Of a DNA stretch of 64,000 bases, positions 1 to 64,000 are shown in pieces. Both the position numbers and the translations under genes were made by a program. The first letter of the stretch is position 1, and every line of letters begins with the position of its first letter. This stretch comes from Aromatoleum toluvorans (GTDB lineage: Bacteria; Pseudomonadota; Gammaproteobacteria; Burkholderiales; Rhodocyclaceae), in the NCBI RefSeq assembly GCF_012910905.1, contig NZ_WTVN01000004.1, positions 62,001-126,000 of the forward strand, given 5' to 3'. Under the pieces are notes generated by a model. The model did not search any database, had not been told where the DNA came from, and worked only from the letters and a program-made list of their open reading frames with translations.

Positions 1-1
1 C

Positions 2-613
2 GTGAGCGGCTACGCCTATGGGCGCAACTACTTCTTCGTGGATTCCTATTGGGGAACGAAGAACGCGCCGCGCGCGAACGACATCTACGGTGAGTACTAC
101 CACTACCTGAGCCTGGGCAAGATCACGGGCGCGAAGTTCGGCGAGGGCGTGCTGAAGGACGTCAGCCTGACCGCGGGTGTCAACGCGGGTGCCTCGACCG
201 GGGGCGCGGCGACGCGGGTCCTGCTCTACGGCGTGACGCTGGATTTCGCGGTGCCCGGCTTCAGCTACTTCAACGTGGACCTGCTCGCCTACGACGACCG
301 CTCGCAGTTCAACGGTGTGCAAACCCGTTACCGGAACAGCTATCAGGTGACCCCGGTATGGCGGCTGCCGTTCAGCATCGGCCCCACGCACTGGTCCTTC
401 GAGGGCTTCTGCGACTTCATCGGCGCGCGCGGGCAGGGCACCGTCAATCAGACGCTGTGCCAACCGCAACTGCGGCTCGATGTCGGGCAACTCGTGTCGG
501 GTCGCCGCGATGCGTTCTACGTCGGCACGGAATATCAGTACTGGCGGAACAAGTACGGCATCGACGGTCTCAATGAGAGCTTCCCCAACATCATGGCGGT
601 CGTGAAGTTCTGA
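2..613 (+). CDS. Tsx-like outer-membrane channel protein (5' end outside window)
   Basis: This is the C-terminal part (203 codons visible) of an outer-membrane beta-barrel protein resembling nucleoside-specific channel Tsx and related porins. The visible part alternates aromatic and polar residues as in beta-strands and ends in a phenylalanine (VVKF), the usual BAM-recognised C-terminus of outer-membrane proteins. Motifs such as YHYLSLGKITG near the left edge and FYVGTEYQYWRNKYG near the end are typical of the Tsx fold. Family knowledge suggests passive uptake of a small hydrophilic solute, but the substrate cannot be read from the sequence. The true start and signal peptide lie left of the window; the GTG at position 2 is internal. 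A strong hairpin follows the stop codon. Confidence 0.7.
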   Translation: MSGYAYGRNYFFVDSYWGTKNAPRANDIYGEYYHYLSLGKITGAKFGEGVLKDVSLTAGVNAGASTGGAATRVLLYGVTLDFAVPGFSYFNVDLLAYDDRSQFNGVQTRYRNSYQVTPVWRLPFSIGPTHWSFEGFCDFIGARGQGTVNQTLCQPQLRLDVGQLVSGRRDAFYVGTEYQYWRNKYGIDGLNESFPNIMAVVKF

Positions 614-652
614 TCGACGTGCGCTTCGCGGACTAGCTCCGCGGAGCCCCCA

Positions 653-702
653 CCCGAACGCGGTGCTCGGCGGCCAGGCCGTCGGCACCGCGTTCGGGCG
701 TT
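653..702 (+). terminator. Probable terminator of the porin gene
   Basis: A perfect 14-bp inverted repeat (653-666 with 685-698) encloses an 18-nt loop and is followed by a short TTTA. It starts 40 bp after the porin stop codon and separates that gene from the amidohydrolase promoter. Confidence 0.6.
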
Positions 703-736
703 TACCGCGCCTTTGGGTGAATAATGGTCATATAAC

Positions 737-789
737 GCAATAATCGATGAATAACTGTAAATAGACTAAGCAATAGTAACCGTTACTAT
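737..789 (+). promoter_or_regulatory. Shared promoter/operator, copy A (amidohydrolase)
   Basis: Contains GCAATAATC (737-745), then seven variable bases, then AACTGTAAATAG (753-764), then TACTAT (784-789) as a likely -10 element. The same two blocks with the same 16-bp offset, and a hexamer at the same 31-bp distance, recur before the M19 gene and the ketosynthase gene. No good -35 hexamer is present, which suggests an activator-dependent promoter. A dyad AGTAAC-C-GTTACT (775-787) overlaps this copy's -10 and is not in the others. Confidence 0.6.
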
Positions 790-850
790 CTCTCCAGACA
801 AAGACGCCTTTGTCACACACCGAAACCCACACTGTCTGGAGAAGAAGACC

Positions 851-1537
851 ATGCAAAGCCAACTCAACGACATGCTCAAGCAAGCCTTTGCCGAAGCCAC
901 CAAGCTCTACCAGGAGCGCGGCTTCCAGCGCCGCGTGGGCTTTGGCAAGAAGCCGGCGCTGATCAACGTCGACCTTGCGAACGCCTGGACGCGCCCGGGC
1001 AACCCCTTCACCTGCGAGAAGATCGACGACGAGATCATCCCCGGCGTGCAGCGCCTGCTGAAGGCGTGCCGCGAGAACAACCACCCGGTGATCCACGTGA
1101 CGACCTGCTACCAGGTCACCGACCGCAACAATCCGAACACCGACATGGGCCTGTGGCACAACAAGATTCCGGTCGATGTCGTGAATCAGGAAGACGAGAA
1201 CATCTGGGCGATCGACTCGCGCATCGCGCCGATCGCCGGTGAGCAGGTGCTGGTCAAGAAGCGCGCGAGCTCCTTCCATGGCACCTACCTCGCGGGCTTC
1301 CTGCGCGCGGCCGGGGTCGACACCATCCTCGTGACCGGCGTGACCGCATCGGCCTGCGTGCGCACGACGCTGTGCGACGGCCTGGCCGAGGGTTTCCGCA
1401 CGATCGCCGTGCGCGAGTGCATCGGCGACCGCGTGCCCGGCGCAGTCGAGTGGAACCTGTTCGACATCGACGCCAAGTTCGCCGACGTGGAATCGGTCGA
1501 TCGCTGCGTCGATTACCTGTACTCGATGAAGGGCTGA
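851..1537 (+). CDS. Isochorismatase-family cysteine amidohydrolase (N-carbamoylsarcosine amidase-like)
   Basis: A 228-residue cytosolic hydrolase of the isochorismatase/nicotinamidase superfamily. The triad expected for amide-hydrolysing members is visible: Asp41 (NVDLANAW), a lysine in VLVKKRASSF (136 or 137), and the nucleophile Cys169 in GVTASACVRTT, preceded by the Val-Thr that forms the family's cis-peptide. The SACVRTT signature and overall length resemble N-carbamoylsarcosine amidases and maleamate amidases more than nicotinamidases. The likely reaction is hydrolysis of a small amide or carbamoyl group releasing ammonia; the substrate is unknown. GGAG lies just upstream of the ATG. The gene stands alone but shares its promoter signature with the M19 and ketosynthase genes, so it probably belongs to the same regulon. 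Confidence 0.85.
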   Translation: MQSQLNDMLKQAFAEATKLYQERGFQRRVGFGKKPALINVDLANAWTRPGNPFTCEKIDDEIIPGVQRLLKACRENNHPVIHVTTCYQVTDRNNPNTDMGLWHNKIPVDVVNQEDENIWAIDSRIAPIAGEQVLVKKRASSFHGTYLAGFLRAAGVDTILVTGVTASACVRTTLCDGLAEGFRTIAVRECIGDRVPGAVEWNLFDIDAKFADVESVDRCVDYLYSMKG

Positions 1538-1542
1538 TCGTG

Positions 1543-1570
1543 CGGGCGGGGGGCGTGGCGCCCCCGCCCG
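1543..1570 (+). terminator. GC-rich hairpin after the amidohydrolase
   Basis: CGGGCGGGGG (1543-1552) pairs perfectly with CCCCCGCCCG (1561-1570) just after the stop codon. There is no T-tract, so it may stabilise the 3' end rather than act as a full intrinsic terminator. Confidence 0.4.
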
Positions 1571-1696
1571 TCGCCGGCCCGTATGCCCCGAGCTTGTCCG
1601 TACGGGACCTCCGGTCGCGTTTTTTCGGTGATGAGTGGGCTGTACGGGGCGGTGCATGCAAATGTCTCAATGGTGTTCGGATAGTTCGCACGGATC

Positions 1697-1749
1697 GCAA
1701 TAATCACGACCGAACTGTAAATAGATGCGGAAATTGCTTCGACTAGGAT
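1697..1749 (+). promoter_or_regulatory. Shared promoter/operator, copy B (M19 gene)
   Basis: GCAATAATC (1697-1705), seven variable bases, AACTGTAAATAG (1713-1724) and TAGGAT (1744-1749). The offsets are identical to copies A and C. Similarity to copy C continues between the second block and the -10 (ATGC-GGAAAT-like sequence), so B and C are the closest pair. It lies 162 bp upstream of the chosen M19 start. The remainder of the 373-bp gap around it shows no gene. Confidence 0.6.
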
Positions 1750-1910
1750 TCGGGTCTGAGGAGGCGTCGGACGGGCGGTCTGCACAGACAATATCTCGCC
1801 CAAGCAGGCAGGCGCTCGGCTGCGATATCCCTTCAGTCTGAGCGTACAGGGTTCATTCAAGCCGCCATCGCCGTCCTGAGGTGCGAGGGCAAGAACGGGA
1901 GATCGGATGC

Positions 1911-2981
1911 ATGTCCGCAACAAACGGTTCCATCACTTCCATCGATACCCCGTTCCCCGGCGAAGGCGGCCTGACCGGCCATCATCCGCCTGCGGACCCG
2001 GGCGACGTGGCCGCGCAGCTGCACCGCGACGCAGTCGTGATTGACGGTCTGATCGTCGCGAAATGGGACCGCGATCTCTTCGAGGGCATGCGGCGAGGCG
2101 GCCTCACTGCGGCCAACTGCACGGTGTCGATCTGGGAAGGGCTGGGTGATACCGTGGACCAGATCGCGCAGATGAACGCGCTGATCGAAGCGAACGCCGA
2201 CTGCCTGCTGAAGGTGCACACGACCGCGGATATCGAGCGGGCCAAGCGTGAAGGCCGGACGGGGGTCATCCTCGGTTTCCAGAACGCGACGGCCTTCGAG
2301 GACCGCCTGGGATACGTGCAGATCTTCAAGGACCTCGGCGTCGGGGTCGTGCAACTGTGCTACAACACGCAGAACCTCGTCGGGACCGGCTGCTACGAAC
2401 GGGATGGCGGCTTGTCGGGATTCGGGCGCGAGATCCTCGCCGAAATGAACCGAGTGGGAATCCTTTGCGATCTGTCGCATGTCGGCCCGAATACTGCGCG
2501 CGAAGCAATAGCCGAATCGCGCAAGCCGGTTTGCTATTCGCATTGCCTGCCGAGCGGACTCAAGGATCATCCGCGAAACAAATCCGACGCCGAATTGAAA
2601 TTCATCGCGGACCATGGCGGCTTCGTCGGAGTGACGATGTTTACGCCATTCCTGAAAAATGGTGTGAATTCCACGGTTGACGACTACGTCGAGGCTATTC
2701 GCTATGTATTCGATCTAGTGGGCGAAGAGAATGTCGGCATCGGCACTGATTTTACGCAAGGCCATGACGCGGCTTTTTTTGCGCGCCTCGTTCATGACAA
2801 GGGCTATGCGCGCCGCCTGACCAATTTCGGCGAAATCGTCAATCCTCTTGGAATTCGCACTGTCGCAGAATATCCCAATCTGACCGCCGCTTTGCTGAAG
2901 GGCGGATTCACTCCGACGCAGGCGCGGCGGATCATGGGCGAAAACTGGCTGCGCGTGCTGAAGGACGTGTGGGGCGAATAA
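1911..2981 (+). CDS. M19 membrane-dipeptidase homologue with altered metal site
   Basis: A 356-residue member of the renal dipeptidase (M19, COG2355) TIM-barrel family. Recognisable parts are VVIDGLIVAKWD near residue 44, DLSHVGPNT (His190), YSHCLPSGLKDHPRN (His211) and GIGTDF (Asp280), which match conserved family positions. The family's DGHxD zinc motif is missing: residues 47-49 are LIV where His-x-Asp is expected. The bridging glutamate region reads GFQNATAFE, with Gln124. It may bind one metal or none, so dipeptidase activity should not be assumed. I chose the ATG preceded by GGGAG over an in-frame GTG 30 bp earlier. From about 2430 the third codon positions become visibly more AT-rich than in the first half. 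It probably belongs with the amidohydrolase and TRAP genes. Confidence 0.75.
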   Translation: MSATNGSITSIDTPFPGEGGLTGHHPPADPGDVAAQLHRDAVVIDGLIVAKWDRDLFEGMRRGGLTAANCTVSIWEGLGDTVDQIAQMNALIEANADCLLKVHTTADIERAKREGRTGVILGFQNATAFEDRLGYVQIFKDLGVGVVQLCYNTQNLVGTGCYERDGGLSGFGREILAEMNRVGILCDLSHVGPNTAREAIAESRKPVCYSHCLPSGLKDHPRNKSDAELKFIADHGGFVGVTMFTPFLKNGVNSTVDDYVEAIRYVFDLVGEENVGIGTDFTQGHDAAFFARLVHDKGYARRLTNFGEIVNPLGIRTVAEYPNLTAALLKGGFTPTQARRIMGENWLRVLKDVWGE

Positions 2982-3555
2982 GCGCGCTCGCGGTGCGGTT
3001 TTACCGCGTCCTATAATCTGGCGCGGCATCAGGTTGACGCAAGATTCCACTCTATATCAGCAACTTGCGTATTCAATAGACCTCGATCGTCCGTATCGTG
3101 CTATGCCTCGCATTTCAGGATGCCCGCAGGGATGATCTCGGGAGAATTCAAAAGATGGGTTGCACAGATGGAATGTGCGATATATCAATAACCCGGAATG
3201 GAGAAAATAGATAGACGACTAATGATGCAGCGCCCCAAAAGTAATCACAATAACTTCGATCTGCACTCGCATGGTGCAGGAGACAAAGACGATAGCCGCG
3301 AAACAAAAATAAGAACAGAAGAAAATAGACGATTCCGGGTTGTTTGGCCGTATATGAAGAATTTGTTCGCCGTTTTTAATCTGGCATTGTAATTGCTAGA
3401 AATTGTTTGCCAATTCATTTTATTCAATGATGGATCGTGCAGAGATGGTGCGTGCGAATTGCCCGCCATCAACGGTGACGAAGTCGATCGGGGGTCGTTC
3501 AATGAAACACGGTCTGACGTTCGTGGCTATTGGAATACCTAAGGAGAAAGTGACC
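2982..3555. other. AT-rich intergenic region
   Basis: About 570 bp with clearly lower GC than its surroundings. It holds only a weak 64-codon reading frame (3198-3392) lacking homology I recognise and without a convincing ribosome site. It probably carries the TRAP operon promoter. I found no copy of the A/B/C motif here. The composition suggests recombined or acquired DNA. Confidence 0.4.
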
Positions 3556-4578
3556 GTGAATATCTCGATGATGAAAAGGATCCTTGCCGCAGCAATGCTG
3601 GCGGTTGCAGGTGTCGCATCGGCGGCCGACACGATCGAGCTTAAGATGCACAGCCAGATCGTCGAATCCCGCCCGGAGGCGAAATATCTGCAGGAGTTCG
3701 CCAATGACGTGGCGGCGCGCTCGAACGGCCGCCTGAAAATCAACGTGTTCCACGCGGGCTCGCTGGGCCTGAAGGACACCGACCTGCTGCGCATCATGCA
3801 GGCCGGGGCGGTGGATATGGCGATGCTGTACGGGGAGTATTTCACGCGCGACGCCCCCGAGTTGGGCGTGGTCTACGTGCAGGGCGCCATCCGCACGCCC
3901 CAGCAGCACCTACAGCTGCTGCCGACAATGCGCACGATCTACGAGGAAGGTTACGCGAAGTGGCGCATCCATACCGTCGGCGGCGTCGTGAGCCCGGTGT
4001 TCAACGTCGGCGTGCACTGCAAGGAGCCGATCAACAATCTGTCCCAGCTTAAAGGGAAGAAGCTGCGCGTGTGGGGCAGCCACCTGGTGAGCACTTTCCA
4101 GGGGCTGGACGTGGCGGCGCAGGTCATTCCGCAGAACAGCATGTACATGGCCCTGCAGACCGGCGTGGTCGACTGCGCCTACTACCTGTCGACGGTGGCC
4201 AAGACGGTATCGCTGCAGGAAGTCGCGAAGTACGAGGCTTACCTGCACCCGTGGGCCGCCGTGCCGTGGATGTTCGGCGTGAGCGACAAGGCGTGGTCGC
4301 GCCTGCCCAAGGATCTGCAGGCGGTGCTTGTCCAAGCGGGTGAGGCGATGTGGGCCAAGACGCGCGAGGCAGCCGTCAGTCCGCAGCGCGAGAGCGCCGC
4401 CATCGAGGAACGCAAGGCGCTCGGCATCACCATGCTGCAGCCCTTCCCTGAGGGTGACGTGAGTGCTTTCGCAGCCGCATCCGACAAGGCCTGGGCGGAG
4501 ATGGCGAAATCGGCGGGCCCCAAGGGCACCGAGTACTACCAGCGAATGAAGGAGGCGATGGCGAAGCTGACGCCCTGA
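3556..4578 (+). CDS. dctP: TRAP transporter periplasmic solute-binding subunit (DctP family)
   Basis: A 340-residue extracytoplasmic binding protein of a tripartite ATP-independent periplasmic transporter. A Sec signal peptide (MMKRILAAAMLAVAGVASAAD) precedes the mature chain. The family pattern is visible: an early SRPEAKYLQEFANDVAARSNGRLK segment, the RVWGSHLVSTFQGLDV region where the carboxylate-binding Arg lies, and PQNSMYMALQTGVVD. It would capture an organic anion in the periplasm for the DctQM pair. The GTG start follows AAGGAG (3541-3546) by nine bases; an upstream extension to 3403 is unlikely. The substrate is unknown. Context with an amidohydrolase and a dipeptidase homologue hints at an amide-bearing carboxylate, which is inference only. 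Confidence 0.88.
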   Translation: MNISMMKRILAAAMLAVAGVASAADTIELKMHSQIVESRPEAKYLQEFANDVAARSNGRLKINVFHAGSLGLKDTDLLRIMQAGAVDMAMLYGEYFTRDAPELGVVYVQGAIRTPQQHLQLLPTMRTIYEEGYAKWRIHTVGGVVSPVFNVGVHCKEPINNLSQLKGKKLRVWGSHLVSTFQGLDVAAQVIPQNSMYMALQTGVVDCAYYLSTVAKTVSLQEVAKYEAYLHPWAAVPWMFGVSDKAWSRLPKDLQAVLVQAGEAMWAKTREAAVSPQRESAAIEERKALGITMLQPFPEGDVSAFAAASDKAWAEMAKSAGPKGTEYYQRMKEAMAKLTP

Positions 4579-4657
4579 GCGGTGTCGCCAGGGTGGCCGG
4601 CCAAGCTTCTGGCTGCGGCCGCCCCGATCGTTTTCGTACCTCTCGTTGGAGTCCAAG

Positions 4658-5185
4658 ATGCATTTTCTGATCCGCAGCCTGGAAAGGCTCGCACTTGGCA
4701 TGAACCGGCTCGCCGCCGTAGCCGCCGTGCTGATGAGCCTGTTCGTGTTCCTGGGCGTCGTGATGCGCTACTTCGTCGGCGCACCCTTTGCCTTCTCCGA
4801 TGAATTCATCGGCCTGCTGTTCGCCACGATGGCCTTCCTCGCGATGCCGCTGGGCCTCGTGACGCGCCGTCACATCATCCTCGACATCGTCACCCGCGGC
4901 CTGCAGGGGCCGCTGCGGCACTTCGTCGACATTGGCGCCACCGTGATCCTCGCGACTTTCTGCGTGTGGTTCCTCGCGCTCTCCTACGATTTCGCCGACT
5001 ACTCGCGCCTGCTCGATGCGCGCTCGGACATCGGCTCGATGCTGCTGTGGCCGTGGATGGGGATGCTGCCGCTGTGCACAGTGGTGATGGTGCTCGTCAG
5101 CCTCGGCCAGCTCTTCGACAGCCTTCGCCAGCTCACCGGCCGGCCTTCGCTGTTCTCCCTCGCGGGCGAGGAGGAAGTGCTATGA
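4658..5185 (+). CDS. dctQ: TRAP transporter small membrane subunit (DctQ family)
   Basis: A 175-residue inner-membrane protein with four predicted hydrophobic segments (roughly residues 20-40, 50-70, 90-110 and 135-155), matching the DctQ small permease subunit. FSDEFIGLLF and the RRHIILDIV region fit the family. It pairs with the large DctM subunit. The ATG is preceded by GGAG at 4648-4651, so I prefer it to the TTG twelve bases earlier. The stop codon overlaps the next start (ATGA), indicating translational coupling. It lies 79 bp after the binding-protein gene in one operon. Confidence 0.88.
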   Translation: MHFLIRSLERLALGMNRLAAVAAVLMSLFVFLGVVMRYFVGAPFAFSDEFIGLLFATMAFLAMPLGLVTRRHIILDIVTRGLQGPLRHFVDIGATVILATFCVWFLALSYDFADYSRLLDARSDIGSMLLWPWMGMLPLCTVVMVLVSLGQLFDSLRQLTGRPSLFSLAGEEEVL

Positions 5186-6471
5186 CCTTGGGCATCCTTT
5201 CGACCAGCATGCTCGTGCTGATGGTGACCGGCGCGGTGCTGGGCGCCGCGCTCGGGCTTACCGGCCTGATCCTGCTGCACTTTCAGGTGGGCGACGCGAG
5301 CTCGCTCGCGGTGCAGGCGGTGTGGAACACCTTTACCGACTTCACGCTGAGCGCGGTGCCGCTGTTCATCTTCCTCGGCGACATCCTGATGGCGAGCGGC
5401 ATCTCCGGGCGCATCTACAACGGCCTCACGCCGTTGTTCCATCGTTTCTCGGGCAAGCTGCTGCACACCAACATCGCGGTGTGCACGGTGTTCGGTGCGG
5501 TCAGCGGGTCGAGCTCGTCGACCGCAGCAGCGATCGGTTCGGTCGGCTACCCCGAACTGGTGAAGCGCGGCTACGACCCGGCGACCGTCATTGCCTCGCT
5601 CGCGGCCGGCGGCACGCTGGGCCTGCTGATCCCGCCCAGCCTGTCGCTGCTGATCTACGGCGCGACGCAGGACGTGTCGATCGGCAAGCTCTTCCTCGCC
5701 GGCATCGTACCGGGACTGCTCATCGCCGGCCTGTTCTCGGCCTACATCGCCGCCCTGTGCTACTTCCGCAGGGATCTTGCACCGAAGGAAGACGAACGGC
5801 CGAGCTGGGGCGAGATCCTCCACCGACTGCGCGGGATCTGGCCACTGCCCATCCTGATCTTCTTCGTGCTCGGCACGATCTACATGGGGCTCGCGACGAC
5901 CACCGAGGCCGCCGCGCTGGGCGTAGTCGCGGCGACGGTGCTGGGCTTCGTGTGGGGCGACCTGACGTTGTCGAAGCTGTGGCAGTCGTTCAAGACCTCG
6001 GTGCTGATGTTCGGCACGATCGCGATGGTGCTGCTCGGCACGCTGATTCTCGCGCAGGCGATCAGCGTCCTCGGACTGCCGAAGGAACTCGTCGACTGGG
6101 TCGCGAAGATGGGCCTGAGCCGCTACGAGGTGCTGTTCGCGATCGTGCTCGTGTATCTGGTGCTGGGCTGCTTCTTCGACGGCATCTCGCTGCTGCTGAT
6201 GACGCTACCGATCGCCTTCCCGCTGATGATGTCGATGCAGTTCGACCCGATCTGGTTCGGCATCGTCGTCACGATATTGATGGAAGTGGGCATGATCACG
6301 CCGCCGGTGGGGCTCAACCTCTTCGTGCTGGTGACGATCTCCAGGCGCAAGGTGAGCCTCGGCGAGGCGTCGTGGGCCACCGTGCCGTACTGGCTGATCA
6401 TGCTCGGGGTGATCGGGTTGTTCACGGCCTTCCCGGAGATCGTCACCTTCGTGCCCAGCCGGTTCTTCTGA
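5182..6471 (+). CDS. dctM: TRAP transporter large membrane subunit (DctM family)
   Basis: A 429-residue permease with about 12 hydrophobic segments, the normal length for DctM. Family signatures include FGAVSGSSSSTAAAIGSVGYPELVKRGYD, LAAGGTLGLLIPPSLSLLIYG and, near the end, GMITPPVGLNLFVL. It forms the Na+- or H+-coupled translocation channel of the TRAP system with the small subunit. The start overlaps the dctQ stop by four bases. The operon ends at a strong intrinsic terminator 22 bp downstream. No solute specificity can be read from the sequence. Confidence 0.92.
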   Translation: MTLGILSTSMLVLMVTGAVLGAALGLTGLILLHFQVGDASSLAVQAVWNTFTDFTLSAVPLFIFLGDILMASGISGRIYNGLTPLFHRFSGKLLHTNIAVCTVFGAVSGSSSSTAAAIGSVGYPELVKRGYDPATVIASLAAGGTLGLLIPPSLSLLIYGATQDVSIGKLFLAGIVPGLLIAGLFSAYIAALCYFRRDLAPKEDERPSWGEILHRLRGIWPLPILIFFVLGTIYMGLATTTEAAALGVVAATVLGFVWGDLTLSKLWQSFKTSVLMFGTIAMVLLGTLILAQAISVLGLPKELVDWVAKMGLSRYEVLFAIVLVYLVLGCFFDGISLLLMTLPIAFPLMMSMQFDPIWFGIVVTILMEVGMITPPVGLNLFVLVTISRRKVSLGEASWATVPYWLIMLGVIGLFTAFPEIVTFVPSRFF

Positions 6472-6492
6472 GTCCGGACGTCTTTCCCCCTT

Positions 6493-6532
6493 GGCGATCC
6501 GCGGGTTCTCCAGGCCCGTGGGTCGCCTTTTT
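6493..6532 (+). terminator. Intrinsic terminator of the TRAP operon
   Basis: A long stem (GGCGA...CGGG pairing with CCCG...TCGCC) is followed directly by five T residues. It lies between the convergent TRAP and LysR genes. Confidence 0.8.
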
Positions 6533-6616
6533 CGTGCAGCGGCTGCGCGAGACTACTATTGTGCCCTGCGCCAACACTAGCAGCGCAAGCAGCAACAGTC
6601 GTGCGGTGCGGCGACG

Positions 6617-7534
6617 TTATTCTCGTGCTTCGTTCGCGATGCCGAATTCCTCGGCGTTGTCGTGCAGGAATTTGGCGAATCGGTCCACGGTGGGCGTCGG
6701 AATGTCCTTTCGCCAGCACACCAGCGTCTCCATGGGCTTTTGCCGGCCCGCCAGCGGGCGAATCACGAGGCCCTTGCGCTGGATGTTCTCTGCGCAGCGC
6801 GCATACAGCGCCACCCCGATGTTCGCGGCGACCAGCCCGAAGATGCCGTCGCTGGTCGAGGCCTCCTGCGCTACGGAGGGCGAGAAGTTCGCGGCGTGGC
6901 ACAGCGCGAAGAAATGTGTGCGGAAGGTCTCCCACGAGTCTTGCGAGCCGAGGATGAACTTCTCGTTGGCGAGATCGCGGATCGAGATGGAGGGCTTGTT
7001 GACGAGCGGATGCGCGGCCGGCAGCAGCACGACCAGGTCCTCGCGCGCGATCATGAGCTGGCTCACCGAGGGCGACTCGAAGGGTCCGATCAGGAAGCCG
7101 ATGTCGATGCGCGATTCGAGCAAGGCCTCCTTCTGTTTCGAGCTCGGGAAGTGAAACAGCTCGACCTTGATGCCCGGATGGGTGTGCAGGAACTTCTCGA
7201 TGATCATCGGCAGCTTGCCGTTGATCGCAAAGTCCATGTACGCGATGCGCAGGTAGCCCACCTTGCCGTCGGCGGCCGCCTGCGCGAGCAGCGACGCCTT
7301 CTCGATGTGCCCGAGCGCGAGACGGCATTCGTACAGGAAGGTGCGACCCGCCTCGGTAAGCTGCACGACGCGCGTGGTGCGCGAGAGCAGCTCCGCGCCG
7401 ACGGCCTCCTCGAGGTGCTGGATCGTGCGCGTTAGCGCCGACTGCGTCATGTGCAGGCGCTCGGCGGCGGGGCGAAACTGCAGCTCCTCGGCAACCGCGA
7501 TGAAGGCGCGCATGTGGCGGATTTCGAAGCGCAT
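6617..7534 (-). CDS. LysR-type transcriptional regulator
   Basis: A 305-residue LysR-family protein. The N-terminal winged helix-turn-helix is at residues 1-60 (AEELQFRPAAERLHMTQSALTRTIQHLEE), followed by the linker helix and a two-lobed effector domain. It is divergent from the ketosynthase gene, whose promoter carries copy C of the shared motif. The same motif lies before the amidohydrolase and M19 genes. LysR proteins usually regulate the divergent gene and related loci, so this protein is the leading candidate to bind all three sites. The effector is probably the TRAP substrate or a breakdown product (inference). Confidence 0.9.
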   Translation of the reverse strand: MRFEIRHMRAFIAVAEELQFRPAAERLHMTQSALTRTIQHLEEAVGAELLSRTTRVVQLTEAGRTFLYECRLALGHIEKASLLAQAAADGKVGYLRIAYMDFAINGKLPMIIEKFLHTHPGIKVELFHFPSSKQKEALLESRIDIGFLIGPFESPSVSQLMIAREDLVVLLPAAHPLVNKPSISIRDLANEKFILGSQDSWETFRTHFFALCHAANFSPSVAQEASTSDGIFGLVAANIGVALYARCAENIQRKGLVIRPLAGRQKPMETLVCWRKDIPTPTVDRFAKFLHDNAEEFGIANEARE

Positions 7535-7574
7535 GGGAGGACGGACTCCAGTGAGAGAATAATGATCGTGAAAG

Positions 7575-7627
7575 GCAATAATCTACCACTAACTGTAAAT
7601 AATGCAGGAAATAGTGTCGATTAGGAT
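7575..7627 (+). promoter_or_regulatory. Shared promoter/operator, copy C (LysR/ketosynthase gap)
   Basis: GCAATAATC (7575-7583), seven variable bases, AACTGTAAATA (7591-7601) and TAGGAT (7622-7627). The spacing is identical to copies A and B. It lies in the 152-bp divergent region between the LysR gene and the ketosynthase gene, the classical place for a LysR activation site, and points toward the ketosynthase. Confidence 0.65.
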
Positions 7628-7686
7628 GCAGGTATGAACGGCCGCCCGGGACTGGGCGGCCCGCGACATCAACACGAGAGGACGCT

Positions 7687-9000
7687 ATGGCTGGAGCAGT
7701 TGGGGGGAGGGGGGCGCTGCGGCGCGTGGTCGTGACGGGGTGGGGGCTTGCGACCCCGCTCGGCGTCGGCGTCGAGCGCACGTGGGCGCGCCTGCTGGCG
7801 GGCGAGTCGGGCATCCGTGCGATCGACCGCTTCGACGTCGCCGATTTGCCCTCGCGTATCGCCGGACTGCTGCCCGAAGGCGCCCATGCCGACGGGGGCT
7901 TCGACGCCGACGAATGGGTGCCGCCCAAGGACCAGCGCAAGATGGACCGCTTCGCGATGTACGCGCTATGTGCGGCCCAACAGGCGCTCGAGGATGCGGA
8001 CTGGCAGCCGGCGACGCAGCACGCGCGTGAGCGGACCGGCGTGCTGATCGGCTCGGGCATCGGTGGCCTGCCCGCACTCGCCGAAGGCGCCCTGACCCTT
8101 GAACACAAGGGCGCACGACGCATCTCGCCCTTCTTCATCCCGTCCGCGCTCGTGAACCTCGCGGCGGGCCAGGTCGGAATCCGCCATGGCCTGCTGGGGC
8201 CGACTCACGGTGTGGCGACCGCCTGCGCGAGTGGTGCGCACGCGATCGGCGACGCCGCGCGCATGGTGATGCTGGGTGACGCCGACGTGATGGTGGCGGG
8301 CGGCACCGAGGGCGCCGTGTCGCGCCTGGGCATCGCCGGATTCTGTGCCGCGCGAGCCCTGTCGACCGGCTTCAACGACACGCCGCAGGCCGCCTCCCGC
8401 CCGTGGGATGCCGCGCGCGACGGTTTCGTGATCGGCGAGGGCAGCGGCATCGTCGTGCTGGAGGAGTACGAGCACGCGCGGGCGCGCGGCGCACGCATCC
8501 ACGCCGAGGTGCTGGGTTACGGACTGTCCGGCGACGGCTACCACATCGCTGCGCCGCCCGAGGACGGCAGCGGCGCCCGGCGCGCAATGCGTGCCGCACT
8601 GGCCTGGGCGGGCGTTGCCCCGGAGGAAGTGGACTACGTGAACGCCCACGCGACCTCGACGCCGCTCGGCGACCTGGTCGAACTGCGTGCGCTGTGCGAG
8701 ATCTTCGGTGGTCACGCCACGCGCGGTGGAGAGGGTGGACTGTCGGTGTCCTCGACCAAGTCGGCGATGGGGCATCTGCTCGGCGCGGCGGGGGCAGTCG
8801 AGGCCATCGTATGCATGCTCGCACTGCGCGACCAGATCGTGCCGCCAACGCTCAATCTCGCCGAACCGCCGGCGGAATTCGTCGGCATGGACTTCGTGCC
8901 CGGCGTTGCCCGGCGCCGTACCGTGCGCACTGCGCTGTCGAACTCCTTCGGTTTTGGCGGGACCAACGCGGCGCTGCTCTTCGGCGCCGTCAACGACTGA
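7687..9000 (+). CDS. Stand-alone beta-ketoacyl-ACP synthase II-like (FabF/KAS family)
   Basis: A 437-residue thiolase-fold ketosynthase. The catalytic Cys-His-His triad of the KAS I/II class is complete: Cys180 in VATACASGAHAIG, His321 in VNAHATSTPLGD and His363 in TKSAMGHLLGAAG. The C-terminal glycine-rich SNSFGFGGTNAALLF is also present. The enzyme would condense malonyl-ACP with an acyl primer. No acyl carrier protein, malonyltransferase or reductase gene is nearby. It is divergent from a LysR regulator and carries the same promoter signature as an amidohydrolase gene. It is therefore probably a dedicated, inducible paralogue and not the housekeeping fabF. An alternative is a role in making a modified acyl chain for transport or signalling. 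Confidence 0.85.
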   Translation: MAGAVGGRGALRRVVVTGWGLATPLGVGVERTWARLLAGESGIRAIDRFDVADLPSRIAGLLPEGAHADGGFDADEWVPPKDQRKMDRFAMYALCAAQQALEDADWQPATQHARERTGVLIGSGIGGLPALAEGALTLEHKGARRISPFFIPSALVNLAAGQVGIRHGLLGPTHGVATACASGAHAIGDAARMVMLGDADVMVAGGTEGAVSRLGIAGFCAARALSTGFNDTPQAASRPWDAARDGFVIGEGSGIVVLEEYEHARARGARIHAEVLGYGLSGDGYHIAAPPEDGSGARRAMRAALAWAGVAPEEVDYVNAHATSTPLGDLVELRALCEIFGGHATRGGEGGLSVSSTKSAMGHLLGAAGAVEAIVCMLALRDQIVPPTLNLAEPPAEFVGMDFVPGVARRRTVRTALSNSFGFGGTNAALLFGAVND

Positions 9001-9133
9001 AGGAAGGCTGTCGTCAGTACTTCGATCATCCCGCGAAGCCGGTTAAGGCTGGCAAATGGTTGCGATCGGCGCCATTGCTTTCGACCGGAAAAGAGCGGCG
9101 ACGGCCCGTCGAGGCCGCGCCGCCGCTTCCCGA

Positions 9134-9415
9134 TCAGCTCTTCTCCGTTTTTGTCTCGGTCTTGACGTTGATGCCCTCGGCCGGATCAAGGTAGATCTCG
9201 ACGCGGTCGCCGATCGTGTTGGTGCCCTTCAGCTCGTAACAATCGCCTTTCGTGACCTTGGCGCGCTGGAACTTGAAGCCGGCATCGACCAGTGTGCGCA
9301 TCGAGTTCGCGGCCGGTTGCGGATCCTTCGGCGCGGCCGTGCACTTCGGGTCGGCATAGGCACTGGTACCGATCAGCAGGGCGGCGACGGCAAGGGTGAA
9401 GTGACGGACGTTCAT
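9134..9415 (-). CDS. Small periplasmic PepSY-like protein
   Basis: A 93-residue exported protein. A signal peptide (MNVRHFTLAVAALLIGTSAYAD) precedes a compact domain with the PepSY-like pattern: a helix (MRTLVDAGFKFQRAKVT) followed by strands (CYELKGTNTIGDRVEIYLDPAEG). Two cysteines in the mature part could form a disulfide. The start at MNVRH was chosen because the 16 upstream codons precede an obvious signal sequence. PepSY domains are thought to modulate proteases or bind ligands, and no specific role is evident. The gene is not clearly operonic. Confidence 0.7.
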   Translation of the reverse strand: MNVRHFTLAVAALLIGTSAYADPKCTAAPKDPQPAANSMRTLVDAGFKFQRAKVTKGDCYELKGTNTIGDRVEIYLDPAEGINVKTETKTEKS

Positions 9416-9647
9416 GGCGGTCTCCTCTATCTGTGTGATGCATGCCGGGGTGGCATGGGTCACATTCTCGGGGAGTGAAGGTGAACCGCTCCTGAAGAGC
9501 CCATCCGGGCCGTCGGGTTATTTCGCTGTCGCGCCCGTTTGGTGCGTGCCCTGTCCATTAATGCGACAAGGGGATCGACTACACACCGTCGAATGTCTCA
9601 ATATTGTGCGAGTAACCCTTCTGGATGAAGGTTTTGGTGAATTATGC

Positions 9648-9692
9648 TGCACCGCAGCGTGCATTTGAGTGCATTTAGTGCACAATGATGCA
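9648..9692 (+). promoter_or_regulatory. Phased TGCA array upstream of korC
   Basis: Five TGCA tetramers start at 9648, 9660, 9670, 9679 and 9689, so four successive intervals are 12, 10, 9 and 10 bp, close to one helical turn. The array lies 55-99 bp before the korC start in a 331-bp gap with no other gene. From memory, the benzoate-pathway repressor BzdR of Azoarcus recognises repeated TGCA-containing boxes. A BzdR/BoxR-like regulator is thus a plausible binder (inference). Confidence 0.5.
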
Positions 9693-9746
9693 TGAAGTGT
9701 TCATGGCGCTCATGCGCATGCTTTTCCCGCTACAGGAAGGACGCAC

Positions 9747-11600
9747 TTGAAACCGACCGACATCAGCAATCCCGGCTACCTGCACAAGGTCGTCGACTGT
9801 CAGTGGGCCTGTCCGGCCCACACGCCCGTGCCCGAGTACATCCGGCAGATTGCCGCGGGCGACTTCTCGGCTGCGTACATGCTCAACTGGCAGTCGAACG
9901 TGTTCCCCGGCATCCTCGGGAGGGTCTGCGACCGTCCGTGCGAGCCGGCCTGTCGGCGCGGACGGGTCGATGCCGAGCCGGTCGCGATCTGCCGCCTCAA
10001 GCGCGTCGCCGCCGACTTCAAGGACGACATCCGTGATCGTCTGCCGAAGCCGCCCGCGAAGAAGAACGGCAAGCGCATCGCGTGCATCGGCGGCGGGCCG
10101 GCTTCGCTGACCGTGGCGCGCGACCTCGCGGTGCAGGGCTATCAGGTCACGGTGTTCGACAGCGGATCGTCGCCCGGCGGCATGATGCGCAGCCAGATTC
10201 CCAAGTTCCGCCTGCCCGACAGCGTCATCGACGAGGAGTGCGGCTATGTCGAGGAGCTCGGGGTCGAGCTGCGCCGCAACCACTGGATCGGTAGCCTGCG
10301 CGAAGTGCTCGCCGGCGACTGGGATGCCGTGTTCGTCGGCACCGGCGCGCCGCGCGGGCGGGATGCCAACCTGCCGGGGCGCAACCAGGCCGCGGCGCAC
10401 GTCCACATCGGCATCGACTGGCTCGCGAACGTCGCCTTCGGCCACGTCACCGCGATCGGCAAGCGGGTGATCGTGCTCGGCGGCGGCAATACCGCGATGG
10501 ACTGTTGCCGCTCGGCGCGGCGCCTGGGCGGCGAGGACGTGCGGGTGGTGGTGCGCAGCGGCTTCGAGGAGATGAAGGCCTCGCCGTGGGAGAAGGAGGA
10601 TGCCCTTCACGAGGGGATCCCCATCCACAACTATCTCGTGCAGAAGGCCTTCACGCACGCCAACGGGCGCCTCACGGGCGTGCTGTTCGAGAAGGTGCGC
10701 GCCGAATACGACGACCAGGGCCGCCGCTCGCTGGTGCCGACGGGTGAGCCGGACGTGCATATGGAATGCGACGACGTGCTGATCGCGATCGGCCAGGAGA
10801 ACGCCTTCCCGTGGATCGAGCGTGACATCGGCGTCGAGTTCGACCGCTCGGGCATGCCGGTGCTGGACACGCAGACGCTGCAATCGACGCTGCCGCGCGT
10901 GTTCTTCGGCGGCGATGCGGCGCTCGGGCCGAAGAACATCATCACTGCAGTGGCGCAGGGCCACGAGGCGGCGATCTCGATCGACCTCTTCTGCCGCGGG
11001 CTGCCGCTCACGCAGCGCCCCGCACCGACGATGAACCTCGTGAGCCAGAAGATGGGCATTCACGAGTGGAGCTACGACAACAAGGTGTCGGAAGAGGCGC
11101 GCCGCAAGGTGCCGGTGAAGGCGATCGAGGAGGCGCTGAAGGACATCAAGTCCGAGTTCGAGCTCGGCTACGACTTCAAGCTCGCCTGCGCCGAGACGGC
11201 CCGCTGCCTCAACTGCGACGTCGCCACGGTGTTCAAGCCGAAGCTGTGCATCGAGTGCGACGCCTGTGTCGACATCTGCCCGACCGAGTGCATCACCTTC
11301 ACGCAGAACGGCGAGGACGAGGACTTGCGCGGGCGACTGAAGGCCCCGGCGAAGAATCGCGACCAGGCCCTGTATCTCGCCGAAGGGCTCAAGACCGGCC
11401 GGGTGATGGTCAAGGACGAGAACGTCTGCCTGCACTGCGGCATGTGTGCCGAGCGCTGCCCGACGGGTGCATGGGACATGCAGAAATTCGAGTTGAACCT
11501 CGCGTACGCCGGCGAAGCCGTCGAATCCCCACGCTCAGTTTGTTCGCTGTCCCCCGCGGGGGCGAAGGCCTCCCCCGGGGCGGCCGTAAGGGAGGCCTGA
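9747..11600 (+). CDS. korC: 2-oxoglutarate oxidoreductase, FAD/NAD(P)-binding iron-sulfur subunit
   Basis: A 617-residue electron-transfer subunit resembling the glutamate synthase small subunit fused to a ferredoxin. The N-terminal region has the cysteine cluster VCDRPCEPACRRG. A GxGxxG-like FAD motif follows (CIGGGPASLTVARDLAVQGY), then a second dinucleotide site (VLGGGNTAMDCCR). The C-terminus has two 4Fe-4S motifs (CIECDACVDICP and CLHCGMCAERCP). It would move electrons from the KorAB core to NADP. From memory, the Azoarcus evansii enzyme has this three-subunit makeup and supports benzoyl-CoA reduction. No other start exists in frame, so a TTG start preceded by AGGAAGG (9734-9740) is forced. 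The last 25 or so residues are encoded by a palindromic element and look non-native. Confidence 0.85.
   Translation: MKPTDISNPGYLHKVVDCQWACPAHTPVPEYIRQIAAGDFSAAYMLNWQSNVFPGILGRVCDRPCEPACRRGRVDAEPVAICRLKRVAADFKDDIRDRLPKPPAKKNGKRIACIGGGPASLTVARDLAVQGYQVTVFDSGSSPGGMMRSQIPKFRLPDSVIDEECGYVEELGVELRRNHWIGSLREVLAGDWDAVFVGTGAPRGRDANLPGRNQAAAHVHIGIDWLANVAFGHVTAIGKRVIVLGGGNTAMDCCRSARRLGGEDVRVVVRSGFEEMKASPWEKEDALHEGIPIHNYLVQKAFTHANGRLTGVLFEKVRAEYDDQGRRSLVPTGEPDVHMECDDVLIAIGQENAFPWIERDIGVEFDRSGMPVLDTQTLQSTLPRVFFGGDAALGPKNIITAVAQGHEAAISIDLFCRGLPLTQRPAPTMNLVSQKMGIHEWSYDNKVSEEARRKVPVKAIEEALKDIKSEFELGYDFKLACAETARCLNCDVATVFKPKLCIECDACVDICPTECITFTQNGEDEDLRGRLKAPAKNRDQALYLAEGLKTGRVMVKDENVCLHCGMCAERCPTGAWDMQKFELNLAYAGEAVESPRSVCSLSPAGAKASPGAAVREA
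11535..11600 (+). repeat. Palindromic element at the korC 3' end
   Basis: Contains the palindrome CCCCCGCGGGGG (11551-11562) and a 9-bp inverted repeat, AGGCCTCCC (11566-11574) with GGGAGGCCT (11590-11598). It supplies the last codons and stop of korC and the AAGGGAGG that serves as korA's ribosome site. It looks like a small inserted or REP-like element; no second copy was noticed in the window. Confidence 0.45.
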
Positions 11601-11606
11601 TCGACC

Positions 11607-13463
11607 ATGACAACACCAGCAATCCAGCACTGCAACGACTTCGTGATCAAGTTCGCGAACGTCAACGGCTCGGGCTCCGCCTCGGCGAACGAACTCTTTG
11701 CGCGTGCGATCATCCGCATGGGCGTGCCGGTGGCCCCGCGCAACATCTTCCCGTCCAACATCCAGGGCCTGCCCACGTGGTACGAGGTGCGCGTGTCCGA
11801 AGCCGGCTGGCTCGGCGCGCGCGGCGGCTGCGACATGATGGTCGCAATGAATCCGCAGACCTGGGACCGTGACGTCGCCGCGATCGATCCGGGCGGCTAT
11901 CTCTTCTACGACTCGACCAAACCGCTGCCGCCGTCGAAGTTCCGCGACGACATCACCGTGCTGGGCATTCCGCTCACCGCGATGTGCAACGCCGAGTACG
12001 AGGACGCGCGCCAGCGCCAGCTGTTCAAGAACATCATGTACGTCGGTGCGCTGATGGCACTGCTCGACATGGAGTTCGCCGCGGCCGAGCAGCTTCTCGT
12101 CGACCGCTACCGCGGCAAGGACCAGCTCATCAAGGCCAACGTCAATGCGCTGCGCCTCGGCTACGACTACGCGAAGCAGCACCTGCCGTGCCCGATCGGG
12201 CTCACGGTGAAGCGCGCCGACGCGGTCGGCGACCGCATCATGATCGACGGCAACAGCGCCTGCGGCCTCGGCGCCGTGTTCGGCGGGGCGACCGTCGCGG
12301 GCTGGTATCCGATCACGCCCTCGACCTCGGTCATCGAAGCCTTCTCGAGCTACTGCCGCAAGTTCCGCACCGACCCGGACAACGGCCGTGCGCGCTACGC
12401 GATCGTGCAGGCCGAGGACGAGCTCGCGTCGATCGGCATGGTGATCGGCGCCGGCTGGAACGGCGCGCGCGCCTTCACCGCGACCTCCGGCCCGGGCATC
12501 TCGCTGATGCAGGAGTTCTTCGGCCTGGCGTATTTCGCCGAGATCCCCGCGGTGATCGTCGACGTGCAGCGCGGCAGCCCCTCGACCGGCATGCCGACGC
12601 GCACGCAGCAGTCGGATCTGTTGTCCTGCGCCTACGCCTCGCACGGCGACACGCGCCATGTGCTGCTGTTCCCGCAGGACGCGTACGAGTGCTTCAGCCT
12701 CACCGCGCAGGCCTTCGATCTCGCCGAGCGCCTGCAGACGCCGGTGTTCGTGCTCTCCGACCTCGACATCGGCATGAACGAGCAGCTGTGCGCGCCCTTC
12801 GACTGGGACGACAGCCGGCGCTACGACCGCGGCAAGCTCATGAGCTATGACGAGCTCGAAGCGGGCAAGGACTTCGGCCGTTACCTCGACGTCGACGGCG
12901 ACGGCATCCCGTACCGCACGATTCCCGGCACCCACCCGACCAAGGGCGCGTACTTCACGCGCGGCACGACGCGCAACCCGTACGCGAAGTACAGCGAGAC
13001 CGGTGCGGACTACGTGTACAACATGGAGCGCCTGCGCCGGAAGTTCAACACGGCGAAGGACCTCGTGCCCGCACCGATCCTGAAGAAGGCGGAGCAGCCC
13101 ACGCACGTGGGGGTCATCTACTACGGCTCCACGGCGCCCGCGATGGCCGAGGCCGGCGCGCTGCTCGCGGCCGACGGCATCCACGTCGACACGCTGCGCG
13201 TGCGCGGCTTCCCGTTCAGCGACACGGTGATGCAGTTCATCGCCGAGCGCGACGCGGTGTTCGTCGTCGAACAGAACGAGAGCGCGCAGTTGCGCTCGCT
13301 GCTGATCAACGAAGGCGAAATCGATCCGAAGAAGCTCGTGCGCGTGCTGCACTACGACGGCTCGCCGATCACCGCGCGCTTCATCGCCGGCAAGATCGCC
13401 GACGCCCTGAGCGACCGCAAGGTGAGCCCCATCGGACAACCCCAGCGCAAGGTGGCCTCATGA
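11607..13463 (+). CDS. korA: 2-oxoglutarate:acceptor oxidoreductase, fused gamma-alpha subunit
   Basis: A 618-residue fusion of the gamma and alpha domains of 2-oxoacid:ferredoxin oxidoreductases. Residues 1 to about 190 form the gamma domain (KFANVNGSGSASANELFARAI, then NIFPSNIQGLPTWYEVRVS). The alpha pyrimidine-binding domain follows (ACGLGAVFGGATVAGWYPITPST; QAEDELASIGMVIGAGWNG; ATSGPGISLMQEF). With KorB it binds thiamine diphosphate and oxidatively decarboxylates the 2-oxoacid to the acyl-CoA. The related name indolepyruvate oxidoreductase is less likely because a dedicated FAD/NADP subunit is encoded next door. It begins six bases after korC, overlaps korB by four bases, and is clearly in the same operon. 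Confidence 0.87.
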   Translation: MTTPAIQHCNDFVIKFANVNGSGSASANELFARAIIRMGVPVAPRNIFPSNIQGLPTWYEVRVSEAGWLGARGGCDMMVAMNPQTWDRDVAAIDPGGYLFYDSTKPLPPSKFRDDITVLGIPLTAMCNAEYEDARQRQLFKNIMYVGALMALLDMEFAAAEQLLVDRYRGKDQLIKANVNALRLGYDYAKQHLPCPIGLTVKRADAVGDRIMIDGNSACGLGAVFGGATVAGWYPITPSTSVIEAFSSYCRKFRTDPDNGRARYAIVQAEDELASIGMVIGAGWNGARAFTATSGPGISLMQEFFGLAYFAEIPAVIVDVQRGSPSTGMPTRTQQSDLLSCAYASHGDTRHVLLFPQDAYECFSLTAQAFDLAERLQTPVFVLSDLDIGMNEQLCAPFDWDDSRRYDRGKLMSYDELEAGKDFGRYLDVDGDGIPYRTIPGTHPTKGAYFTRGTTRNPYAKYSETGADYVYNMERLRRKFNTAKDLVPAPILKKAEQPTHVGVIYYGSTAPAMAEAGALLAADGIHVDTLRVRGFPFSDTVMQFIAERDAVFVVEQNESAQLRSLLINEGEIDPKKLVRVLHYDGSPITARFIAGKIADALSDRKVSPIGQPQRKVAS

Positions 13464-14515
13464 CCTATCTCGCCAAACCCAAGCTCCTCGCGGCCGACGC
13501 GCCGCGCAACGCGCTCGGCTACACCCGCCGCGACTACGAGGGCGCGATCTCGACGCTGTGCGCCGGTTGCGGCCACGACTCGATCAGCGCGTCCGTGGTG
13601 CAGGCCTGCTTCGACCTCGACATCGAACCGCACAAGGTCGCCAAGCTCTCGGGCATCGGCTGCTCGTCGAAGACGCCCGACTACTTCCTCGGCAACTCGC
13701 ACGGCTTCAACTCGGTGCACGGACGCATGCCTTCGGTGCTCACCGGCGCGGCACTGGCGAACCGCAACCTGCTGTACCTCGGCGTGTCGGGCGACGGCGA
13801 CTCGGCCTCGATCGGCATCGGCCAGTTCGCGCACGCGATGCGCCGCGGCGTGAACATGACCTACATCGTCGAGAACAACGGCGTGTATGGCCTTACCAAG
13901 GGGCAGTTCTCGGCGACCGCCGACAAGGGCTCGAAGAGCAAGAAGGGCGTGGTCAACCGCGACAACCCGATCGACCTCGCGACGCTGGCGCTGCAACTCG
14001 GCGCCACCTATGTCGCCCGCAGCTTCTCCGGCGACAAGGAACAGCTCGTGCCGCTCATCAAGGGTGCGCTGCGCCACGGCGGGCCGGCCTTCATCGACGT
14101 CATCAGCCCGTGCGTAACCTTCAACAACCACGCCGGCTCGACAAAGAGCTACGACTACGTGCGCGAGCACAACGCCGCAGTGAACCGCGTCGACGTGATC
14201 CTGCCCAAGGCGCAGATCGAGGCGTCCTACCCGCCGGGCAGCCTGCGCCGCGTCGTGCAGCACGACGGCTCGATCCTGCACCTGCGCAAGGTGAGCGTCG
14301 ACTACGATCCGGCGGATCGCATCGGCGCGATGAACTACCTGCAGGAGCGCCAGGCGCTGGGCGAGATCGTGACGGGCTTGCTGTATGTCGACAGCAGCGG
14401 CCAGGACATGCATGCCAACCTCAACACCGTCGAGAAGGCGCTGAACCAGCTCGGCGACGCCTACCTGTGCCCGGGCAGCAAGGCGCTGGAGGCGCTCAAC
14501 GCGACGCTGCGCTGA
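13460..14515 (+). CDS. korB: 2-oxoglutarate:acceptor oxidoreductase, thiamine-diphosphate beta subunit
   Basis: A 351-residue beta subunit. It carries the iron-sulfur and thiamine-diphosphate signatures of the family: STLCAGCGHDSISA near residue 31, GIGCSSKTPDYF, and the ThDP motif GDGDSASIGIGQ followed by IVENNGVYGLTKGQ. These bind the cofactor's diphosphate through magnesium. The gene overlaps korA by four bases (ATGA), so translation is probably coupled. Together with korC and korA it forms a complete complex with no separate ferredoxin gene, consistent with direct NADP reduction. A hairpin follows the stop. Confidence 0.88.
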   Translation: MTYLAKPKLLAADAPRNALGYTRRDYEGAISTLCAGCGHDSISASVVQACFDLDIEPHKVAKLSGIGCSSKTPDYFLGNSHGFNSVHGRMPSVLTGAALANRNLLYLGVSGDGDSASIGIGQFAHAMRRGVNMTYIVENNGVYGLTKGQFSATADKGSKSKKGVVNRDNPIDLATLALQLGATYVARSFSGDKEQLVPLIKGALRHGGPAFIDVISPCVTFNNHAGSTKSYDYVREHNAAVNRVDVILPKAQIEASYPPGSLRRVVQHDGSILHLRKVSVDYDPADRIGAMNYLQERQALGEIVTGLLYVDSSGQDMHANLNTVEKALNQLGDAYLCPGSKALEALNATLR

Positions 14516-14534
14516 AAGCGGCCGCGCAGCCAAG

Positions 14535-14569
14535 AAAAACCCCGCCGGGTTGTCGTCCGGCGGGGCGAA
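14535..14569. terminator. Bidirectional-type terminator between korB and the FAH gene
   Basis: A perfect 9-bp stem, CCCCGCCGG (14540-14548) with CCGGCGGGG (14557-14565), is flanked by AAAAA on its left. It therefore gives a T-tract for minus-strand transcripts from the FAH gene and a weak one for korB. Confidence 0.7.
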
Positions 14570-14612
14570 TTTCCACAAAGGAAGCGGAAAGAGGAAGGGA
14601 ACGAGCGGGCGC

Positions 14613-15455
14613 TCAGTCGGCCACGATCGTGTGCTGCTGCTCGCCCAGCCCGGCAATCCCCGCGTCGATGCGCTCGCCGGCGCGCAGGTAGCGCTGTGGC
14701 GTCATGCCCATGCCGACGCCGGCGGGCGTGCCGGTGAAGATCAGGTCGCCCGGCTGCAGCGTCATCAGGCCGCTGACGTAGCTGATGATCTGCGCAGGGT
14801 TGAAGATCATGTTGGCGGTGTTGCTATCCTGCATGCGGTCGCCATTCACCGCGAGCCGCATCGGCAGTTCGCCCGGCTTGCCGACCTCGTCGGCCGTCGC
14901 GAGCCACGGCCCGATCGGCGCGAAGGTGTCGAAGCTCTTGCCCTTGGTCCACTGGCCGCCGCGTTCGAGCTGCCAGTAGCGCTCGGACATGTCCAGCCCG
15001 GTCATGTAGCCGGCGACGTGGCCGAGCGCGTCACCGACCGCGACGCGGCGCGCGGTCGTGCCGATGGCGATCACCAGTTCGAGTTCCCAGTCGGTCTTTT
15101 CCGAGCCGGGCGGCAGGACGATCGCGTCGTGCGGGCCGCAGATCGCCGTCTGCGCCTTCATGAACACGATCGGCTCCTGCGGGATCGGCAGGCTGGCCTC
15201 GCGCGCATGGTCGGCGTAGTTGAGGCCGATGCACACGATCTTGCCGATTCCCGCCAGCGGCGGGCCGAGGCGGGTGCCGGCAGGCACGATGGGGAGGCTG
15301 TGCGGGTCCAGCCCGCGCAGCCGCGCGAGACTGGACGGCGCGAGGGCAGCGCCGTTGATGTCGGGCAGCACGCCCGACAGGTCGCGCATCCTGCCTTCGG
15401 CGTCGAGCAGACCGGGGCTTTCCTGGCCCGGGTCTCCGAAGCGAACGAGTTTCAC
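14613..15455 (-). CDS. Fumarylacetoacetate hydrolase-family protein
   Basis: A 280-residue FAH-fold enzyme. The catalytic domain begins near residue 70 (IVCIGLNYADHAREASLPIPQEP). It contains the acidic metal ligands in DWELELVIAIG and in GYMTGLDMSER, and ends with GDLIFTGTPAGVGMGM. Members include ureidoglycolate lyase, acylpyruvases, and the isomerase/decarboxylase of homoprotocatechuate breakdown; the sequence alone does not decide. It sits upstream of a racemase remnant on the same strand, so it may belong to a decaying catabolic operon. It ends toward the korB terminator. Confidence 0.82.
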   Translation of the reverse strand: MKLVRFGDPGQESPGLLDAEGRMRDLSGVLPDINGAALAPSSLARLRGLDPHSLPIVPAGTRLGPPLAGIGKIVCIGLNYADHAREASLPIPQEPIVFMKAQTAICGPHDAIVLPPGSEKTDWELELVIAIGTTARRVAVGDALGHVAGYMTGLDMSERYWQLERGGQWTKGKSFDTFAPIGPWLATADEVGKPGELPMRLAVNGDRMQDSNTANMIFNPAQIISYVSGLMTLQPGDLIFTGTPAGVGMGMTPQRYLRAGERIDAGIAGLGEQQHTIVAD

Positions 15456-15506
15456 AGCGGTTCTCCTTGAAGCGCGAGGCGGCTGCGCGGACCCGCGCGG
15501 CGAGCC

Positions 15507-15765
15507 TCACTCATGGTTGATCCAGCGCGCGTGGGGCTCCGCGATGCCGATGCAGGGCTTGGCGCCCGGGCGCGCGAACGTGCCCCGTTCGGCCTTGCGC
15601 GGGTTCAGCGCGACCAGCGTTTCGGCCTGCTTCACCGCCGCCTCGACGCAATCGACGATCGGCATGTCCGAGATCGAGCGGAAGCCGCCGCCGCCCGCGC
15701 GCCACGGCGCCGAGGCGGTCGGTGACGCTTTGCGAGGTATTCGGGTTCAGCAGCAGGATTTTCAT
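15507..15765 (-). pseudogene. Asp/Glu (hydantoin) racemase remnant with internal deletion
   Basis: The first 22 codons read MKILLLNPNTSQSVTDRLGAVA, the classic start of Asp/Glu/hydantoin racemases. The frame then jumps: in another frame the last 50 or so codons read FRSISDMPIVDCVEAAVKQA and continue to ARWINHE and a stop, matching the C-terminal end of the family. An intact racemase has about 240 residues, so roughly 160 codons are missing and the join is out of frame. The catalytic cysteine region is gone. It lies upstream of the FAH gene in the same direction. Confidence 0.75.
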
Positions 15766-15828
15766 CTGCGATCCATCCGATTTCACTTTAGGCCACTTCG
15801 CGGAACAGGCGACCCCAGCCCTTGATGT

Positions 15829-16166
15829 CGCGGCTGTCGCACGAGATTGTGGTGACGCTGGTGCCGAACCGCGGCGCCTTCGTCGGGCGAGTTCCACCTC
15901 GAGATCGCGGAGATGGCCGGGAATGCGATTCTCGCGCGCCAGATGCGCGAGGGCGCTGCTCACCTGCCTCATCATCATCCTGTACGACTCGCCGGCCGGG
16001 CGTGCATGCCCGGACGACGAGCATCGCCGGCTGCTGGAGGCGTTCGTGAAGCGCGACGGGGAGACCGCGGCGGCGCTGATGCTGCACTAGGGATCACGTC
16101 GAGCAGTCGCTCGACATCAGCCTGTCGGCACCGGAAGACGACTATCTGGAGCGGGTCTTCTCCTGA
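15829..16166 (+). pseudogene. GntR/FCD-family regulator remnant
   Basis: Pieces of a GntR regulator occur in different frames. LSHEIVVTLVPNRGAFVG is the end of the winged helix. It is followed by EFHLEIAEMAGNAILARQMR and LLTCLIIILYDSPAGRACPDDEHRRL-type sequence, then DHVEQSLDIS and DDYLERVFS with a stop. The equivalents in the intact neighbour are PNRGAFVAEP, EYHILLAELSGNALTARLM and LTCLIIFLYDAPSVPACRDQEH. About 70 residues between the first two pieces are missing, and at least two frameshifts and an in-frame stop are present. The N-terminal part of the DNA-binding domain is also missing. Confidence 0.75.
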
Positions 16167-16179
16167 GGCCGCAGGGCGC

Positions 16180-16935
16180 TCAGCTGGCCAGCGCGGCTTC
16201 GAGGTCGAGCTCTTCGGGACGCCCGCGCGAAAGATCGAGGCAGGCTTCCACGTGTTCGAGGTGCTCGGTCATCAGGCGGATCGCGGTCGCTTCGTCGCGA
16301 TCGGCCAGCGCCTGGGTGATCTCGGAATGCTCCTGGTCGCGGCAGGCGGGCACCGAAGGGGCGTCGTACAGGAAGATGATCAGGCAGGTGAGCGACGCCA
16401 GTTCGTGCATCAGGCGCGCGGTCAGCGCGTTGCCGGAGAGTTCCGCGAGCAGGATGTGGTATTCGCCGGAGAGGCGGATGATCGCGCGGCGATCCCGCGC
16501 GGCGCGGGCGGCTTCCTCGGCTTCGACGTGGGCGCGTAGGCGCGCGATGATCGCCGGGTCCTTCTTCGCGATGATGCGTCGCACGACGAGGGCTTCGAGG
16601 GGGCGGCGCACCTCGAAAACCTCGCGTGCGTCCTCCACGGTGGGCTCGGCGACAAAGGCGCCGCGGTTGGGGTGCAGCACTACCACGCGCTCGAGCGCGA
16701 GCCGCGCGAGCACCTGGCGCACGCGCGCGCGGCTCGCGCCGAAGATATTCGCCAGCTTGTCCTCGCCGAGCTTGGTGCCCGGCGGCAGCCGGTGTTCCAT
16801 GATCGACGTGATGATCCGCTCGTAGATTTCCAGGTCCGACGCGCCGCCTTCGCCATCGTTGGCCGGCCGCTCGTCCTGCAAGGGGGCCGGCGACGATGCG
16901 CGGACGCTGCGCCGTTTGACCGTCTTCGTCTGCAT
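16180..16935 (-). CDS. GntR-family (FCD) transcriptional regulator
   Basis: A 251-residue regulator with an N-terminal GntR winged helix (IYERIITSIMEHRLPPGTKL and IFGASRARVRQVLARL). This is followed by an all-helical FCD effector domain (REVFEVRRPLEALVVRRI, then the His/Asp metal-ligand pattern through AELSGNALTARLMHEL and ATAIRLMTEHLEHVE). I chose the start at MQTKTVKRR, since the longer frame lacks family similarity. It is divergent from the FMN-dependent hydroxyacid oxidase, the usual partner of LldR/GlcC-type FCD regulators, and probably represses that gene in response to a hydroxyacid. A degraded paralogue lies beside it, converging on its 3' end. Confidence 0.85.
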   Translation of the reverse strand: MQTKTVKRRSVRASSPAPLQDERPANDGEGGASDLEIYERIITSIMEHRLPPGTKLGEDKLANIFGASRARVRQVLARLALERVVVLHPNRGAFVAEPTVEDAREVFEVRRPLEALVVRRIIAKKDPAIIARLRAHVEAEEAARAARDRRAIIRLSGEYHILLAELSGNALTARLMHELASLTCLIIFLYDAPSVPACRDQEHSEITQALADRDEATAIRLMTEHLEHVEACLDLSRGRPEELDLEAALAS

Positions 16936-17388
16936 CCTGTCGATCTGCACCAGAGGGCGCCCGCAAGGCCGGGCCGGAACCTGAATTTTACGATTCGCGC
17001 CGACGCAGCCGCAAGAAAGGGGTGCGACGTGTCGGCATTTGCCATGCGTCGTTGCGCGAGCGAGATGCCATCGCCGGACTGCGCAAGGCGGCCGGACTGT
17101 CCCGCATGGGAATTTCGGGCGATGGGCGGGTTCTTGCATGTCGAAAAATACAGATAAATTGTCAACAAAATTGATGTTTATATTGGACGGATGGGGTCCC
17201 CGCGAGAGCGGCGTTCAAGCCCGTCGGCCAGGCGGCGCGAGGGCTGCCGGCACGCCCGAAGAGCGAGCGCAAGCTGATGCGGGAAGGCTAGGGCACACGC
17301 AGGCGGTCCGTATCATGATGGACGGCTAGCAAGCGAAGTCCGCCTCCGGTATCGTGGGGCGGTTTTTTTGCTTGGGGCCGGGCGCCCG
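16936..17388. other. GntR/oxidase divergent control region
   Basis: About 450 bp with no convincing gene. It includes an AT-rich patch (17145-17185) with TTGTCAACAA (17159-17168), a near-palindrome of the TTGTnnACAA type bound by FCD regulators, next to TATATT (17179-17184). A 170-nt GC-rich stretch follows and ends at an intrinsic terminator just before the oxidase gene. Confidence 0.45.
17340..17369 (+). terminator. Terminator or attenuator before the oxidase gene
   Basis: CCGCCTC (17340-17346) pairs with GGGGCGG (17356-17362), with one T-G pair, and is followed by seven T residues (17363-17369). It ends only 20 bp before the oxidase start codon on the same strand, so upstream transcripts must be stopped or conditionally read through here. 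Confidence 0.65.
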
Positions 17389-18567
17389 ATGCCGATGCGC
17401 AAACTCTACCGGGGCCGCGATCCGCGTCGCGCCCACAACATTGCCGAACTGCGCGCGATGGCCGCCGCGCGCATCCCCAACTTCTGCTTCGAATACCTCG
17501 AAGGCGGCGCCGACGACGAGGTGACGCTGCGGCAGAACCGCGCGAGCCTCGACGCGATCACTTTCCAGCCGCGCACGCTGGTCGACGTCTCCGAACGCGA
17601 CCTCGGCTGCGAGCTGTTCGGCGAGCGCATCGCGATGCCGGCGATCATCGCGCCGACCGGCTTCAACGGCCTGCTGTCGCACGAGGGCGACCTGATGCTG
17701 GCCGAGGCCGCGCGCGAGGCCGGCATCCCGATGTGCCAGAGCATGGTGTCGACGGTGTCGCTGGAGCGTATCGTCGCGACCGGCGTGCGCCACTGGATGC
17801 AGATCTATCCGTTCAAGGACCGCGAGAACCTCGCCGGCGTCGTGAAGCGGGCGGAGGAGGCGGGCTCCGAGGCGATCGTGCTGACGACCGACGTGGCAGC
17901 CTTCGGCAACCGCGAATGGGACCGGCGCAACTACCGCGCGCCGATGAAGCTCAATCTCGACAACACCTTCGATGTCGCGACGCGCTGGCGCTGGCTCTTC
18001 GACGTGCTGATCCCGCACGGCATGCCGCGCTTCCGCAACCTGGGCGACTTCCTGCCGCCCGGGCAGGACAGCGCGCGCAACGCCGCGACCTTCCTGGCGA
18101 GCCAGATGGACCCGTCGCTGAACTGGGACGACGTCGCGTGGCTGCGCGACCTGTGGCCGCGCAAGCTGATCGTGAAGGGCATCCTGCGCCCGGACGACGC
18201 GGAGCGCGCGAAGCTGCTCGGTGTGGACGGACTGGTCATCACCAACCACGGCGGCCGGCAGCTCGACACCTGCGTCGCGCCGATCGACGTGTTGCCGGAG
18301 ATCCGTGCGGCGGTGGGGCCGGACATGACGCTGATCATTGACAGCGGCCTGCGCCGCGGCAGCGACTTCGTGAAGGCGCGCGTGCTCGGCGCGGACGCGG
18401 CGATGTCCGGGCGCGCGACGCTGTACGGCCTCGCGGCGGCCGGCAAGCCCGGCGTCGCGCGGGCGCTGGAGATCCTGCGCTCCGAGATCGACCGGACGCT
18501 CGCGCTCCTCGGCTGCCCGCTGCTGACACAGCTCGGGGCGGACTGCGTGCGCCAGCCGCCGCGCTGA
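17389..18567 (+). CDS. FMN-dependent alpha-hydroxyacid oxidase/dehydrogenase (LldD family)
   Basis: A 392-residue TIM-barrel flavoprotein of the L-lactate dehydrogenase/glycolate oxidase/mandelate dehydrogenase family. Visible signatures are NFCFEYLEGGADDE near the N-terminus, MPAIIAPTGFNGLLSHEGD, QIYPFKDRE, the Lys in LIVKGILRPDDAE, and the active-site ITNHGGRQLD with catalytic His and Arg. It oxidises a 2-hydroxyacid to the 2-oxoacid, usually passing electrons to the respiratory chain. Divergence from an FCD-type GntR regulator is typical for lactate or glycolate use. Two ATGs lie six bases apart, and a TTG start seven codons earlier falls inside the terminator T-tract, so I prefer the first ATG. 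The specific hydroxyacid is unknown. Confidence 0.85.
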   Translation: MPMRKLYRGRDPRRAHNIAELRAMAAARIPNFCFEYLEGGADDEVTLRQNRASLDAITFQPRTLVDVSERDLGCELFGERIAMPAIIAPTGFNGLLSHEGDLMLAEAAREAGIPMCQSMVSTVSLERIVATGVRHWMQIYPFKDRENLAGVVKRAEEAGSEAIVLTTDVAAFGNREWDRRNYRAPMKLNLDNTFDVATRWRWLFDVLIPHGMPRFRNLGDFLPPGQDSARNAATFLASQMDPSLNWDDVAWLRDLWPRKLIVKGILRPDDAERAKLLGVDGLVITNHGGRQLDTCVAPIDVLPEIRAAVGPDMTLIIDSGLRRGSDFVKARVLGADAAMSGRATLYGLAAAGKPGVARALEILRSEIDRTLALLGCPLLTQLGADCVRQPPR

Positions 18568-18758
18568 CGGAATGTACGCAGGGGCGCACGCGGCGCCCCG
18601 CAACTTATTGGCGTCGCGCGCGCGCCGAGCGCTTACACTCTCGCCCTCAGCGGACTTTTCCGGCGCCTGCCGTGACCTTCGTACCCCCGCCGTGCCGCGG
18701 CCGTTGCGCGATGTGCCCCCTCCGATCCATTTTTCCCGCCGCTTCTGAAAGGTATTCG

Positions 18759-19250
18759 ATGCACCCGCTTCACGATATTGACGCACTCCTGTTGCTCGCC
18801 CTGGCGCTCGCTTCGAAGCGGCGCCCGGCCGAGCTTGTCGAGGCCATCGCGGCAGTCGATCTGCTGCACGGGGCCATCCCGCCGGAGGCAAAGCTGGCCG
18901 ACTCGTTCCAGCGCCTGTCGGCGAACGGCCTCATCTGCGCGGAGGAGGGGCGCTTCTCGCTGAATGCGGCGTCGCAGGCGATCGTCACCGGCTTGCCGAA
19001 GAAGGCGGATACGGCCGAGCGCATCTTCGAAGTCCGGCAGCGGCTCGGCGCGCATGTCGCGCAGGGCGAGCAGGCCGCGGCCGTGCCGACGGTCGAGCAG
19101 CTGAACGCCGCAATCCTTGCACACCGCGCGTCGGGGCAAGGGGCGGGCAAGAACCTGCTGATGCCCAAGCCCAAGACCGCTGACACCGAAAAGAAGCGCG
19201 CGGGACATTGGCGCAAGCCCGCCGGCGCCGCGCGTCGGCGCAAGGGCTGA
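18759..19250 (+). CDS. Conserved hypothetical protein
   Basis: A 163-residue soluble protein of no family I recognise. The N-terminal half (LHDIDALLLLALALASKRRPAE through LADSFQRLSANGLICAEEGRFSL) has the helix pattern of a winged-helix-like domain. The C-terminus is lysine/arginine-rich (PKTADTEKKRAGHWRKPAG), suggesting nucleic-acid contact. AAAGG precedes the ATG chosen; longer in-frame starts carry an unlikely proline- and cysteine-rich leader. It ends 14 bp before dbpA on the same strand and may be co-transcribed with it, so an RNA-linked role is possible (inference). Confidence 0.65.
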   Translation: MHPLHDIDALLLLALALASKRRPAELVEAIAAVDLLHGAIPPEAKLADSFQRLSANGLICAEEGRFSLNAASQAIVTGLPKKADTAERIFEVRQRLGAHVAQGEQAAAVPTVEQLNAAILAHRASGQGAGKNLLMPKPKTADTEKKRAGHWRKPAGAARRRKG

Positions 19251-19264
19251 GGCGGACGGTGAGC

Positions 19265-20686
19265 ATGAGCGAATCGATCCCGCCGCAGGCGGAGCCGACC
19301 CCGGCCGGGCGGCCGTTCGGCGAGCTGCCGTTGTCGCCCGCGCTGCTGGCGACGCTGGAGCAGCTCGAATACCGGACGATGACGCCGATCCAGGCCGCCA
19401 GCCTGCCGTTGACGCTCGCCGGTCACGACCTGATCGCACAGGCGAAGACCGGCAGCGGCAAGACCGCGGCCTTCGCGCTGACGCTGCTCACCAACCTGAA
19501 TCCGCGCCGCTTCGCGGTGCAGGCGATGGTGCTGTGCCCGACGCGCGAGCTGGCGGACCAGGTGACGCAGGAGATCCGCCGCTTGGCGCGATCGGCCGAC
19601 AACATCAAGATCCTGTCGCTGTGCGGCGGCACGACGATGCGTCCGCAGCGCGCGAGCCTGGAGCACGGCGCGCATATCGTCGTCGGTACGCCGGGTCGCA
19701 TCATGGACCACCTCGACCGCGGCAGCCTCAGGCTGGATGCGCTCAACACGCTGGTGCTCGACGAAGCCGACCGGATGCTCGACATGGGCTTTTTCGACGA
19801 CATCGCGTTCGTTGCCAGCCGGTGCCCGGTGCGGCGCCAGACCTTGCTATTCTCGGCGACCTATCCCGAGGGGATCGAGAGGCTCGCGCAGCAGTTCCTG
19901 CGCAACCCGCAGCAAGTGAAGCTGACCGGGCAGCACGAGGGCAGCAAGATCCGCCAGCGCTTCTACGAGATCAAGCATGAGGAGCGCCTGCAGGCCGTGG
20001 GCGCGCTGCTCACGCACTACCGCCCGGTCAGCACGCTGGCGTTCTGCAACACCAAGCAGCAGTGCCGGGAACTGGTCGAGGTGCTGCACAAGCAGGGCTT
20101 CCATGCGCTGACGCTGCACGGCGATCTCGAACAACGCGAGCGCGACCAGGTGCTGATCCAGTTCGCCAATCGCAGCTGTTCGGTGCTGGTCGCCACCGAC
20201 GTGGCAGCGCGCGGCCTCGACATCTCGCAACTCGAAGCGGTCATCAATGTCGACGTCACGCCCGATCCCGAAGTCCACGTCCACCGCATCGGCCGCACCG
20301 GCCGTGCCGACGAGGACGGCTGGGCGCTGACGCTATGCAGCCCGGCCGACAAGCGCCGCGTGGCGACCATCGCGCAGGTGACGGGCAGCGAGCCGGAGTG
20401 GCATGGCCTGGGATCGCTGCAGGGCGGCGACGAATCGCCGCTGGTGCCGCCGATGGTGACGCTGCAGATCCTCGGCGGGCGCAAGGACAAGATCCGGCCC
20501 GGTGACGTGCTCGGCGCGCTCACCGGGGAGGCGGGCTTCACGCGCGAGCAGGTCGGCAAGATCACCGTGACCGACCAGACGACTTACGTTGCGGTCGTGC
20601 GCGAGATTGCGGGCGACGCCGTGCGCAGGCTGTCCGCGGGCCGGCTCAAGGGCAAACCGGTGAAGGTGCGCGCGCTCGCCGGCTGA
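19265..20686 (+). CDS. dbpA: DEAD-box ATP-dependent RNA helicase DbpA
   Basis: A 473-residue DEAD-box helicase. Motifs in order are TPIQAASLPL (Q motif), AQAKTGSGKT (Walker A), PTRELADQV, VLDEADRMLDMGF (DEAD), SAT, ATDVAARGLDI and HRIGRTGRA. The last 75 or so residues (VTLQILGGRKDKIRPGDVLGAL onward) are the DbpA RNA-binding domain, which targets 23S rRNA hairpin 92 in large ribosomal subunit assembly. The ATG 57 bp inside the longest frame fits the family's N-terminus. Confidence 0.92.
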   Translation: MSESIPPQAEPTPAGRPFGELPLSPALLATLEQLEYRTMTPIQAASLPLTLAGHDLIAQAKTGSGKTAAFALTLLTNLNPRRFAVQAMVLCPTRELADQVTQEIRRLARSADNIKILSLCGGTTMRPQRASLEHGAHIVVGTPGRIMDHLDRGSLRLDALNTLVLDEADRMLDMGFFDDIAFVASRCPVRRQTLLFSATYPEGIERLAQQFLRNPQQVKLTGQHEGSKIRQRFYEIKHEERLQAVGALLTHYRPVSTLAFCNTKQQCRELVEVLHKQGFHALTLHGDLEQRERDQVLIQFANRSCSVLVATDVAARGLDISQLEAVINVDVTPDPEVHVHRIGRTGRADEDGWALTLCSPADKRRVATIAQVTGSEPEWHGLGSLQGGDESPLVPPMVTLQILGGRKDKIRPGDVLGALTGEAGFTREQVGKITVTDQTTYVAVVREIAGDAVRRLSAGRLKGKPVKVRALAG

Positions 20687-20695
20687 ATCGCCGCA

Positions 20696-21238
20696 TCACG
20701 GCTTCGGCGTATCGGCCGCCGCGCGCCACAGCGGCCGGCCCGTGGTGTCCAGATGGCACAGGTAGGCGCGCAGGTCGAATTCCAGCTGGTGGTAGTCGGG
20801 CTCCATGTGCCGGCACAGCTGGTAGAAGGCCTTGTCGTGCTCGCGCTCGCGGATGTGGGCCAGTTCGTGCACGACGATCATGCGCAGGAACTCCGGCGGC
20901 ATGTCGCGGAACACGGCCGCGACGCGGATTTCGCACTTTGCCTTGAGCTTGCCGCCCTGTACGCGTGATACGCGCGTATGCGTGCCCAGCGCGTGCTGGA
21001 TTACGTGCAGCTTGCTGTCGTACGCCACCTTGCTGAGTTGCCCGGCATTGCGCAGGAATTCGTCCTTGAGCGCCTGCACGTAGTCGTAGAGCGCCCGGTC
21101 GCTGCGCACCGCATGTGTCTGCGGATATTTCTTCAGCAGCAGGTCGCCGAGCCGGTCCTCCTCGATCAGCTTGCGCACCTGGGCGGCGAGATCGGGCGGG
21201 TAGCCCGCGAGATAATCGGGTGCGGTTCGGGGATGCAT
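20696..21238 (-). CDS. YgjP-type zinc metallopeptidase (DUF45 family)
   Basis: A 180-residue protein with the zinc-peptidase motif [19 protein letters not shown] near residue 120: the HExxH pair plus a downstream histidine in the YgjP/SprT-like arrangement. The segment before it ([24 protein letters not shown]) is the usual strand-helix lead-in. The family role is poorly defined. The longer upstream frame is unsupported, and the start MHPRTAP gives the expected length. It converges with dbpA with a 9-bp gap. Confidence 0.8.
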
Positions 21239-21518
21239 GCGTGTCGACGGGGTGCGAAGGCGCAATTGTACCGTCGGGGTTGCCGGGACCTTCACGCCGT
21301 GCAACGCGCGCAGGATCGTGTTGCGCAACCCGCCCGACAAGAATGTTTCGCTTCGCCACAATTCCGCGACAACGAAACGCCGCGATGCATGTATGCTTGC
21401 GCCCTCGACGCGGGATGCGGATTGCCTAGGCGTCCGGCCGGGAAAAGCGGCGCATGGAGCCGTTCGACACCGGGTGCAGTCATACTGTGCATGTGCTCCG
21501 CGGATTCGAAGCCTGACC

Positions 21519-23156
21519 ATGACCTCATTGACGAATTCCTCAGCCTGGCGCGCACTCGCCGCCCACCGTGACGAACTCGGCGAGCGGCATCTGCGCGAAC
21601 TCTTCGCGGCGGACAGTGGCCGCTTCGATCGGTTCTCGCTGCGTGCCGCGGGCCTCTTCCTCGACTACTCGAAGAACCGCATCGTGCCGCGCACGCTGGA
21701 GCTGCTCGCCGCGCTCGCGCGCGACCGCGGGCTGGAAGCCGAGCGCGCGGCGATGTTCGCAGGGCGCCGCATCAACACCACCGAAGGCCGCGCCGTGCTG
21801 CACGTCGCGCTGCGCAACCGCGGCGACGCGCCGGTCGAGCTCGACGGCAAGGACGTGATGCCGGACGTGCGCGAGGTGCTCGGCCGCGTGGGCCGCTTCG
21901 CCGACGCGGTGCGCAGCGGCGAGTGGCGCGGCTACACACGCGAAACGATCACCGACGTCGTCAACATCGGCATCGGCGGCTCCGACCTCGGCCCGGCGAT
22001 GGCTTGCCAGGCGCTCGCCGCCTGCGGGCACGAACGCCTGACGATGCACTTCGTGTCGAACATCGACGGCGACCACCTCGCCGGCGTCCTGGCGAAGCTC
22101 GATCCGGCGCGCACGCTGTTCATCATCGCGTCGAAGACCTTCACGACGATCGAGACGATGACCAACGCCGCGAGCGCGCGTGCGTGGTTCCTCGCCAACG
22201 GCGGCAGCGAGGCGGCGATTCCGCAGCACTTCGTCGCGGTGTCGACGAACGCCGAGCGCGTCGCCGCCTTCGGCATCGATCTCGCGAACATGTTCGGCTT
22301 CTGGGACTGGGTCGGCGGGCGCTACTCGATGTGGTCGGCGGTCGGCCTGCCGATTGCCCTCTACGTCGGGCGCGACAACTTCGAAGCGCTCCTCGACGGC
22401 GCGCACGCGATGGACCGCCACTTCGCCGAGGCGCCGCTGGAAGCCAACATGCCGGTCATCCTCGGCCTGCTGGGCGTGTGGTATCGCGCCTTCTTCGGTT
22501 CGACGAGCGTCTCGATCGCGCCCTATGCACAGGCTCTCGCACGCCTGCCGGCCTACCTGCAGCAGCTCGAGATGGAGAGCAACGGCAAGTCGGTGACGCG
22601 CGACGGCGCGCCGGTCGACACCGCGACCTGTCCGGTGATCTGGGGCGAACCCGGCACCAACGGCCAGCATGCCTTCTTCCAGCTGCTGCACCAGGGCACG
22701 GACCTGATTCCGGTCGATTTCATCGCGCCGCTCAAGCCGAGCCACGACCTGGCCGAGCACCACCGCCTGCTGCTAGCGAACTGCATCGCGCAGAGCAAGG
22801 CGCTGATGGTCGGCAAGACGGCCGACGAGGTGCGCGCCGAACTCGCTGCCGGTGGCCTGACCGGCGACGCCCTCGAAGCGCTGGTCCCGCACCGCGTCTT
22901 CCCCGGCAACCGCCCGAGCAACACGCTGCTGCTGCCGGACCTCTCGCCGCGCGCGCTGGGCGCGCTGATCGCGCTCTACGAGCACAAGGTCTTCGTGCAG
23001 AGCGTGATCTGGGGCGTCAACGCCTTCGACCAGTGGGGCGTGGAGCTGGGCAAGCAGATCGCCACGCGCATCGCGGGCGAACTGGGCGGCGGTGCGGCCG
23101 GCGAGCACGATGCATCGACGAAAGGGCTGATCGCCGCCGTGCGCGCGGCGCACTGA
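21519..23156 (+). CDS. pgi: Glucose-6-phosphate isomerase
   Basis: A 545-residue enzyme interconverting glucose 6-phosphate and fructose 6-phosphate in glycolysis and gluconeogenesis. Family signatures are [20 protein letters not shown] (phosphate site), [13 protein letters not shown], the catalytic glutamate in [30 protein letters not shown], and a C-terminal [22 protein letters not shown] with the active-site Lys. The length matches bacterial Pgi. The start ATG begins [11 protein letters not shown] glucokinase gene lies elsewhere in the window (40.6 kb). Confidence 0.96.
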
Positions 23157-23191
23157 CGCTGCGCCTGCCGTCCGCCCGCAGGCGGGATCGT

Positions 23192-24187
23192 TCAGCGCGG
23201 CGCGGCGATCGCTTGACCGTGGAGAAAGTCCACCGCGTCGGCGAAAGCCTGAAGCATCCCGGGTGAAAAGGGATTGTGCCCGGCGTCGGGGACGATGCGC
23301 AGGCGGCTGCCCGGCACCGCGCGATGCAGGCGTTCCGCATTCCCGACGCGACAGACGCGATCCTGCTCGCCATGCAGGATCGCAACCGGAAGGGTGCCGA
23401 GCCGCGCGGCCAGTTCGAGCAGGCGGGTCTCTCCGAGGAAGCACTCGCGCCGCAGGTAATGGGCCTGCACGCGGTACTTGGCGAGCAGGGCGTCGCGCTC
23501 GCCGGCATCGGCCCATTCCGGCGCGGGCGCGGCCGATCCGTCCGAGAGGGTCGCCTCCCATTGCACCCAGCGGCGTACCGCTTCGATGGCGATCGTGATG
23601 TCGTCGCCGAGCACGGCATCGAACAGCCGATCGGGCAGTGCGCGCTCCCGGTCGCCGGGCGCGGCCTCGTCGAGCAGGCGCCAGCTTTCCGGGAACAACT
23701 CGCCGGCCGAGACGAAGAACCATTCCAGGTCGGCACGGCCGGTCAGGAAAACCCCGCGCAGGATCGCGCCCAGGCAGGCGTCGCGATGCTGCGCAGCGTA
23801 GGCGATGGCGAGCGCCGCGCCCCACGAGCCGCCGACGACCAGCCAGCGCTCGATACCCAGATGCAGCCGCAGCCGCTCGATGTCGGCGACGAGGTCCGCC
23901 GTCGTGTTGTGCGCGCATTCGCCGCGCGGCGTGCTGCGCCCGCAGCCGCGCTGGTCGAAGAGCACGATGCGGAAGCGCTCAGGATCGAACAGCTGCCGCA
24001 TGCGCGGCGAGCAGCCGCTGCCCGGTCCGCCATGCAGGATCAACACCGGCAGGCCTTGCGGATTGCCGCATTGCTCGTGATGGAGCGCATGGCCGTCACC
24101 GGCCGCGAGCCAGCCGGATTGCCACGGCTCGATCGGCGGAAATGGCAGGGGTGACGCAGGATCGGGGCGCGGATCGGTCGCTTGCAT
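23192..24187 (-). CDS. pip: Proline iminopeptidase
   Basis: A 331-residue alpha/beta hydrolase of peptidase family S33 that removes N-terminal proline from peptides. The oxyanion segment LHGGPGSGCSP, the strand FDQRGCGRSTP and the nucleophile Ser121 in VVGGSWGAALA are present. The acid in LHGEQDRVCRVGN and His in PDAGHNPFSPG complete the triad. These blocks are nearly diagnostic for Pip. It converges with pgi and is divergent from the PQQ operon. Confidence 0.93.
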   Translation of the reverse strand: MQATDPRPDPASPLPFPPIEPWQSGWLAAGDGHALHHEQCGNPQGLPVLILHGGPGSGCSPRMRQLFDPERFRIVLFDQRGCGRSTPRGECAHNTTADLVADIERLRLHLGIERWLVVGGSWGAALAIAYAAQHRDACLGAILRGVFLTGRADLEWFFVSAGELFPESWRLLDEAAPGDRERALPDRLFDAVLGDDITIAIEAVRRWVQWEATLSDGSAAPAPEWADAGERDALLAKYRVQAHYLRRECFLGETRLLELAARLGTLPVAILHGEQDRVCRVGNAERLHRAVPGSRLRIVPDAGHNPFSPGMLQAFADAVDFLHGQAIAAPR

Positions 24188-24387
24188 GCGCGCGATCCTA
24201 GCGCAATCCCGCGCGCCGGCGAGGTTTCGGAGCCATGCGCCGCGAGGCGTGCGCGCATCTCATGAAAATCACTAGGTGAACTTCCCCAATTTTCCGATGT
24301 GCGATCGGGCGCTGCGGCGCATCCTGTGATCCGGCCGGGCAGTGATGCCGCGGCCAGACCCCGACACACTACTCAGGAGACACGTTC

Positions 24388-24462
24388 ATGAAATGGGAAA
24401 CCCCTTCGGCTTGCGATTTCCGCTTCGGCTTCGAAATCACGATGTACATCGCGACGCGCTGA
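24388..24462 (+). CDS. pqqA: PQQ precursor peptide PqqA
   Basis: A 24-codon gene encoding MKWETPSACDFRFGFEITMY followed by IATR. The conserved Glu16 and Tyr20 (E-x3-Y) are the two residues whose side chains are cross-linked by PqqE and become the PQQ skeleton. AGGAG precedes the ATG at a good distance. It lies 57 bp upstream of pqqB and is first in the operon. The 200 bp between it and pip holds the operon promoter, where I see no clear operator. Confidence 0.95.
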   Translation: MKWETPSACDFRFGFEITMYIATR

Positions 24463-24519
24463 GCGTCCGGCCGCGGCCTGCCCAGGCGGGCCGTGGCGTC
24501 TTGAGAGGAGGCGAGGGCA

Positions 24520-25434
24520 GTGAAGATCCGGGTGCTCGGTTCGGGGGCGGGGGGCGGATTCCCGCAATGGAACTGCAACTGCCGCAATTGCGACGGCCTG
24601 CGGCGCGGGACGGTGCGCGCGCATGCCCGTACGCAGTCGTCCATCGCGGTGAGCGGTGACGACGAGAACTGGGTGCTGTTCAACGCCTCGCCCGACGTGC
24701 TGCAGCAGATCCGCGCGTTTCCCGCGCTGCAGCCGGCCCGCGCGCTGCGCGACACGGCGATCCGCGCGATCGTGCTGATCGATGCGCAGATCGACCACAC
24801 GACGGGCCTGCTGATGCTGCGCGAGCACCGCTCCCCGCATCAGCTCTGGTGCACGGCCGAGGTGCGCGAGGACCTGTCGGCCGGCAATCCGCTCTTCGGC
24901 GTGCTCGGCCATTACTGCGGCATCGACTGGCACGCGCTGCCGCTCGCCGGACGCTTCGACATCGCCGGGGCGCCGGGCGTGGCGTTCGAGGCGCTGCCGC
25001 TCACGAGCAACGCCCCGCCGTATTCGCCGCATCGCGACCAGCCGCGCCCGGGTGACAACATCGGCGTGACGCTGGTCGACGCGAAGAGCGGCCGCCGCGT
25101 GTTCTACGCGCCGGGCCTCGGCGAGATGGAGGAGCATGTGTGGGCGGCGATGCAGGCGGCCGATTGCGTGCTGGTCGACGGCACCTTGTGGACCGACGAC
25201 GAGATGATCCGCCTCGGCGCCTCGACGAAGACCTCGCGCGCGATGGGTCACCTGCCGCAGTCCGGCCCCGGCGGCATGCTCGAATGGCTCGATCGCCTGC
25301 CCGCCGGCACCCGCAAGGTGCTGATCCACATCAACAACACGAACCCGATCCTCGACGAGGACAGTGCCGAGCGCGCGCAGCTTGCGGCGCACGGCATCGA
25401 GGTGGCGTACGACGGCATGGAGCTGTCGTTGTGA
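24520..25434 (+). CDS. pqqB: PQQ biosynthesis protein PqqB
   Basis: A 304-residue metallo-beta-lactamase-fold protein. The N-terminal [20 protein letters not shown] and the motif [18 protein letters not shown] are characteristic of PqqB, as are [10 protein letters not shown] and [11 protein letters not shown]. It is an iron-dependent oxygenase acting on the tyrosine-derived intermediate, after PqqE/PqqF steps and before PqqC (family knowledge). A GTG start is used with a strong upstream GAGAGGAGGCGAGG-type ribosome site. Confidence 0.94.
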
Positions 25435-25475
25435 GCGCCGTCCCGGATCGAACGCATATGGAAGGAGAGAGTGAG

Positions 25476-26255
25476 ATGGATTTCGACGTCGCGATCGAGG
25501 ATGCCGCCGCGCGGGCATGCGCGGACAACGCGCCGCCGCTGAGCCGCGAGGAGTTCGAGGCGCGCCTGCGCGGCAAGAGCGCCAGTTACCACATCCATCA
25601 CCCCTTCCACGTGATGATGGCCGAAGGGAAGCTCACGCGCGCCCAGCTGCAGGGCTGGGTCGCCAACCGTTTCTACTACCAGATCGCGATTCCGGTGAAG
25701 GACGCCGCGATCATGTCGAACTGCCCTGATCGCGAGATCCGCCGCGAGTGGATCCAGCGCATGCTCGATCATGACGGTTATGAGATCGGCGGGGTGAAGG
25801 ATCCCGGCGGGATCGAGGCGTGGATCCGCTTGGGCGAGGCGGTGGGCCTCACGCGTGACGACGTCACCTCGCTGCGCCACGTCGTGCCGGCGGCGCGTTT
25901 CGCCGTCGACGCCTACGTCAATTTCGCGCGCCAGCGCCCGTGGCAGGAGGCCATCGCGTCGAGCCTCACCGAACTCTTCGCGCCGCACATCCACCAGCAG
26001 CGCATCGACACCTGGCCCGATATGTACCCGTGGGTCGATCCCGCGGGGCTGCAGTATTTCCGCAACCGCCTCGCGCAGGCACGGCGCGACGTCGCCCACG
26101 GCCTGCGCTTCACGCTCGACTACTTCAGCCGCAGCCGCGCGCTGCAGGAGCGGGCGCTGGAGATCCTGCAGTTCAAGCTCGACGTGCTGTGGGCACTCGC
26201 CGACGCGATCATGCTGAGCCAGTGTGAAATGGAAATCCGGGGGCCGAAGACATGA
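25476..26255 (+). CDS. pqqC: Pyrroloquinoline-quinone synthase PqqC
   Basis: A 259-residue all-helical oxidase that performs the last ring closure and eight-electron oxidation to PQQ. Typical blocks are [62 protein letters not shown] and [17 protein letters not shown]. The ATG following GGAAGGAGAG is preferred over one 18 bp upstream. The stop overlaps pqqD by four bases. Confidence 0.95.
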
Positions 26256-26527
26256 GCACGCCGGTCGCCATGGATGCGTGTCCGCGCGTGTCGCGCCGCT
26301 TCCGCCTGCAGTGGGAGGAGGCGCAACAGGCGTGGGTGCTGCTCTATCCTGAAGGGATGGTGAAGCTCAACCAGAGCGCGGGCGAGATCATGCGCCGTTG
26401 CGACGGCAGCCGCACGGTGGCCGCGATCGTGGCCGAGCTGGAGCAGGCCTTCGGTGCGAGCGGACTCGCGGATGACGTCGCGAAGTTCCTCGACCTCGCG
26501 CGCGGCCAGCAGTGGATCGAAGGGTAG
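26252..26527 (+). CDS. pqqD: PQQ peptide chaperone PqqD
   Basis: A 91-residue protein of the RiPP recognition element type. It binds the PqqA leader and presents it to PqqE. The motifs [33 protein letters not shown] and the helix [16 protein letters not shown] fit the family and its normal length. The four-base overlap with pqqC and 10-bp gap to pqqE indicate coupled expression of the three genes. Confidence 0.94.
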
Positions 26528-26537
26528 GGAGGGCACC

Positions 26538-27665
26538 ATGTCCGCCACCGGCATTTCCGCGCAGCCCGGCCCGCCGCTGTGGCTGCTCGCCGAACTCACC
26601 TACCGCTGCCCGCTGCACTGCGCGTTCTGCTACAACCCGGTCGACTTCGCGACGAGCGGGCCGGAGTTATCCACCGACGACTGGCTGCGCGTGCTGCGCG
26701 AGGCGCGCGCCGCGGGCAGCGTGCAATGCGGCTTCTCGGGCGGCGAGCCGATGCTGCGCGACGACCTCGAAGTGCTCGTCGCCGAGGCGCATCGCCTGGG
26801 CTTCTACACCAATCTGCTGACTTCCGGTGTCGGTCTCACGCCTGAGCGCGCCGCGGCGCTGAAGGCGGCCGGCCTCGATCACATCCAGCTGTCGTTCCAG
26901 GACTCGACGCGCGAGCTCAACGACTTCCTGTCGCACACGCGCACCTTCGACCTCAAGCAGCGCGTCGCCACGCTGATCAAGGAGAACGGCTGGCCGATGG
27001 TGATGAACTGCGTGATCCACCGGCTCAACATCGACTACATCGACCGCATCATCGAGATGGCGGTCGAGCTCGGCGCGGAATACCTCGAACTCGCGAACAG
27101 CCAGTATTACTCGTGGGCGCTCCTCAACCGCGACCAGCTGCTGCCCACGCGCGCACAGATCGAGCGCGCCGAGCGGGTGACCAACGAATACCGGGAAAAG
27201 TACGGCGACCGCATCCGCATCTTCTTCGTCGTGCCCGATTACCACGAGAAGCGCCCGAAGAAGTGCATGAACGGCTGGGGCAACGTCTTCCTCACCGTCA
27301 CGCCGGACGGCACCGCGCTGCCCTGCCACACCGCGAAGATGCTGCCCGGACTGGCGTTTCCGAACGTGCGCGATCTGGGCGTGCGCGAGATCTGGTACGA
27401 ATCGGAAGGCTTCAACCGCTATCGCGGCGACGGCTGGATGAAGGAAACCTGCCGCAGCTGTCCGGACAAGGAAAAGGATCTCGGCGGCTGCCGCTGCCAG
27501 GCCTACATGCTCGCGGGCGATCCGGCCGAAGCCGATCCCGTGTGCGACCGCTCGCCCGCACACCACGTCGTGCTCGACGCACTGGCGCGGGCGGAGGCGG
27601 GCAAGGGGCGGGAGGTGCCGCTGGTGTTCCGCGATCCGGCTGCGTCGCGGCGGCTTGCCGGCTGA
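26538..27665 (+). CDS. pqqE: PqqA peptide cyclase PqqE (radical SAM)
   Basis: A 375-residue radical SAM enzyme that forms the Glu-Tyr carbon-carbon bond within PqqA. The N-terminal cluster motif is CPLHCAFCYNP (CxxxCxxC). SPASM-domain cysteines for auxiliary iron-sulfur clusters follow: KKCMNGWGNVF, ALPCHTAKMLPG, and CRSCPDKEKDLGGCRCQAY. The length is standard. The ATG follows a GGGAGGG-type site. It ends the pqqABCDE operon; no pqqF protease gene is nearby. Confidence 0.95.
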   Translation: MSATGISAQPGPPLWLLAELTYRCPLHCAFCYNPVDFATSGPELSTDDWLRVLREARAAGSVQCGFSGGEPMLRDDLEVLVAEAHRLGFYTNLLTSGVGLTPERAAALKAAGLDHIQLSFQDSTRELNDFLSHTRTFDLKQRVATLIKENGWPMVMNCVIHRLNIDYIDRIIEMAVELGAEYLELANSQYYSWALLNRDQLLPTRAQIERAERVTNEYREKYGDRIRIFFVVPDYHEKRPKKCMNGWGNVFLTVTPDGTALPCHTAKMLPGLAFPNVRDLGVREIWYESEGFNRYRGDGWMKETCRSCPDKEKDLGGCRCQAYMLAGDPAEADPVCDRSPAHHVVLDALARAEAGKGREVPLVFRDPAASRRLAG

Positions 27666-27697
27666 CTGCCGGAAGCTGCCGCGCCGGGCCGACCAAA

Positions 27698-27895
27698 TCA
27701 GCGGCGATAACGGTAGCGCCAGCTGCGGCTGTCGTCGTCCCAGTAGCGGTAACCGTCGCTGTAACCACGGTCCCCCCAGTGGCGGTGATGGTGGCCGTAC
27801 CCGCCGCGGTCGTAGTCCAGCGGCAGGACGATACAGCCGCCGAGCAGGCCGGCAACGAGGGACGTGGCGAGGAACTTGGTGAATGTGCGAGCCAT
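27698..27895 (-). CDS. Small Tyr/Arg/His-rich lipoprotein
   Basis: A 65-residue protein. Its signal peptide ends in the lipobox LLGGC (Cys21), so it is probably a membrane-anchored lipoprotein. The mature part is rich in Tyr, Arg, His, Trp and Asp (YGHHHRHWGDRGYSDGYRYW), resembling small low-complexity periplasmic proteins. No function is assignable. It converges with pqqE, ending 32 bp from it. AGGAGG precedes the start on the minus strand. Confidence 0.7.
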   Translation of the reverse strand: MARTFTKFLATSLVAGLLGGCIVLPLDYDRGGYGHHHRHWGDRGYSDGYRYWDDDSRSWRYRYRR

Positions 27896-28017
27896 GATTG
27901 ACCTCCTTGTGAGTGGTCAACGTCCTGCCGGCAGTGGCCGCGTACGACCGACCATGACTGCTTTGTAAGACTGTGTATGCGAAGTGCCATGCAAACATGG
28001 CACTTCGGCCATGCAGC

Positions 28018-28968
28018 TTATGCCGCGCGCAGCGGTTCCAGGTAGTCGAGCTCCGGGCCGGCGGGCACGATTCCGGTCGGATTGAGCGCCTTGATGGAGT
28101 AGTAGCCCGCCTTGATGTGGTCGGGCCGGACGCTCGCCGCGAAGGCCGGGATCGCCAGCAGGCGCCCGAGATAGGCGAGCACCGCGGGGTAGGCGGACAG
28201 CGGCCGCAGGTTGCACTTGAACAGGCTGTAATAGGCAAGCTCGAAGCGCACCAGCGTGACGAAGGCGCGGATGTCGCTCTCGGTCAGCCGATCGCCCGTG
28301 AGCCAGTCGGCATGTGCGAGTCGCTCCTCCATCCAGTCCAGCGTCCCGAAAACCTCCGCGACCGCTTCCTCGTAGGCCTTCTGGGTGCCCGCGAAACCGG
28401 CGCGATACACGCCGTTGTTGAATCCCCCGTACAGGCGCTCGTTGACGGCGTCGATCTCCGCCTCCAGCCCGGCCGGGCGCAGGTCGATATCCTGCGTTGC
28501 GAGCGCCGCGAAGTCCTTGTCGAGGATGCGGACGATGTCCGAAGACTCGTTATTGACGATGGTGCGCGTCTTCCTGTCCCACAGCACCGGCACCGTCGCG
28601 CGGCCGGTGTGCGTCGGGTCGGCCAGCGTGTAGATCTCGTGCATGTAATTGGCGCCATTGACGCGGTCGAAATCGGTGCCGTCGCGCCCGGTGAAAGCCC
28701 AGCCCTGGTCGCCCAGGCGTGGATCCACGGCGCATACGTCGATCACGTCTTCGAGGCCCTTCAGGCGCAGCGCGATCAGCGTCCTGCACGCCCACGGGCA
28801 GATGTAGGCGACGTAGAGCTGGTAGCGCCCCGCTTCCGCGGTGAAGCCCTTCGCGTTGTCCGCACCGATCCGGTCGCGGAAACCCGAGTGCTGGCGGATG
28901 AAGCGCCCATCGGCGTCGCTCTTCTGCACCGGCTGCCAATTTTCCGTCCATTGTCCGTTTACAAGCAT
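28018..28968 (-). CDS. yqjG: Glutathionyl-hydroquinone reductase (Xi-class GST, YqjG/EcM4 type)
   Basis: A 316-residue glutathione S-transferase-fold enzyme that reduces glutathionyl-hydroquinones. The active-site motif YVAYICPWACRTLI places the catalytic Cys57 in the CPWA signature (commonly CPWAHR; here CPWACR). IVNNESSDIVRI, the thioredoxin-fold glutathione contact, and the C-terminal helical domain (WLTGDRLTESDIRAFVTLVRF) fit. It protects against quinone toxicity, as would suit an aromatic degrader. It is divergent from a DoxX-family gene; in Escherichia coli the corresponding genes are neighbours (yqjF-yqjG). Confidence 0.9.
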   Translation of the reverse strand: MLVNGQWTENWQPVQKSDADGRFIRQHSGFRDRIGADNAKGFTAEAGRYQLYVAYICPWACRTLIALRLKGLEDVIDVCAVDPRLGDQGWAFTGRDGTDFDRVNGANYMHEIYTLADPTHTGRATVPVLWDRKTRTIVNNESSDIVRILDKDFAALATQDIDLRPAGLEAEIDAVNERLYGGFNNGVYRAGFAGTQKAYEEAVAEVFGTLDWMEERLAHADWLTGDRLTESDIRAFVTLVRFELAYYSLFKCNLRPLSAYPAVLAYLGRLLAIPAFAASVRPDHIKAGYYSIKALNPTGIVPAGPELDYLEPLRAA

Positions 28969-29059
28969 GTTTTTCCTCTCTCTGTCCGGGGTTCGACCCT
29001 CAATGGGGAGAAGGTATTGGACCTGCGGCGGAAGATATAGGACCGCGACGGGGCATTAC

Positions 29060-29147
29060 TGTTGCCGCAAGCGGAACAATGTGTGGCGATTTTTTGCGAA
29101 AACAGGCCTGTGGTGGGCAGGCTATTGTTGCGGAAAGAGGAACATAA
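29060..29147. promoter_or_regulatory. Two TGTT-N11-AACA boxes between yqjG and doxX-like genes
   Basis: TGTT-N11-AACA occurs at 29060-29078 and again at 29126-29144. The two inner sequences are alike (GCCGCAAGCGG and GCGGAAAGAGG) and the boxes start 66 bp apart. The pattern is the T-N11-A dyad of LysR-type regulators and lies in a 295-bp divergent region that is otherwise free of genes. It probably controls both neighbours. Confidence 0.6.
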
Positions 29148-29263
29148 CATCTCAATTGGGGCTGTTTTTCTCAACTTTACGGCCCGGTACAGTTCGGGTC
29201 GTGGTCAGCACGTGCTACGGAAACAAGGCGAGCGGCCCCAACCCCAATCAATGGAGAAACAGA

Positions 29264-29716
29264 ATGAGCAACGGACTCGTGAATCGCCTTCTTGCTACCG
29301 ACGCCGGCTGGGGGCCGCTGGCGCTGCGCCTTCCGGTGGGCATCATCTTCACCGCGCACGGCGCGCAGAAGCTTTTCGGCTGGTTCGGCGGCTACGGCCT
29401 CGAAGGGACTGGGAAGTGGATGGCGTCGATCGGTCTCGAGCCGGGCTACCTGATGGCGCTGCTGGGCGGCGGCGCGGAGTTTTTCGGCGGCCTCGCGCTG
29501 ATCATCGGCCTGCTGGTGCGTCCGGCGTCGGCGGTGCTGGCCTTCGCGATGCTGGTGGCGATCTTCAGCGTGCACGCCGCCAATGGCCTGTTCATGAAGA
29601 ACAACGGCTACGAGTTCGGGTTGGCGCTGCTGGCGGTCTCCATCTCGCTGCTGTTCAGCGGTGCGGGCAAGGCCTCGCTGGACGCGGTGCTGGCACCCGC
29701 GGGCGGGAAGCGCTGA
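29264..29716 (+). CDS. DoxX-family membrane protein
   Basis: A 150-residue inner-membrane protein with four hydrophobic helices. DoxX family blocks are present: LALRLPVGIIFTAHGAQKLFGWFGG, ALLGGGAEFFGGLALIIGLLVRP and a short conserved loop with NGLFMKNNGYEF. The family is linked to quinone or thiol redox, but its biochemistry is weakly defined. Its partner by divergence is the hydroquinone reductase gene, supporting a shared role in quinone stress. The next esterase gene follows by 31 bp and is probably co-transcribed. Confidence 0.85.
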   Translation: MSNGLVNRLLATDAGWGPLALRLPVGIIFTAHGAQKLFGWFGGYGLEGTGKWMASIGLEPGYLMALLGGGAEFFGGLALIIGLLVRPASAVLAFAMLVAIFSVHAANGLFMKNNGYEFGLALLAVSISLLFSGAGKASLDAVLAPAGGKR

Positions 29717-29747
29717 GCGAAACCGGAACCATCGAGCGGAAACCACC

Positions 29748-30377
29748 ATGCAAGACGACGCCTTCATTCTCGTTCAGAAACCTGCCGGCCCGGCCCGGCG
29801 CCTTATCCTCCTGTTCCACGGCGTGGGAGCCACGCCCGAGAACCTCCTGCCGCTCGCCGCAGCCCTCGCGGCGACCGAGCCGGCCGCCTGGGTCGTGAGC
29901 GTGCGCTCGCCGGATCCGTCGGATTTCGGCATGGGCTGGCAGTGGTTCTCCGTGCGCGGCGTGACCGAGGAAAACCGCCTCGACCGCGTCGCCGCAGCGA
30001 TGCCGGGCTTCGTCCAGACCGTGCGCGACTGGCAGAAGCAGTCGGGCGTGGGTCCCGCCGCGACGACACTGCTGGGCTTTTCGCAGGGGGCGATCATGGC
30101 GCTCGAATCGACGCAGTTGCGCGACACCGTCGCCGGCGAGGTGATCTCCATCGCGGGGCGCTTTGCGCAGCCACCCAAGGTTTGTCCCGCTGCCACCGCC
30201 GTGCACTTCATCCACGGCGCGGACGACTCGGTGATCGACCCGCGCTACAGTATCGCGGGCGCGGACCGCCTCACGTCGATGGGCGCGAGCGTCGAGCTGA
30301 ACCTCGTTCCCGACCTGGGGCACGCCATCGACGAAAGCGTCGTCGAGTTGCTGGGTACGAAATTGGGCAAGGCTTGA
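29748..30377 (+). CDS. ypfH: Carboxylesterase/phospholipase-type hydrolase (YpfH family)
   Basis: A 209-residue alpha/beta hydrolase. The oxyanion segment LILLFHGVGATPENLLPLA, the nucleophile in LGFSQGAIMALE, the acid in HFIHGADDSVIDPR and His in PDLGHAIDES are all visible, as in YpfH-type cytosolic esterases. The substrate is unknown, though small acyl esters or thioesters are typical. It follows the DoxX gene and ends before a strong hairpin. Confidence 0.85.
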   Translation: MQDDAFILVQKPAGPARRLILLFHGVGATPENLLPLAAALAATEPAAWVVSVRSPDPSDFGMGWQWFSVRGVTEENRLDRVAAAMPGFVQTVRDWQKQSGVGPAATTLLGFSQGAIMALESTQLRDTVAGEVISIAGRFAQPPKVCPAATAVHFIHGADDSVIDPRYSIAGADRLTSMGASVELNLVPDLGHAIDESVVELLGTKLGKA

Positions 30378-30401
30378 AGCCGGCCCTCACGCAAATGGAG
30401 G

Positions 30402-30430
30402 CCCCATCCCGGCCCGCAGCCGGGATGGGG
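30402..30430. terminator. Perfect 12-bp hairpin between convergent genes
   Basis: CCCCATCCCGGC (30402-30413) pairs with GCCGGGATGGGG (30419-30430) around a five-base loop. No T-tract follows on either strand, so termination may be inefficient or factor-assisted. Confidence 0.5.
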
Positions 30431-30441
30431 TGGGCCGGCGC

Positions 30442-31371
30442 TCAGTTGGCCGAAGCCGCGGAATGCTCGAGGAGTGCGTCGGCTTCGGCCTCGACCCAGC
30501 GCTGGATGTTCGGATGGGGCATCAAGGGCTGCGCGAACCGGTACACCAATCCCTCCAGGTCGCTTTCGACCTCGGCCTCGATGCCGCCCGCCGACAGCAG
30601 CAGCGGGACCACGACGACGTCGCCCGCCGCGGCCGCGTCGGCCACCTGGCGTCGCAAGGACCCGCGGGCTTCGGCCCTCACCGGCTCGGGAGCGTCGTTG
30701 CGGTGCGTGAGAACGCTGACCGCCCGGAAGCCGCCCTTTTCCTGCAGGAAGCCCGCATGGATTTCCATGTCCTGCAGACACAGGTGGTTCTCGCCTTCGT
30801 CATTGGGCCCGTGGGCGATGAGGATGACGCTGGTCCTGGCGGGGTCGCGGACAAGCGCCAGCGCCCGCTCCAGCAGCACCTCGCTGATCAGGGGGTGCGC
30901 GTCCATCGCCTGGCCGAACAGGAAGCGCGCCGAACTCGTGACCCTGTCGAGATGACGCAGGCGTGTCGTCTTCGCCAGTTCTGCCTGCAGCCCGAGGATG
31001 TAGCGGAAGTTGCCGATGATGGGGCTGTGGGAGGAAACGAACAACGGCACCACCGCGATCTCGCGGACACCGCGGGCTTCGAGCCGATTCACCGCGGCCT
31101 GGATCGACTGCGGGTCGGCCATGCCGAAGGCGACTTCCGTCGGGCGCTGCTGGTCGAGGCTGCGCGCCATCTGTTCGACATTGGCATTCCACGGGCTGGC
31201 GGCGGAATGATGCCCTTGTCCGGAATCCGCATGGGCCCCGTGTGCCAGCAACAGGAGGCCCTCGTGGCCGTCCGCGGCCCGGGTCGCCGGTGCCGCCGCG
31301 AGGACAAGCGCAGCGCCGGCGACGGCAAGGCAGCGCGCAAACCGGGATGTCATCGTTTTCATGTCCTTCAC
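30442..31371 (-). CDS. Exported CbiX/SirB-domain protein
   Basis: A 309-residue protein with a signal peptide (ARCLAVAGAALVLAAAPATRAAD) and two CbiX-like halves. The first starts LLLLAHGAHADSG with VPLFVSSHSPIIG; the second starts VILIAHGPNDEGEN with VVPLLLSAGGIE. CbiX/SirB proteins are chelatases inserting cobalt or iron into sirohydrochlorin in the cytoplasm. An exported version is unusual and may act in metal handling in the periplasm. No cobalamin or siroheme genes surround it. The first of three closely spaced Met codons is given as the start. Confidence 0.75.
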   Translation of the reverse strand: MKDMKTMTSRFARCLAVAGAALVLAAAPATRAADGHEGLLLLAHGAHADSGQGHHSAASPWNANVEQMARSLDQQRPTEVAFGMADPQSIQAAVNRLEARGVREIAVVPLFVSSHSPIIGNFRYILGLQAELAKTTRLRHLDRVTSSARFLFGQAMDAHPLISEVLLERALALVRDPARTSVILIAHGPNDEGENHLCLQDMEIHAGFLQEKGGFRAVSVLTHRNDAPEPVRAEARGSLRRQVADAAAAGDVVVVPLLLSAGGIEAEVESDLEGLVYRFAQPLMPHPNIQRWVEAEADALLEHSAASAN

Positions 31372-31507
31372 CGAGCTGTCCGGTTCTTCAAGACCCGACG
31401 GCCATCGACCGGCCCGAACCGTCCTTTCGGGAAGAAGGATATCCCCGAACCTTTCCGTACCATAGCTGACGGCAACCAGCAGCCCGAAAAACCCGGGATG
31501 ACGATCC

Positions 31508-32434
31508 TCACCCCGCGTCCGTCGGGAGCATCTGCGCGATATCCGGATCGTTGCTGAACGCCTCCGAAAAGTAGTTCACGAAGCTCTTCACCTTAAGCGA
31601 GGGGCGGCGCGATGGCTGGAAGACGACGTTGAGCGGCAACGGCGGCGGGCGGTAGCGCGTGAGGATGGCCTTGACGCGGCCGGCGCGCAGGTCGTCGCCG
31701 AAGGTCCAGAGGGGGGAATAGCTGATGCCGAGCCCTTCGCAGACGGCCTGGCGGATGGCCTCGGAGCTGTTGGACTGGAAGTTGCCGTCGACGCGGACGC
31801 TGTATGGACGGCCCTCGGCGTCGAGATAGCTCCATTCGTCGAGCGTCGCGAGGCCGGTGTAGAGCAGGCAGTTGTGGCGGATGAGCTCGTTCGGGTGCTG
31901 CGGTTCGCCGTGCAGCTCGATGTAGGACGGCGCGGCGAGGGTGGCGCGGTGGGCGGTGCTGATGCGGCGGGCGATCAGGCCGCTGTCCTTGAGTTCGCCG
32001 ACGCGAAAGGCGACATCGATGCCGGCGGTGACGAGGTCGGTGAAGCCGTCGTCGAGCTGCAGATTGACCTTGAGGTTGGGGAAGCGGGCGTAGAAGGCGG
32101 GCAGGCGCGGCACGATGTGCAGGCGCCCGAAGGCGACCGGGGCGGCGACGCGCAGCAGGCCGGAGATCTCGCGTTCGGCGCGATGCACCTCGATATGCGC
32201 TTCCTCCAGCGTATCGAGGACCTGCCGGCAGCGTTCGTAGTAGAGCTGGCCGGCTTCGGTGAGCGCGTGGCTGCGCGAGGAACGCAGCAGGAGCGGGGCG
32301 CCCACGAGCTTCTCGAGCGCCTGCACCTGCTTGCTGATGGCGGACTGCGTGGTGCGTGCCTCGCGCGCGACGGCGGAGAAATTTCCCGTTTCGACGACGC
32401 GGACGAAGGTTTCCATCAGGCGCATGCGGTCCAT
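31508..32434 (-). CDS. LysR-type transcriptional regulator
   Basis: A 308-residue regulator with a typical helix-turn-helix (VETGNFSAVAREARTTQSAI and SKQVQALEKLVG) and an effector domain of the CrgA/DmlR-like subgroup (GLLRVAAPVAFGRLHIVPRL, then GIDVAFRVGELKDSGLIARR). It is divergent from the old yellow enzyme gene with a 137-bp gap, the standard arrangement for regulation of that gene. The inducer is probably an electrophile or enone (inference). Confidence 0.88.
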   Translation of the reverse strand: MDRMRLMETFVRVVETGNFSAVAREARTTQSAISKQVQALEKLVGAPLLLRSSRSHALTEAGQLYYERCRQVLDTLEEAHIEVHRAEREISGLLRVAAPVAFGRLHIVPRLPAFYARFPNLKVNLQLDDGFTDLVTAGIDVAFRVGELKDSGLIARRISTAHRATLAAPSYIELHGEPQHPNELIRHNCLLYTGLATLDEWSYLDAEGRPYSVRVDGNFQSNSSEAIRQAVCEGLGISYSPLWTFGDDLRAGRVKAILTRYRPPPLPLNVVFQPSRRPSLKVKSFVNYFSEAFSNDPDIAQMLPTDAG

Positions 32435-32571
32435 CGCGGCTCCCGATCATTCCTGTGGGGAATAGATGTTATCACTGCGTCGGGCTACTCTACGGGGCCG
32501 CGCATGAAGATAATCGCCGCAAAGCGATCGGGCGACTGATCGTGACTGCAATCCACGAAGGAAACCGACCC

Positions 32572-33672
32572 ATGACCGACACCCGCAAGCTTTTCCAGCC
32601 CGCCCGCATCGGCGACATCGAAGTCGCCAACCGCGTCGTGATGGCGCCCCTGACGCGCAGCCGCGCCGACGAGGCGGCCGGCGACGTTCCCGGCAGCGCG
32701 ATGAACATCGAGTACTACCGCCAGCGCAGCAACGCGGGCCTGATCATCAGCGAAGGCACGCAGGTCTCGCCGGTGGGCAAGGGCTACATGGCGACGCCGG
32801 GTATCTATTCCGATGCGCAGGTCGAAGGCTGGAAGGCGATCACCCAGGCCGTGCATGCCGCGGGCTCGAAGATCGTCGCGCAGATCTGGCATGTCGGCCG
32901 CGTGACGCATCCGGACCTGACCGGCGGGGCCCAGCCGGTGGCGCCCTCGGCGGTCAGGCCGAAGGTTGTCGCGTACACCCGCAACGGCAAGGTGGACGTG
33001 CCCGAGCCGCACGCGCTGAGCGTCGAGGAGATCGCGGGCGTCGTGCAGGAATTCCGGCGCGCCGCCGCGAACGCGATCCGTGCAGGATTCGACGGCGTCG
33101 AGATCCACGGCGCCAACGGCTATCTGGTCGACCAGTTCCTGCGCGACGGCGCCAACCAACGCACCGACCAATACGGTGGCTCGGTCGAGAATCGCGCGCG
33201 CTTTGCGCTCGAAGTCATCGACGCGGTGGTTGCCGAAATCGGGGCAGGGCGTGTCGGCATCCGGCTGTCGCCGGTCACGCCCGCGAACGACCTGTCGGAC
33301 AGCAACCCGCAGGCGGTCTTCGGCTACCTCGTCGAGGAGCTGAACAAGCGCGGCATCGCGTTCATCCACTTCGTCGAAGGCGCGACGGGCGGTGCGCGCG
33401 ACGTGCCGGGCTTCGACTTCGCCTGGGCACGCAAGGCCTTTCAGGGGACCTACATCGCGAACAACGGCTACGACCGCGCGATGGCGATCGAAGCGGTCGA
33501 GTCGGGCAGAGCGGACGCCGTGGCTTTCGGTCGCCTGTACATCGCGAACCCCGACCTCGTGCATCGCCTCAAGCACGACACCGTGCTCAACGCGCCGAAC
33601 CCGAAGACCTTCTACGCGCCCGGACCGGAAGGCTACACCGACTATCCGACGCTGGAGACGGTCGCGGCCTGA
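32572..33672 (+). CDS. nemA: Old yellow enzyme-family NADPH:enone reductase (NemA-like)
   Basis: A 366-residue FMN-dependent ene-reductase. Signatures in order are LFQPARIGDIEVANRVVMAPLTRSRA, QIWHVGRVTHP, the substrate-binding His-Asn pair in VEIHGANGYLVDQFLRD, NQRTDQYGGSVENRARF and FGRLYIANPDLV at the FMN phosphate. It reduces activated C=C bonds, N-ethylmaleimide-type electrophiles, nitro compounds or quinones. The ATG start is 10 bp after GAAGGAAA. It is divergent from a LysR gene and ends at a double hairpin. Confidence 0.92.
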   Translation: MTDTRKLFQPARIGDIEVANRVVMAPLTRSRADEAAGDVPGSAMNIEYYRQRSNAGLIISEGTQVSPVGKGYMATPGIYSDAQVEGWKAITQAVHAAGSKIVAQIWHVGRVTHPDLTGGAQPVAPSAVRPKVVAYTRNGKVDVPEPHALSVEEIAGVVQEFRRAAANAIRAGFDGVEIHGANGYLVDQFLRDGANQRTDQYGGSVENRARFALEVIDAVVAEIGAGRVGIRLSPVTPANDLSDSNPQAVFGYLVEELNKRGIAFIHFVEGATGGARDVPGFDFAWARKAFQGTYIANNGYDRAMAIEAVESGRADAVAFGRLYIANPDLVHRLKHDTVLNAPNPKTFYAPGPEGYTDYPTLETVAA

Positions 33673-33696
33673 TCGTTCTCCCTGACGACCGTTATC

Positions 33697-33767
33697 GGCA
33701 GCTTTCCGCCTCCTCCCGGAAGCTGCCGCCTGCGCCCCGGCTGGCTGGTCCAGGCGGGGCGTTTTTC
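33697..33767 (+). terminator. Double-hairpin terminator after nemA
   Basis: The first hairpin is GGCAGCTTTCCG (33697-33708) with CCGGAAGCTGCC (33716-33727), with one mismatch. The second is CGCCCCG (33733-33739) with CGGGGCG (33755-33761), followed by TTTTT. The second has the intrinsic terminator form. Confidence 0.75.
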
Positions 33768-33907
33768 ATTCCTGCGCGGGACTGATGCTGCGGACGACGG
33801 CCTGGGTTTTTGGTTTCTGAAATTCAGCAATAGCAAAATGATTGACGATAGACGAATTGCTGTCTAGGATTCGAATCGTCCACCCCACCAACAGAGACCA
33901 AGAAATC

Positions 33908-34870
33908 ATGACCACCAAAAAATTCGCCTCGCAGGCCGACCTCGAGGAAAAGAAGATCAGCTGGGACAAGCTCTCCGACAACGCCTGGGCCTACACCGCC
34001 GAGGGCGACCCCAATACCGGCGTGATCATCGGCGACGACGGCGTGATGATCATCGACGCGACCGCGACCCCCGTTGCTGCGCAGGGCGTGATCGCCAAGG
34101 TGCGCGAGATCACCGACAAGCCGATCAAGTACGTCGTGCTGACGCACTACCACGCCGTGCGCGTGCTCGGCGCCTCGGGCTACAAGGACGAGGGCCTGCA
34201 GCAGATCATCGCCAGCCGCGACACGTACGACCTGATCGTCGAGCGCGGCCAGCAGGACATGGATTCCGAGATCGGCCGCTTCCCGCGCCTCTTCCAGGCG
34301 GTCGAGAGCGTGCCGGGCCTCACCTGGCCGACGCTGACCTTCGAGGGCGAGATGACCCTGTGGATGGGCAAGCTCGAAGTGAAGATCAAGCAGGTCGGCC
34401 GCGGCCACACGAAGGGCGACACCATCGTCTATCTGCCGTCGCAGAACATCTGCTTCTCCGGCGACCTCGTCGAAGCCGACGCCGCCTGCTACACCGGCGA
34501 CGCCTATCTCGCCGATTGGCCGCAGACCCTCGACAACCTCGCCGCGATGAAATTCGACACGCTCGTCCCGGGGCGCGGCCCCGCGCTGATCGGGCGCGAG
34601 GCGGTCGATGCCGGCCTCGCCTACACGCGCGATTTCGTCTCCACGCTGTACCGCAGCGCGCAGGAAGCGGTCGCGCAGGGTTTCGACCTGAAGGCGACGA
34701 TGGCGCACACCCGCAAGAACATGGACCCGAAGTTCGGCCAGGTCTTCATCTACGAGCACTGCCTGCCCTTCGACGTGACGCGTGCGCACGACGAGGCGAG
34801 CGGCATCCGCGATCCGCGTATCTGGACCGCCGAGCGCGACCAGCAGATGTGGCATTCGCTGCAGGAATGA
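33908..34870 (+). CDS. Metallo-beta-lactamase-fold protein with incomplete second metal site
   Basis: A 320-residue MBL-fold protein at the head of the aromatic operon. Instead of the usual HxHxDH it reads LTHYHAVRVLG: His80 and His82 are kept, but Asp and His are replaced by Val84 and Arg85. His167 (GRGHTKGD) and Asp186 (FSGDLV) are kept, while the final metal histidine position is Arg223 (PGRGPALIG in place of PGHGP). A single-zinc enzyme is therefore predicted. Its chemistry is unknown; hydrolysis of an ester or thioester intermediate of the ring-degradation pathway is possible. It is 160 bp upstream of the hydroxylase on the same strand. Confidence 0.8.
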   Translation: MTTKKFASQADLEEKKISWDKLSDNAWAYTAEGDPNTGVIIGDDGVMIIDATATPVAAQGVIAKVREITDKPIKYVVLTHYHAVRVLGASGYKDEGLQQIIASRDTYDLIVERGQQDMDSEIGRFPRLFQAVESVPGLTWPTLTFEGEMTLWMGKLEVKIKQVGRGHTKGDTIVYLPSQNICFSGDLVEADAACYTGDAYLADWPQTLDNLAAMKFDTLVPGRGPALIGREAVDAGLAYTRDFVSTLYRSAQEAVAQGFDLKATMAHTRKNMDPKFGQVFIYEHCLPFDVTRAHDEASGIRDPRIWTAERDQQMWHSLQE

Positions 34871-35030
34871 CGTCGCCGGAGCCGTCGGCTTCCTGACGGC
34901 TCCGATCCCCCCGATTTTCCTGGCTGAGCAATCAGCCGATCAGAGTCACGCCCCGCGCGGGCGCAGGACTCCGGGCCGACGCACGCCAAGAGGCTGGTCC
35001 GGAACCATGAAAACAAACGGAGGAGACACC

Positions 35031-36698
35031 GTGCTGAGCACGTTCCAATACCCGAAGTTCGAGTACATCCGCCCGCCCGAGATCGCCGAAGGGCGCGAGG
35101 GGCACTACCCGGTGGTGATCGTCGGCGCCGGCCCGGTCGGCCTCGCCGCCGCGATCGACCTCGCCCGGCAGGGCCAGCGCGTGCTCCTGCTCGACAACGA
35201 CGACACGGTGTCGATCGGCTCGCGCGGCGTGTGCTACGCGAAGCGCACGCTCGAAGTGCTGGATCGCCTCGGTTGCGCCGAGGAGATGGTGCAGAAGGGC
35301 GTGTCGTGGAACGTCGGCCGCACCTTCTTCCGCGAGGAGGAAGTGTTCAACTTCAACCTGTGCCCGGAGCCGGACCACCACCGGCCGGGCATGATCAACC
35401 TGCAGCAGTACTACCTCGAGGACGACCTGATCAAGCGTGCGCGCCAGCTGCCGAACCTCGAGATCCGCTTCAGGAACACCGTGATCGGCGTGACGCAGCG
35501 CGATGACTGCGCAACGCTGCGCGTCGAGACCGCGGACGGCGCCTATACGCTACACGCCGACTGGCTCATCGTCGCCGACGGCGCGCGCAGCCCGATCCGC
35601 ACGATGCTGGGCCTCGACATCGACGGCAAGATCTTCATGGACCGCTTCCTGATCGCCGACGTCGTGATGAAGGCGGATTTCCCGACCGAGCGCTGGTTCT
35701 GGTTCGACCCGCCGTTCCACCGCAACCAGTCGGTGCTGCTACACCGCCAGGCCGACAACGTGTTCCGCATCGACTTCCAGCTCGGCTGGAACGTCGATCC
35801 GGAGGAAGAGAAGAAGCCCGAGAACGTCATCCCGCGCATCAAGTCGATGTTGGGTGACGATCGGGAATTCGAACTGGAATGGGTCAGCGTCTACACTTTC
35901 CAGTGCCGGCGCATGAACCGCTTCAACCACGGCCGCGTGCTCTTCGTCGGCGACTCGGCGCACCAGGTCTCGCCCTTCGGCGCACGGGGCGCGAACTCGG
36001 GCATCCAGGACACGGACAACCTCGTGTGGAAGCTGAAGCTCGTGATGGACGGCAAGGCACCCGCGACGCTGCTCGACACCTACTCGGAAGAGCGCTGCTA
36101 CGCTGCCGACGAGAACATCATGAACTCGACGCGCTCGACCGACTTCATCACGCCGAAGAGCGCGGTCAGCAAGACCTTCCGCAATGCCGTGCTGGGCCTC
36201 GCCGAGAACCACGCCTTCGCCCGTGCCCTGGTGAACTCGGGGCGCCTGTCGGTGCCCAGCTTCCTCGCCGATTCGAGCCTCAACACGGCCGATTCGGAAG
36301 TCTTCGCCGGCAACATGATCCCCGGCGCGCCGCTCGACGACGCTCCGATCCAGACGACCGAAGGCACGCAGTGGCTGCTCGGCGCGGTCGGCAACCGTTT
36401 CCAGCTGCTGCACTACATCCCGGATGCGAGCGCCCTCGATGCCGCCACCGCCCGGGCGCTGCGCAGCCTGATCGACGCCCCGATCGCGGTCGAAGCGATC
36501 GTCGTGGCCGAGCGCGGCACGGCGCCCGCCGGGCTCGCGACGCTGATCGACGCGAAGGGCCGCGTGCGCGAACGCTACGACCTGCGCGAAGGCACGAGCT
36601 ATCTCGTCCGCCCCGACCAGCACGTCGCCGCCCGCTGGCGCACGCTGGATGTCGCCCAGGTGCGTGTCGCCGTGGCCCGCGCGACCTGCAACGCCTGA
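35031..36698 (+). CDS. FAD-dependent aromatic hydroxylase (MhpA/PheA-like)
   Basis: A 555-residue class A flavoprotein monooxygenase. The FAD-binding VVIVGAGPVGLAAAIDLARQG is near residue 30. The GD motif FVGDSAHQVSPFGARGANSG is near residue 300, and a C-terminal thioredoxin-like extension runs from about 430. These enzymes hydroxylate phenolic rings with NAD(P)H and O2. I chose the GTG preceded by AGGAG (35021-35025); an ATG eight codons earlier is possible. It leads DUF2783, VOC, FAH and acetoacetate-CoA ligase genes, so it probably prepares a dihydroxylated aromatic acid for ring cleavage. The substrate cannot be named. Confidence 0.85.
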   Translation: MLSTFQYPKFEYIRPPEIAEGREGHYPVVIVGAGPVGLAAAIDLARQGQRVLLLDNDDTVSIGSRGVCYAKRTLEVLDRLGCAEEMVQKGVSWNVGRTFFREEEVFNFNLCPEPDHHRPGMINLQQYYLEDDLIKRARQLPNLEIRFRNTVIGVTQRDDCATLRVETADGAYTLHADWLIVADGARSPIRTMLGLDIDGKIFMDRFLIADVVMKADFPTERWFWFDPPFHRNQSVLLHRQADNVFRIDFQLGWNVDPEEEKKPENVIPRIKSMLGDDREFELEWVSVYTFQCRRMNRFNHGRVLFVGDSAHQVSPFGARGANSGIQDTDNLVWKLKLVMDGKAPATLLDTYSEERCYAADENIMNSTRSTDFITPKSAVSKTFRNAVLGLAENHAFARALVNSGRLSVPSFLADSSLNTADSEVFAGNMIPGAPLDDAPIQTTEGTQWLLGAVGNRFQLLHYIPDASALDAATARALRSLIDAPIAVEAIVVAERGTAPAGLATLIDAKGRVRERYDLREGTSYLVRPDQHVAARWRTLDVAQVRVAVARATCNA

Positions 36699-36712
36699 TG
36701 GAGACCGCTGCC

Positions 36713-36937
36713 ATGGCCCTCAACACGCAACCGAACCTGCACGAACCCGGCAAGCGCCACTTCCGCGCCTTCTCGTCCGGCGACGATTTCTACGAGGCAC
36801 TGATCGAAACGCACCGCGAGCTCACCGACGAGCAGAGCGCGATGGTGAACGCCCGCCTGATCCTGCTGCTCGCGAACCACATCGGCGACCTCTCGGTGCT
36901 GCGCGAGGCGATGCACATCGCGCGCGAAGGCGTCTGA
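36713..36937 (+). CDS. DUF2783-family small protein
   Basis: A 74-residue soluble protein matching the DUF2783 pattern (GDDFYEALIETHRELTDEQSAMVNARLILLLANHIGD). The family co-occurs with flavin hydroxylases of this operon type, and no activity is established. It could act as a small partner of the hydroxylase. GGAG at 36700-36703 supports this ATG. An earlier in-frame ATG at 36698 overlaps the hydroxylase stop and would add five codons. Confidence 0.8.
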   Translation: MALNTQPNLHEPGKRHFRAFSSGDDFYEALIETHRELTDEQSAMVNARLILLLANHIGDLSVLREAMHIAREGV

Positions 36938-36956
36938 CAACGATACGGAGACAGAC

Positions 36957-37508
36957 ATGAGCTCACTGATCCAGAAGATCCACCACGTGGCCTATCGCTG
37001 CCACGACGCATTCGCCACCGCGCACTGGTACGAAAAGCACCTCGGCATGAAGCTGATCCTGTCGATCGCCGAGGACGCCGTGCCCTCGACCGGCGAAGCC
37101 GATCCCTACATGCACATCTTCCTCGACGCCGGCATGGGCAACGTGCTCGCCTTCTTCGAGCTGCCCACCCGCCCGACGATGGGCCGCGATCCCAACACGC
37201 CGGCCTGGACGCAGCACCTCGCGCTGCAGGTCGAGTCGCTGGACGTGCTGATGGCGACGAAGGCGCGGCTGGAGTCCGAAGGCATCGACGTGATCGGGCC
37301 GACCGACCACGCGCTCTTCCAGTCGATCTACTTCTTCGACCCGAACGGCCACCGCCTGGAACTCGCCGCGAACACCGCGTCGCCGAAGATGCTCGAAGCG
37401 CTCGACAAGGTGAAGTGGGACATGCTCGAAGAGTGGGCGCAGACCAAGAAGGCGCCGAAGCACGCGGCGTGGATGCACGACGGCAGCTACAAGGAGATGT
37501 TCAAGTGA
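36957..37508 (+). CDS. VOC-superfamily protein (glyoxalase/extradiol dioxygenase fold)
   Basis: A 183-residue protein with two beta-alpha-beta-beta-beta modules. Likely metal ligands are a histidine of KIHHVAYRC, a His in TQHLALQVES and the Glu in GHRLELAA, in the 2-His-1-carboxylate order of the superfamily. Members include ring-cleavage dioxygenases, glyoxalases and isomerases. It lies between the hydroxylase/DUF2783 genes and the FAH gene, and no other ring-cleavage gene is present. It is therefore a candidate for the ring-opening or isomerase step (inference). GGAG precedes the ATG, and the stop overlaps the FAH start. Confidence 0.8.
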   Translation: MSSLIQKIHHVAYRCHDAFATAHWYEKHLGMKLILSIAEDAVPSTGEADPYMHIFLDAGMGNVLAFFELPTRPTMGRDPNTPAWTQHLALQVESLDVLMATKARLESEGIDVIGPTDHALFQSIYFFDPNGHRLELAANTASPKMLEALDKVKWDMLEEWAQTKKAPKHAAWMHDGSYKEMFK

Positions 37509-38518
37509 AACTCGCGACCCTCAAGCAAGGCGGCCGCGACGGCACGCTCGTCGTCGTCAGCCGCGACCTCGCCCGCTGCCGCGCCGTCCCCGCGATCGCC
37601 CGCACGCTGCAGGCCGCACTGGACAACTGGGGCGACTGCGAAACGCAACTGCGCCAGGTGTATGAAGCGCTCAACAGTGGCGCGGTCGATTCGCAGCCGT
37701 TCGCCGAAGCCGTCTGCCACTCGCCGCTGCCGCGCGCCTACCAATGGGCGGACGGCTCGGCCTACCTCAACCACGTCGAGCTCGTGCGCAAGGCGCGCAA
37801 CTCGGAAGTGCCGGAGAGCTTCTACACCGACCCGCTGATGTACCAGGGCGGCTCGGACAGCTTCATCGGCCCGCGCGACAAGGTCGTCGCGGACGAGAGC
37901 TGGGGCATCGACTTCGAGGCCGAAGTCACCGTCGTGACCGGCGACGTGCCCATGGGTGCGACGCCCGAAGAGGCCGCGAAGGCGATCCGCCTCGTGATGC
38001 TGGTGAACGACGTCAGCCTGCGCGGCCTGATCCCGAACGAACTCGCCAAGGGCTTCGGCTTCTTCCAGTCGAAGCCCGCTTCCGCGTTCTCGCCGGTCGC
38101 GGTCACGCCGGACGAACTCGGCGACGCGTGGCGCGACGCGAAGGTGCATCTGCCGCTCGTCGTGCATCTCAACGACAAGCTGTTCGGCAAGCCCAACGCC
38201 GGCATCGACATGACGTTCAACTTCGGCCAGCTGGTCGCCCACGTCGCCAGGACGCGCGAGCTTGAAGCCGGCTCCATCATCGGCTCCGGCACCGTGTCGA
38301 ACAAGGCGGGCGATCTGTGGGGCTCGTCGATCGAGCACGGCGGCGTCGGCTACTGCTGCCTCGCCGAAGTGCGCACCTGGGAAACGATCGAGCAGGGCAA
38401 GCCCGCGACGCCATTCATGCGCGACGGCGACACCGTGCGCATCGAGATGTTCGATGCCCACGGCAAGAACATCTTCGGCCGGATCGAAAATACCGTCGCG
38501 ACGCCCGTCGCCCACTAA
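37505..38518 (+). CDS. Fumarylacetoacetate hydrolase
   Basis: A 337-residue FAH-family enzyme of the fumarylacetoacetase type. Acidic metal ligands are visible in WGIDFEAEVTVVTGDVPMGA, with VNDVSLRGLIPNELAKGFGFFQSKPASAFSP and GSGTVSNKAGDLWGSS, all standard for bacterial fumarylacetoacetases. It cleaves fumarylacetoacetate (or a maleyl/acyl-pyruvate analogue) to fumarate and acetoacetate. The GTG start overlaps the VOC stop (GTGA). The next gene activates acetoacetate, and a fumarase is encoded at 56-58 kb, so both products have a sink. Confidence 0.9.
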   Translation: MKLATLKQGGRDGTLVVVSRDLARCRAVPAIARTLQAALDNWGDCETQLRQVYEALNSGAVDSQPFAEAVCHSPLPRAYQWADGSAYLNHVELVRKARNSEVPESFYTDPLMYQGGSDSFIGPRDKVVADESWGIDFEAEVTVVTGDVPMGATPEEAAKAIRLVMLVNDVSLRGLIPNELAKGFGFFQSKPASAFSPVAVTPDELGDAWRDAKVHLPLVVHLNDKLFGKPNAGIDMTFNFGQLVAHVARTRELEAGSIIGSGTVSNKAGDLWGSSIEHGGVGYCCLAEVRTWETIEQGKPATPFMRDGDTVRIEMFDAHGKNIFGRIENTVATPVAH

Positions 38519-38614
38519 CCCGGGCGAGCACGGCAAGGCGCTGCCATGCGTGATGCCGAGGGGATAGAATGGAACGACAAGCTGGTTCGTCAACGAGACA
38601 CGATGGAGCCTGAC

Positions 38615-40591
38615 ATGACCGACAACACCGTCGCACCGCTCTGGACGCCCTCCGCGGACCGCATCGCCGCCGCGAACGTCACCGCCTTCCGCCTGGCCGC
38701 CGAAAAGCGCTGGGGCGTATCGCTGCCCGACTACGACGCGCTGTACGCCTGGTCCGTCGCCGCGCCCGAGCAGTTCTGGGTGAGCGTGTGGGAGGATGGC
38801 GGCGTGATCGGCCAGCGCGGCGAGTGCGTGCTCGTCGACGGCGGCAAGATGCCCGGCGCGAAGTGGTTTCCCGATGCGCGCCTGAACTTCGCGCAGAACC
38901 TGCTGCGCTCGCGCGACGCCAGGGACGCGCTCGTCTTCTGGGGCGAGGACCGCGTGCAGAACCGCATGACGCACGGCGAGCTGTACCGCGCCGTCGCGCA
39001 CTTCACCGCCGCGCTGCGCGAGCAGGGCGTGCAGCCGGGCGACCGCGTCGCGGCCTACATGCCGAACATGCCCGAGACGGTGATCGCGATGCTGGCCGCG
39101 GCGAGCATCGGCGCGATCTTCACCTCGGCGTCGCCGGACTTCGGCGTGCAGGGCGTGCTCGACCGCTTCGGCCAGACCGCGCCGAAGGTGCTCGTCGCCT
39201 GCGACGGCTACTCCTACGGCGGCAAGACCATCGACGTGCTCGGCAAGCTGGGTGACATCGTGCGCCAGCTGCCCTCGCTGAAGCGCGTCGTCGTCGTGCC
39301 CTACGTGCATGCCGAACACGAGCTGAAGGATGTCCCCCACGCGGTGATGTGGGAGCGCTTCATCGCCCCCTACCATTTCGTCGACGACATCGCCTTCGAG
39401 CCGCTGCCCTTCGACCACCCGCTCTACATCATGTACTCGTCGGGCACGACCGGCGTGCCGAAGTGCATCGTGCATTGCGCGGGCGGCGCGCTGCTGCAGC
39501 ACCTGAAGGAACATCGCCTGCACGCCGACGTGAAGCCGGGCGACCGCCTGTTCTATTTCACGACCTGTGGCTGGATGATGTGGAACTGGCTCGTCTCGGG
39601 CCTCGCCGCGGGCGCGACGCTGTTGCTGTACGACGGCTCCCCCTTCGCGTCCGACAACGGGATCCTGTTCGACTACGCCGATGCCGAGCACATGACGCAC
39701 TTCGGCACCTCGGCGAAGTTCATCGACGCCGCCGCGAAGTTCGGCCTGAAGCCGCGCGCAACGCACAGCCTCGCCTCCGTGCGCGCGATGATGAGCACCG
39801 GCAGCCCGCTCGTGCCGGAAAGTTTCGACTACGTCTATCGCGACATCAAGGCCGATCTGCAGCTGTCGTCGATCTCGGGCGGCACCGACATCATCTCGTG
39901 CTTCGTCCTCGGCTCGCCGGTGCTGCCGGTGTGGCGCGGCGAAATCCAGAGCCGCGGGCTGGGCATGGCGGTCGACGTGTGGGACGACGACGGCCGGCCG
40001 CTGCGTGGTGACAAGGGCGAACTCGTGTGCACCAAGCCTTTCCCGGTGATGCCGGTCGGCTTCTGGGGCGACGACGACGGCGCGAAGTACCACGCGGCCT
40101 ACTTCGACCGTTTCCCGAACGTCTGGTGTCACGGCGACTTCTGCGAGATCACCGGGCACGGTGGTCTCGTCATCCACGGCCGCTCCGACGCGACGCTGAA
40201 CCCCGGTGGCGTGCGCATCGGCACCGCGGAAATCTACCGCCAGGTCGAGAAACTGCCGGAAGTCGTCGAATCGCTCGTGATCGGCCAGGACTGGCCGCCG
40301 CAGAACCCGAACGACGTGCGCGTCGTGCTGTTCGTGAAGCTGCGCGAAGGGCTCGCGCTCGACGATGCGCTCGTCGCGCGCATCAAACAGACCATCCGCG
40401 ACAACACCACGCCGCGCCACGTTCCGGCGAAAGTGCTGCAGGTCACCGACATTCCGCGCACCAAGAGCGGCAAGATCGTCGAACTCGCCGTGCGCAACGT
40501 CGTGCATGGGCGGCCGGTGAAGAACCAGGAGGCGCTCGCGAACCCCGAGGCGCTGGCGTTCTTCCGCGACCGGCCGGAACTGGGCGAATAG
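38615..40591 (+). CDS. Acetoacetate-CoA ligase
   Basis: A 658-residue adenylate-forming enzyme of the acetoacetyl-CoA synthetase subgroup. Motifs are [19 protein letters not shown] (P-loop), [27 protein letters not shown] and the C-terminal catalytic lysine in [14 protein letters not shown]. It converts acetoacetate, ATP and CoA into acetoacetyl-CoA, completing the aromatic operon's route to central metabolism. The ATG (MTDNT) follows GGAG at six bases and is preferred over two upstream Met codons. Confidence 0.92.
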
Positions 40592-40617
40592 CGGCAGGGG
40601 CGGGCACCGGAGTCGAC

Positions 40618-41664
40618 ATGCCGATCGAAGCGCAAGCAGGGCTGAATCGCGAGTCCGCGCCGGAATTCGGCGACGGGCCGCGCCTGCTCGCGGACATCGG
40701 CGCGACCAATGCGCGTTTCGCCCTGGAGCGCGCTCCCGGCCGCGTCGAAGCGATCGAAGTGCTGCACTGCGGCGATTACGCGGGCATCATCGACGTCGTC
40801 CGGGCCTACCTGCGGCAACAAGGTGGTGCGAGCCCGCGGCACGCGGCGATCGCGATTGCGAACCCGATCGGGGGCGACCACGTCAAGATGACGAACCGCG
40901 ACTGGCAGTTCTCCATCGAGCAGGCTCGCCGGGACTTGGGCTTCGACACGCTGCTCGTCGTGAACGACCTCGCCGTGCTGGCGACGGCGCTGCCGTGGCT
41001 GGCGGAGGGCGACCGCGTGCAGGTGGGCGGCGGCGAGGCTGCTCCGGATGGCGTGATCGGCGTGATCGGCCCGGGCACCGGCCTCGGCGTATCCGGCCTG
41101 ATTCCCGCCGAGGACCGCTGGATCACCCTCGGCAGCGAAGGCGGTCACACCACGTTCGCGCCCGCGGACGAGCGTGAACTCTTCATCCTGCGGTACGCAT
41201 GGCGAGACATGCCGCACGTGTCATCGGAACGCTTCGTTTCGGGACCCGGCCTGGAGCTGATCCACCGCGCGCTCGCCGAGCGCAACGGCGTCGCGGCCGT
41301 GCCGGCGCCGGGTGCGGCCGACATCGTCACGCGCGCGCTCGCGGGCGATCCCTTGTGCGCGGAAGTGGTCGATTGCTTCTGCGCGATGCTCGGCACGGTC
41401 GCGTCGAACCTGGCCCTGACCCTCGGCGCGGTCGGCGGCATATACATCGGTGGCGGCGTTGTGCCGCGCCTGGGAGAGCTCTTCCTGCGCTCGCCCTTCC
41501 GGGCGCGCTTCGAGGCCAAGGGGCGCTTCGCGGATTACCTGGCGTGCATCCCGACCTACCTGATCACCGCGCCGTATCCGGCGCTGCAGGGCGTCTCGGC
41601 GATGCTCGGCCACCACCTGCAGGCCGGCACCGGTGGGTCGAATCGGGGCGCGCCGCGCCGCTGA
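40618..41664 (+). CDS. glk: Glucokinase
   Basis: A 348-residue ROK-independent bacterial glucokinase (Glk type). The ATP-binding [15 protein letters not shown] near residue 22, [45 protein letters not shown] and [12 protein letters not shown], with its glucose-contact Glu and His, are characteristic. It phosphorylates glucose. It lies 26 bp behind the acetoacetate-CoA ligase gene but belongs to sugar metabolism with pgi; co-transcription may be incidental. Confidence 0.92.
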
Positions 41665-41805
41665 GCCAGCCGGGCGGGGGAAGACACGTCGCCCGCCTGT
41701 TGGCCGGCCCGGCCGGGTGCTATGGTGAAGGTGACGGCCGCCCGCACAGATATCGTTCCGGCATGACGCCATGGCGCGGCCCCGCAGTGGGGAGGGCGAT
41801 ACACC

Positions 41806-42291
41806 ATGAATCTGATTGCAGTCAGGATCGAAAAACCCGAACCGATCAACTTCATTCTCGGGCAGACGCACTTCATCAAGTCGGTCGAGGACATCCACGA
41901 AGCACTGGTGAGTGCAGTGCCCGGCATCCGCTTCGGGCTCGCGTTCTGCGAGGCGTCTGGCGACCGCCTGATCCGCTGGTCGGGCACGGACCACGCGATG
42001 GTCCTGCTGGCCCAGACGAATGCGCAAGCGATCGGCGCCGGTCACAGCTTCATCGTCTTTCTCGGCGAGGGCTTCTATCCGGTCAACGTCCTCAACGCGA
42101 TCAAGCAGGTGCCCGAGGTGTGCCGCATCTTCTGCGCAACGTCGAATCCGGTCGAGGTGTTGCTGGCGGAAACGGGGCAGGGGCGCGGCATCGTCGGCGT
42201 CGTGGACGGCTCGCCGCCGCTCGGGATCGAGGACGAGCAGAAGATCGACGCGCGCAAGAAGCTGCTGCGGCAGATCGGCTACAAGCTTTGA
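41806..42291 (+). CDS. Adenosine-specific kinase (DUF355 family)
   Basis: A 161-residue protein closely matching the adenosine-specific kinase family described in archaea and found in scattered bacteria. Blocks are INFILGQTHFIKSVEDIHEAL, GIRFGLAFCEASGDRL, GHSFIVFLGEGFYPVNVLNA and VVDGSPPLGIE. It is a single-domain soluble protein whose crystal-structure-based naming rests on nucleotide binding, so the in vivo role is uncertain. A 142-bp gap from glk suggests its own promoter. Confidence 0.85.
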   Translation: MNLIAVRIEKPEPINFILGQTHFIKSVEDIHEALVSAVPGIRFGLAFCEASGDRLIRWSGTDHAMVLLAQTNAQAIGAGHSFIVFLGEGFYPVNVLNAIKQVPEVCRIFCATSNPVEVLLAETGQGRGIVGVVDGSPPLGIEDEQKIDARKKLLRQIGYKL

Positions 42292-42429
42292 ACGGGGGGC
42301 ACATCGCGAGCGCCGTGCGTCGGTGGCTCGTCGGTGTCGACTTCCGGAAATGGACCGCGGCCGGCCCTGCGAACGTCGAGATCGTGGAGTGCAACCGATG
42401 CATTCGTAGGCCGCGTGACCCCGTAAAGC

Positions 42430-42458
42430 AAAAAGCCCGATCAGGCTGACCGGGCTAA
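42430..42458 (-). terminator. Terminator of the tRNA-Thr transcript
   Basis: A six-base stem, AGCCCG (42434-42439) with CGGGCT (42451-42456), is followed on the minus strand by a T-tract from AAAAA at 42430-42434. It begins 17 bp beyond the tRNA 3' end. Confidence 0.7.
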
Positions 42459-42472
42459 CGCACTGATTTCAC

Positions 42473-42548
42473 TGGTGCCGACAATCTGACTCGAACAGAT
42501 GACCTACCGCTTACAAGGCGGTTGCTCTACCAACTGAGCTATGCCGGC
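42473..42548 (-). tRNA. tRNA-Thr(UGU)
   Basis: A 76-nt cloverleaf on the minus strand. The acceptor stem is GCCGGCA with TGTCGGC, the D-loop is AGTTGGTA, the anticodon stem is ACCGC/GCGGT around CTTGTAA (anticodon TGT), the T-arm is ATCTG-TTCGAGT-CAGAT, and the CCA end is encoded. It decodes ACA and related threonine codons. It lies ten bases from the HD-GYP gene end, on the same strand. Confidence 0.95.
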
Positions 42549-42558
42549 GCGGGCGGCA

Positions 42559-43719
42559 TTATAGCTTAACGCCGGCGTCCTGAAAGCGCTGATAGACTGC
42601 TTCGACTTCGGTGCGGCAATCCAGCAGGGCCTGTACGGTCGGGGCGTAGAGCTGGGTGCCGGACATTCGCGTGACTTCCTGGAATGCGTTGTCGAGCGTC
42701 CACGCGGGCTTGTAGCTGCGCGCGCAGGCGAGGGCGTCGAAAACGTCGGCAGTGGCGACGATGCGCGCTTCAAGCGGGATGGCATCGCCATGCAGGCCGT
42801 GCGGATAGCCGCTGCCGTCCATGCGTTCGTGGTGGGCGATGACGATGTTGCGCAGCATGTCGATGTTCGACAGGGACGCGAGGCCGAAGTCGTTGATGAT
42901 CCGGTCGGCCATCTGCTGGCCGACGATGACGTGCTGGCGCATCTCCGCGCGCTCGATGTCGTCGAGCTTGCCCGGTTTCAGCAGGATACGGTCGGGTACG
43001 CCGATCTTGCCGATGTCGTGGAGGGCGGAAAACAGGAAGACGTTTTCGGCGTAGTCGTCGGTCTTGCCGTGCGAAGGGCCGATCTCGCGCGCGATGATGC
43101 GTGCATAGCGTGCCATGCGGTCCAGATGAGCGCCGGTCTCGAGGTCGCGCACGTGCGCGAACTGGCTCGCGAGCCGCAGCCCGCCGACGAGCATCTTCAC
43201 GGTGGCGAGTTCCTGCGTGACGATCATGCCGATGAGATGGCCGTAGAGCAGGAGATCAGCCACCACCGTCTCGGTGAAGACGTCACGTTCGTGCGCATCG
43301 AAGAACAGGAAACCGAGCAGCAGGTTGTCCTGCCGGATCGGCAGCGTGAGGCTGGACAGGAAGCCCTGACGGTGCAGCCAGCGCGAGTGGGTCGAATCCG
43401 AGGCCGGCAGCTTGCTGAGATCGTTCAGCACGCGTGCCTGCCCGCTTTCGGCGATCGCGAGGAGCGACGGGACGCTGTCGAGCGCGCACTCGTATCCGTT
43501 GAGGGGGGCGATGCCGGGGTCGTTGCTGGCGACGAAGGTCTTGAGGCGTCGCATCTCCGGGTCGTGGAGCGCGACGGCGATGCGGACGATCGACGGGTAG
43601 CGCTCGTGGATGCGCCGGTGCAGTTCGCGCACCTTGTCGCTGACCGATGCCACGTGCAGGTTGCCGGCCTGCCTCGCGGCCGATGCGGCGAATTCCTGCC
43701 AGCTGTCCGTGACCGTCAT
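42559..43719 (-). CDS. GAF-like/HD-GYP cyclic-di-GMP phosphodiesterase
   Basis: A 386-residue signalling protein. Residues 30-190 look like a GAF-type sensory domain (IVRIAVALHDPEMRRLKTFVAS, LTLPIRQDNLLLGFLFFDA). The HD-GYP domain follows, with HDIGKIGVPDRILLKPGKL and the full signature HHERMDGSGYPHGLHGDAIP, so metal-dependent hydrolysis of cyclic di-GMP is expected. No membrane segment is seen. It ends directly beside tRNA-Thr and may read into it. It would link an internal signal to biofilm or motility control (family knowledge). Confidence 0.87.
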   Translation of the reverse strand: MTVTDSWQEFAASAARQAGNLHVASVSDKVRELHRRIHERYPSIVRIAVALHDPEMRRLKTFVASNDPGIAPLNGYECALDSVPSLLAIAESGQARVLNDLSKLPASDSTHSRWLHRQGFLSSLTLPIRQDNLLLGFLFFDAHERDVFTETVVADLLLYGHLIGMIVTQELATVKMLVGGLRLASQFAHVRDLETGAHLDRMARYARIIAREIGPSHGKTDDYAENVFLFSALHDIGKIGVPDRILLKPGKLDDIERAEMRQHVIVGQQMADRIINDFGLASLSNIDMLRNIVIAHHERMDGSGYPHGLHGDAIPLEARIVATADVFDALACARSYKPAWTLDNAFQEVTRMSGTQLYAPTVQALLDCRTEVEAVYQRFQDAGVKL

Positions 43720-43824
43720 GGTATGCGCGTGCGTTGAACGGAAGCCAATTATCAGTTACGGTCCGCGGCGCCGCCAGTACTTTCGGCACGAACCGGCGGC
43801 TCGTCGCGCGACGCTAACGGCGCG

Positions 43825-44577
43825 TCAGTAGCGGGCGCTCGTGGTGCGCAGCCGCTCGACGTCGGGGATATGAATCGTGCGCCCTTCGACGACGATCAGG
43901 CCCGCCTCGGCGAGCTCGTGCAGGATGCGGGAGAAGTGTTCCTGGGTGAGGTTGAGGCGCGATGCGATGGTGCCCTTGCTGGTGGGCAGGCGGATCGACA
44001 CGCGCCCGCACAGCCCCGGCTCGCCGCTGCTTTCCTCCTCGCGCAGCAGGTAGCCGACGATGCGTTCGCGCCCCGACAGCAGCGAGTAGGTTTCGACGTC
44101 GGCGATGAGGTGATGCAGGCGCGCCGACAGGCCGGCGATGATGCGGCGGCAGAACGTCGGGTCGCGGTCCATCTCCTCGAACACGACGTTCTTGGCGATG
44201 TGCAGCAGCCGGCTGTCCGTGAGGGCCTGCGCCATCACGAAGTACGGCTTTTCCATGAACATGACCGCCTCGCCGAAACTCTGGCCCGGGCGCATGATCT
44301 CGATGACCTTCTCCTGGCCTTCGGCAGAGGTGAAGGCGAGCTTGATCTGGCCGCAGAGCACGAGATGGAAGCCGTGGCAGGGGTCGCCGCGGTGGAACAG
44401 CACGGTGCCCTTCTCGACGTTCTGTTCGCGCACGCCGCGCGCGAAACGGGCGAGCTCATCGGGGTTGAGCCCTTCGAGAAGCGGGACGTGGGCGAGCAGG
44501 CGGCACAGATGCTCGGTATCCGGCTGCGTCGTCGCTGGCGCGGCAGAAGGGGGATGCGTGCATTGGCTCAGTGGCAT
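43825..44577 (-). CDS. Crp/Fnr-family regulator, probably Dnr-type for denitrification
   Basis: A 250-residue regulator with a cyclic-nucleotide-binding-like beta-roll (LFHRGDPCHGFHLVLCGQIKL, GQSFGEAVMFMEK) and a C-terminal winged helix (LPTSKGTIASRLNLTQEHFSRIL). It lacks the N-terminal cysteine set of Fnr, as expected for the NO-responding Dnr/Nnr group. It ends the nor gene run, four bases from norD, and probably activates nor promoters at TTGAT-N4-ATCAA-like boxes, two of which I see upstream (51831 and 49755). That link is inferred. Confidence 0.82.
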   Translation of the reverse strand: MPLSQCTHPPSAAPATTQPDTEHLCRLLAHVPLLEGLNPDELARFARGVREQNVEKGTVLFHRGDPCHGFHLVLCGQIKLAFTSAEGQEKVIEIMRPGQSFGEAVMFMEKPYFVMAQALTDSRLLHIAKNVVFEEMDRDPTFCRRIIAGLSARLHHLIADVETYSLLSGRERIVGYLLREEESSGEPGLCGRVSIRLPTSKGTIASRLNLTQEHFSRILHELAEAGLIVVEGRTIHIPDVERLRTTSARY

Positions 44578-44581
44578 GGCG

Positions 44582-46447
44582 TCACCGCGTCAGTTGGGCG
44601 TAGAACATCGGCAGGCGTGCGGGCAGCTCTTCCGGCTTGCGGATCACCGCGTAGCCGGCCGGCCCGAAGAGGTGCGGAAGGTAGCCCGCGCCCTCGCGGT
44701 CGATCGTCACGCAGAAGGGCACGAGGCCCAGCTTGCGCGCCTCGGAGACGGCGACGCGCGTGTCCTCGATGCCGTATCGGCCTTCGTAGAGATCCAGGTC
44801 GTTGGGCTTGCCGTCCGACAGGATCAGCAGGATACGGCGTGCGGCCGGCTCGGCGGCGAGGATCTGGCTCGAGCGGCGGATCGCCGCGCCGAGGCGCGTG
44901 TAGTAGCCGGGCTTGATCGCGCTGATGCGGCCGCGGATGCGGTCGTCGAAGCGGTCGCCGAAGTCCTTCAGGCGGTGGAAGCGCACCTGGCTGCGCTTCA
45001 CCGACGAGAATCCCGCCAGCGCGAAGCGGTCGCCCGTCGCGCCGAGCGCCTCGCCGAAGAGCAGCAGCGCGTCGCGGATCACGTCGATGACGCGCGCTTC
45101 GCTGGATACCCAGCTGTCGGTCGACAGGGACAGGTCGGCGAGCACCATGCAGGCGAGGTCGCGTTCGCGTTTTTCCAGCGACAGCCAGAGCTGGTCCGAG
45201 GGGTGGCGGCCGACGGCGCGGTCGGTCTGGGCGCGCACGACCGCGTCGACATCGAGTTCGGAGCCGTCCACCTGCGCCTTGATCCAGCGCCGCCCCGGTT
45301 GCAGCGCCGCGAACTGCTGGTGCAGGCGCTTTGCCGTGCGGCGCAGGTGTTCGGGGAGCGGGCAGGGCTGGGCGTCGCGCGCCGCGAGCTCGGCCAGGCG
45401 TACGTGGTCCTCCAGCAGCACGCCCTTGCGGTAATCCCATTCCGGCAGCGGAATGCCGGGGCCGAGCACGACGTCGTCCTCGGCGGCGGAGGGCAGGTCG
45501 AGATCGAAGCGCACCTTGGAGGCGACGCGCTCCTGGTCCTGCGACAGCGACAGGTGGTCGAGGTCGCGCGCCGCATCGGCGGCATTCGGGTCGGGTTCGT
45601 CGTCGGTCGGGCGGTTGATGCGCAGGAACTCCGCGATCGCGAGCAGGCTTTCGGCGCGGAACATCAGCATGATGCCGTTCTTTTCCTTCGGCATCTCGAC
45701 CTGCTCGGCGCGGTGGGCGCGGCGCTCGGTTTCCTCGAAGGCCGGCGGGCCGCCATCGGCGGTCTGCTCCGGGTCGGCACCGCTGCGGCGGGACACACCG
45801 CCCGCGGCGGCCAGCGATCCCGTCAGCCACAGCAGCACGGGGTGTGCCGAAGGCGTGCCTTGCGGCACGGCGGGAAGCGCGAACACGGTTCCCGGCGCGT
45901 CGAGCGCACGCTGAATCGCGCGTTCGCGCTCGGCTTCCTGCGCGGGCAGCTTCTCGGGTCTGGGGCGCTTCGGCAGGTAAGCCTCGACCAGCCGCCGGTA
46001 GCGCGGCGCAAGCCCCGGCCACGTATGCAGCGCGGCGCAGGTCGCGAACTGGTTGCGACGGAAATCGCGGTCCGCCTCGTCCTCGCCGTCGGCTTCGAGA
46101 CCTTCGTGCGCGGCGGCGAGCGCCGCCAGCCACAGGTAGAGATCCCGGTTCAGCGACTTCTCCGGAAAGGCGTCGATCTCGGGCGGCAGCCGCAGCGTCG
46201 AGGGGTCCATGCGCGCCCGCGCGGTCCGCTCGCCGGCGCCGGCGATGCGCGCGAGCAGGCCGCGCCGCGCGCCGTGTTCGTCATTGGTCGCGGCCGCCAC
46301 GCGCAGACCCGGATCGCCACCGAGCGCACGGAAGAACACCCCCGCGGTGCGTTCGATGTCCTTCAGCCGCACGACCGCGTCGGGGTGGTTGCCGACGGCG
46401 GCGCGGGTGATCAGGCGGTGCCAGATTTTTCCTACGGCCTCTTCCAT
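44582..46447 (-). CDS. norD: Nitric oxide reductase activation protein NorD
   Basis: A 621-residue cytosolic protein. The C-terminal von Willebrand A domain begins near residue 425 with the MIDAS-like DLSLSTDSW, and continues RRILLILSDGKPNDLDLYEGRYGIEDT. It works with the MoxR-type ATPase NorQ to mature and insert cofactors of the NorCB complex. The N-terminal two thirds are helical and less conserved, with an acidic patch near the middle. The gene overlaps no neighbour but is tightly packed in the nor run. Confidence 0.88.
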   Translation of the reverse strand: MEEAVGKIWHRLITRAAVGNHPDAVVRLKDIERTAGVFFRALGGDPGLRVAAATNDEHGARRGLLARIAGAGERTARARMDPSTLRLPPEIDAFPEKSLNRDLYLWLAALAAAHEGLEADGEDEADRDFRRNQFATCAALHTWPGLAPRYRRLVEAYLPKRPRPEKLPAQEAERERAIQRALDAPGTVFALPAVPQGTPSAHPVLLWLTGSLAAAGGVSRRSGADPEQTADGGPPAFEETERRAHRAEQVEMPKEKNGIMLMFRAESLLAIAEFLRINRPTDDEPDPNAADAARDLDHLSLSQDQERVASKVRFDLDLPSAAEDDVVLGPGIPLPEWDYRKGVLLEDHVRLAELAARDAQPCPLPEHLRRTAKRLHQQFAALQPGRRWIKAQVDGSELDVDAVVRAQTDRAVGRHPSDQLWLSLEKRERDLACMVLADLSLSTDSWVSSEARVIDVIRDALLLFGEALGATGDRFALAGFSSVKRSQVRFHRLKDFGDRFDDRIRGRISAIKPGYYTRLGAAIRRSSQILAAEPAARRILLILSDGKPNDLDLYEGRYGIEDTRVAVSEARKLGLVPFCVTIDREGAGYLPHLFGPAGYAVIRKPEELPARLPMFYAQLTR

Positions 46448-46460
46448 ATCCTTGTCCTGG

Positions 46461-47501
46461 CTAGCGTTCCTTGGCGGAGCGGAATCCGGCCTCGTTCTGG
46501 CGCGCGGCCTCGTGGCTGACCCACTGCAGCAGCGGGCCCTGCGGATTGGCGCGCTGGCTCTGTTCGCACGCCTCGACGCACTGCGCGCACTGCGTGCAGG
46601 TGAACATCAGGCGCTTGATGTTGCGTGGCGTGAGCCGCATCGGGCACACCGCGTCGCAGGCCGACTGGCGGTCGGGCAGGCAGCTCGCACAATCGGCCGC
46701 GCGTTTGCGCTGGAAGCCGACGACCATCGCGTTACGGTTACCCATCCATGCGAGGCTCTGGAACAGCCCGACCGCGCAGGCATAGCGGCAGAAGAGGTGC
46801 CGCGCGAACAGGAATTCGATCGACAGCACCGCGGTGCCGGCCGTGAGGAAGATCGTCTGGTTGCGCGTGAGCGCCGCGCTGAAGATGTTGCCGTAGATCT
46901 CCGCCGGCGGCAGCAGGTAGGTCAGGAACACGACCGCCCACAGGAAGGCGAAGAACACCGCCGCAGGCACGACGACCAGCCACCAGCGCGCGTCGGCCCG
47001 CCACGGCGTGCCGTCCGCCTTCCACGGCGGCAGCGGCTCCTTGACCCATACGCTGGGCTTGCCGGAGGCCTTCTGCATCAGCTTGTTGATCGTCTCGACG
47101 ACCGAGAAATGCGGGCACAGCCAGCCGCAGTACAGACGCCCCCACTTCCACGCCACCCACAGGAAGACGCCCGCTCCGACGAAGATCGGCACGAACAGCC
47201 GGAACATCACGTTGGCCCCCGCCTCGAGCGCGCCGATGCGCCCGGCGAGGAAGTCGTCCATCCCCAGCCGCCACTCCATCCCCAGCAGCCAGGCGTGGCC
47301 CGCGTCGAGGTCGTAGCGGAAGATGTTGAACACCGGCGCAAGGATGAACAGCGTGAAGAAGGCGATCTGGAACGCGATGCGCTTCTTCTGCGTGCGGTTG
47401 TGCCCCATCGGTTTCGCCGCGGCGATCGGAATCACGCGGCGGGCGGGCTTCTCCTCGACGCCGGGCGTCGCCGAAAGCAGGGAGGTGAGGGGGGCATTCA
47501 T
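46461..47501 (-). CDS. 4Fe-4S membrane protein of the CcoG/NapH type
   Basis: A 346-residue membrane protein with about five hydrophobic helices. It has YCGWLCPHFSVVE, FCRYACAVG, CASCLPDRQSACDAVCP and CTQCAQCVEACEQ cysteine clusters near the C-terminus, a pattern shared by CcoG (FixG/RdxA) and NapH/NosR-like proteins. It could pass electrons or copper to the assembling oxidase or reductase. Position between norQ-side genes and norD suggests a job in Nor maturation. Assignment within the family is tentative. Confidence 0.78.
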   Translation of the reverse strand: MNAPLTSLLSATPGVEEKPARRVIPIAAAKPMGHNRTQKKRIAFQIAFFTLFILAPVFNIFRYDLDAGHAWLLGMEWRLGMDDFLAGRIGALEAGANVMFRLFVPIFVGAGVFLWVAWKWGRLYCGWLCPHFSVVETINKLMQKASGKPSVWVKEPLPPWKADGTPWRADARWWLVVVPAAVFFAFLWAVVFLTYLLPPAEIYGNIFSAALTRNQTIFLTAGTAVLSIEFLFARHLFCRYACAVGLFQSLAWMGNRNAMVVGFQRKRAADCASCLPDRQSACDAVCPMRLTPRNIKRLMFTCTQCAQCVEACEQSQRANPQGPLLQWVSHEAARQNEAGFRSAKER

Positions 47502-47505
47502 GGTC

Positions 47506-47913
47506 TTACTCGAACAGATCCGGGCCGATGAAGGGGTACTGCCAGCTCTGGCCGAGCATTGCGTGATTCAGTCCGATAACCCCGAAGATCACCAGCGTGG
47601 CGTGGAAGGAAACGAAATAGAGGATGCCCAGCACCCACGACCACGGATCGTCGAAGCCGCCCAGCAGGAAGATCGCGATGCTGACACCGAGCAGCATCGC
47701 GCCGCCGTAGAGGCTTGCGACGACCGTCTGCTGCAGGTGATTGCGCACCACCAGCGGGGCGGATTCGCGATGCTTGCGCCACAGGATCACGAGCACGACG
47801 AAGGCCAGGCCCGGTGCGACCAGCAGGTTCGCGAGGAACAGCGACTCCGCAAGGATCGCCAGGCGCGGACCGGGCATCTGTTCCCTGAGGAGATCGGCTT
47901 CCTGGTCGGGCAT
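47506..47913 (-). CDS. Small nor-cluster membrane protein
   Basis: A 135-residue protein with three hydrophobic helices (LANLLVAPGLAFVVLVILW, VASLYGGAMLLGVSIAIFLL, VLGILYFVSFHATLVIFGVI). The order and flanking charges indicate an inner-membrane protein. I do not recognise a named family, though similar short proteins occur in nor clusters. It is 4 bp upstream of the 4Fe-4S gene start and almost certainly co-transcribed, so an accessory role for Nor is likely. Confidence 0.7.
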   Translation of the reverse strand: MPDQEADLLREQMPGPRLAILAESLFLANLLVAPGLAFVVLVILWRKHRESAPLVVRNHLQQTVVASLYGGAMLLGVSIAIFLLGGFDDPWSWVLGILYFVSFHATLVIFGVIGLNHAMLGQSWQYPFIGPDLFE

Positions 47914-47941
47914 GGCCGCAGGCCGCTTCGATCCGGACGCG

Positions 47942-48742
47942 TCAGCGCCCGAAAGTTGCCGAAACCACTTCCATCAGCGCGTCGGACACTTCCGGGTCGT
48001 CCGTCAGACTTTCGACGATCGCCGCACGACATGCGGTCACCGGGTCCATGCCGTCGCGCACCAGCAGCGCCGCATACACCAGCAGGCGCGTACTCGCAGC
48101 CTCCTCCAGGTCCTGATCCTTCAGGGTGCGCAGCGCATGCGCGATCGACACCAGGCGCTTCGCCAGATCCGCCGCGCATCCCGATTCGCCGACGAGGATC
48201 GCCTCCTCGCGCTCGGCCGCGGGAAAGTCGAAGCGCAGGCTCACGAAGCGCTGGCGCGTCGACGGCTTCATGCCCTTCAGCAGGTTCTGGTAACCCGGGT
48301 TGTACGACACCACCAGCATGAACGAAGGCGGTGCGGTGAGCAGTTCGCCGGTGCGGTCGATCGGCAGGATGCGGCGGTCGTCGGCGAGCGGGTGCAGCAC
48401 GACGGTCGTGTCCTTGCGCGCCTCGACGACCTCGTCGAGATAGCAGATGCCGCCCTCGCGCACGGCGCGCGTCAGCGGGCCGTCGCACCACACCGTCTGG
48501 CCGTCGCCGATCAGGTGGCGGCCGACGAGGTCCGCGGCGGTCAGGTCGTCGTGGCACGCCACCGTGTACAGCGGCAGGCCGAGGCGGGCGGCCATGTGCG
48601 CGACGAAGCGCGTCTTGCCGCAGCCGGTCGGGCCCTTGATCAGCAGCGGCAGGCGGTTCTTCCACGCATGCTCGAAGACGTCGATCTCGTCGCCGGCGGA
48701 CTGATAGAAGGGGATATCGAGGTGGGGCGTGTCGAGCTTCAT
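47942..48742 (-). CDS. norQ: MoxR-family ATPase NorQ
   Basis: A 266-residue AAA+ protein. Walker A is LIKGPTGCGKTRFV, Walker B is GICYLDEVVEA, and sensor-1 is LVVSYNPGYQN. It partners with the VWA protein NorD to activate the NO reductase. I used the Met that starts MKLDTPHLDIP because the longer frame has no family similarity. The start overlaps the preceding small membrane gene's stop by four bases. Confidence 0.93.
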   Translation of the reverse strand: MKLDTPHLDIPFYQSAGDEIDVFEHAWKNRLPLLIKGPTGCGKTRFVAHMAARLGLPLYTVACHDDLTAADLVGRHLIGDGQTVWCDGPLTRAVREGGICYLDEVVEARKDTTVVLHPLADDRRILPIDRTGELLTAPPSFMLVVSYNPGYQNLLKGMKPSTRQRFVSLRFDFPAAEREEAILVGESGCAADLAKRLVSIAHALRTLKDQDLEEAASTRLLVYAALLVRDGMDPVTACRAAIVESLTDDPEVSDALMEVVSATFGR

Positions 48743-49056
48743 GCGCCGAGTCCTTTCCAGTAGGCAATGCCGATCAGGGAGCACACGAGCGTCATCCAGC
48801 CGAGCGCGAGCACCGGCCACATCAGCGGGGCGCGACGAAGGGCCATGTAGTCCAGGATGATCATGGCGCCCTTGCCGAAGGCGATGCTGAACAGCAGGCC
48901 GACGATGGCAGGGCCCGATCCGCCGGTTTCGCCGACGGTCCAGGTCACGATGGTCGCGGCGATCAGGATCACCCATATCATCGTCGCGCGCCGCGGCGTG
49001 CCGTGATCGGAATGGTGCACCGCAAGCGCCCGGGCGGAAGTTCTTTGGTTGTGCAT
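48739..49056 (-). CDS. norF: NorF/cytochrome oxidase subunit IV-like membrane protein
   Basis: A 105-residue protein with three hydrophobic helices (MIWVILIAATIVTWTVGE, VGLLFSIAFGKGAMIILDYMAL, WPVLALGWMTLVCSLIGIAYW), matching the NorF/COX4 prokaryotic group. The first 25 residues are polar and the real start may be the Met at residue 26. It lies between norE and norQ and overlaps norQ by four bases. It is thought to stabilise or support Nor but is not catalytic. Confidence 0.78.
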   Translation of the reverse strand: MHNQRTSARALAVHHSDHGTPRRATMIWVILIAATIVTWTVGETGGSGPAIVGLLFSIAFGKGAMIILDYMALRRAPLMWPVLALGWMTLVCSLIGIAYWKGLGA

Positions 49057-49069
49057 CGTCTCGTACCTC

Positions 49070-49690
49070 TCAGCGCATCACATAAACCAGCGGGAACAGA
49101 ATCAGCCACACCAGATCCACCATGTGCCAGTAGGCGGCGCCGGTCTCGATCCCGTTCATGTTGCCCGGGGCGTAGCGGCCCTTGCGCGCACCGTTCCACA
49201 GCGCGCCGAGGATCACGAGGCCCAGGATCACGTGCATGAAGTGGAAGAAGGTGAGCACCAGGTAGAACATGTGGAAGGTGCTCGACGATAGGCTCACGCC
49301 GGCTGCGAACTTCGCCACGTATTCGAACAGTTTCACGACGACGAAGCCCATGCCGCACGCGAATCCGCCGGCGATCCACGACGCCGCACGACGGCTCTGG
49401 CCGGCTTCCGCAGCCTGCACGGCGCGCACGACGAAGTAGCTCGACGTCAGCAGCAGGATCGTGTTGATCGCGCCCGCGTTGCGATCGAGCGCGAGTTGCT
49501 GCGCGTTGAACAGCTCGACGCTGTTCGCACGCGCGAACGCATAGGCGATGAAGAAGGCGCCGAAGGCCAGCAGTTCGGCGAGGATGAAGAACCAGATCGC
49601 CAGGTCGCCGGGCAGGCGCCGGGGAGCGGCGTCCGATGCAACGGCCGGAAGGGAAGGCGGGCTCACGAGTGTTTGGGCAAATGTATTCAT
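49070..49690 (-). CDS. norE: NorE, cytochrome c oxidase subunit III-like
   Basis: A 206-residue membrane protein with five hydrophobic helices. COX3-type blocks are present: LAIWFFILAELLAFGAFFIAYAF, INTILLLTSSYFVVRAV, FHMFYLVLTFFHFMHVILGL and AAYWHMVDLVWLILFPLVY. It is an accessory of NO reduction. The start at MNTFAQ is preferred over MCPNT seven codons earlier. The upstream sequence is a near-perfect duplicate of the first ten codons (see the repeat at 49662). It starts the norEFQ part of the run, behind a DNR-like box. Confidence 0.85.
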   Translation of the reverse strand: MNTFAQTLVSPPSLPAVASDAAPRRLPGDLAIWFFILAELLAFGAFFIAYAFARANSVELFNAQQLALDRNAGAINTILLLTSSYFVVRAVQAAEAGQSRRAASWIAGGFACGMGFVVVKLFEYVAKFAAGVSLSSSTFHMFYLVLTFFHFMHVILGLVILGALWNGARKGRYAPGNMNGIETGAAYWHMVDLVWLILFPLVYVMR

Positions 49691-49719
49691 GACACGAGTG
49701 TTGGGGCACATGTATTCAT
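49662..49719 (-). repeat. 29-bp tandem duplication of the norE start
   Basis: Two 29-bp copies (49691-49719 and 49662-49690) differ at only a few positions. The downstream copy is the real start of norE (MNTFAQTLV). The upstream copy encodes MNTCAPTLVS with a TGA at 49687-49689 that overlaps the norE ATG (ATGA). This forms a ten-codon leader ORF, potentially translation-coupled to norE. Confidence 0.75.
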
Positions 49720-49754
49720 GGCTCCCAGTCTACGAAGCGTGAGCGGGCCTGACC

Positions 49755-49768
49755 TTGATTCTGGTTAA
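49755..49768 (-). promoter_or_regulatory. Degenerate DNR/FNR-type box before norE
   Basis: On the minus strand it reads TTAAC-N4-ATCAA, eight of ten matches to TTGAT-N4-ATCAA. Its centre is about 42 bp from the leader ORF start at 49719, so a class II promoter would begin transcription near that ATG (inference). Confidence 0.45.
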
Positions 49769-49820
49769 CTCATGGACTGCGGGAAGTAAAGGGGTGGGGA
49801 AATTTCCCCATGTTTCCGAC

Positions 49821-49849
49821 AAATAAAAAGGGGCGGCCGAAGCCGCCCC
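49821..49849 (-). terminator. UUCG-loop intrinsic terminator of norCB
   Basis: On the minus strand, GGGGCGGC and GCCGCCCC form a perfect 8-bp stem with a TTCG tetraloop, followed by TTTTTATTT. It lies 43 bp past the norB stop and separates norCB from norE and the genes beyond. Confidence 0.9.
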
Positions 49850-49892
49850 GAACTGCTCACGGCCCCGCGGAGGGCCGGAAGCTGCACGCCGA

Positions 49893-51738
<1,846 letters not shown>

Positions 51739-51830
51739 GGTTTGTCCCTCATTGTTTTGTCATACGCCCGAGTGATTGAGAAATAACCCGAAGGTTGCAG
51801 GCATTCTCTGCAGCGGGAGGTTGGCGCTCC

Positions 51831-51844
51831 ATGATTTGAATCAA
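51831..51844 (-). promoter_or_regulatory. FNR/DNR box of the norCB promoter
   Basis: On the minus strand it reads TTGAT-TCAA-ATCAT, nine of ten matches to TTGAT-N4-ATCAA. It lies about 93-106 bp before the norC ATG, leaving room for a class II promoter and leader. The Crp/Fnr gene at the far end of the cluster is the likely binder. Confidence 0.7.
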
Positions 51845-51883
51845 TTTCGGGAATCGGAATGAAAATCGTCACGATCAATGGAA

Positions 51884-51934
51884 ACGGGGCCGGGGCCGTG
51901 GAGGGGAATTCCCCTTCCACTGCCCCGGCCCCGT
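51884..51934. terminator. Long GC-rich inverted repeat
   Basis: A 51-nt near-perfect inverted repeat (ACGGGGCCGGGGCCGTGGAG with its complement, loop near GGAATTCC) between the divergent promoter side of norC and the 3' end of the outer-membrane gene. Minus-strand transcripts from the latter would meet it 25 bp after their stop and then a short TTTCC, so it probably acts as a terminator and insulator. Confidence 0.6.
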
Positions 51935-51958
51935 CGGTCGGTGCGGGTGCGTCTGCGT

Positions 51959-52699
51959 TTAGTAGGTGTAGCTCACCATCATGCCACCGCCCCAGTCCGG
52001 GCTGTTGTCCGAAAAGCCTTTCACGCCATAGACCTGCAGCTTCCATTGCGCGCTGAGCTTCTGGCTCACGAACAGCGATGCTTCGCTGACGGGGTCGCTG
52101 GTCGAGCGCAGCTTCCCGCGCCAGTCATAGGCAACACCCACGGTGGTCTCGGGCGCGACCTTGGTGGCGACGCCGACGGACGCATAGAACGGGTTGCGCA
52201 GCTCCTTGTCACCCATGTCCTTCCATCCCAGGGTGCCGAACGTGGTCACGGCACCGAAGGCCTTGGCCAGATCGACCTGCAGCGCGTAGTCGGTCTTCTC
52301 GCTGCCCAGGCAGTCGTTTTCCGCCGTCGGTGCCTTCACCTTGGCAACGGCGTCGAGCAGCAGTCCGCCGCTGCTGCCATCGAGCAGGTTGTAGCCCGCG
52401 CTCGCGGTGATGTCGCCCACCCCGGTCTTGGTGCCGGCACAGTTGGTCCCCTGGATCGGGTCGCCATCCTGGGTGACGACCGCGTCCTTGACGCTCAGGT
52501 AGGGCACGGTCAGCTTCAGCGTGATCGGGCCGGTTTCGTATTTCGCCGCGATCGGCACGTACCACGTCTCGCTGGTGGTGTCCGTGCCGTACTCGCCGCT
52601 GGAGTAATCCAGACCGGTGGTCAGGGTCAGATTGCCGGCGGCGGCGGGGAGCGCCATTGCCGCCAGGATGCTTGCAACGATGGTACGGGTATGCTTCAT
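51959..52699 (-). CDS. Outer-membrane beta-barrel protein (phenol-degradation MetA/transporter-like)
   Basis: A 246-residue exported protein. The signal peptide (MKHTRTIVASILAAMALPAAAG) precedes alternating strands (NLTLTTGLDYSSGEYG, WYVPIAAKYETGPITLKLTVPYL, and so on) and a terminal tyrosine (MMVSYTY), typical of small outer-membrane barrels. Such proteins are often called transporter or MetA-pathway proteins; no substrate is evident. The ATG chosen has GGGAGG before it. The next two genes upstream on this strand encode repeat proteins, and a shared transcript with them is possible. Confidence 0.8.
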   Translation of the reverse strand: MKHTRTIVASILAAMALPAAAGNLTLTTGLDYSSGEYGTDTTSETWYVPIAAKYETGPITLKLTVPYLSVKDAVVTQDGDPIQGTNCAGTKTGVGDITASAGYNLLDGSSGGLLLDAVAKVKAPTAENDCLGSEKTDYALQVDLAKAFGAVTTFGTLGWKDMGDKELRNPFYASVGVATKVAPETTVGVAYDWRGKLRSTSDPVSEASLFVSQKLSAQWKLQVYGVKGFSDNSPDWGGGMMVSYTY

Positions 52700-52740
52700 G
52701 TGTTCCTCCCTGTCAGACTGCTCGTGTTGGATGCCCAAGA

Positions 52741-54273
52741 TCAGTTCCGGCCGCTGCGGTCGACCCCCTCGGGTCTGTCGACCCCTTCCGGCCGCTCAAT
52801 TCTTTCCGGTCTCTCGATTCTCTCCGGCCTTTCCACCCGTTCCGGTTTTTCTACCCGTTCCGGGCGTTCGATCCGCTCGGGACGCCCGCTTCTGTCCAGC
52901 GTTTCGTCGCGCTCACGGCGCCCGCTGCGATCGTCTGCAGTCCCCTTATCCACGCGCTCGCGTTCACCCGACGTGGACATCCCCTTCTCGATGCGATCGC
53001 GACTGCCCTCGTTTTCCGTTTCCGTGCGCCCGTCATCGCCCGAGCGCCCCTTGCCGGATCGATCGCGATCGTCCGCGCTGTCGTCATCGCCCTTGCCGGA
53101 ACCCGATTTCGTGCCGACCTCGCCGCGTCGTCCGCTCCGCTCCGAGGCCCCCTCGCGCACGAATTCGATCCGCATTGCCTTCACTTCCCGCGCGTCGCTG
53201 AATATGCCATGAACCCGGACGCGCCGGTCGGTGGTAAGCGTCCCCGCATCCCCGCCCGCAAAGGTCGTGGCTTGGCCGAGTTCCACCGAGAACGCGCCTA
53301 TCATAACGCGGTTATCCAGATGATCAAGCACCAGGCCCTCGACGATCGCATTGCGTACGCGGCCCGCGAACGGGATGAGGGGGTCCTTCCGCGCCTGCGT
53401 CACCTGCAGGGCATTCCCCGTCCAGGTTCCGCGCACCAGCAGTTCGCGGCCTTCGGCGGGGGGCTGGCCCGCGAGTGGCAGGCCCTGCAGCGAATTGGTG
53501 CGTTCGATTGCGCCGATCGCGCTCGCTTCACGCAGTTGCGGCGCCCGTTCGATGCGCGTTGCCACGACCGTGCCGTCCGCGGCGCGCAGGCCGCTGACCC
53601 GCACCGGTTCGCCGAGCCGCAGGCCCGGATCGACCTTGGCATCCGGTGCGATGCGTACCGCCTGACCCATCACGCGCAGCGGCGACGACGCATCCGGCAG
53701 TGCGGTGAGCGGTCCCTCGTAAGCATTGAGGATGGTGATGTTGCGCGCCTCGAGCCCGCGGCTGGACACGCCGGCCTCGACTGCGACGACCTGGCCGACC
53801 GCAAGTCGCGCCGTTGCGCTGCCGATGCCGTTTTCCGTCACCGGCACGGCGGCTTCGTAATGCACTTCGACGCCATTCACGCAGATCGACGCGAAGCCCG
53901 TGATCGTACCGACGATCCCGGTGCCGCCGAAGCCGCCTTCGCTGGCCGGGGCGCCCGTGCCGCCGACGCCGCTGCGCGCGACATTGCCGGTCCCGCCGAA
54001 ACCGCCTTCATTCGCGGCAGCCGGCGCTCCGGTCCCGCCGAAGCCGCCTTCGTTCGCGACAGCCGGTGCTCCGGTCCCGCCGAATCCCCCGTCGTTCGCG
54101 GCGGACGGTGCGCCGGTTCCACCAATTCCGCCTTCGCGCGCGGGCGCGCCGCTGCCGCCGATGCCGCCCGGGTAGACACAGGCCTGGGTGGCTGCTTGTG
54201 CGCCGGTCGCGGCACAGGCCGATAGTACGAGCGTCGCGAGAAGTTTTCGGGCAAAACGCACAAGAGGAGTCAC
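52741..54273 (-). CDS. DUF5666-domain lipoprotein with glycine-rich and RPERxE repeats
   Basis: A 510-residue exported protein. The N-terminus has a lipobox-like LSAC (Cys20), suggesting lipid anchoring. Residues 36-119 carry seven GG-[IFS/V]-GG-[ST]-G segments spaced 11-14 residues apart, often followed by AP. Residues 122-370 match the DUF5666 type of beta-rich domain (FASICVNGVEVHYEAAV, VRVHGIFSDAREVKAMRIEF). A charged stretch follows, and the C-terminus (464-505) is seven tandem hexapeptides [RK]PE[RG][VI][ED]. The next gene upstream overlaps by four bases. Function is unknown; the design suggests a surface-anchored scaffold. Confidence 0.75.
   Translation of the reverse strand: MTPLVRFARKLLATLVLSACAATGAQAATQACVYPGGIGGSGAPAREGGIGGTGAPSAANDGGFGGTGAPAVANEGGFGGTGAPAAANEGGFGGTGNVARSGVGGTGAPASEGGFGGTGIVGTITGFASICVNGVEVHYEAAVPVTENGIGSATARLAVGQVVAVEAGVSSRGLEARNITILNAYEGPLTALPDASSPLRVMGQAVRIAPDAKVDPGLRLGEPVRVSGLRAADGTVVATRIERAPQLREASAIGAIERTNSLQGLPLAGQPPAEGRELLVRGTWTGNALQVTQARKDPLIPFAGRVRNAIVEGLVLDHLDNRVMIGAFSVELGQATTFAGGDAGTLTTDRRVRVHGIFSDAREVKAMRIEFVREGASERSGRRGEVGTKSGSGKGDDDSADDRDRSGKGRSGDDGRTETENEGSRDRIEKGMSTSGERERVDKGTADDRSGRRERDETLDRSGRPERIERPERVEKPERVERPERIERPERIERPEGVDRPEGVDRSGRN
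52759..52884 (-). repeat. Seven 18-bp tandem units encoding [RK]PE[RG][VI][ED]
   Basis: In-frame tandem DNA repeats at the 3' end of the DUF5666 gene. Units vary at third positions and in Ile/Val or Arg/Gly codons, so they look selectively maintained at the protein level and not freshly amplified. Confidence 0.8.
53917..54168 (-). repeat. Seven degenerate units encoding GGxGGTGAP-like motifs
   Basis: Coding repeats of about 36-42 bp near the 5' end of the DUF5666 gene. They yield glycine-rich segments spaced by short AAN/ARE/EG linkers directly after the lipobox. Confidence 0.75.
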
Positions 54274-55127
54274 GATTCTGTCTTCCCGGAGTCGGACGCC
54301 TCGGGCGGCGGCGCACTTTCTTCAGTATAGAAGTAAAGACCGATTGTCATGCGTTGGCGTGGAGTGCTCGTCGATGCGTCGCCGGCCTCGAGTTCGGAGG
54401 CGAGTGCGTTGAATGCGATCAGTGCCTGCATGCCGTCGGCCGCGACAGCCTCGCGCAACCGCTCGATGCTGGCGGGCGACAGTGCATCGTAGTGCACGCT
54501 GCGCTCGAAGAATGCGGGCCCGTCGGCGGTCAGGTTATGGACTGCCGCGCATGCGTGGTCGTGTACGTTGTGGCCGAAATACGCGGCTTTCTCGTCGAAG
54601 CCCTTCTGGGGCACGAACGCCGACGTCTCCAGATGTACGCGGTCGAGCTCGTCGATGCGCGCGATACCGAGCCGCTGCCACTCGTCGAGCACGACGCGGG
54701 CGCGGATGTCTTTGCTGACGTGGGCAACGAGTGCGTCGAAGGAGCGTTCTCCGCCGACGCTGGCGAGGCGGGCAAGTGGGGCGGCCGTACCGGGCTGGAC
54801 GCAGAACGGTGGCTTGCTCAACCACGTGCTGACGAGGTGGGCGCCCAGCGAGACCGCTTCGGGCAGTTCCTCGCTCGGGTCTTGCGGGGCATCGCGCAGA
54901 CGCCGGACGTCCTTGCGGTGGACGCCGGTGATGAGGCTGATGCGGCTGTCACTCGGGGATTTGTCGTCGAGGCGGAATTCCTTGTCCGCGACCTCTACGA
55001 AGATGCCCTTGAGCATGTCCGCGAAAAAGGTGTAAGTGATCCCTTTTCGCAGCATCAGCCGCACCAGCGGCTGCATCACGTGCCGAAGCGCGTGAAGCAG
55101 GGTGGCTGGGGGGGAAGGGGGCGGCAT
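54270..55127 (-). CDS. DUF6502-family protein
   Basis: A 285-residue cytosolic protein resembling the DUF6502 family. The N-terminal half has a winged-helix-like pattern (HVMQPLVRLMLRKGITYTFF, then SRISLITGVHRKDVRRLRDA), including a possible DNA-reading helix, so a regulatory role is possible but unproven. The C-terminal half is helical, ending in FYTEESAPPPEA. It is directly upstream of the DUF5666 gene with a four-base overlap, which implies joint expression and function. Confidence 0.75.
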   Translation of the reverse strand: MPPPSPPATLLHALRHVMQPLVRLMLRKGITYTFFADMLKGIFVEVADKEFRLDDKSPSDSRISLITGVHRKDVRRLRDAPQDPSEELPEAVSLGAHLVSTWLSKPPFCVQPGTAAPLARLASVGGERSFDALVAHVSKDIRARVVLDEWQRLGIARIDELDRVHLETSAFVPQKGFDEKAAYFGHNVHDHACAAVHNLTADGPAFFERSVHYDALSPASIERLREAVAADGMQALIAFNALASELEAGDASTSTPRQRMTIGLYFYTEESAPPPEASDSGKTES

Positions 55128-55211
55128 GGATGGATTACGGAGCGATCGTGCTGGCTAGTCTATCGCTCCGTGGGAAAAAATTCCATGCGCCCGCTCCGGA
55201 TGGGCGAGCGA

Positions 55212-56048
55212 TCAGCCGCGCCCGCCGCGCCCGCTCGAGTCGATGCGCTCGGGACGCTCGACACGTTCAGGACGGTCGGCACGTTCAAGACGCTCGACAC
55301 GCTCCACGCGTTCGACACGCTCGGGGCGGTCGGCCCGCTCGACGCGCTCGGCACGCTCGATGCGCTCGACCCGCTCAGGGCGAGCTTCCCTGCCCTGGCG
55401 ATCGATACGGTCTCGCGTTTCGACGCGCTCGCGGTTGCGCACGATCTCGCCAGCGTCGTTGCGGCGGATTTCGGTGCGGGTCTCGACGACCGTGCCATCG
55501 ACGATTTCCCTGCTGCGGGTGCGCTCGCGCAAGACCACGCCGTCGGCATTGGTGCGAGTGTCGGTGCGGCTCTGCTCGAGGAGCTGCCCGTCGGCACTGA
55601 AGGTCTGTTCCATCACACGCGCGCGTGCGGGTGCTGCGCCGGTCGCGCTCAGGGTGCGGGTACGGGTCACGGTCGTCGTGCCGTCAGGGTTGGTCACCGT
55701 TGTAACGGTCTGGACGGGGTTGGCGCCGTTCGGCTGGTCGTCGTCGACAGTGCCGTCGCCGCGCAGTTTCACGCCATTGACGATGTCGTCGTCTGCGGCG
55801 TCCGCTACGCCGGGCTGGTCGTCATCGACGGTGCCATCGCCGCGCAGTTTCACGCCATTGACGATGTCGTCATCGATGGCGGCGCCCACCGCACCGGGCT
55901 GATCGTCATCGACGGTGCCGTCGCCACGCACCTTGACTCCGTTGGCGTTGAAATCGTCCGCGCCGGCAGCAACGACGTTTGTGCCAAGGGCAGCCAGCAA
56001 TACGGTGGCAGCACAAAGGGGCACGCTGATCCACGGAAATTTTTTCAT
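55212..56048 (-). CDS. Exported repeat protein with NGVKxRGDGTVDDDQP and RPERVE repeats
   Basis: A 278-residue protein with a signal peptide (WISVPLCAATVLLAALGTNVVAAG). Residues 36-106 hold three copies of NGVK[VL]RGDGTVDDDQP, 27-28 residues apart and acidic (possible cation-binding). Residues 115-200 are a Thr/Arg-rich strand region (VTTVTNPDGTTTVTRTRTL). Residues 205-270 are an Arg/Glu-rich tail with repeated RPERVE and ERAER units, close to the tail of the DUF5666 lipoprotein. It ends 84 bp upstream of the DUF6502 start. No family name is known to me. A surface or matrix role is inferred from the layout. Confidence 0.65.
   Translation of the reverse strand: MKKFPWISVPLCAATVLLAALGTNVVAAGADDFNANGVKVRGDGTVDDDQPGAVGAAIDDDIVNGVKLRGDGTVDDDQPGVADAADDDIVNGVKLRGDGTVDDDQPNGANPVQTVTTVTNPDGTTTVTRTRTLSATGAAPARARVMEQTFSADGQLLEQSRTDTRTNADGVVLRERTRSREIVDGTVVETRTEIRRNDAGEIVRNRERVETRDRIDRQGREARPERVERIERAERVERADRPERVERVERVERLERADRPERVERPERIDSSGRGGRG
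55236..55436 (-). repeat. Arg/Glu-rich tail repeats (ERxER/RPERVE)
   Basis: In-frame coding repeats of 6-residue type, less regular than the seven units at 52759. Together the two loci encode the same short motif in two neighbouring exported proteins. Confidence 0.75.
55731..55943 (-). repeat. Three ~84-bp repeats encoding NGVKxRGDGTVDDDQP
   Basis: The second and third copies are nearly identical at DNA level (GCGCAGTTTCACGCCATTGA recurs on the plus strand), while the first is diverged. This suggests a more recent duplication of one unit. Confidence 0.8.
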
Positions 56049-56237
56049 TGCTTCCTCCTAACTCTGTCGGACGTGGGAAAATTTCCCGCGTAACCGAAGC
56101 TTAGATAGGGGGGTGCCTTGCGTCAAGGTGGATTTCAGGCGAGCTTGTATCAGGATGTGTAGCGAATTGCAGCCGTAAACGGCGGAGGCCCGGCCGGTTT
56201 CCCGGGCCGGGCCTCCGCGCACGTCAGCGCGCGCCGA

Positions 56238-57770
56238 TCAGGCGGTCGCGAGCGGGATCTTGCCGATCTTCACCTGCCATTCCTTCGGGCCGGTGTTGTG
56301 CACGCTGGTGCCGTTCGAATCGACCGCGACGGTCACGGGCATGTCCTGCACGTCGAACTCGTAGATCGCTTCCATGCCGAGATCGGCGAAGCCGACGACC
56401 TTTGCCGTCTTGATCGCCTTGGCGACGAGGTAGGCCGCGCCGCCGACAGCCATCAGGTAGGCCGACTTGTTGTCGCGGATCGCGTCGATCGCGGCGGGGC
56501 CGCGCTCGGCCTTGCCGACCATCGAGATCAGGCCGGTCTGCTCGAGCATCATGCGCGTGAACTTGTCCATGCGCGTCGCGGTGGTCGGGCCGGCGGGGCC
56601 GACGACTTCGTCGCGCACCGGGTCTACCGGGCCGACGTAGTAGATCACGCGGTTGGTGAAATCGACCGGCAGCTTCTCGCCCTTCGCCAGCATGTCCTGG
56701 ATGCGCTTGTGCGCGGCGTCGCGACCGGTGAGCATCTTGCCGTTCAGCAGCAGCACCTGGCCCGGCTTCCACGACGCGACTTCTTCCTTCGTCAGGGTGT
56801 CGAGATTCACGCGCGTGGCGACCTTGGTGTCGGCCTGCCAGGTGACGTCCGGCCAGTCTTCCAGCTTCGGCGCTTCCAGCTTCGCCGGGCCGGAGCCGTC
56901 GAGTTCGAAGTGCACGTGGCGGGTCGCGGCACAGTTGGGGATCATCGCCACCGGCAGGCTCGCCGCGTGCGTCGGATAGTCGAGGATCTTGACGTCGAGC
57001 ACGGTCGTCAGGCCGCCGAGGCCCTGTGCGCCGATACCCAGCGCGTTGACCTTTTCGAAGAGCTCGAGGCGCAGTTCCTCGGCACGCGTGAGCGTCGCGC
57101 CGGAAGCGGCCTTTTCCTTCAGCTCATGGATGTCGACCGGCGCCATCAGCGATTCCTTCGCGAGCAGCATCGCCTTCTCCGGCGTGCCGCCGATGCCGAT
57201 GCCGAGGATGCCCGGCGGACACCAGCCGGCGCCCATCGTCGGGACGGTCTTCAGCACCCAATCGACGATCGAGTCGGACGGATTCAGCGCGTAGAACTTG
57301 GTCTTGTTCTCCGAGCCGCCGCCCTTGGCCGCGCAGATCACTTCGACGTGGTCGCCCGGGACGATCTCGTAATGCACGACCGCCGGGGTGTTGTCCTTGC
57401 TGTTCTGGCGCTTGCCCGCCGGATCGAGCAGAACCGAGGCGCGCAGCTTGTTGTCGACGTTGGTGTATGCGCGGCGCACGCCCTCGTTGACCATCTCCTG
57501 GACGCTCATCTTCGAGTCCCAGCGGACGTTCATGCCGACCTTGAGGAAGACCACGGCGATGCCGGTGTCCTGACAGATGGGGCGGTGGCCTTCGGCGCAC
57601 ATGCGCGAGTTGGTCAGGATCTGCGCGATGGCGTCCTTCGCGGCGGGGCTTTCCTCACGCTTCCAGGCCTCGCCGAGAGCCTTGATGTAGTCGAGCGGGT
57701 GGTAGTAGCTGATGTACTGGAAGGCATCCGCGACGGACTGGATCAGGTCTTCTTCGCGAATCACGGTCAT
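56238..57770 (-). CDS. fumA: Fumarate hydratase, class I (4Fe-4S)
   Basis: A 510-residue iron-sulfur fumarase of the single-chain class I type. Conserved cysteines that could hold the 4Fe-4S cluster are in RPICQDTGIAVV, AGWCPPGILGIGIGG and IPNCAATRHVHFELDG. The C-terminal beta domain begins near residue 330 (GQVLLLNGKMLTGRDAAHKR; YYVGPVDPVRDEVVGPAGPTTATRMD). It interconverts fumarate and malate, consuming fumarate from the FAH step. It is divergent from acs with a 247-bp gap. Confidence 0.93.
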   Translation of the reverse strand: MTVIREEDLIQSVADAFQYISYYHPLDYIKALGEAWKREESPAAKDAIAQILTNSRMCAEGHRPICQDTGIAVVFLKVGMNVRWDSKMSVQEMVNEGVRRAYTNVDNKLRASVLLDPAGKRQNSKDNTPAVVHYEIVPGDHVEVICAAKGGGSENKTKFYALNPSDSIVDWVLKTVPTMGAGWCPPGILGIGIGGTPEKAMLLAKESLMAPVDIHELKEKAASGATLTRAEELRLELFEKVNALGIGAQGLGGLTTVLDVKILDYPTHAASLPVAMIPNCAATRHVHFELDGSGPAKLEAPKLEDWPDVTWQADTKVATRVNLDTLTKEEVASWKPGQVLLLNGKMLTGRDAAHKRIQDMLAKGEKLPVDFTNRVIYYVGPVDPVRDEVVGPAGPTTATRMDKFTRMMLEQTGLISMVGKAERGPAAIDAIRDNKSAYLMAVGGAAYLVAKAIKTAKVVGFADLGMEAIYEFDVQDMPVTVAVDSNGTSVHNTGPKEWQVKIGKIPLATA

Positions 57771-58017
57771 GGCGCATCTCCTGGTAAGGCCGGGTCACTC
57801 GGTAGGGGCGCAATTCTAACAGCCCCGGGGCGACGACGTCCCGCGGGAAGGGTAACGTTCGGCTGCAGAGGGGTGTAAGTCCTGTGTAAGATATAAAGCC
57901 TTAAATGCCGAACAGATCGCGAAGGCAGCATCTTCAGCGAACGACTAACAAGACCGGCTCGACCGGTCGGCCCTGCAGGGCGCTTCAATTACTTTGAATA
58001 GTTGAGGAGAGGTCAGT

Positions 58018-59991
<1,974 letters not shown>

Positions 59992-60084
59992 CCCTTTCAT
60001 GACGGGTGACCGGTCCGCCAGAGGCCGACCCCGGACAAGAACAAATTGAGGCAGGCCGGCGCGAGCCGGCAGTGGGAGGAGGAG

Positions 60085-60112
60085 AAGGCGCGCGCAAGCG
60101 CGCCTTTTTTTT
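60085..60112 (+). terminator. Intrinsic terminator of acs
   Basis: GGCGCGC (60087-60093) and GCGCGCC (60098-60104) form a perfect stem with a GCAA loop, followed by eight T residues. Confidence 0.92.
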
Positions 60113-60191
60113 CCCGAGGGCGGCCCGGGTCCGCGGGCCGCCCGCCGGGCATCGTTATACTTCGGGTAGCCATCGTCATCATGAGGAAGAC

Positions 60192-60392
60192 ATGATGCGC
60201 AGAGGTCTGGCCGGGCAGCGGCTCGTCGCAGCGTTCCTCGGGGGGGCGTTGCTGTTCAACTATCCCGTGCTGTCCTTGCTGGACAGGTCCGAACCCTTTT
60301 TCGGCATGCCCATGCTCTGGGTGTGCCTGTTTGCCGTGTGGGCGGCGCTGATCGCCGTGGTCGCGTGGATCGCGGAGCGAGGGGCGCGTTGA
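60192..60392 (+). CDS. Small two-helix membrane protein
   Basis: A 66-residue protein with two hydrophobic helices (LVAAFLGGALLFNYPVLSLL and MLWVCLFAVWAALIAVVAWI) joined by a short DRSEPFFG loop. Such short proteins often precede sodium:solute symporters (DUF3311/DUF4212-like partners), and here it lies 10 bp before the symporter-kinase gene. It probably supports the transporter domain. GAGGAAGAC precedes the ATG. Confidence 0.75.
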   Translation: MMRRGLAGQRLVAAFLGGALLFNYPVLSLLDRSEPFFGMPMLWVCLFAVWAALIAVVAWIAERGAR

Positions 60393-60402
60393 GGAGCCAC
60401 GG

Positions 60403-63162
60403 ATGCTCACGGGCACGGTCGTAGTCGCGGCGTCGTTCGCCTACCTGATGTTGCTGTTCGCGGTGGCGTGGTACGGCGACCGGCGGGCGGAGCAGGGGCG
60501 TTCGATCATCGCGAATCCATGGACCTATGCGATGTCGCTCGCCGTGTATTGCACGGCGTGGACCTATTTCGGCAGCGTCGGGCGTGCGGCCTCGGGCGGA
60601 GTGTGGTTCCTGCCCATCTATCTCGGTCCGACGCTGGCGATGAGTTTGTCGTGGATCGTGATGCTGAAGATGATCCGCATCTCGCGCACGTACCGCATCA
60701 CCTCGATCGCCGACTTCATTGCCAGCCGTTACGGCAAGAGTCATCTGCTGGGCGGACTGGTGACGATCATCGCCGTGGTCGGCATGGTTCCCTACATCGC
60801 GCTGCAGCTGAAGGCGATTTCCAGCGGCTACTCGGTGCTCACCGGCAGCGACGACAGCGGCGTCTTCCCCTTCGCCACGGCGAGCTGGTTCAATGATGGC
60901 ACGCTCTATGTCGCGCTGACGCTGGCCGTGTTCACGGTGCTGTTCGGCGCGCGCCACCTCGACGCCGCGGAACGTCATGAAGGCATGGTCGCGGCGATCG
61001 CGTTCGAGTCGGTGGTCAAGCTGCTGGCCTTCCTGGTCGTCGGCGGCTTCGTCACCTGGAGCGTGTACGAAGGATTCGGGGACATCTTCGCGCGCGCCTT
61101 CGCGAATCCCGACCTCGCCGCGCTGCTGAGCCTGCAGACGGCGAGTACGGCCGGCTACGGGGGCTGGTTCGCGATGACGCTGCTGGCGCTGCTGTCGGTG
61201 ATCTTTCTCCCGCGCCAGTTCCAGGTGACGGTCGTCGAAAACGTGAACGAGCAGCATCTGCGCCGCGCGACCTGGCTCTTCCCGGCCTACCTGCTGCTGA
61301 TCAACATCTTCGTGCTGCCGATTGCGCTCGGCGGCCTGCTGTATTTCGGGCGGGGTACGGTCGACCCCGACACCTTCGTCCTGTCACTGCCGCTCGCGCA
61401 CGGCGAGAAGGCGCTCGCGCTGCTGGCCTTCATCGGGGGGCTGTCGGCGGCAACGGGGATGGTCATCGTCGAGACGATCGCCGTGTCGACAATGGTCTGC
61501 AACGATCTCGTGATGCCGCTGCTGCTGAGTACGAAGCGCTTCAAACGCAACGTTCATCCCGACCTGACCGGCCTGCTGCTGGGCATCCGGCGCGGGGCGA
61601 TCGTCGTCGTGCTCCTGCTGGGCTATCTGTATTTTCGCCTTGCCGGCGAGGCATACGCGCTCGTGAGCATCGGACTGATCAGCTTCGCCGCGGTGGCGCA
61701 GTTTGCGCCGGCGATGCTGGGCGGGATGTACTGGCGCGGCGGCACGCGGGATGGCGCGTTCGCCGGCCTGTTGGCGGGCTTCGTGGTGTGGGCCTACACG
61801 CTGATGCTGCCCTCCGTGGCAAAGTCCGGCTGGCTCGACCGGGACTTTCTCGATCAGGGGCTGTTTGGCCTGGACTACCTGCGTCCGGAGCAGCTCTTCG
61901 GCCTGGCGGGGCTGGACAGCATCAGCCATGCCCTGTTCTGGAGCCTGACCGCGAACATCGCGTGCTACGTGCTGGTGTCGCTTGCACGCGTGCCGACGGG
62001 GCAGGAGGCCACGCAGGCGACGCTCTTCGTCGACGTCTTCAGCCGCGGCCAGGATGCCCCCGCGACCTTCTGGCGGGGCAGGGCGCAGGTTCAGGATTTG
62101 CAGCCGCTCGTGGCGCGCTTCCTGGGCGCCGAACGGGCACGGCGCATGTTCGAGGCCTACGCGCGCGAGCGCGGCGTCCGCAGCATCGAGGAGCTCAAGC
62201 CGGACGCCGGTCTGGTGCAGTTCGCCGAAACCCAGCTCGCCGGCGCGATCGGCAGCGCGTCCGCGCGCGTGATGGTGTCGTCGGTCGTGCAGGAGGAGCC
62301 GCTCGGGCTGGACGAGGTGATGGATATCCTCGACGAGGCCTCGCAGGTGCGCGCCTATTCGCACGAACTGGAGGAGAAGTCGCAGGCGCTGGAGGCTGCG
62401 ACCGCGGAGCTGCGCGCGGCGAACGAGCGCCTGACCGAACTCGACCGCCTCAAGGACGACTTCATGTCTTCGGTGACGCATGAGCTGCGCACGCCGCTGA
62501 CCTCGATCCGCGCGTTTTCCGAGATGCTGCTCGACGATCCGAAGATCGACCTCAAGGATCGCACGCGCTTCCTGACGATCATCGTATCCGAGACCGAGCG
62601 CCTGACGCGGCTGGTGAACCAGGTCCTGGACATGGCCAAGATCGAGTCGGGCCATGCCGAATGGCACAACACCGACATCGACATGCGCGAACTGGTCGGA
62701 CACGCGGCGGAGACCACCGATCAGCTTTTCCGTGATCGCGGGGCGGTGCTCGAGATCGACCTGCCGGACGCGGCGCCGCATCTGCGTGCGGATCGCGATC
62801 GCCTGCTGCAGGTGCTGCTCAACCTGCTCTCGAATGCGGCCAAGTTCGTGCCGGACGGGGCGGGCGTGGCGCGGGTGCGGCTGAGTGCCGAGACCGGGCA
62901 GCTCCGGGTCGACGTGACCGACAACGGTCCGGGCATTGCGCCCGAGCAGCTCGGCGTGATCTTCGAGAAATTCCGCCAGGGCGGCGACGAGCGGTCGCGC
63001 CCGCAGGGCACCGGACTGGGACTGCCGATCAGCCGCCAGATCGTCGAGCACTTCGGCGGGCGGCTGTGGGTGCAGTCACGCCCCGGCGAAGGCGCGACCT
63101 TCAGCTTCGTTCTGCCGCTGCCGCTCGAGAGTGAGCGGGGTGCGGGTCACGCAATGACTTAG
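60403..63162 (+). CDS. Sodium:solute symporter-histidine kinase fusion (CrbS-like)
   Basis: A 919-residue sensor. Residues 1 to about 530 form an SSS-family transporter domain with about 13 helices (WTYFGSVGRAASGGVWFLPI, YITSIADFIASRYGKS-like segments). A linker and coiled coil run to residue 680 (SHELEEKSQALEAATAELRA). HisKA with the phosphoryl-accepting His693 (SVTHELRTPLTSIRAF) follows, and an ATPase domain (LLNLLSNAAKF, DNGPGIAPEQLG, GTGLGLPISRQIVEHFGG). This architecture is that of CbrA/CrbS, which respond to acetate or other carbon sources. Proximity to acs supports the acetate role. The receiver gene follows. Confidence 0.88.
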   Translation: MLTGTVVVAASFAYLMLLFAVAWYGDRRAEQGRSIIANPWTYAMSLAVYCTAWTYFGSVGRAASGGVWFLPIYLGPTLAMSLSWIVMLKMIRISRTYRITSIADFIASRYGKSHLLGGLVTIIAVVGMVPYIALQLKAISSGYSVLTGSDDSGVFPFATASWFNDGTLYVALTLAVFTVLFGARHLDAAERHEGMVAAIAFESVVKLLAFLVVGGFVTWSVYEGFGDIFARAFANPDLAALLSLQTASTAGYGGWFAMTLLALLSVIFLPRQFQVTVVENVNEQHLRRATWLFPAYLLLINIFVLPIALGGLLYFGRGTVDPDTFVLSLPLAHGEKALALLAFIGGLSAATGMVIVETIAVSTMVCNDLVMPLLLSTKRFKRNVHPDLTGLLLGIRRGAIVVVLLLGYLYFRLAGEAYALVSIGLISFAAVAQFAPAMLGGMYWRGGTRDGAFAGLLAGFVVWAYTLMLPSVAKSGWLDRDFLDQGLFGLDYLRPEQLFGLAGLDSISHALFWSLTANIACYVLVSLARVPTGQEATQATLFVDVFSRGQDAPATFWRGRAQVQDLQPLVARFLGAERARRMFEAYARERGVRSIEELKPDAGLVQFAETQLAGAIGSASARVMVSSVVQEEPLGLDEVMDILDEASQVRAYSHELEEKSQALEAATAELRAANERLTELDRLKDDFMSSVTHELRTPLTSIRAFSEMLLDDPKIDLKDRTRFLTIIVSETERLTRLVNQVLDMAKIESGHAEWHNTDIDMRELVGHAAETTDQLFRDRGAVLEIDLPDAAPHLRADRDRLLQVLLNLLSNAAKFVPDGAGVARVRLSAETGQLRVDVTDNGPGIAPEQLGVIFEKFRQGGDERSRPQGTGLGLPISRQIVEHFGGRLWVQSRPGEGATFSFVLPLPLESERGAGHAMT

Positions 63163-63186
63163 AATAGAAGAAGGAAAGGGGAGAGC

Positions 63187-63558
63187 ATGGCCAAAAAAAT
63201 ACTGATTGCCGACGACGAACAGAACATTGTCATTTCACTCGAATTCCTCATGAAGCGCGAGGGCTACGAGGTGAGTATCGCCAACGACGGGGACGAGGCG
63301 GCGCGGCGCATTCGCGCCGAGAAGCCGGATCTGGTTCTCCTCGACGTGATGATGCCGAAGAAGAGCGGCTTCGAGGTTTGCCAGGAGGTGAAATCCGATC
63401 CCGAACTGCAGTCGGTTCGGATCCTGATGCTCACGGCGAAGGGGCGCGACACCGAGGTCGCGAAGGGGCTGGCGCTCGGGGCGGACGCCTACATGACCAA
63501 GCCGTTCTCGACGAAGGAGCTGGTGGAGCGCGTACGCAGCCTGCTTGCGGAGCGTTGA
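63187..63558 (+). CDS. Single-domain response regulator
   Basis: A 123-residue CheY-like receiver with no output domain. Asp53 is the phosphorylation site (VLLDVMMPKKSG), with acidic ADDEQ at the N-terminus and Lys in YMTKPFS. It lies 24 bp after the sensor gene and is its likely partner. With no DNA-binding domain it must act through protein contacts or a phosphorelay. Known CrbR partners are LuxR-type, so this pairing differs. Confidence 0.9.
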   Translation: MAKKILIADDEQNIVISLEFLMKREGYEVSIANDGDEAARRIRAEKPDLVLLDVMMPKKSGFEVCQEVKSDPELQSVRILMLTAKGRDTEVAKGLALGADAYMTKPFSTKELVERVRSLLAER

Positions 63559-63561
63559 GTG

Positions 63562-64000
63562 ATGACGGCTCGCGCCCGTTTCATCCTGGCGGTGTGCATT
63601 CTCGCGCTGCTCATGACCGGCCCCTTCGTCGTGACGGCGGGCCTGGTCTGGCTCGAGACCGGCGCGGCCGACCGGGGACGGCTGATCGACGTGGTGGTGC
63701 CGCACCTTCCGCTCGGTGCGCTGATGACCATCGTCGGCTTCGCGCTCGGCATGGTGGTCGTGCGCAACCTGTTCCGGCATTACGTGCAGGGGCTGCTGCG
63801 CATGGAGGAGCATCTCAAGTTGATGCTCGGCGCCAACCGCGAATTCCGCGTCAAGCCGGAGGGGCCGCCCGAGGTGCAGGCGCTGGCGCATGCGGTCAAC
63901 GTGCTGGCGCAGCAGCGCGACGAGCTGATGCAGGACGTCGAGGCGCAGATCGCGCACGCGAAGCATTCGGTCGAGGAGGAAAAAAACCGCCTTGCGGCGC
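63562..64000 (+). CDS. Membrane-anchored HAMP-like protein (runs off the window)
   Basis: The visible 146 codons begin with two hydrophobic helices (FILAVCILALLMTGPFVVTAGLVWL and LGALMTIVGFALGMVVV), then a HAMP-like linker (YVQGLLRMEEHLKLMLGANREF) and a coiled-coil start (LAQQRDELMQDVEAQIAHAK). From memory, similar proteins near acs/CrbS-like loci continue into a 3'-5' exonuclease domain, but that part is outside the window. The ATG overlaps no neighbour; a GTG one codon earlier is possible. It follows the receiver gene by three bases, so it belongs to that operon. Confidence 0.6.
   Translation, partial: MTARARFILAVCILALLMTGPFVVTAGLVWLETGAADRGRLIDVVVPHLPLGALMTIVGFALGMVVVRNLFRHYVQGLLRMEEHLKLMLGANREFRVKPEGPPEVQALAHAVNVLAQQRDELMQDVEAQIAHAKHSVEEEKNRLAA

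Follow-up and report, generated by a model that had tools for sequence, protein, structure and literature searches.

A repeated two-block promoter architecture in an Aromatoleum N-methylhydantoin cluster is the probable operator of a LysR-type activator

Five promoters within one 23-kb gene cluster of the Aromatoleum genome share a two-block architecture that is very probably the operator–promoter of a pathway-specific LysR-type activator, predicted from sequence and encoded on the minus strand at 6617-7534. The promoters precede two intact copies and one internally deleted copy of the N-carbamoylsarcosine amidohydrolase (CSHase) gene, an M19 hydrolase gene and a FabF-type ketosynthase gene, and the cluster would lead from N-methylhydantoin to sarcosine. 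A LysR-controlled regulon had been proposed in the first-pass annotation; that reading is supported by a clean genome scan, by co-occurrence across the genus, by a site adjacent to LysR in 8/8 motif-bearing genomes and by word pairs recurring in other proteobacterial classes.

Results

Three promoters in the window share two blocks and a -10 box

The window, which is the whole 64-kb stretch analysed here, corresponds to C62:62001-126000 of a genome of 4,797,596 bases in 117 contigs. An exact search located GCAATAATC-N7-AACTGTAAATA at 737-763, 1697-1723 and 7575-7601, all on the plus strand, confirming the three sites and the 16-bp step between their blocks that had been described. These are the sole three matches in the window at up to three mismatches, and none appeared in 100 dinucleotide shuffles. 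A -10-like hexamer (TACTAT at 784, TAGGAT at 1744 and TAGGAT at 7622) follows 31 bp past the start of block 2 at each of the three sites, again as first noted. The elements of the three promoters and the regulator gene are as follows.

721-744, plus: imperfect dyad of the CSHase promoter, putative LysR recognition (regulatory) site, with ATWAT at -16 to -12 and GCAATAAT at 0 to 7 conserved over 23 sites
737-745, plus: block 1 of the CSHase promoter, containing the downstream half of the dyad
753-763, plus: block 2 of the CSHase promoter, AACTGTAAATA, putative activation site over the -35 position
784-789, plus: -10-like TACTAT of the CSHase promoter
1681-1704, plus: putative LysR dyad of the M19 promoter (block 1, 1697-1705)
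1713-1723, plus: block 2 of the M19 promoter
1744-1749, plus: -10-like TAGGAT of the M19 promoter
6617-7534, minus: LysR-type regulator, the likely activator (HTH_1 and LysR_substrate domains; nearest solved relative BenM)
7559-7582, plus: putative LysR dyad in the gap between LysR and the ketosynthase gene (block 1, 7575-7583)
7591-7601, plus: block 2 of the ketosynthase promoter
7622-7627, plus: -10-like TAGGAT of the ketosynthase promoter

The genome holds five sites, all in one cluster

In the whole genome, five matches at ≤3 mismatches lie on one strand of C62, from 46857 to 69601, and a reversed-pattern control gave none. The three window sites are thus real, but the genome total is five, all within 23 kb; the two others sit outside the window, 7 and 15 kb upstream, before further CSHase copies, which is the kind of additional match before related genes that had been looked for. 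Sites 46857, 54759 and 62737 each precede a CSHase copy, that behind site 46857 being an 80-aa remnant with an in-frame internal deletion. No site of their own was found for HyuAB in this genome. The genome-wide scan called for in the first-pass annotation was run with R1, a sequence-only model for which seven other genomes, but not this one, supplied 18 sites. Its matches were precisely the five sites (E 2.8e-14 to 1.2e-10), all in the 23-kb cluster with no scattered matches, although the 18 sites had themselves been collected with the window consensus, so that this hold-out is not fully independent. The next match, at E 5.3, is noise. Chance origin of the sites is ruled out by the shuffles, the reversed-pattern control and the R1 scan.

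The surrounding genes point to N-methylhydantoin use

The genes of the window that bear on the pathway and its control, apart from LysR, are listed below.

851-1537, plus: N-carbamoylsarcosine amidohydrolase (CSHase), isochorismatase fold (PF00857; best solved relative 1nba)
1911-2981, plus: M19-family hydrolase of the membrane-dipeptidase family (PF01244; best solved relative 2i5g, 'amidohydrolase', E 1.2e-167)
3382-3397, plus: sigma-54-type -24/-12 promoter candidate before the TRAP genes, outside the LysR motif
3556-4578, plus: TRAP transporter DctP (profile matches)
4658-5185, plus: TRAP transporter DctQ (by position and conservation alone; no NCBIfam match)
5182-6471, plus: TRAP transporter DctM (profile matches)
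7687-9000, plus: FabF-type beta-ketoacyl-ACP synthase paralogue (TIGR03150 fabF, 579 bits, cut-off 493.75)

By whole-chain homology, 851-1537 is an N-carbamoylsarcosine amidohydrolase: it matches the solved CSHase 1nba at E 1.2e-71 over residues 3-225 of 228, and its NCBIfam matches (biuret amidohydrolase, RutB and others) fall far under their cut-offs. The earlier label 'amidohydrolase' is thereby corrected to an isochorismatase-fold CSHase. Upstream of the window there are two HyuA/HyuB sets, between which the two proteins are 98% and 95% identical; homology identifies these as subunits of an ATP-dependent N-methylhydantoinase, the nearest solved relative of the second set (C62:56-60 kb) being N-methylhydantoinase 7hk5 (E 2.7e-202 and 2.3e-176). 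Porin genes, like CSHase, HyuA and HyuB, are duplicated within the cluster, which also carries two NCS1 permeases that are 29% identical to one another; for the one that was compared, the nearest relative is Mhp1, a hydantoin permease. Further upstream are a creatininase-family gene (C62:34213-34938) and a creatinase gene (C62:42324-43574, nearest 1chm). N-methylhydantoin is a product of creatinine. The R1 scan gave no site at either of these two genes, so the motif marks the N-methylhydantoin branch. The steps from N-methylhydantoin through N-carbamoylsarcosine to sarcosine are known (PMC4417704), and from its gene content the cluster would carry out this conversion. The targets, which the first-pass annotation considered not otherwise grouped, all belong to this one cluster.

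The sigma-54-type candidate is the sole match in the window, where 0.09 were expected and 9 of 100 shuffles had one. G014 has it at an equal distance, and HyuA in G000 and G011 is preceded by a similar one; in the mapped stretches it is absent from the other 4/6 DctP and 5/7 HyuA copies. A second, nitrogen-responsive layer of control acting through such a promoter is possible.

The predicted layout of the sites fits a LysR-type operator

Over 23 sites from the genus, numbered from the start of block 1, conservation is concentrated in ATWAT (-16 to -12), GCAATAAT (0-7), AAYTGTAAATA (16-26), CAATAGT (34-40) and TAGTAT/TAGGAT (47-52). Block 2 and the hexamer are 31 bp apart in 20/23 sites, 33 bp in two (including 54759 of this genome) and 32 bp in one. 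Among 39 upstream offsets, the best match to the reverse complement of block 1 falls at -16 (4.3/7 positions against a mean of 1.79), and this offset is still the best after dereplication to 16 sites. Block 1 accordingly forms the downstream half of a putative, imperfect dyad, the weaker upstream half of which had been overlooked. Its symmetry is weak in single sites, with 4-5/7 positions in the three window sites by hand count and a mean of 4.3/7 over the 23. The arms are 7 bp long with a 10-bp gap, and the dyad is not a strict T-N11-A, the textbook dyad spacing for LysR-type operators. Counted from the predicted start (assumed 7 nt past the -10 box), the dyad centre lies at about -64 and block 2 at about -43 to -33, in agreement with the earlier placement of the second block over the -35 position. 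At a 17-bp spacer, the -35 hexamers read by eye are ATAGAC, ATAGAT and ATAATG, unlike TTGACA. In LysR-type operators the recognition element generally lies near -65 and another element near -35 (PMC5603801), a layout that the imperfect dyad near the predicted -64 and the block over -35 would fit.

Motif, LysR and CSHase co-occur in the genus

The product of 6617-7534 answers to the definition of a LysR-type regulator, with predicted HTH_1 (PF00126, residues 5-64) and substrate-binding (PF03466, residues 89-293) domains. At ≤3 mismatches the motif occurs in 8 of 17 genus genomes, this one included (reversed control, 0), and the same eight carry LysR (E≤1e-60; 89-99% identical to the copy here) and CSHase (E≤1e-30); at these cut-offs both proteins are absent from all nine motif-less genomes. 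Taken alone this co-occurrence is weak evidence, because cluster, LysR and sites are linked and come and go together. In the eight motif genomes, the fetched stretches contain 23 sites at ≤4 mismatches, of which 14 precede CSHase (13 intact genes and one remnant), six the ketosynthase, two M19 and one HyuA. All 13 intact CSHase genes found in these genomes have a site, three of them at 4 mismatches. The LysR start codon is 37-50 bp from a site in 8/8 motif genomes, so the site at 7575 in the divergent gap of LysR, pointed out in the first-pass annotation, has a counterpart in each of the others. The divergent neighbour is the ketosynthase gene in six of these genomes and CSHase in two, and the site therefore goes with LysR whatever gene follows. 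One 3-mismatch match, G007:C1:4964197, lies far from the cluster.

Binding of the motif by a different regulator encoded nearby, for instance the second LysR (C62:45819-46778) or the GntR protein (16180-17139), is quite improbable. The second LysR gene does end 78 bp ahead of motif C62:46857, but it is oriented toward that motif and not away from it, and (at E≤1e-80) it is present in 5/17 genus genomes, namely 3/8 with the motif and 2/9 without, a distribution on which it was rejected as the regulator. A highly improbable reading makes the block pair an unusual core promoter for an alternative sigma factor instead of an operator. The distance from the blocks to the -10 box is indeed fixed in 20/23 sites, but a sigma factor is usually expected to serve scattered genes, and R1 finds only five copies genome-wide, in one cluster beside LysR; moreover, the -10 box looks sigma-70-like and block 1 seems too far upstream to be part of a core promoter. 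We find it barely credible that duplication of DNA simply multiplied the sites and that they lack a common regulatory role: several genes of the cluster are duplicated and three of the five sites precede CSHase copies, so the five are not all of independent origin and the three CSHase promoters are plausibly paralogous, but the window blocks are exact whereas a 140-bp stretch is just 32-39% identical outside blocks and hexamers, so the window sites are no recent duplicated stretch and duplication was rejected as the sole cause, and the sites are kept across eight species, mostly at 0-3 mismatches (maximum 4).

Related loci in other proteobacteria are partly conserved

The arrangement expected under the reading we prefer, control by the LysR at 6617-7534, can be followed in part beyond the genus. 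A search with the eight LysR orthologues yielded 55 loci, of which 49 entered the cross-class count after Aromatoleum/Azoarcus L054-L057 and the weak relatives L107 and L108 had been dropped; six of these had no usable CSHase upstream, leaving 43. LysR is divergent from CSHase, with start codons ≤197 bp apart, in 33/43 loci (L103 was scored non-divergent solely because its LysR match begins late), and is not divergent in eight Caballeronia/Paraburkholderia-type loci. The LysR–CSHase pair is found in Alpha- and Betaproteobacteria and in one gammaproteobacterial MAG (L080), and many of the loci have HyuAB, M19 or transporter (TRAP or ABC) genes nearby.

When gapped words were counted de novo in the 36 CSHase upstreams of a dereplicated set, the counts were 12 for GCAT-N1-AATC, 12 for AATT-N1-ATAT and 9 for GCAT-N13-ATTG, against a highest word-pair count of 6 in 20 shuffled sets. 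From GCAT to ATTG the start-to-start step is 17, equal to that from GCAA to AYTG in Aromatoleum, and the block order is the same. With a consensus picked after viewing the sequences, ATTGATG-N10-CATCAAT was found at ≤3 mismatches in 22/43 upstreams versus 1.7% of shuffles, and among gaps of 4 to 15 bp its 10-bp gap gave the most matches. When palindromes were sought in these other classes with no sequence set beforehand, the 10-bp gap did not stand out, at z 2.0 compared with 4.5 at gap 0 and 4.1 at gap 7. The Aromatoleum matrix scored z ≥4 in 11/43 CSHase and 1/4 HyuA upstreams, with many low values, and never above 2.2 in 22 M19, 4 DctP and 2 ketosynthase upstreams.

Within the family, 199 genomes were scanned, including this one and five motif-less genus members. 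The motif was found in this genome and, as one 2-mismatch match each, in two others, versus one control match, which puts it at chance level outside the genus; among the candidates scored, at most 11 per genome, LysR at E≤1e-70 was limited to this genome and one 42% relative.

Discussion

We infer the following course of activation. A LysR oligomer would sit on the imperfect dyad ATWAT...GCAATAAT, centred at about -64 of the predicted start, and also on block 2, AAYTGTAAATA, which would cover the -35 position (about -43 to -33). With a pathway compound bound, LysR would then bring RNA polymerase to the -10 box that follows at 31 bp and, as that compound accumulates, switch on CSHase, the M19 hydrolase and the ketosynthase. 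This would provide a regulator, an operator and a target list, open to testing, for a nitrogen-scavenging pathway. Should N-methylhydantoin, N-carbamoylsarcosine or creatinine prove to be the inducer, LysR and the short promoter could be made into a sensor for a class of compounds measured in the clinic.

Among the targets, the ketosynthase stands out as the odd one. By profile score it is FabF-type, over the fabF equivalog cut-off, and its copies in the eight motif genomes are 82-100% identical (82-96% in the other seven). A second FabF copy, presumably the housekeeping enzyme, is present in all 17 genus genomes and is merely 51-54% identical to the cluster ketosynthase; copies at 70-71% are found close to CSHase in two loci, one from Caballeronia and the other from Paraburkholderia. 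We know of no role for an extra ketosynthase in such a cluster and of no precedent linking creatinine-derived nitrogen to acyl-chain synthesis. A speculative proposal, doubtful at this stage, makes LysR a dedicated sensor of N-methylhydantoin or N-carbamoylsarcosine use across several proteobacterial classes. In Aromatoleum it would, under this proposal, also control a second FabF-type ketosynthase that has a genuine function in the pathway or in how the cell responds to it, and Caballeronia and Paraburkholderia would offer partial parallels. An extra ketosynthase tied to a catabolic regulon is unexpected and, were the proposal true, it would link creatinine-derived nitrogen to acyl-chain synthesis.

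The mode of control proposed here is known and ordinary. BenM, CatM and AlsR are among the LysR-type activators with regulatory and activation binding sites. Operators of the PnpM/PnpR type likewise share with the present system the HTH_1 and LysR_substrate domains of the regulator, a site beside its gene, elements that here are predicted to lie near -65 and -35, and catabolic targets (PMC5603801), whereas the ATWAT/GCAATAAT half-sites and the dyad geometry are specific here. The pairing of LysR with this pathway found no earlier description in the literature searched: among the matches listed, which came largely from outside subscription journals, there was no LysR-type control of an N-methylhydantoin pathway, and a search of similar coverage for work joining creatinine, N-carbamoylsarcosine and LysR found none.

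Other regulators are known at neighbouring steps. SouR and GbdR belong to the AraC family. They govern the catabolism of sarcosine, the product of the present pathway, in Pseudomonas aeruginosa (as cited in PMC8864220), and thus represent other regulators acting on a later step. In Corynebacterium glutamicum, AmtR regulates the creatine/creatinine genes crnA, creT, cshA and hyuB (PMC8864220) and so likewise controls CSHase and hydantoinase genes, but it is a TetR-family central nitrogen repressor, whereas the candidate regulator here is of LysR type and adjoins its genes. The Clostridium pathway of N-methylhydantoin amidohydrolase and CSHase (PMC4417704) comprises the same steps, with a two-subunit hydantoinase and CSHase; its regulation is not described there, and the Aromatoleum cluster adds to it the M19, TRAP and ketosynthase genes.

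Sigma-54-type promoter candidates and the CSHase leader

Upstream of DctP, the first TRAP transporter gene, lies a candidate promoter of the -24/-12 type:
window 3382-3397, + strand: sigma-54-type candidate TGGCATTGTAATTGCT, 174 bp upstream of DctP
The same candidate occurs in genus genome G014, and HyuA, an N-methylhydantoinase subunit gene, is preceded at 52-53 bp by TGGCATTGCAATTGCT, also of sigma-54 type, in G000 and G011. Across the mapped stretches, such candidates were found at two of the six DctP copies and two of the seven HyuA copies. These predicted promoters suggest that the uptake and hydantoinase genes may be under nitrogen (RpoN) control.

G+C content falls to 40-48% at window 3000-3600, between the M19 and TRAP genes (flanks, 53-65%), and a similarly low stretch (44-48%) lies upstream of HyuA in the own-contig stretch L006 (11350-12250). 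Sigma-54-type candidates were found in both.

The leader of the N-carbamoylsarcosine amidohydrolase (CSHase) gene (window 791-842) contains a perfect 10-nt inverted repeat, the 3′ arm of which holds the likely Shine-Dalgarno sequence GGAG. When leaders were folded singly, a hairpin was predicted in five of six, with z < -2 in three. A consensus stem was obtained across 14 CSHase leaders; one pair was altered on both sides, and there was no net covariation gain. Translational control through the predicted hairpin is possible.

Ketosynthase, duplicated genes and neighbouring loci

Within the genus, the second FabF-type ketosynthase (window 7687-9000) is found only in the eight genomes carrying the regulon. 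Its neighbours, which adjoin it in G011 too, lack the two-block putative LysR operator-promoter motif:
window 9747-14515: GltA-like flavoprotein with ferredoxin-like matches, and 2-oxoacid oxidoreductase subunits

At 48-62 kb of the contig (L006/L007), CSHase, HyuA, HyuB and the gene for a Tsx-like porin are duplicated, with copies 91-98% identical; the two NCS1 permeases there share only 29% identity. A shortened CSHase gene retains the promoter motif and is a sign of recombination between duplicated copies:
contig 46973-47215 (L006 10973-11215): CSHase remnant, 80 aa, internal in-frame deletion

Last, a further locus lies near the cluster:
contig 34213-43574: creatininase-family gene and creatinase gene, separated by transporter genes
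The motif was not found at these creatininase-family and creatinase genes, which are a parallel route to sarcosine.
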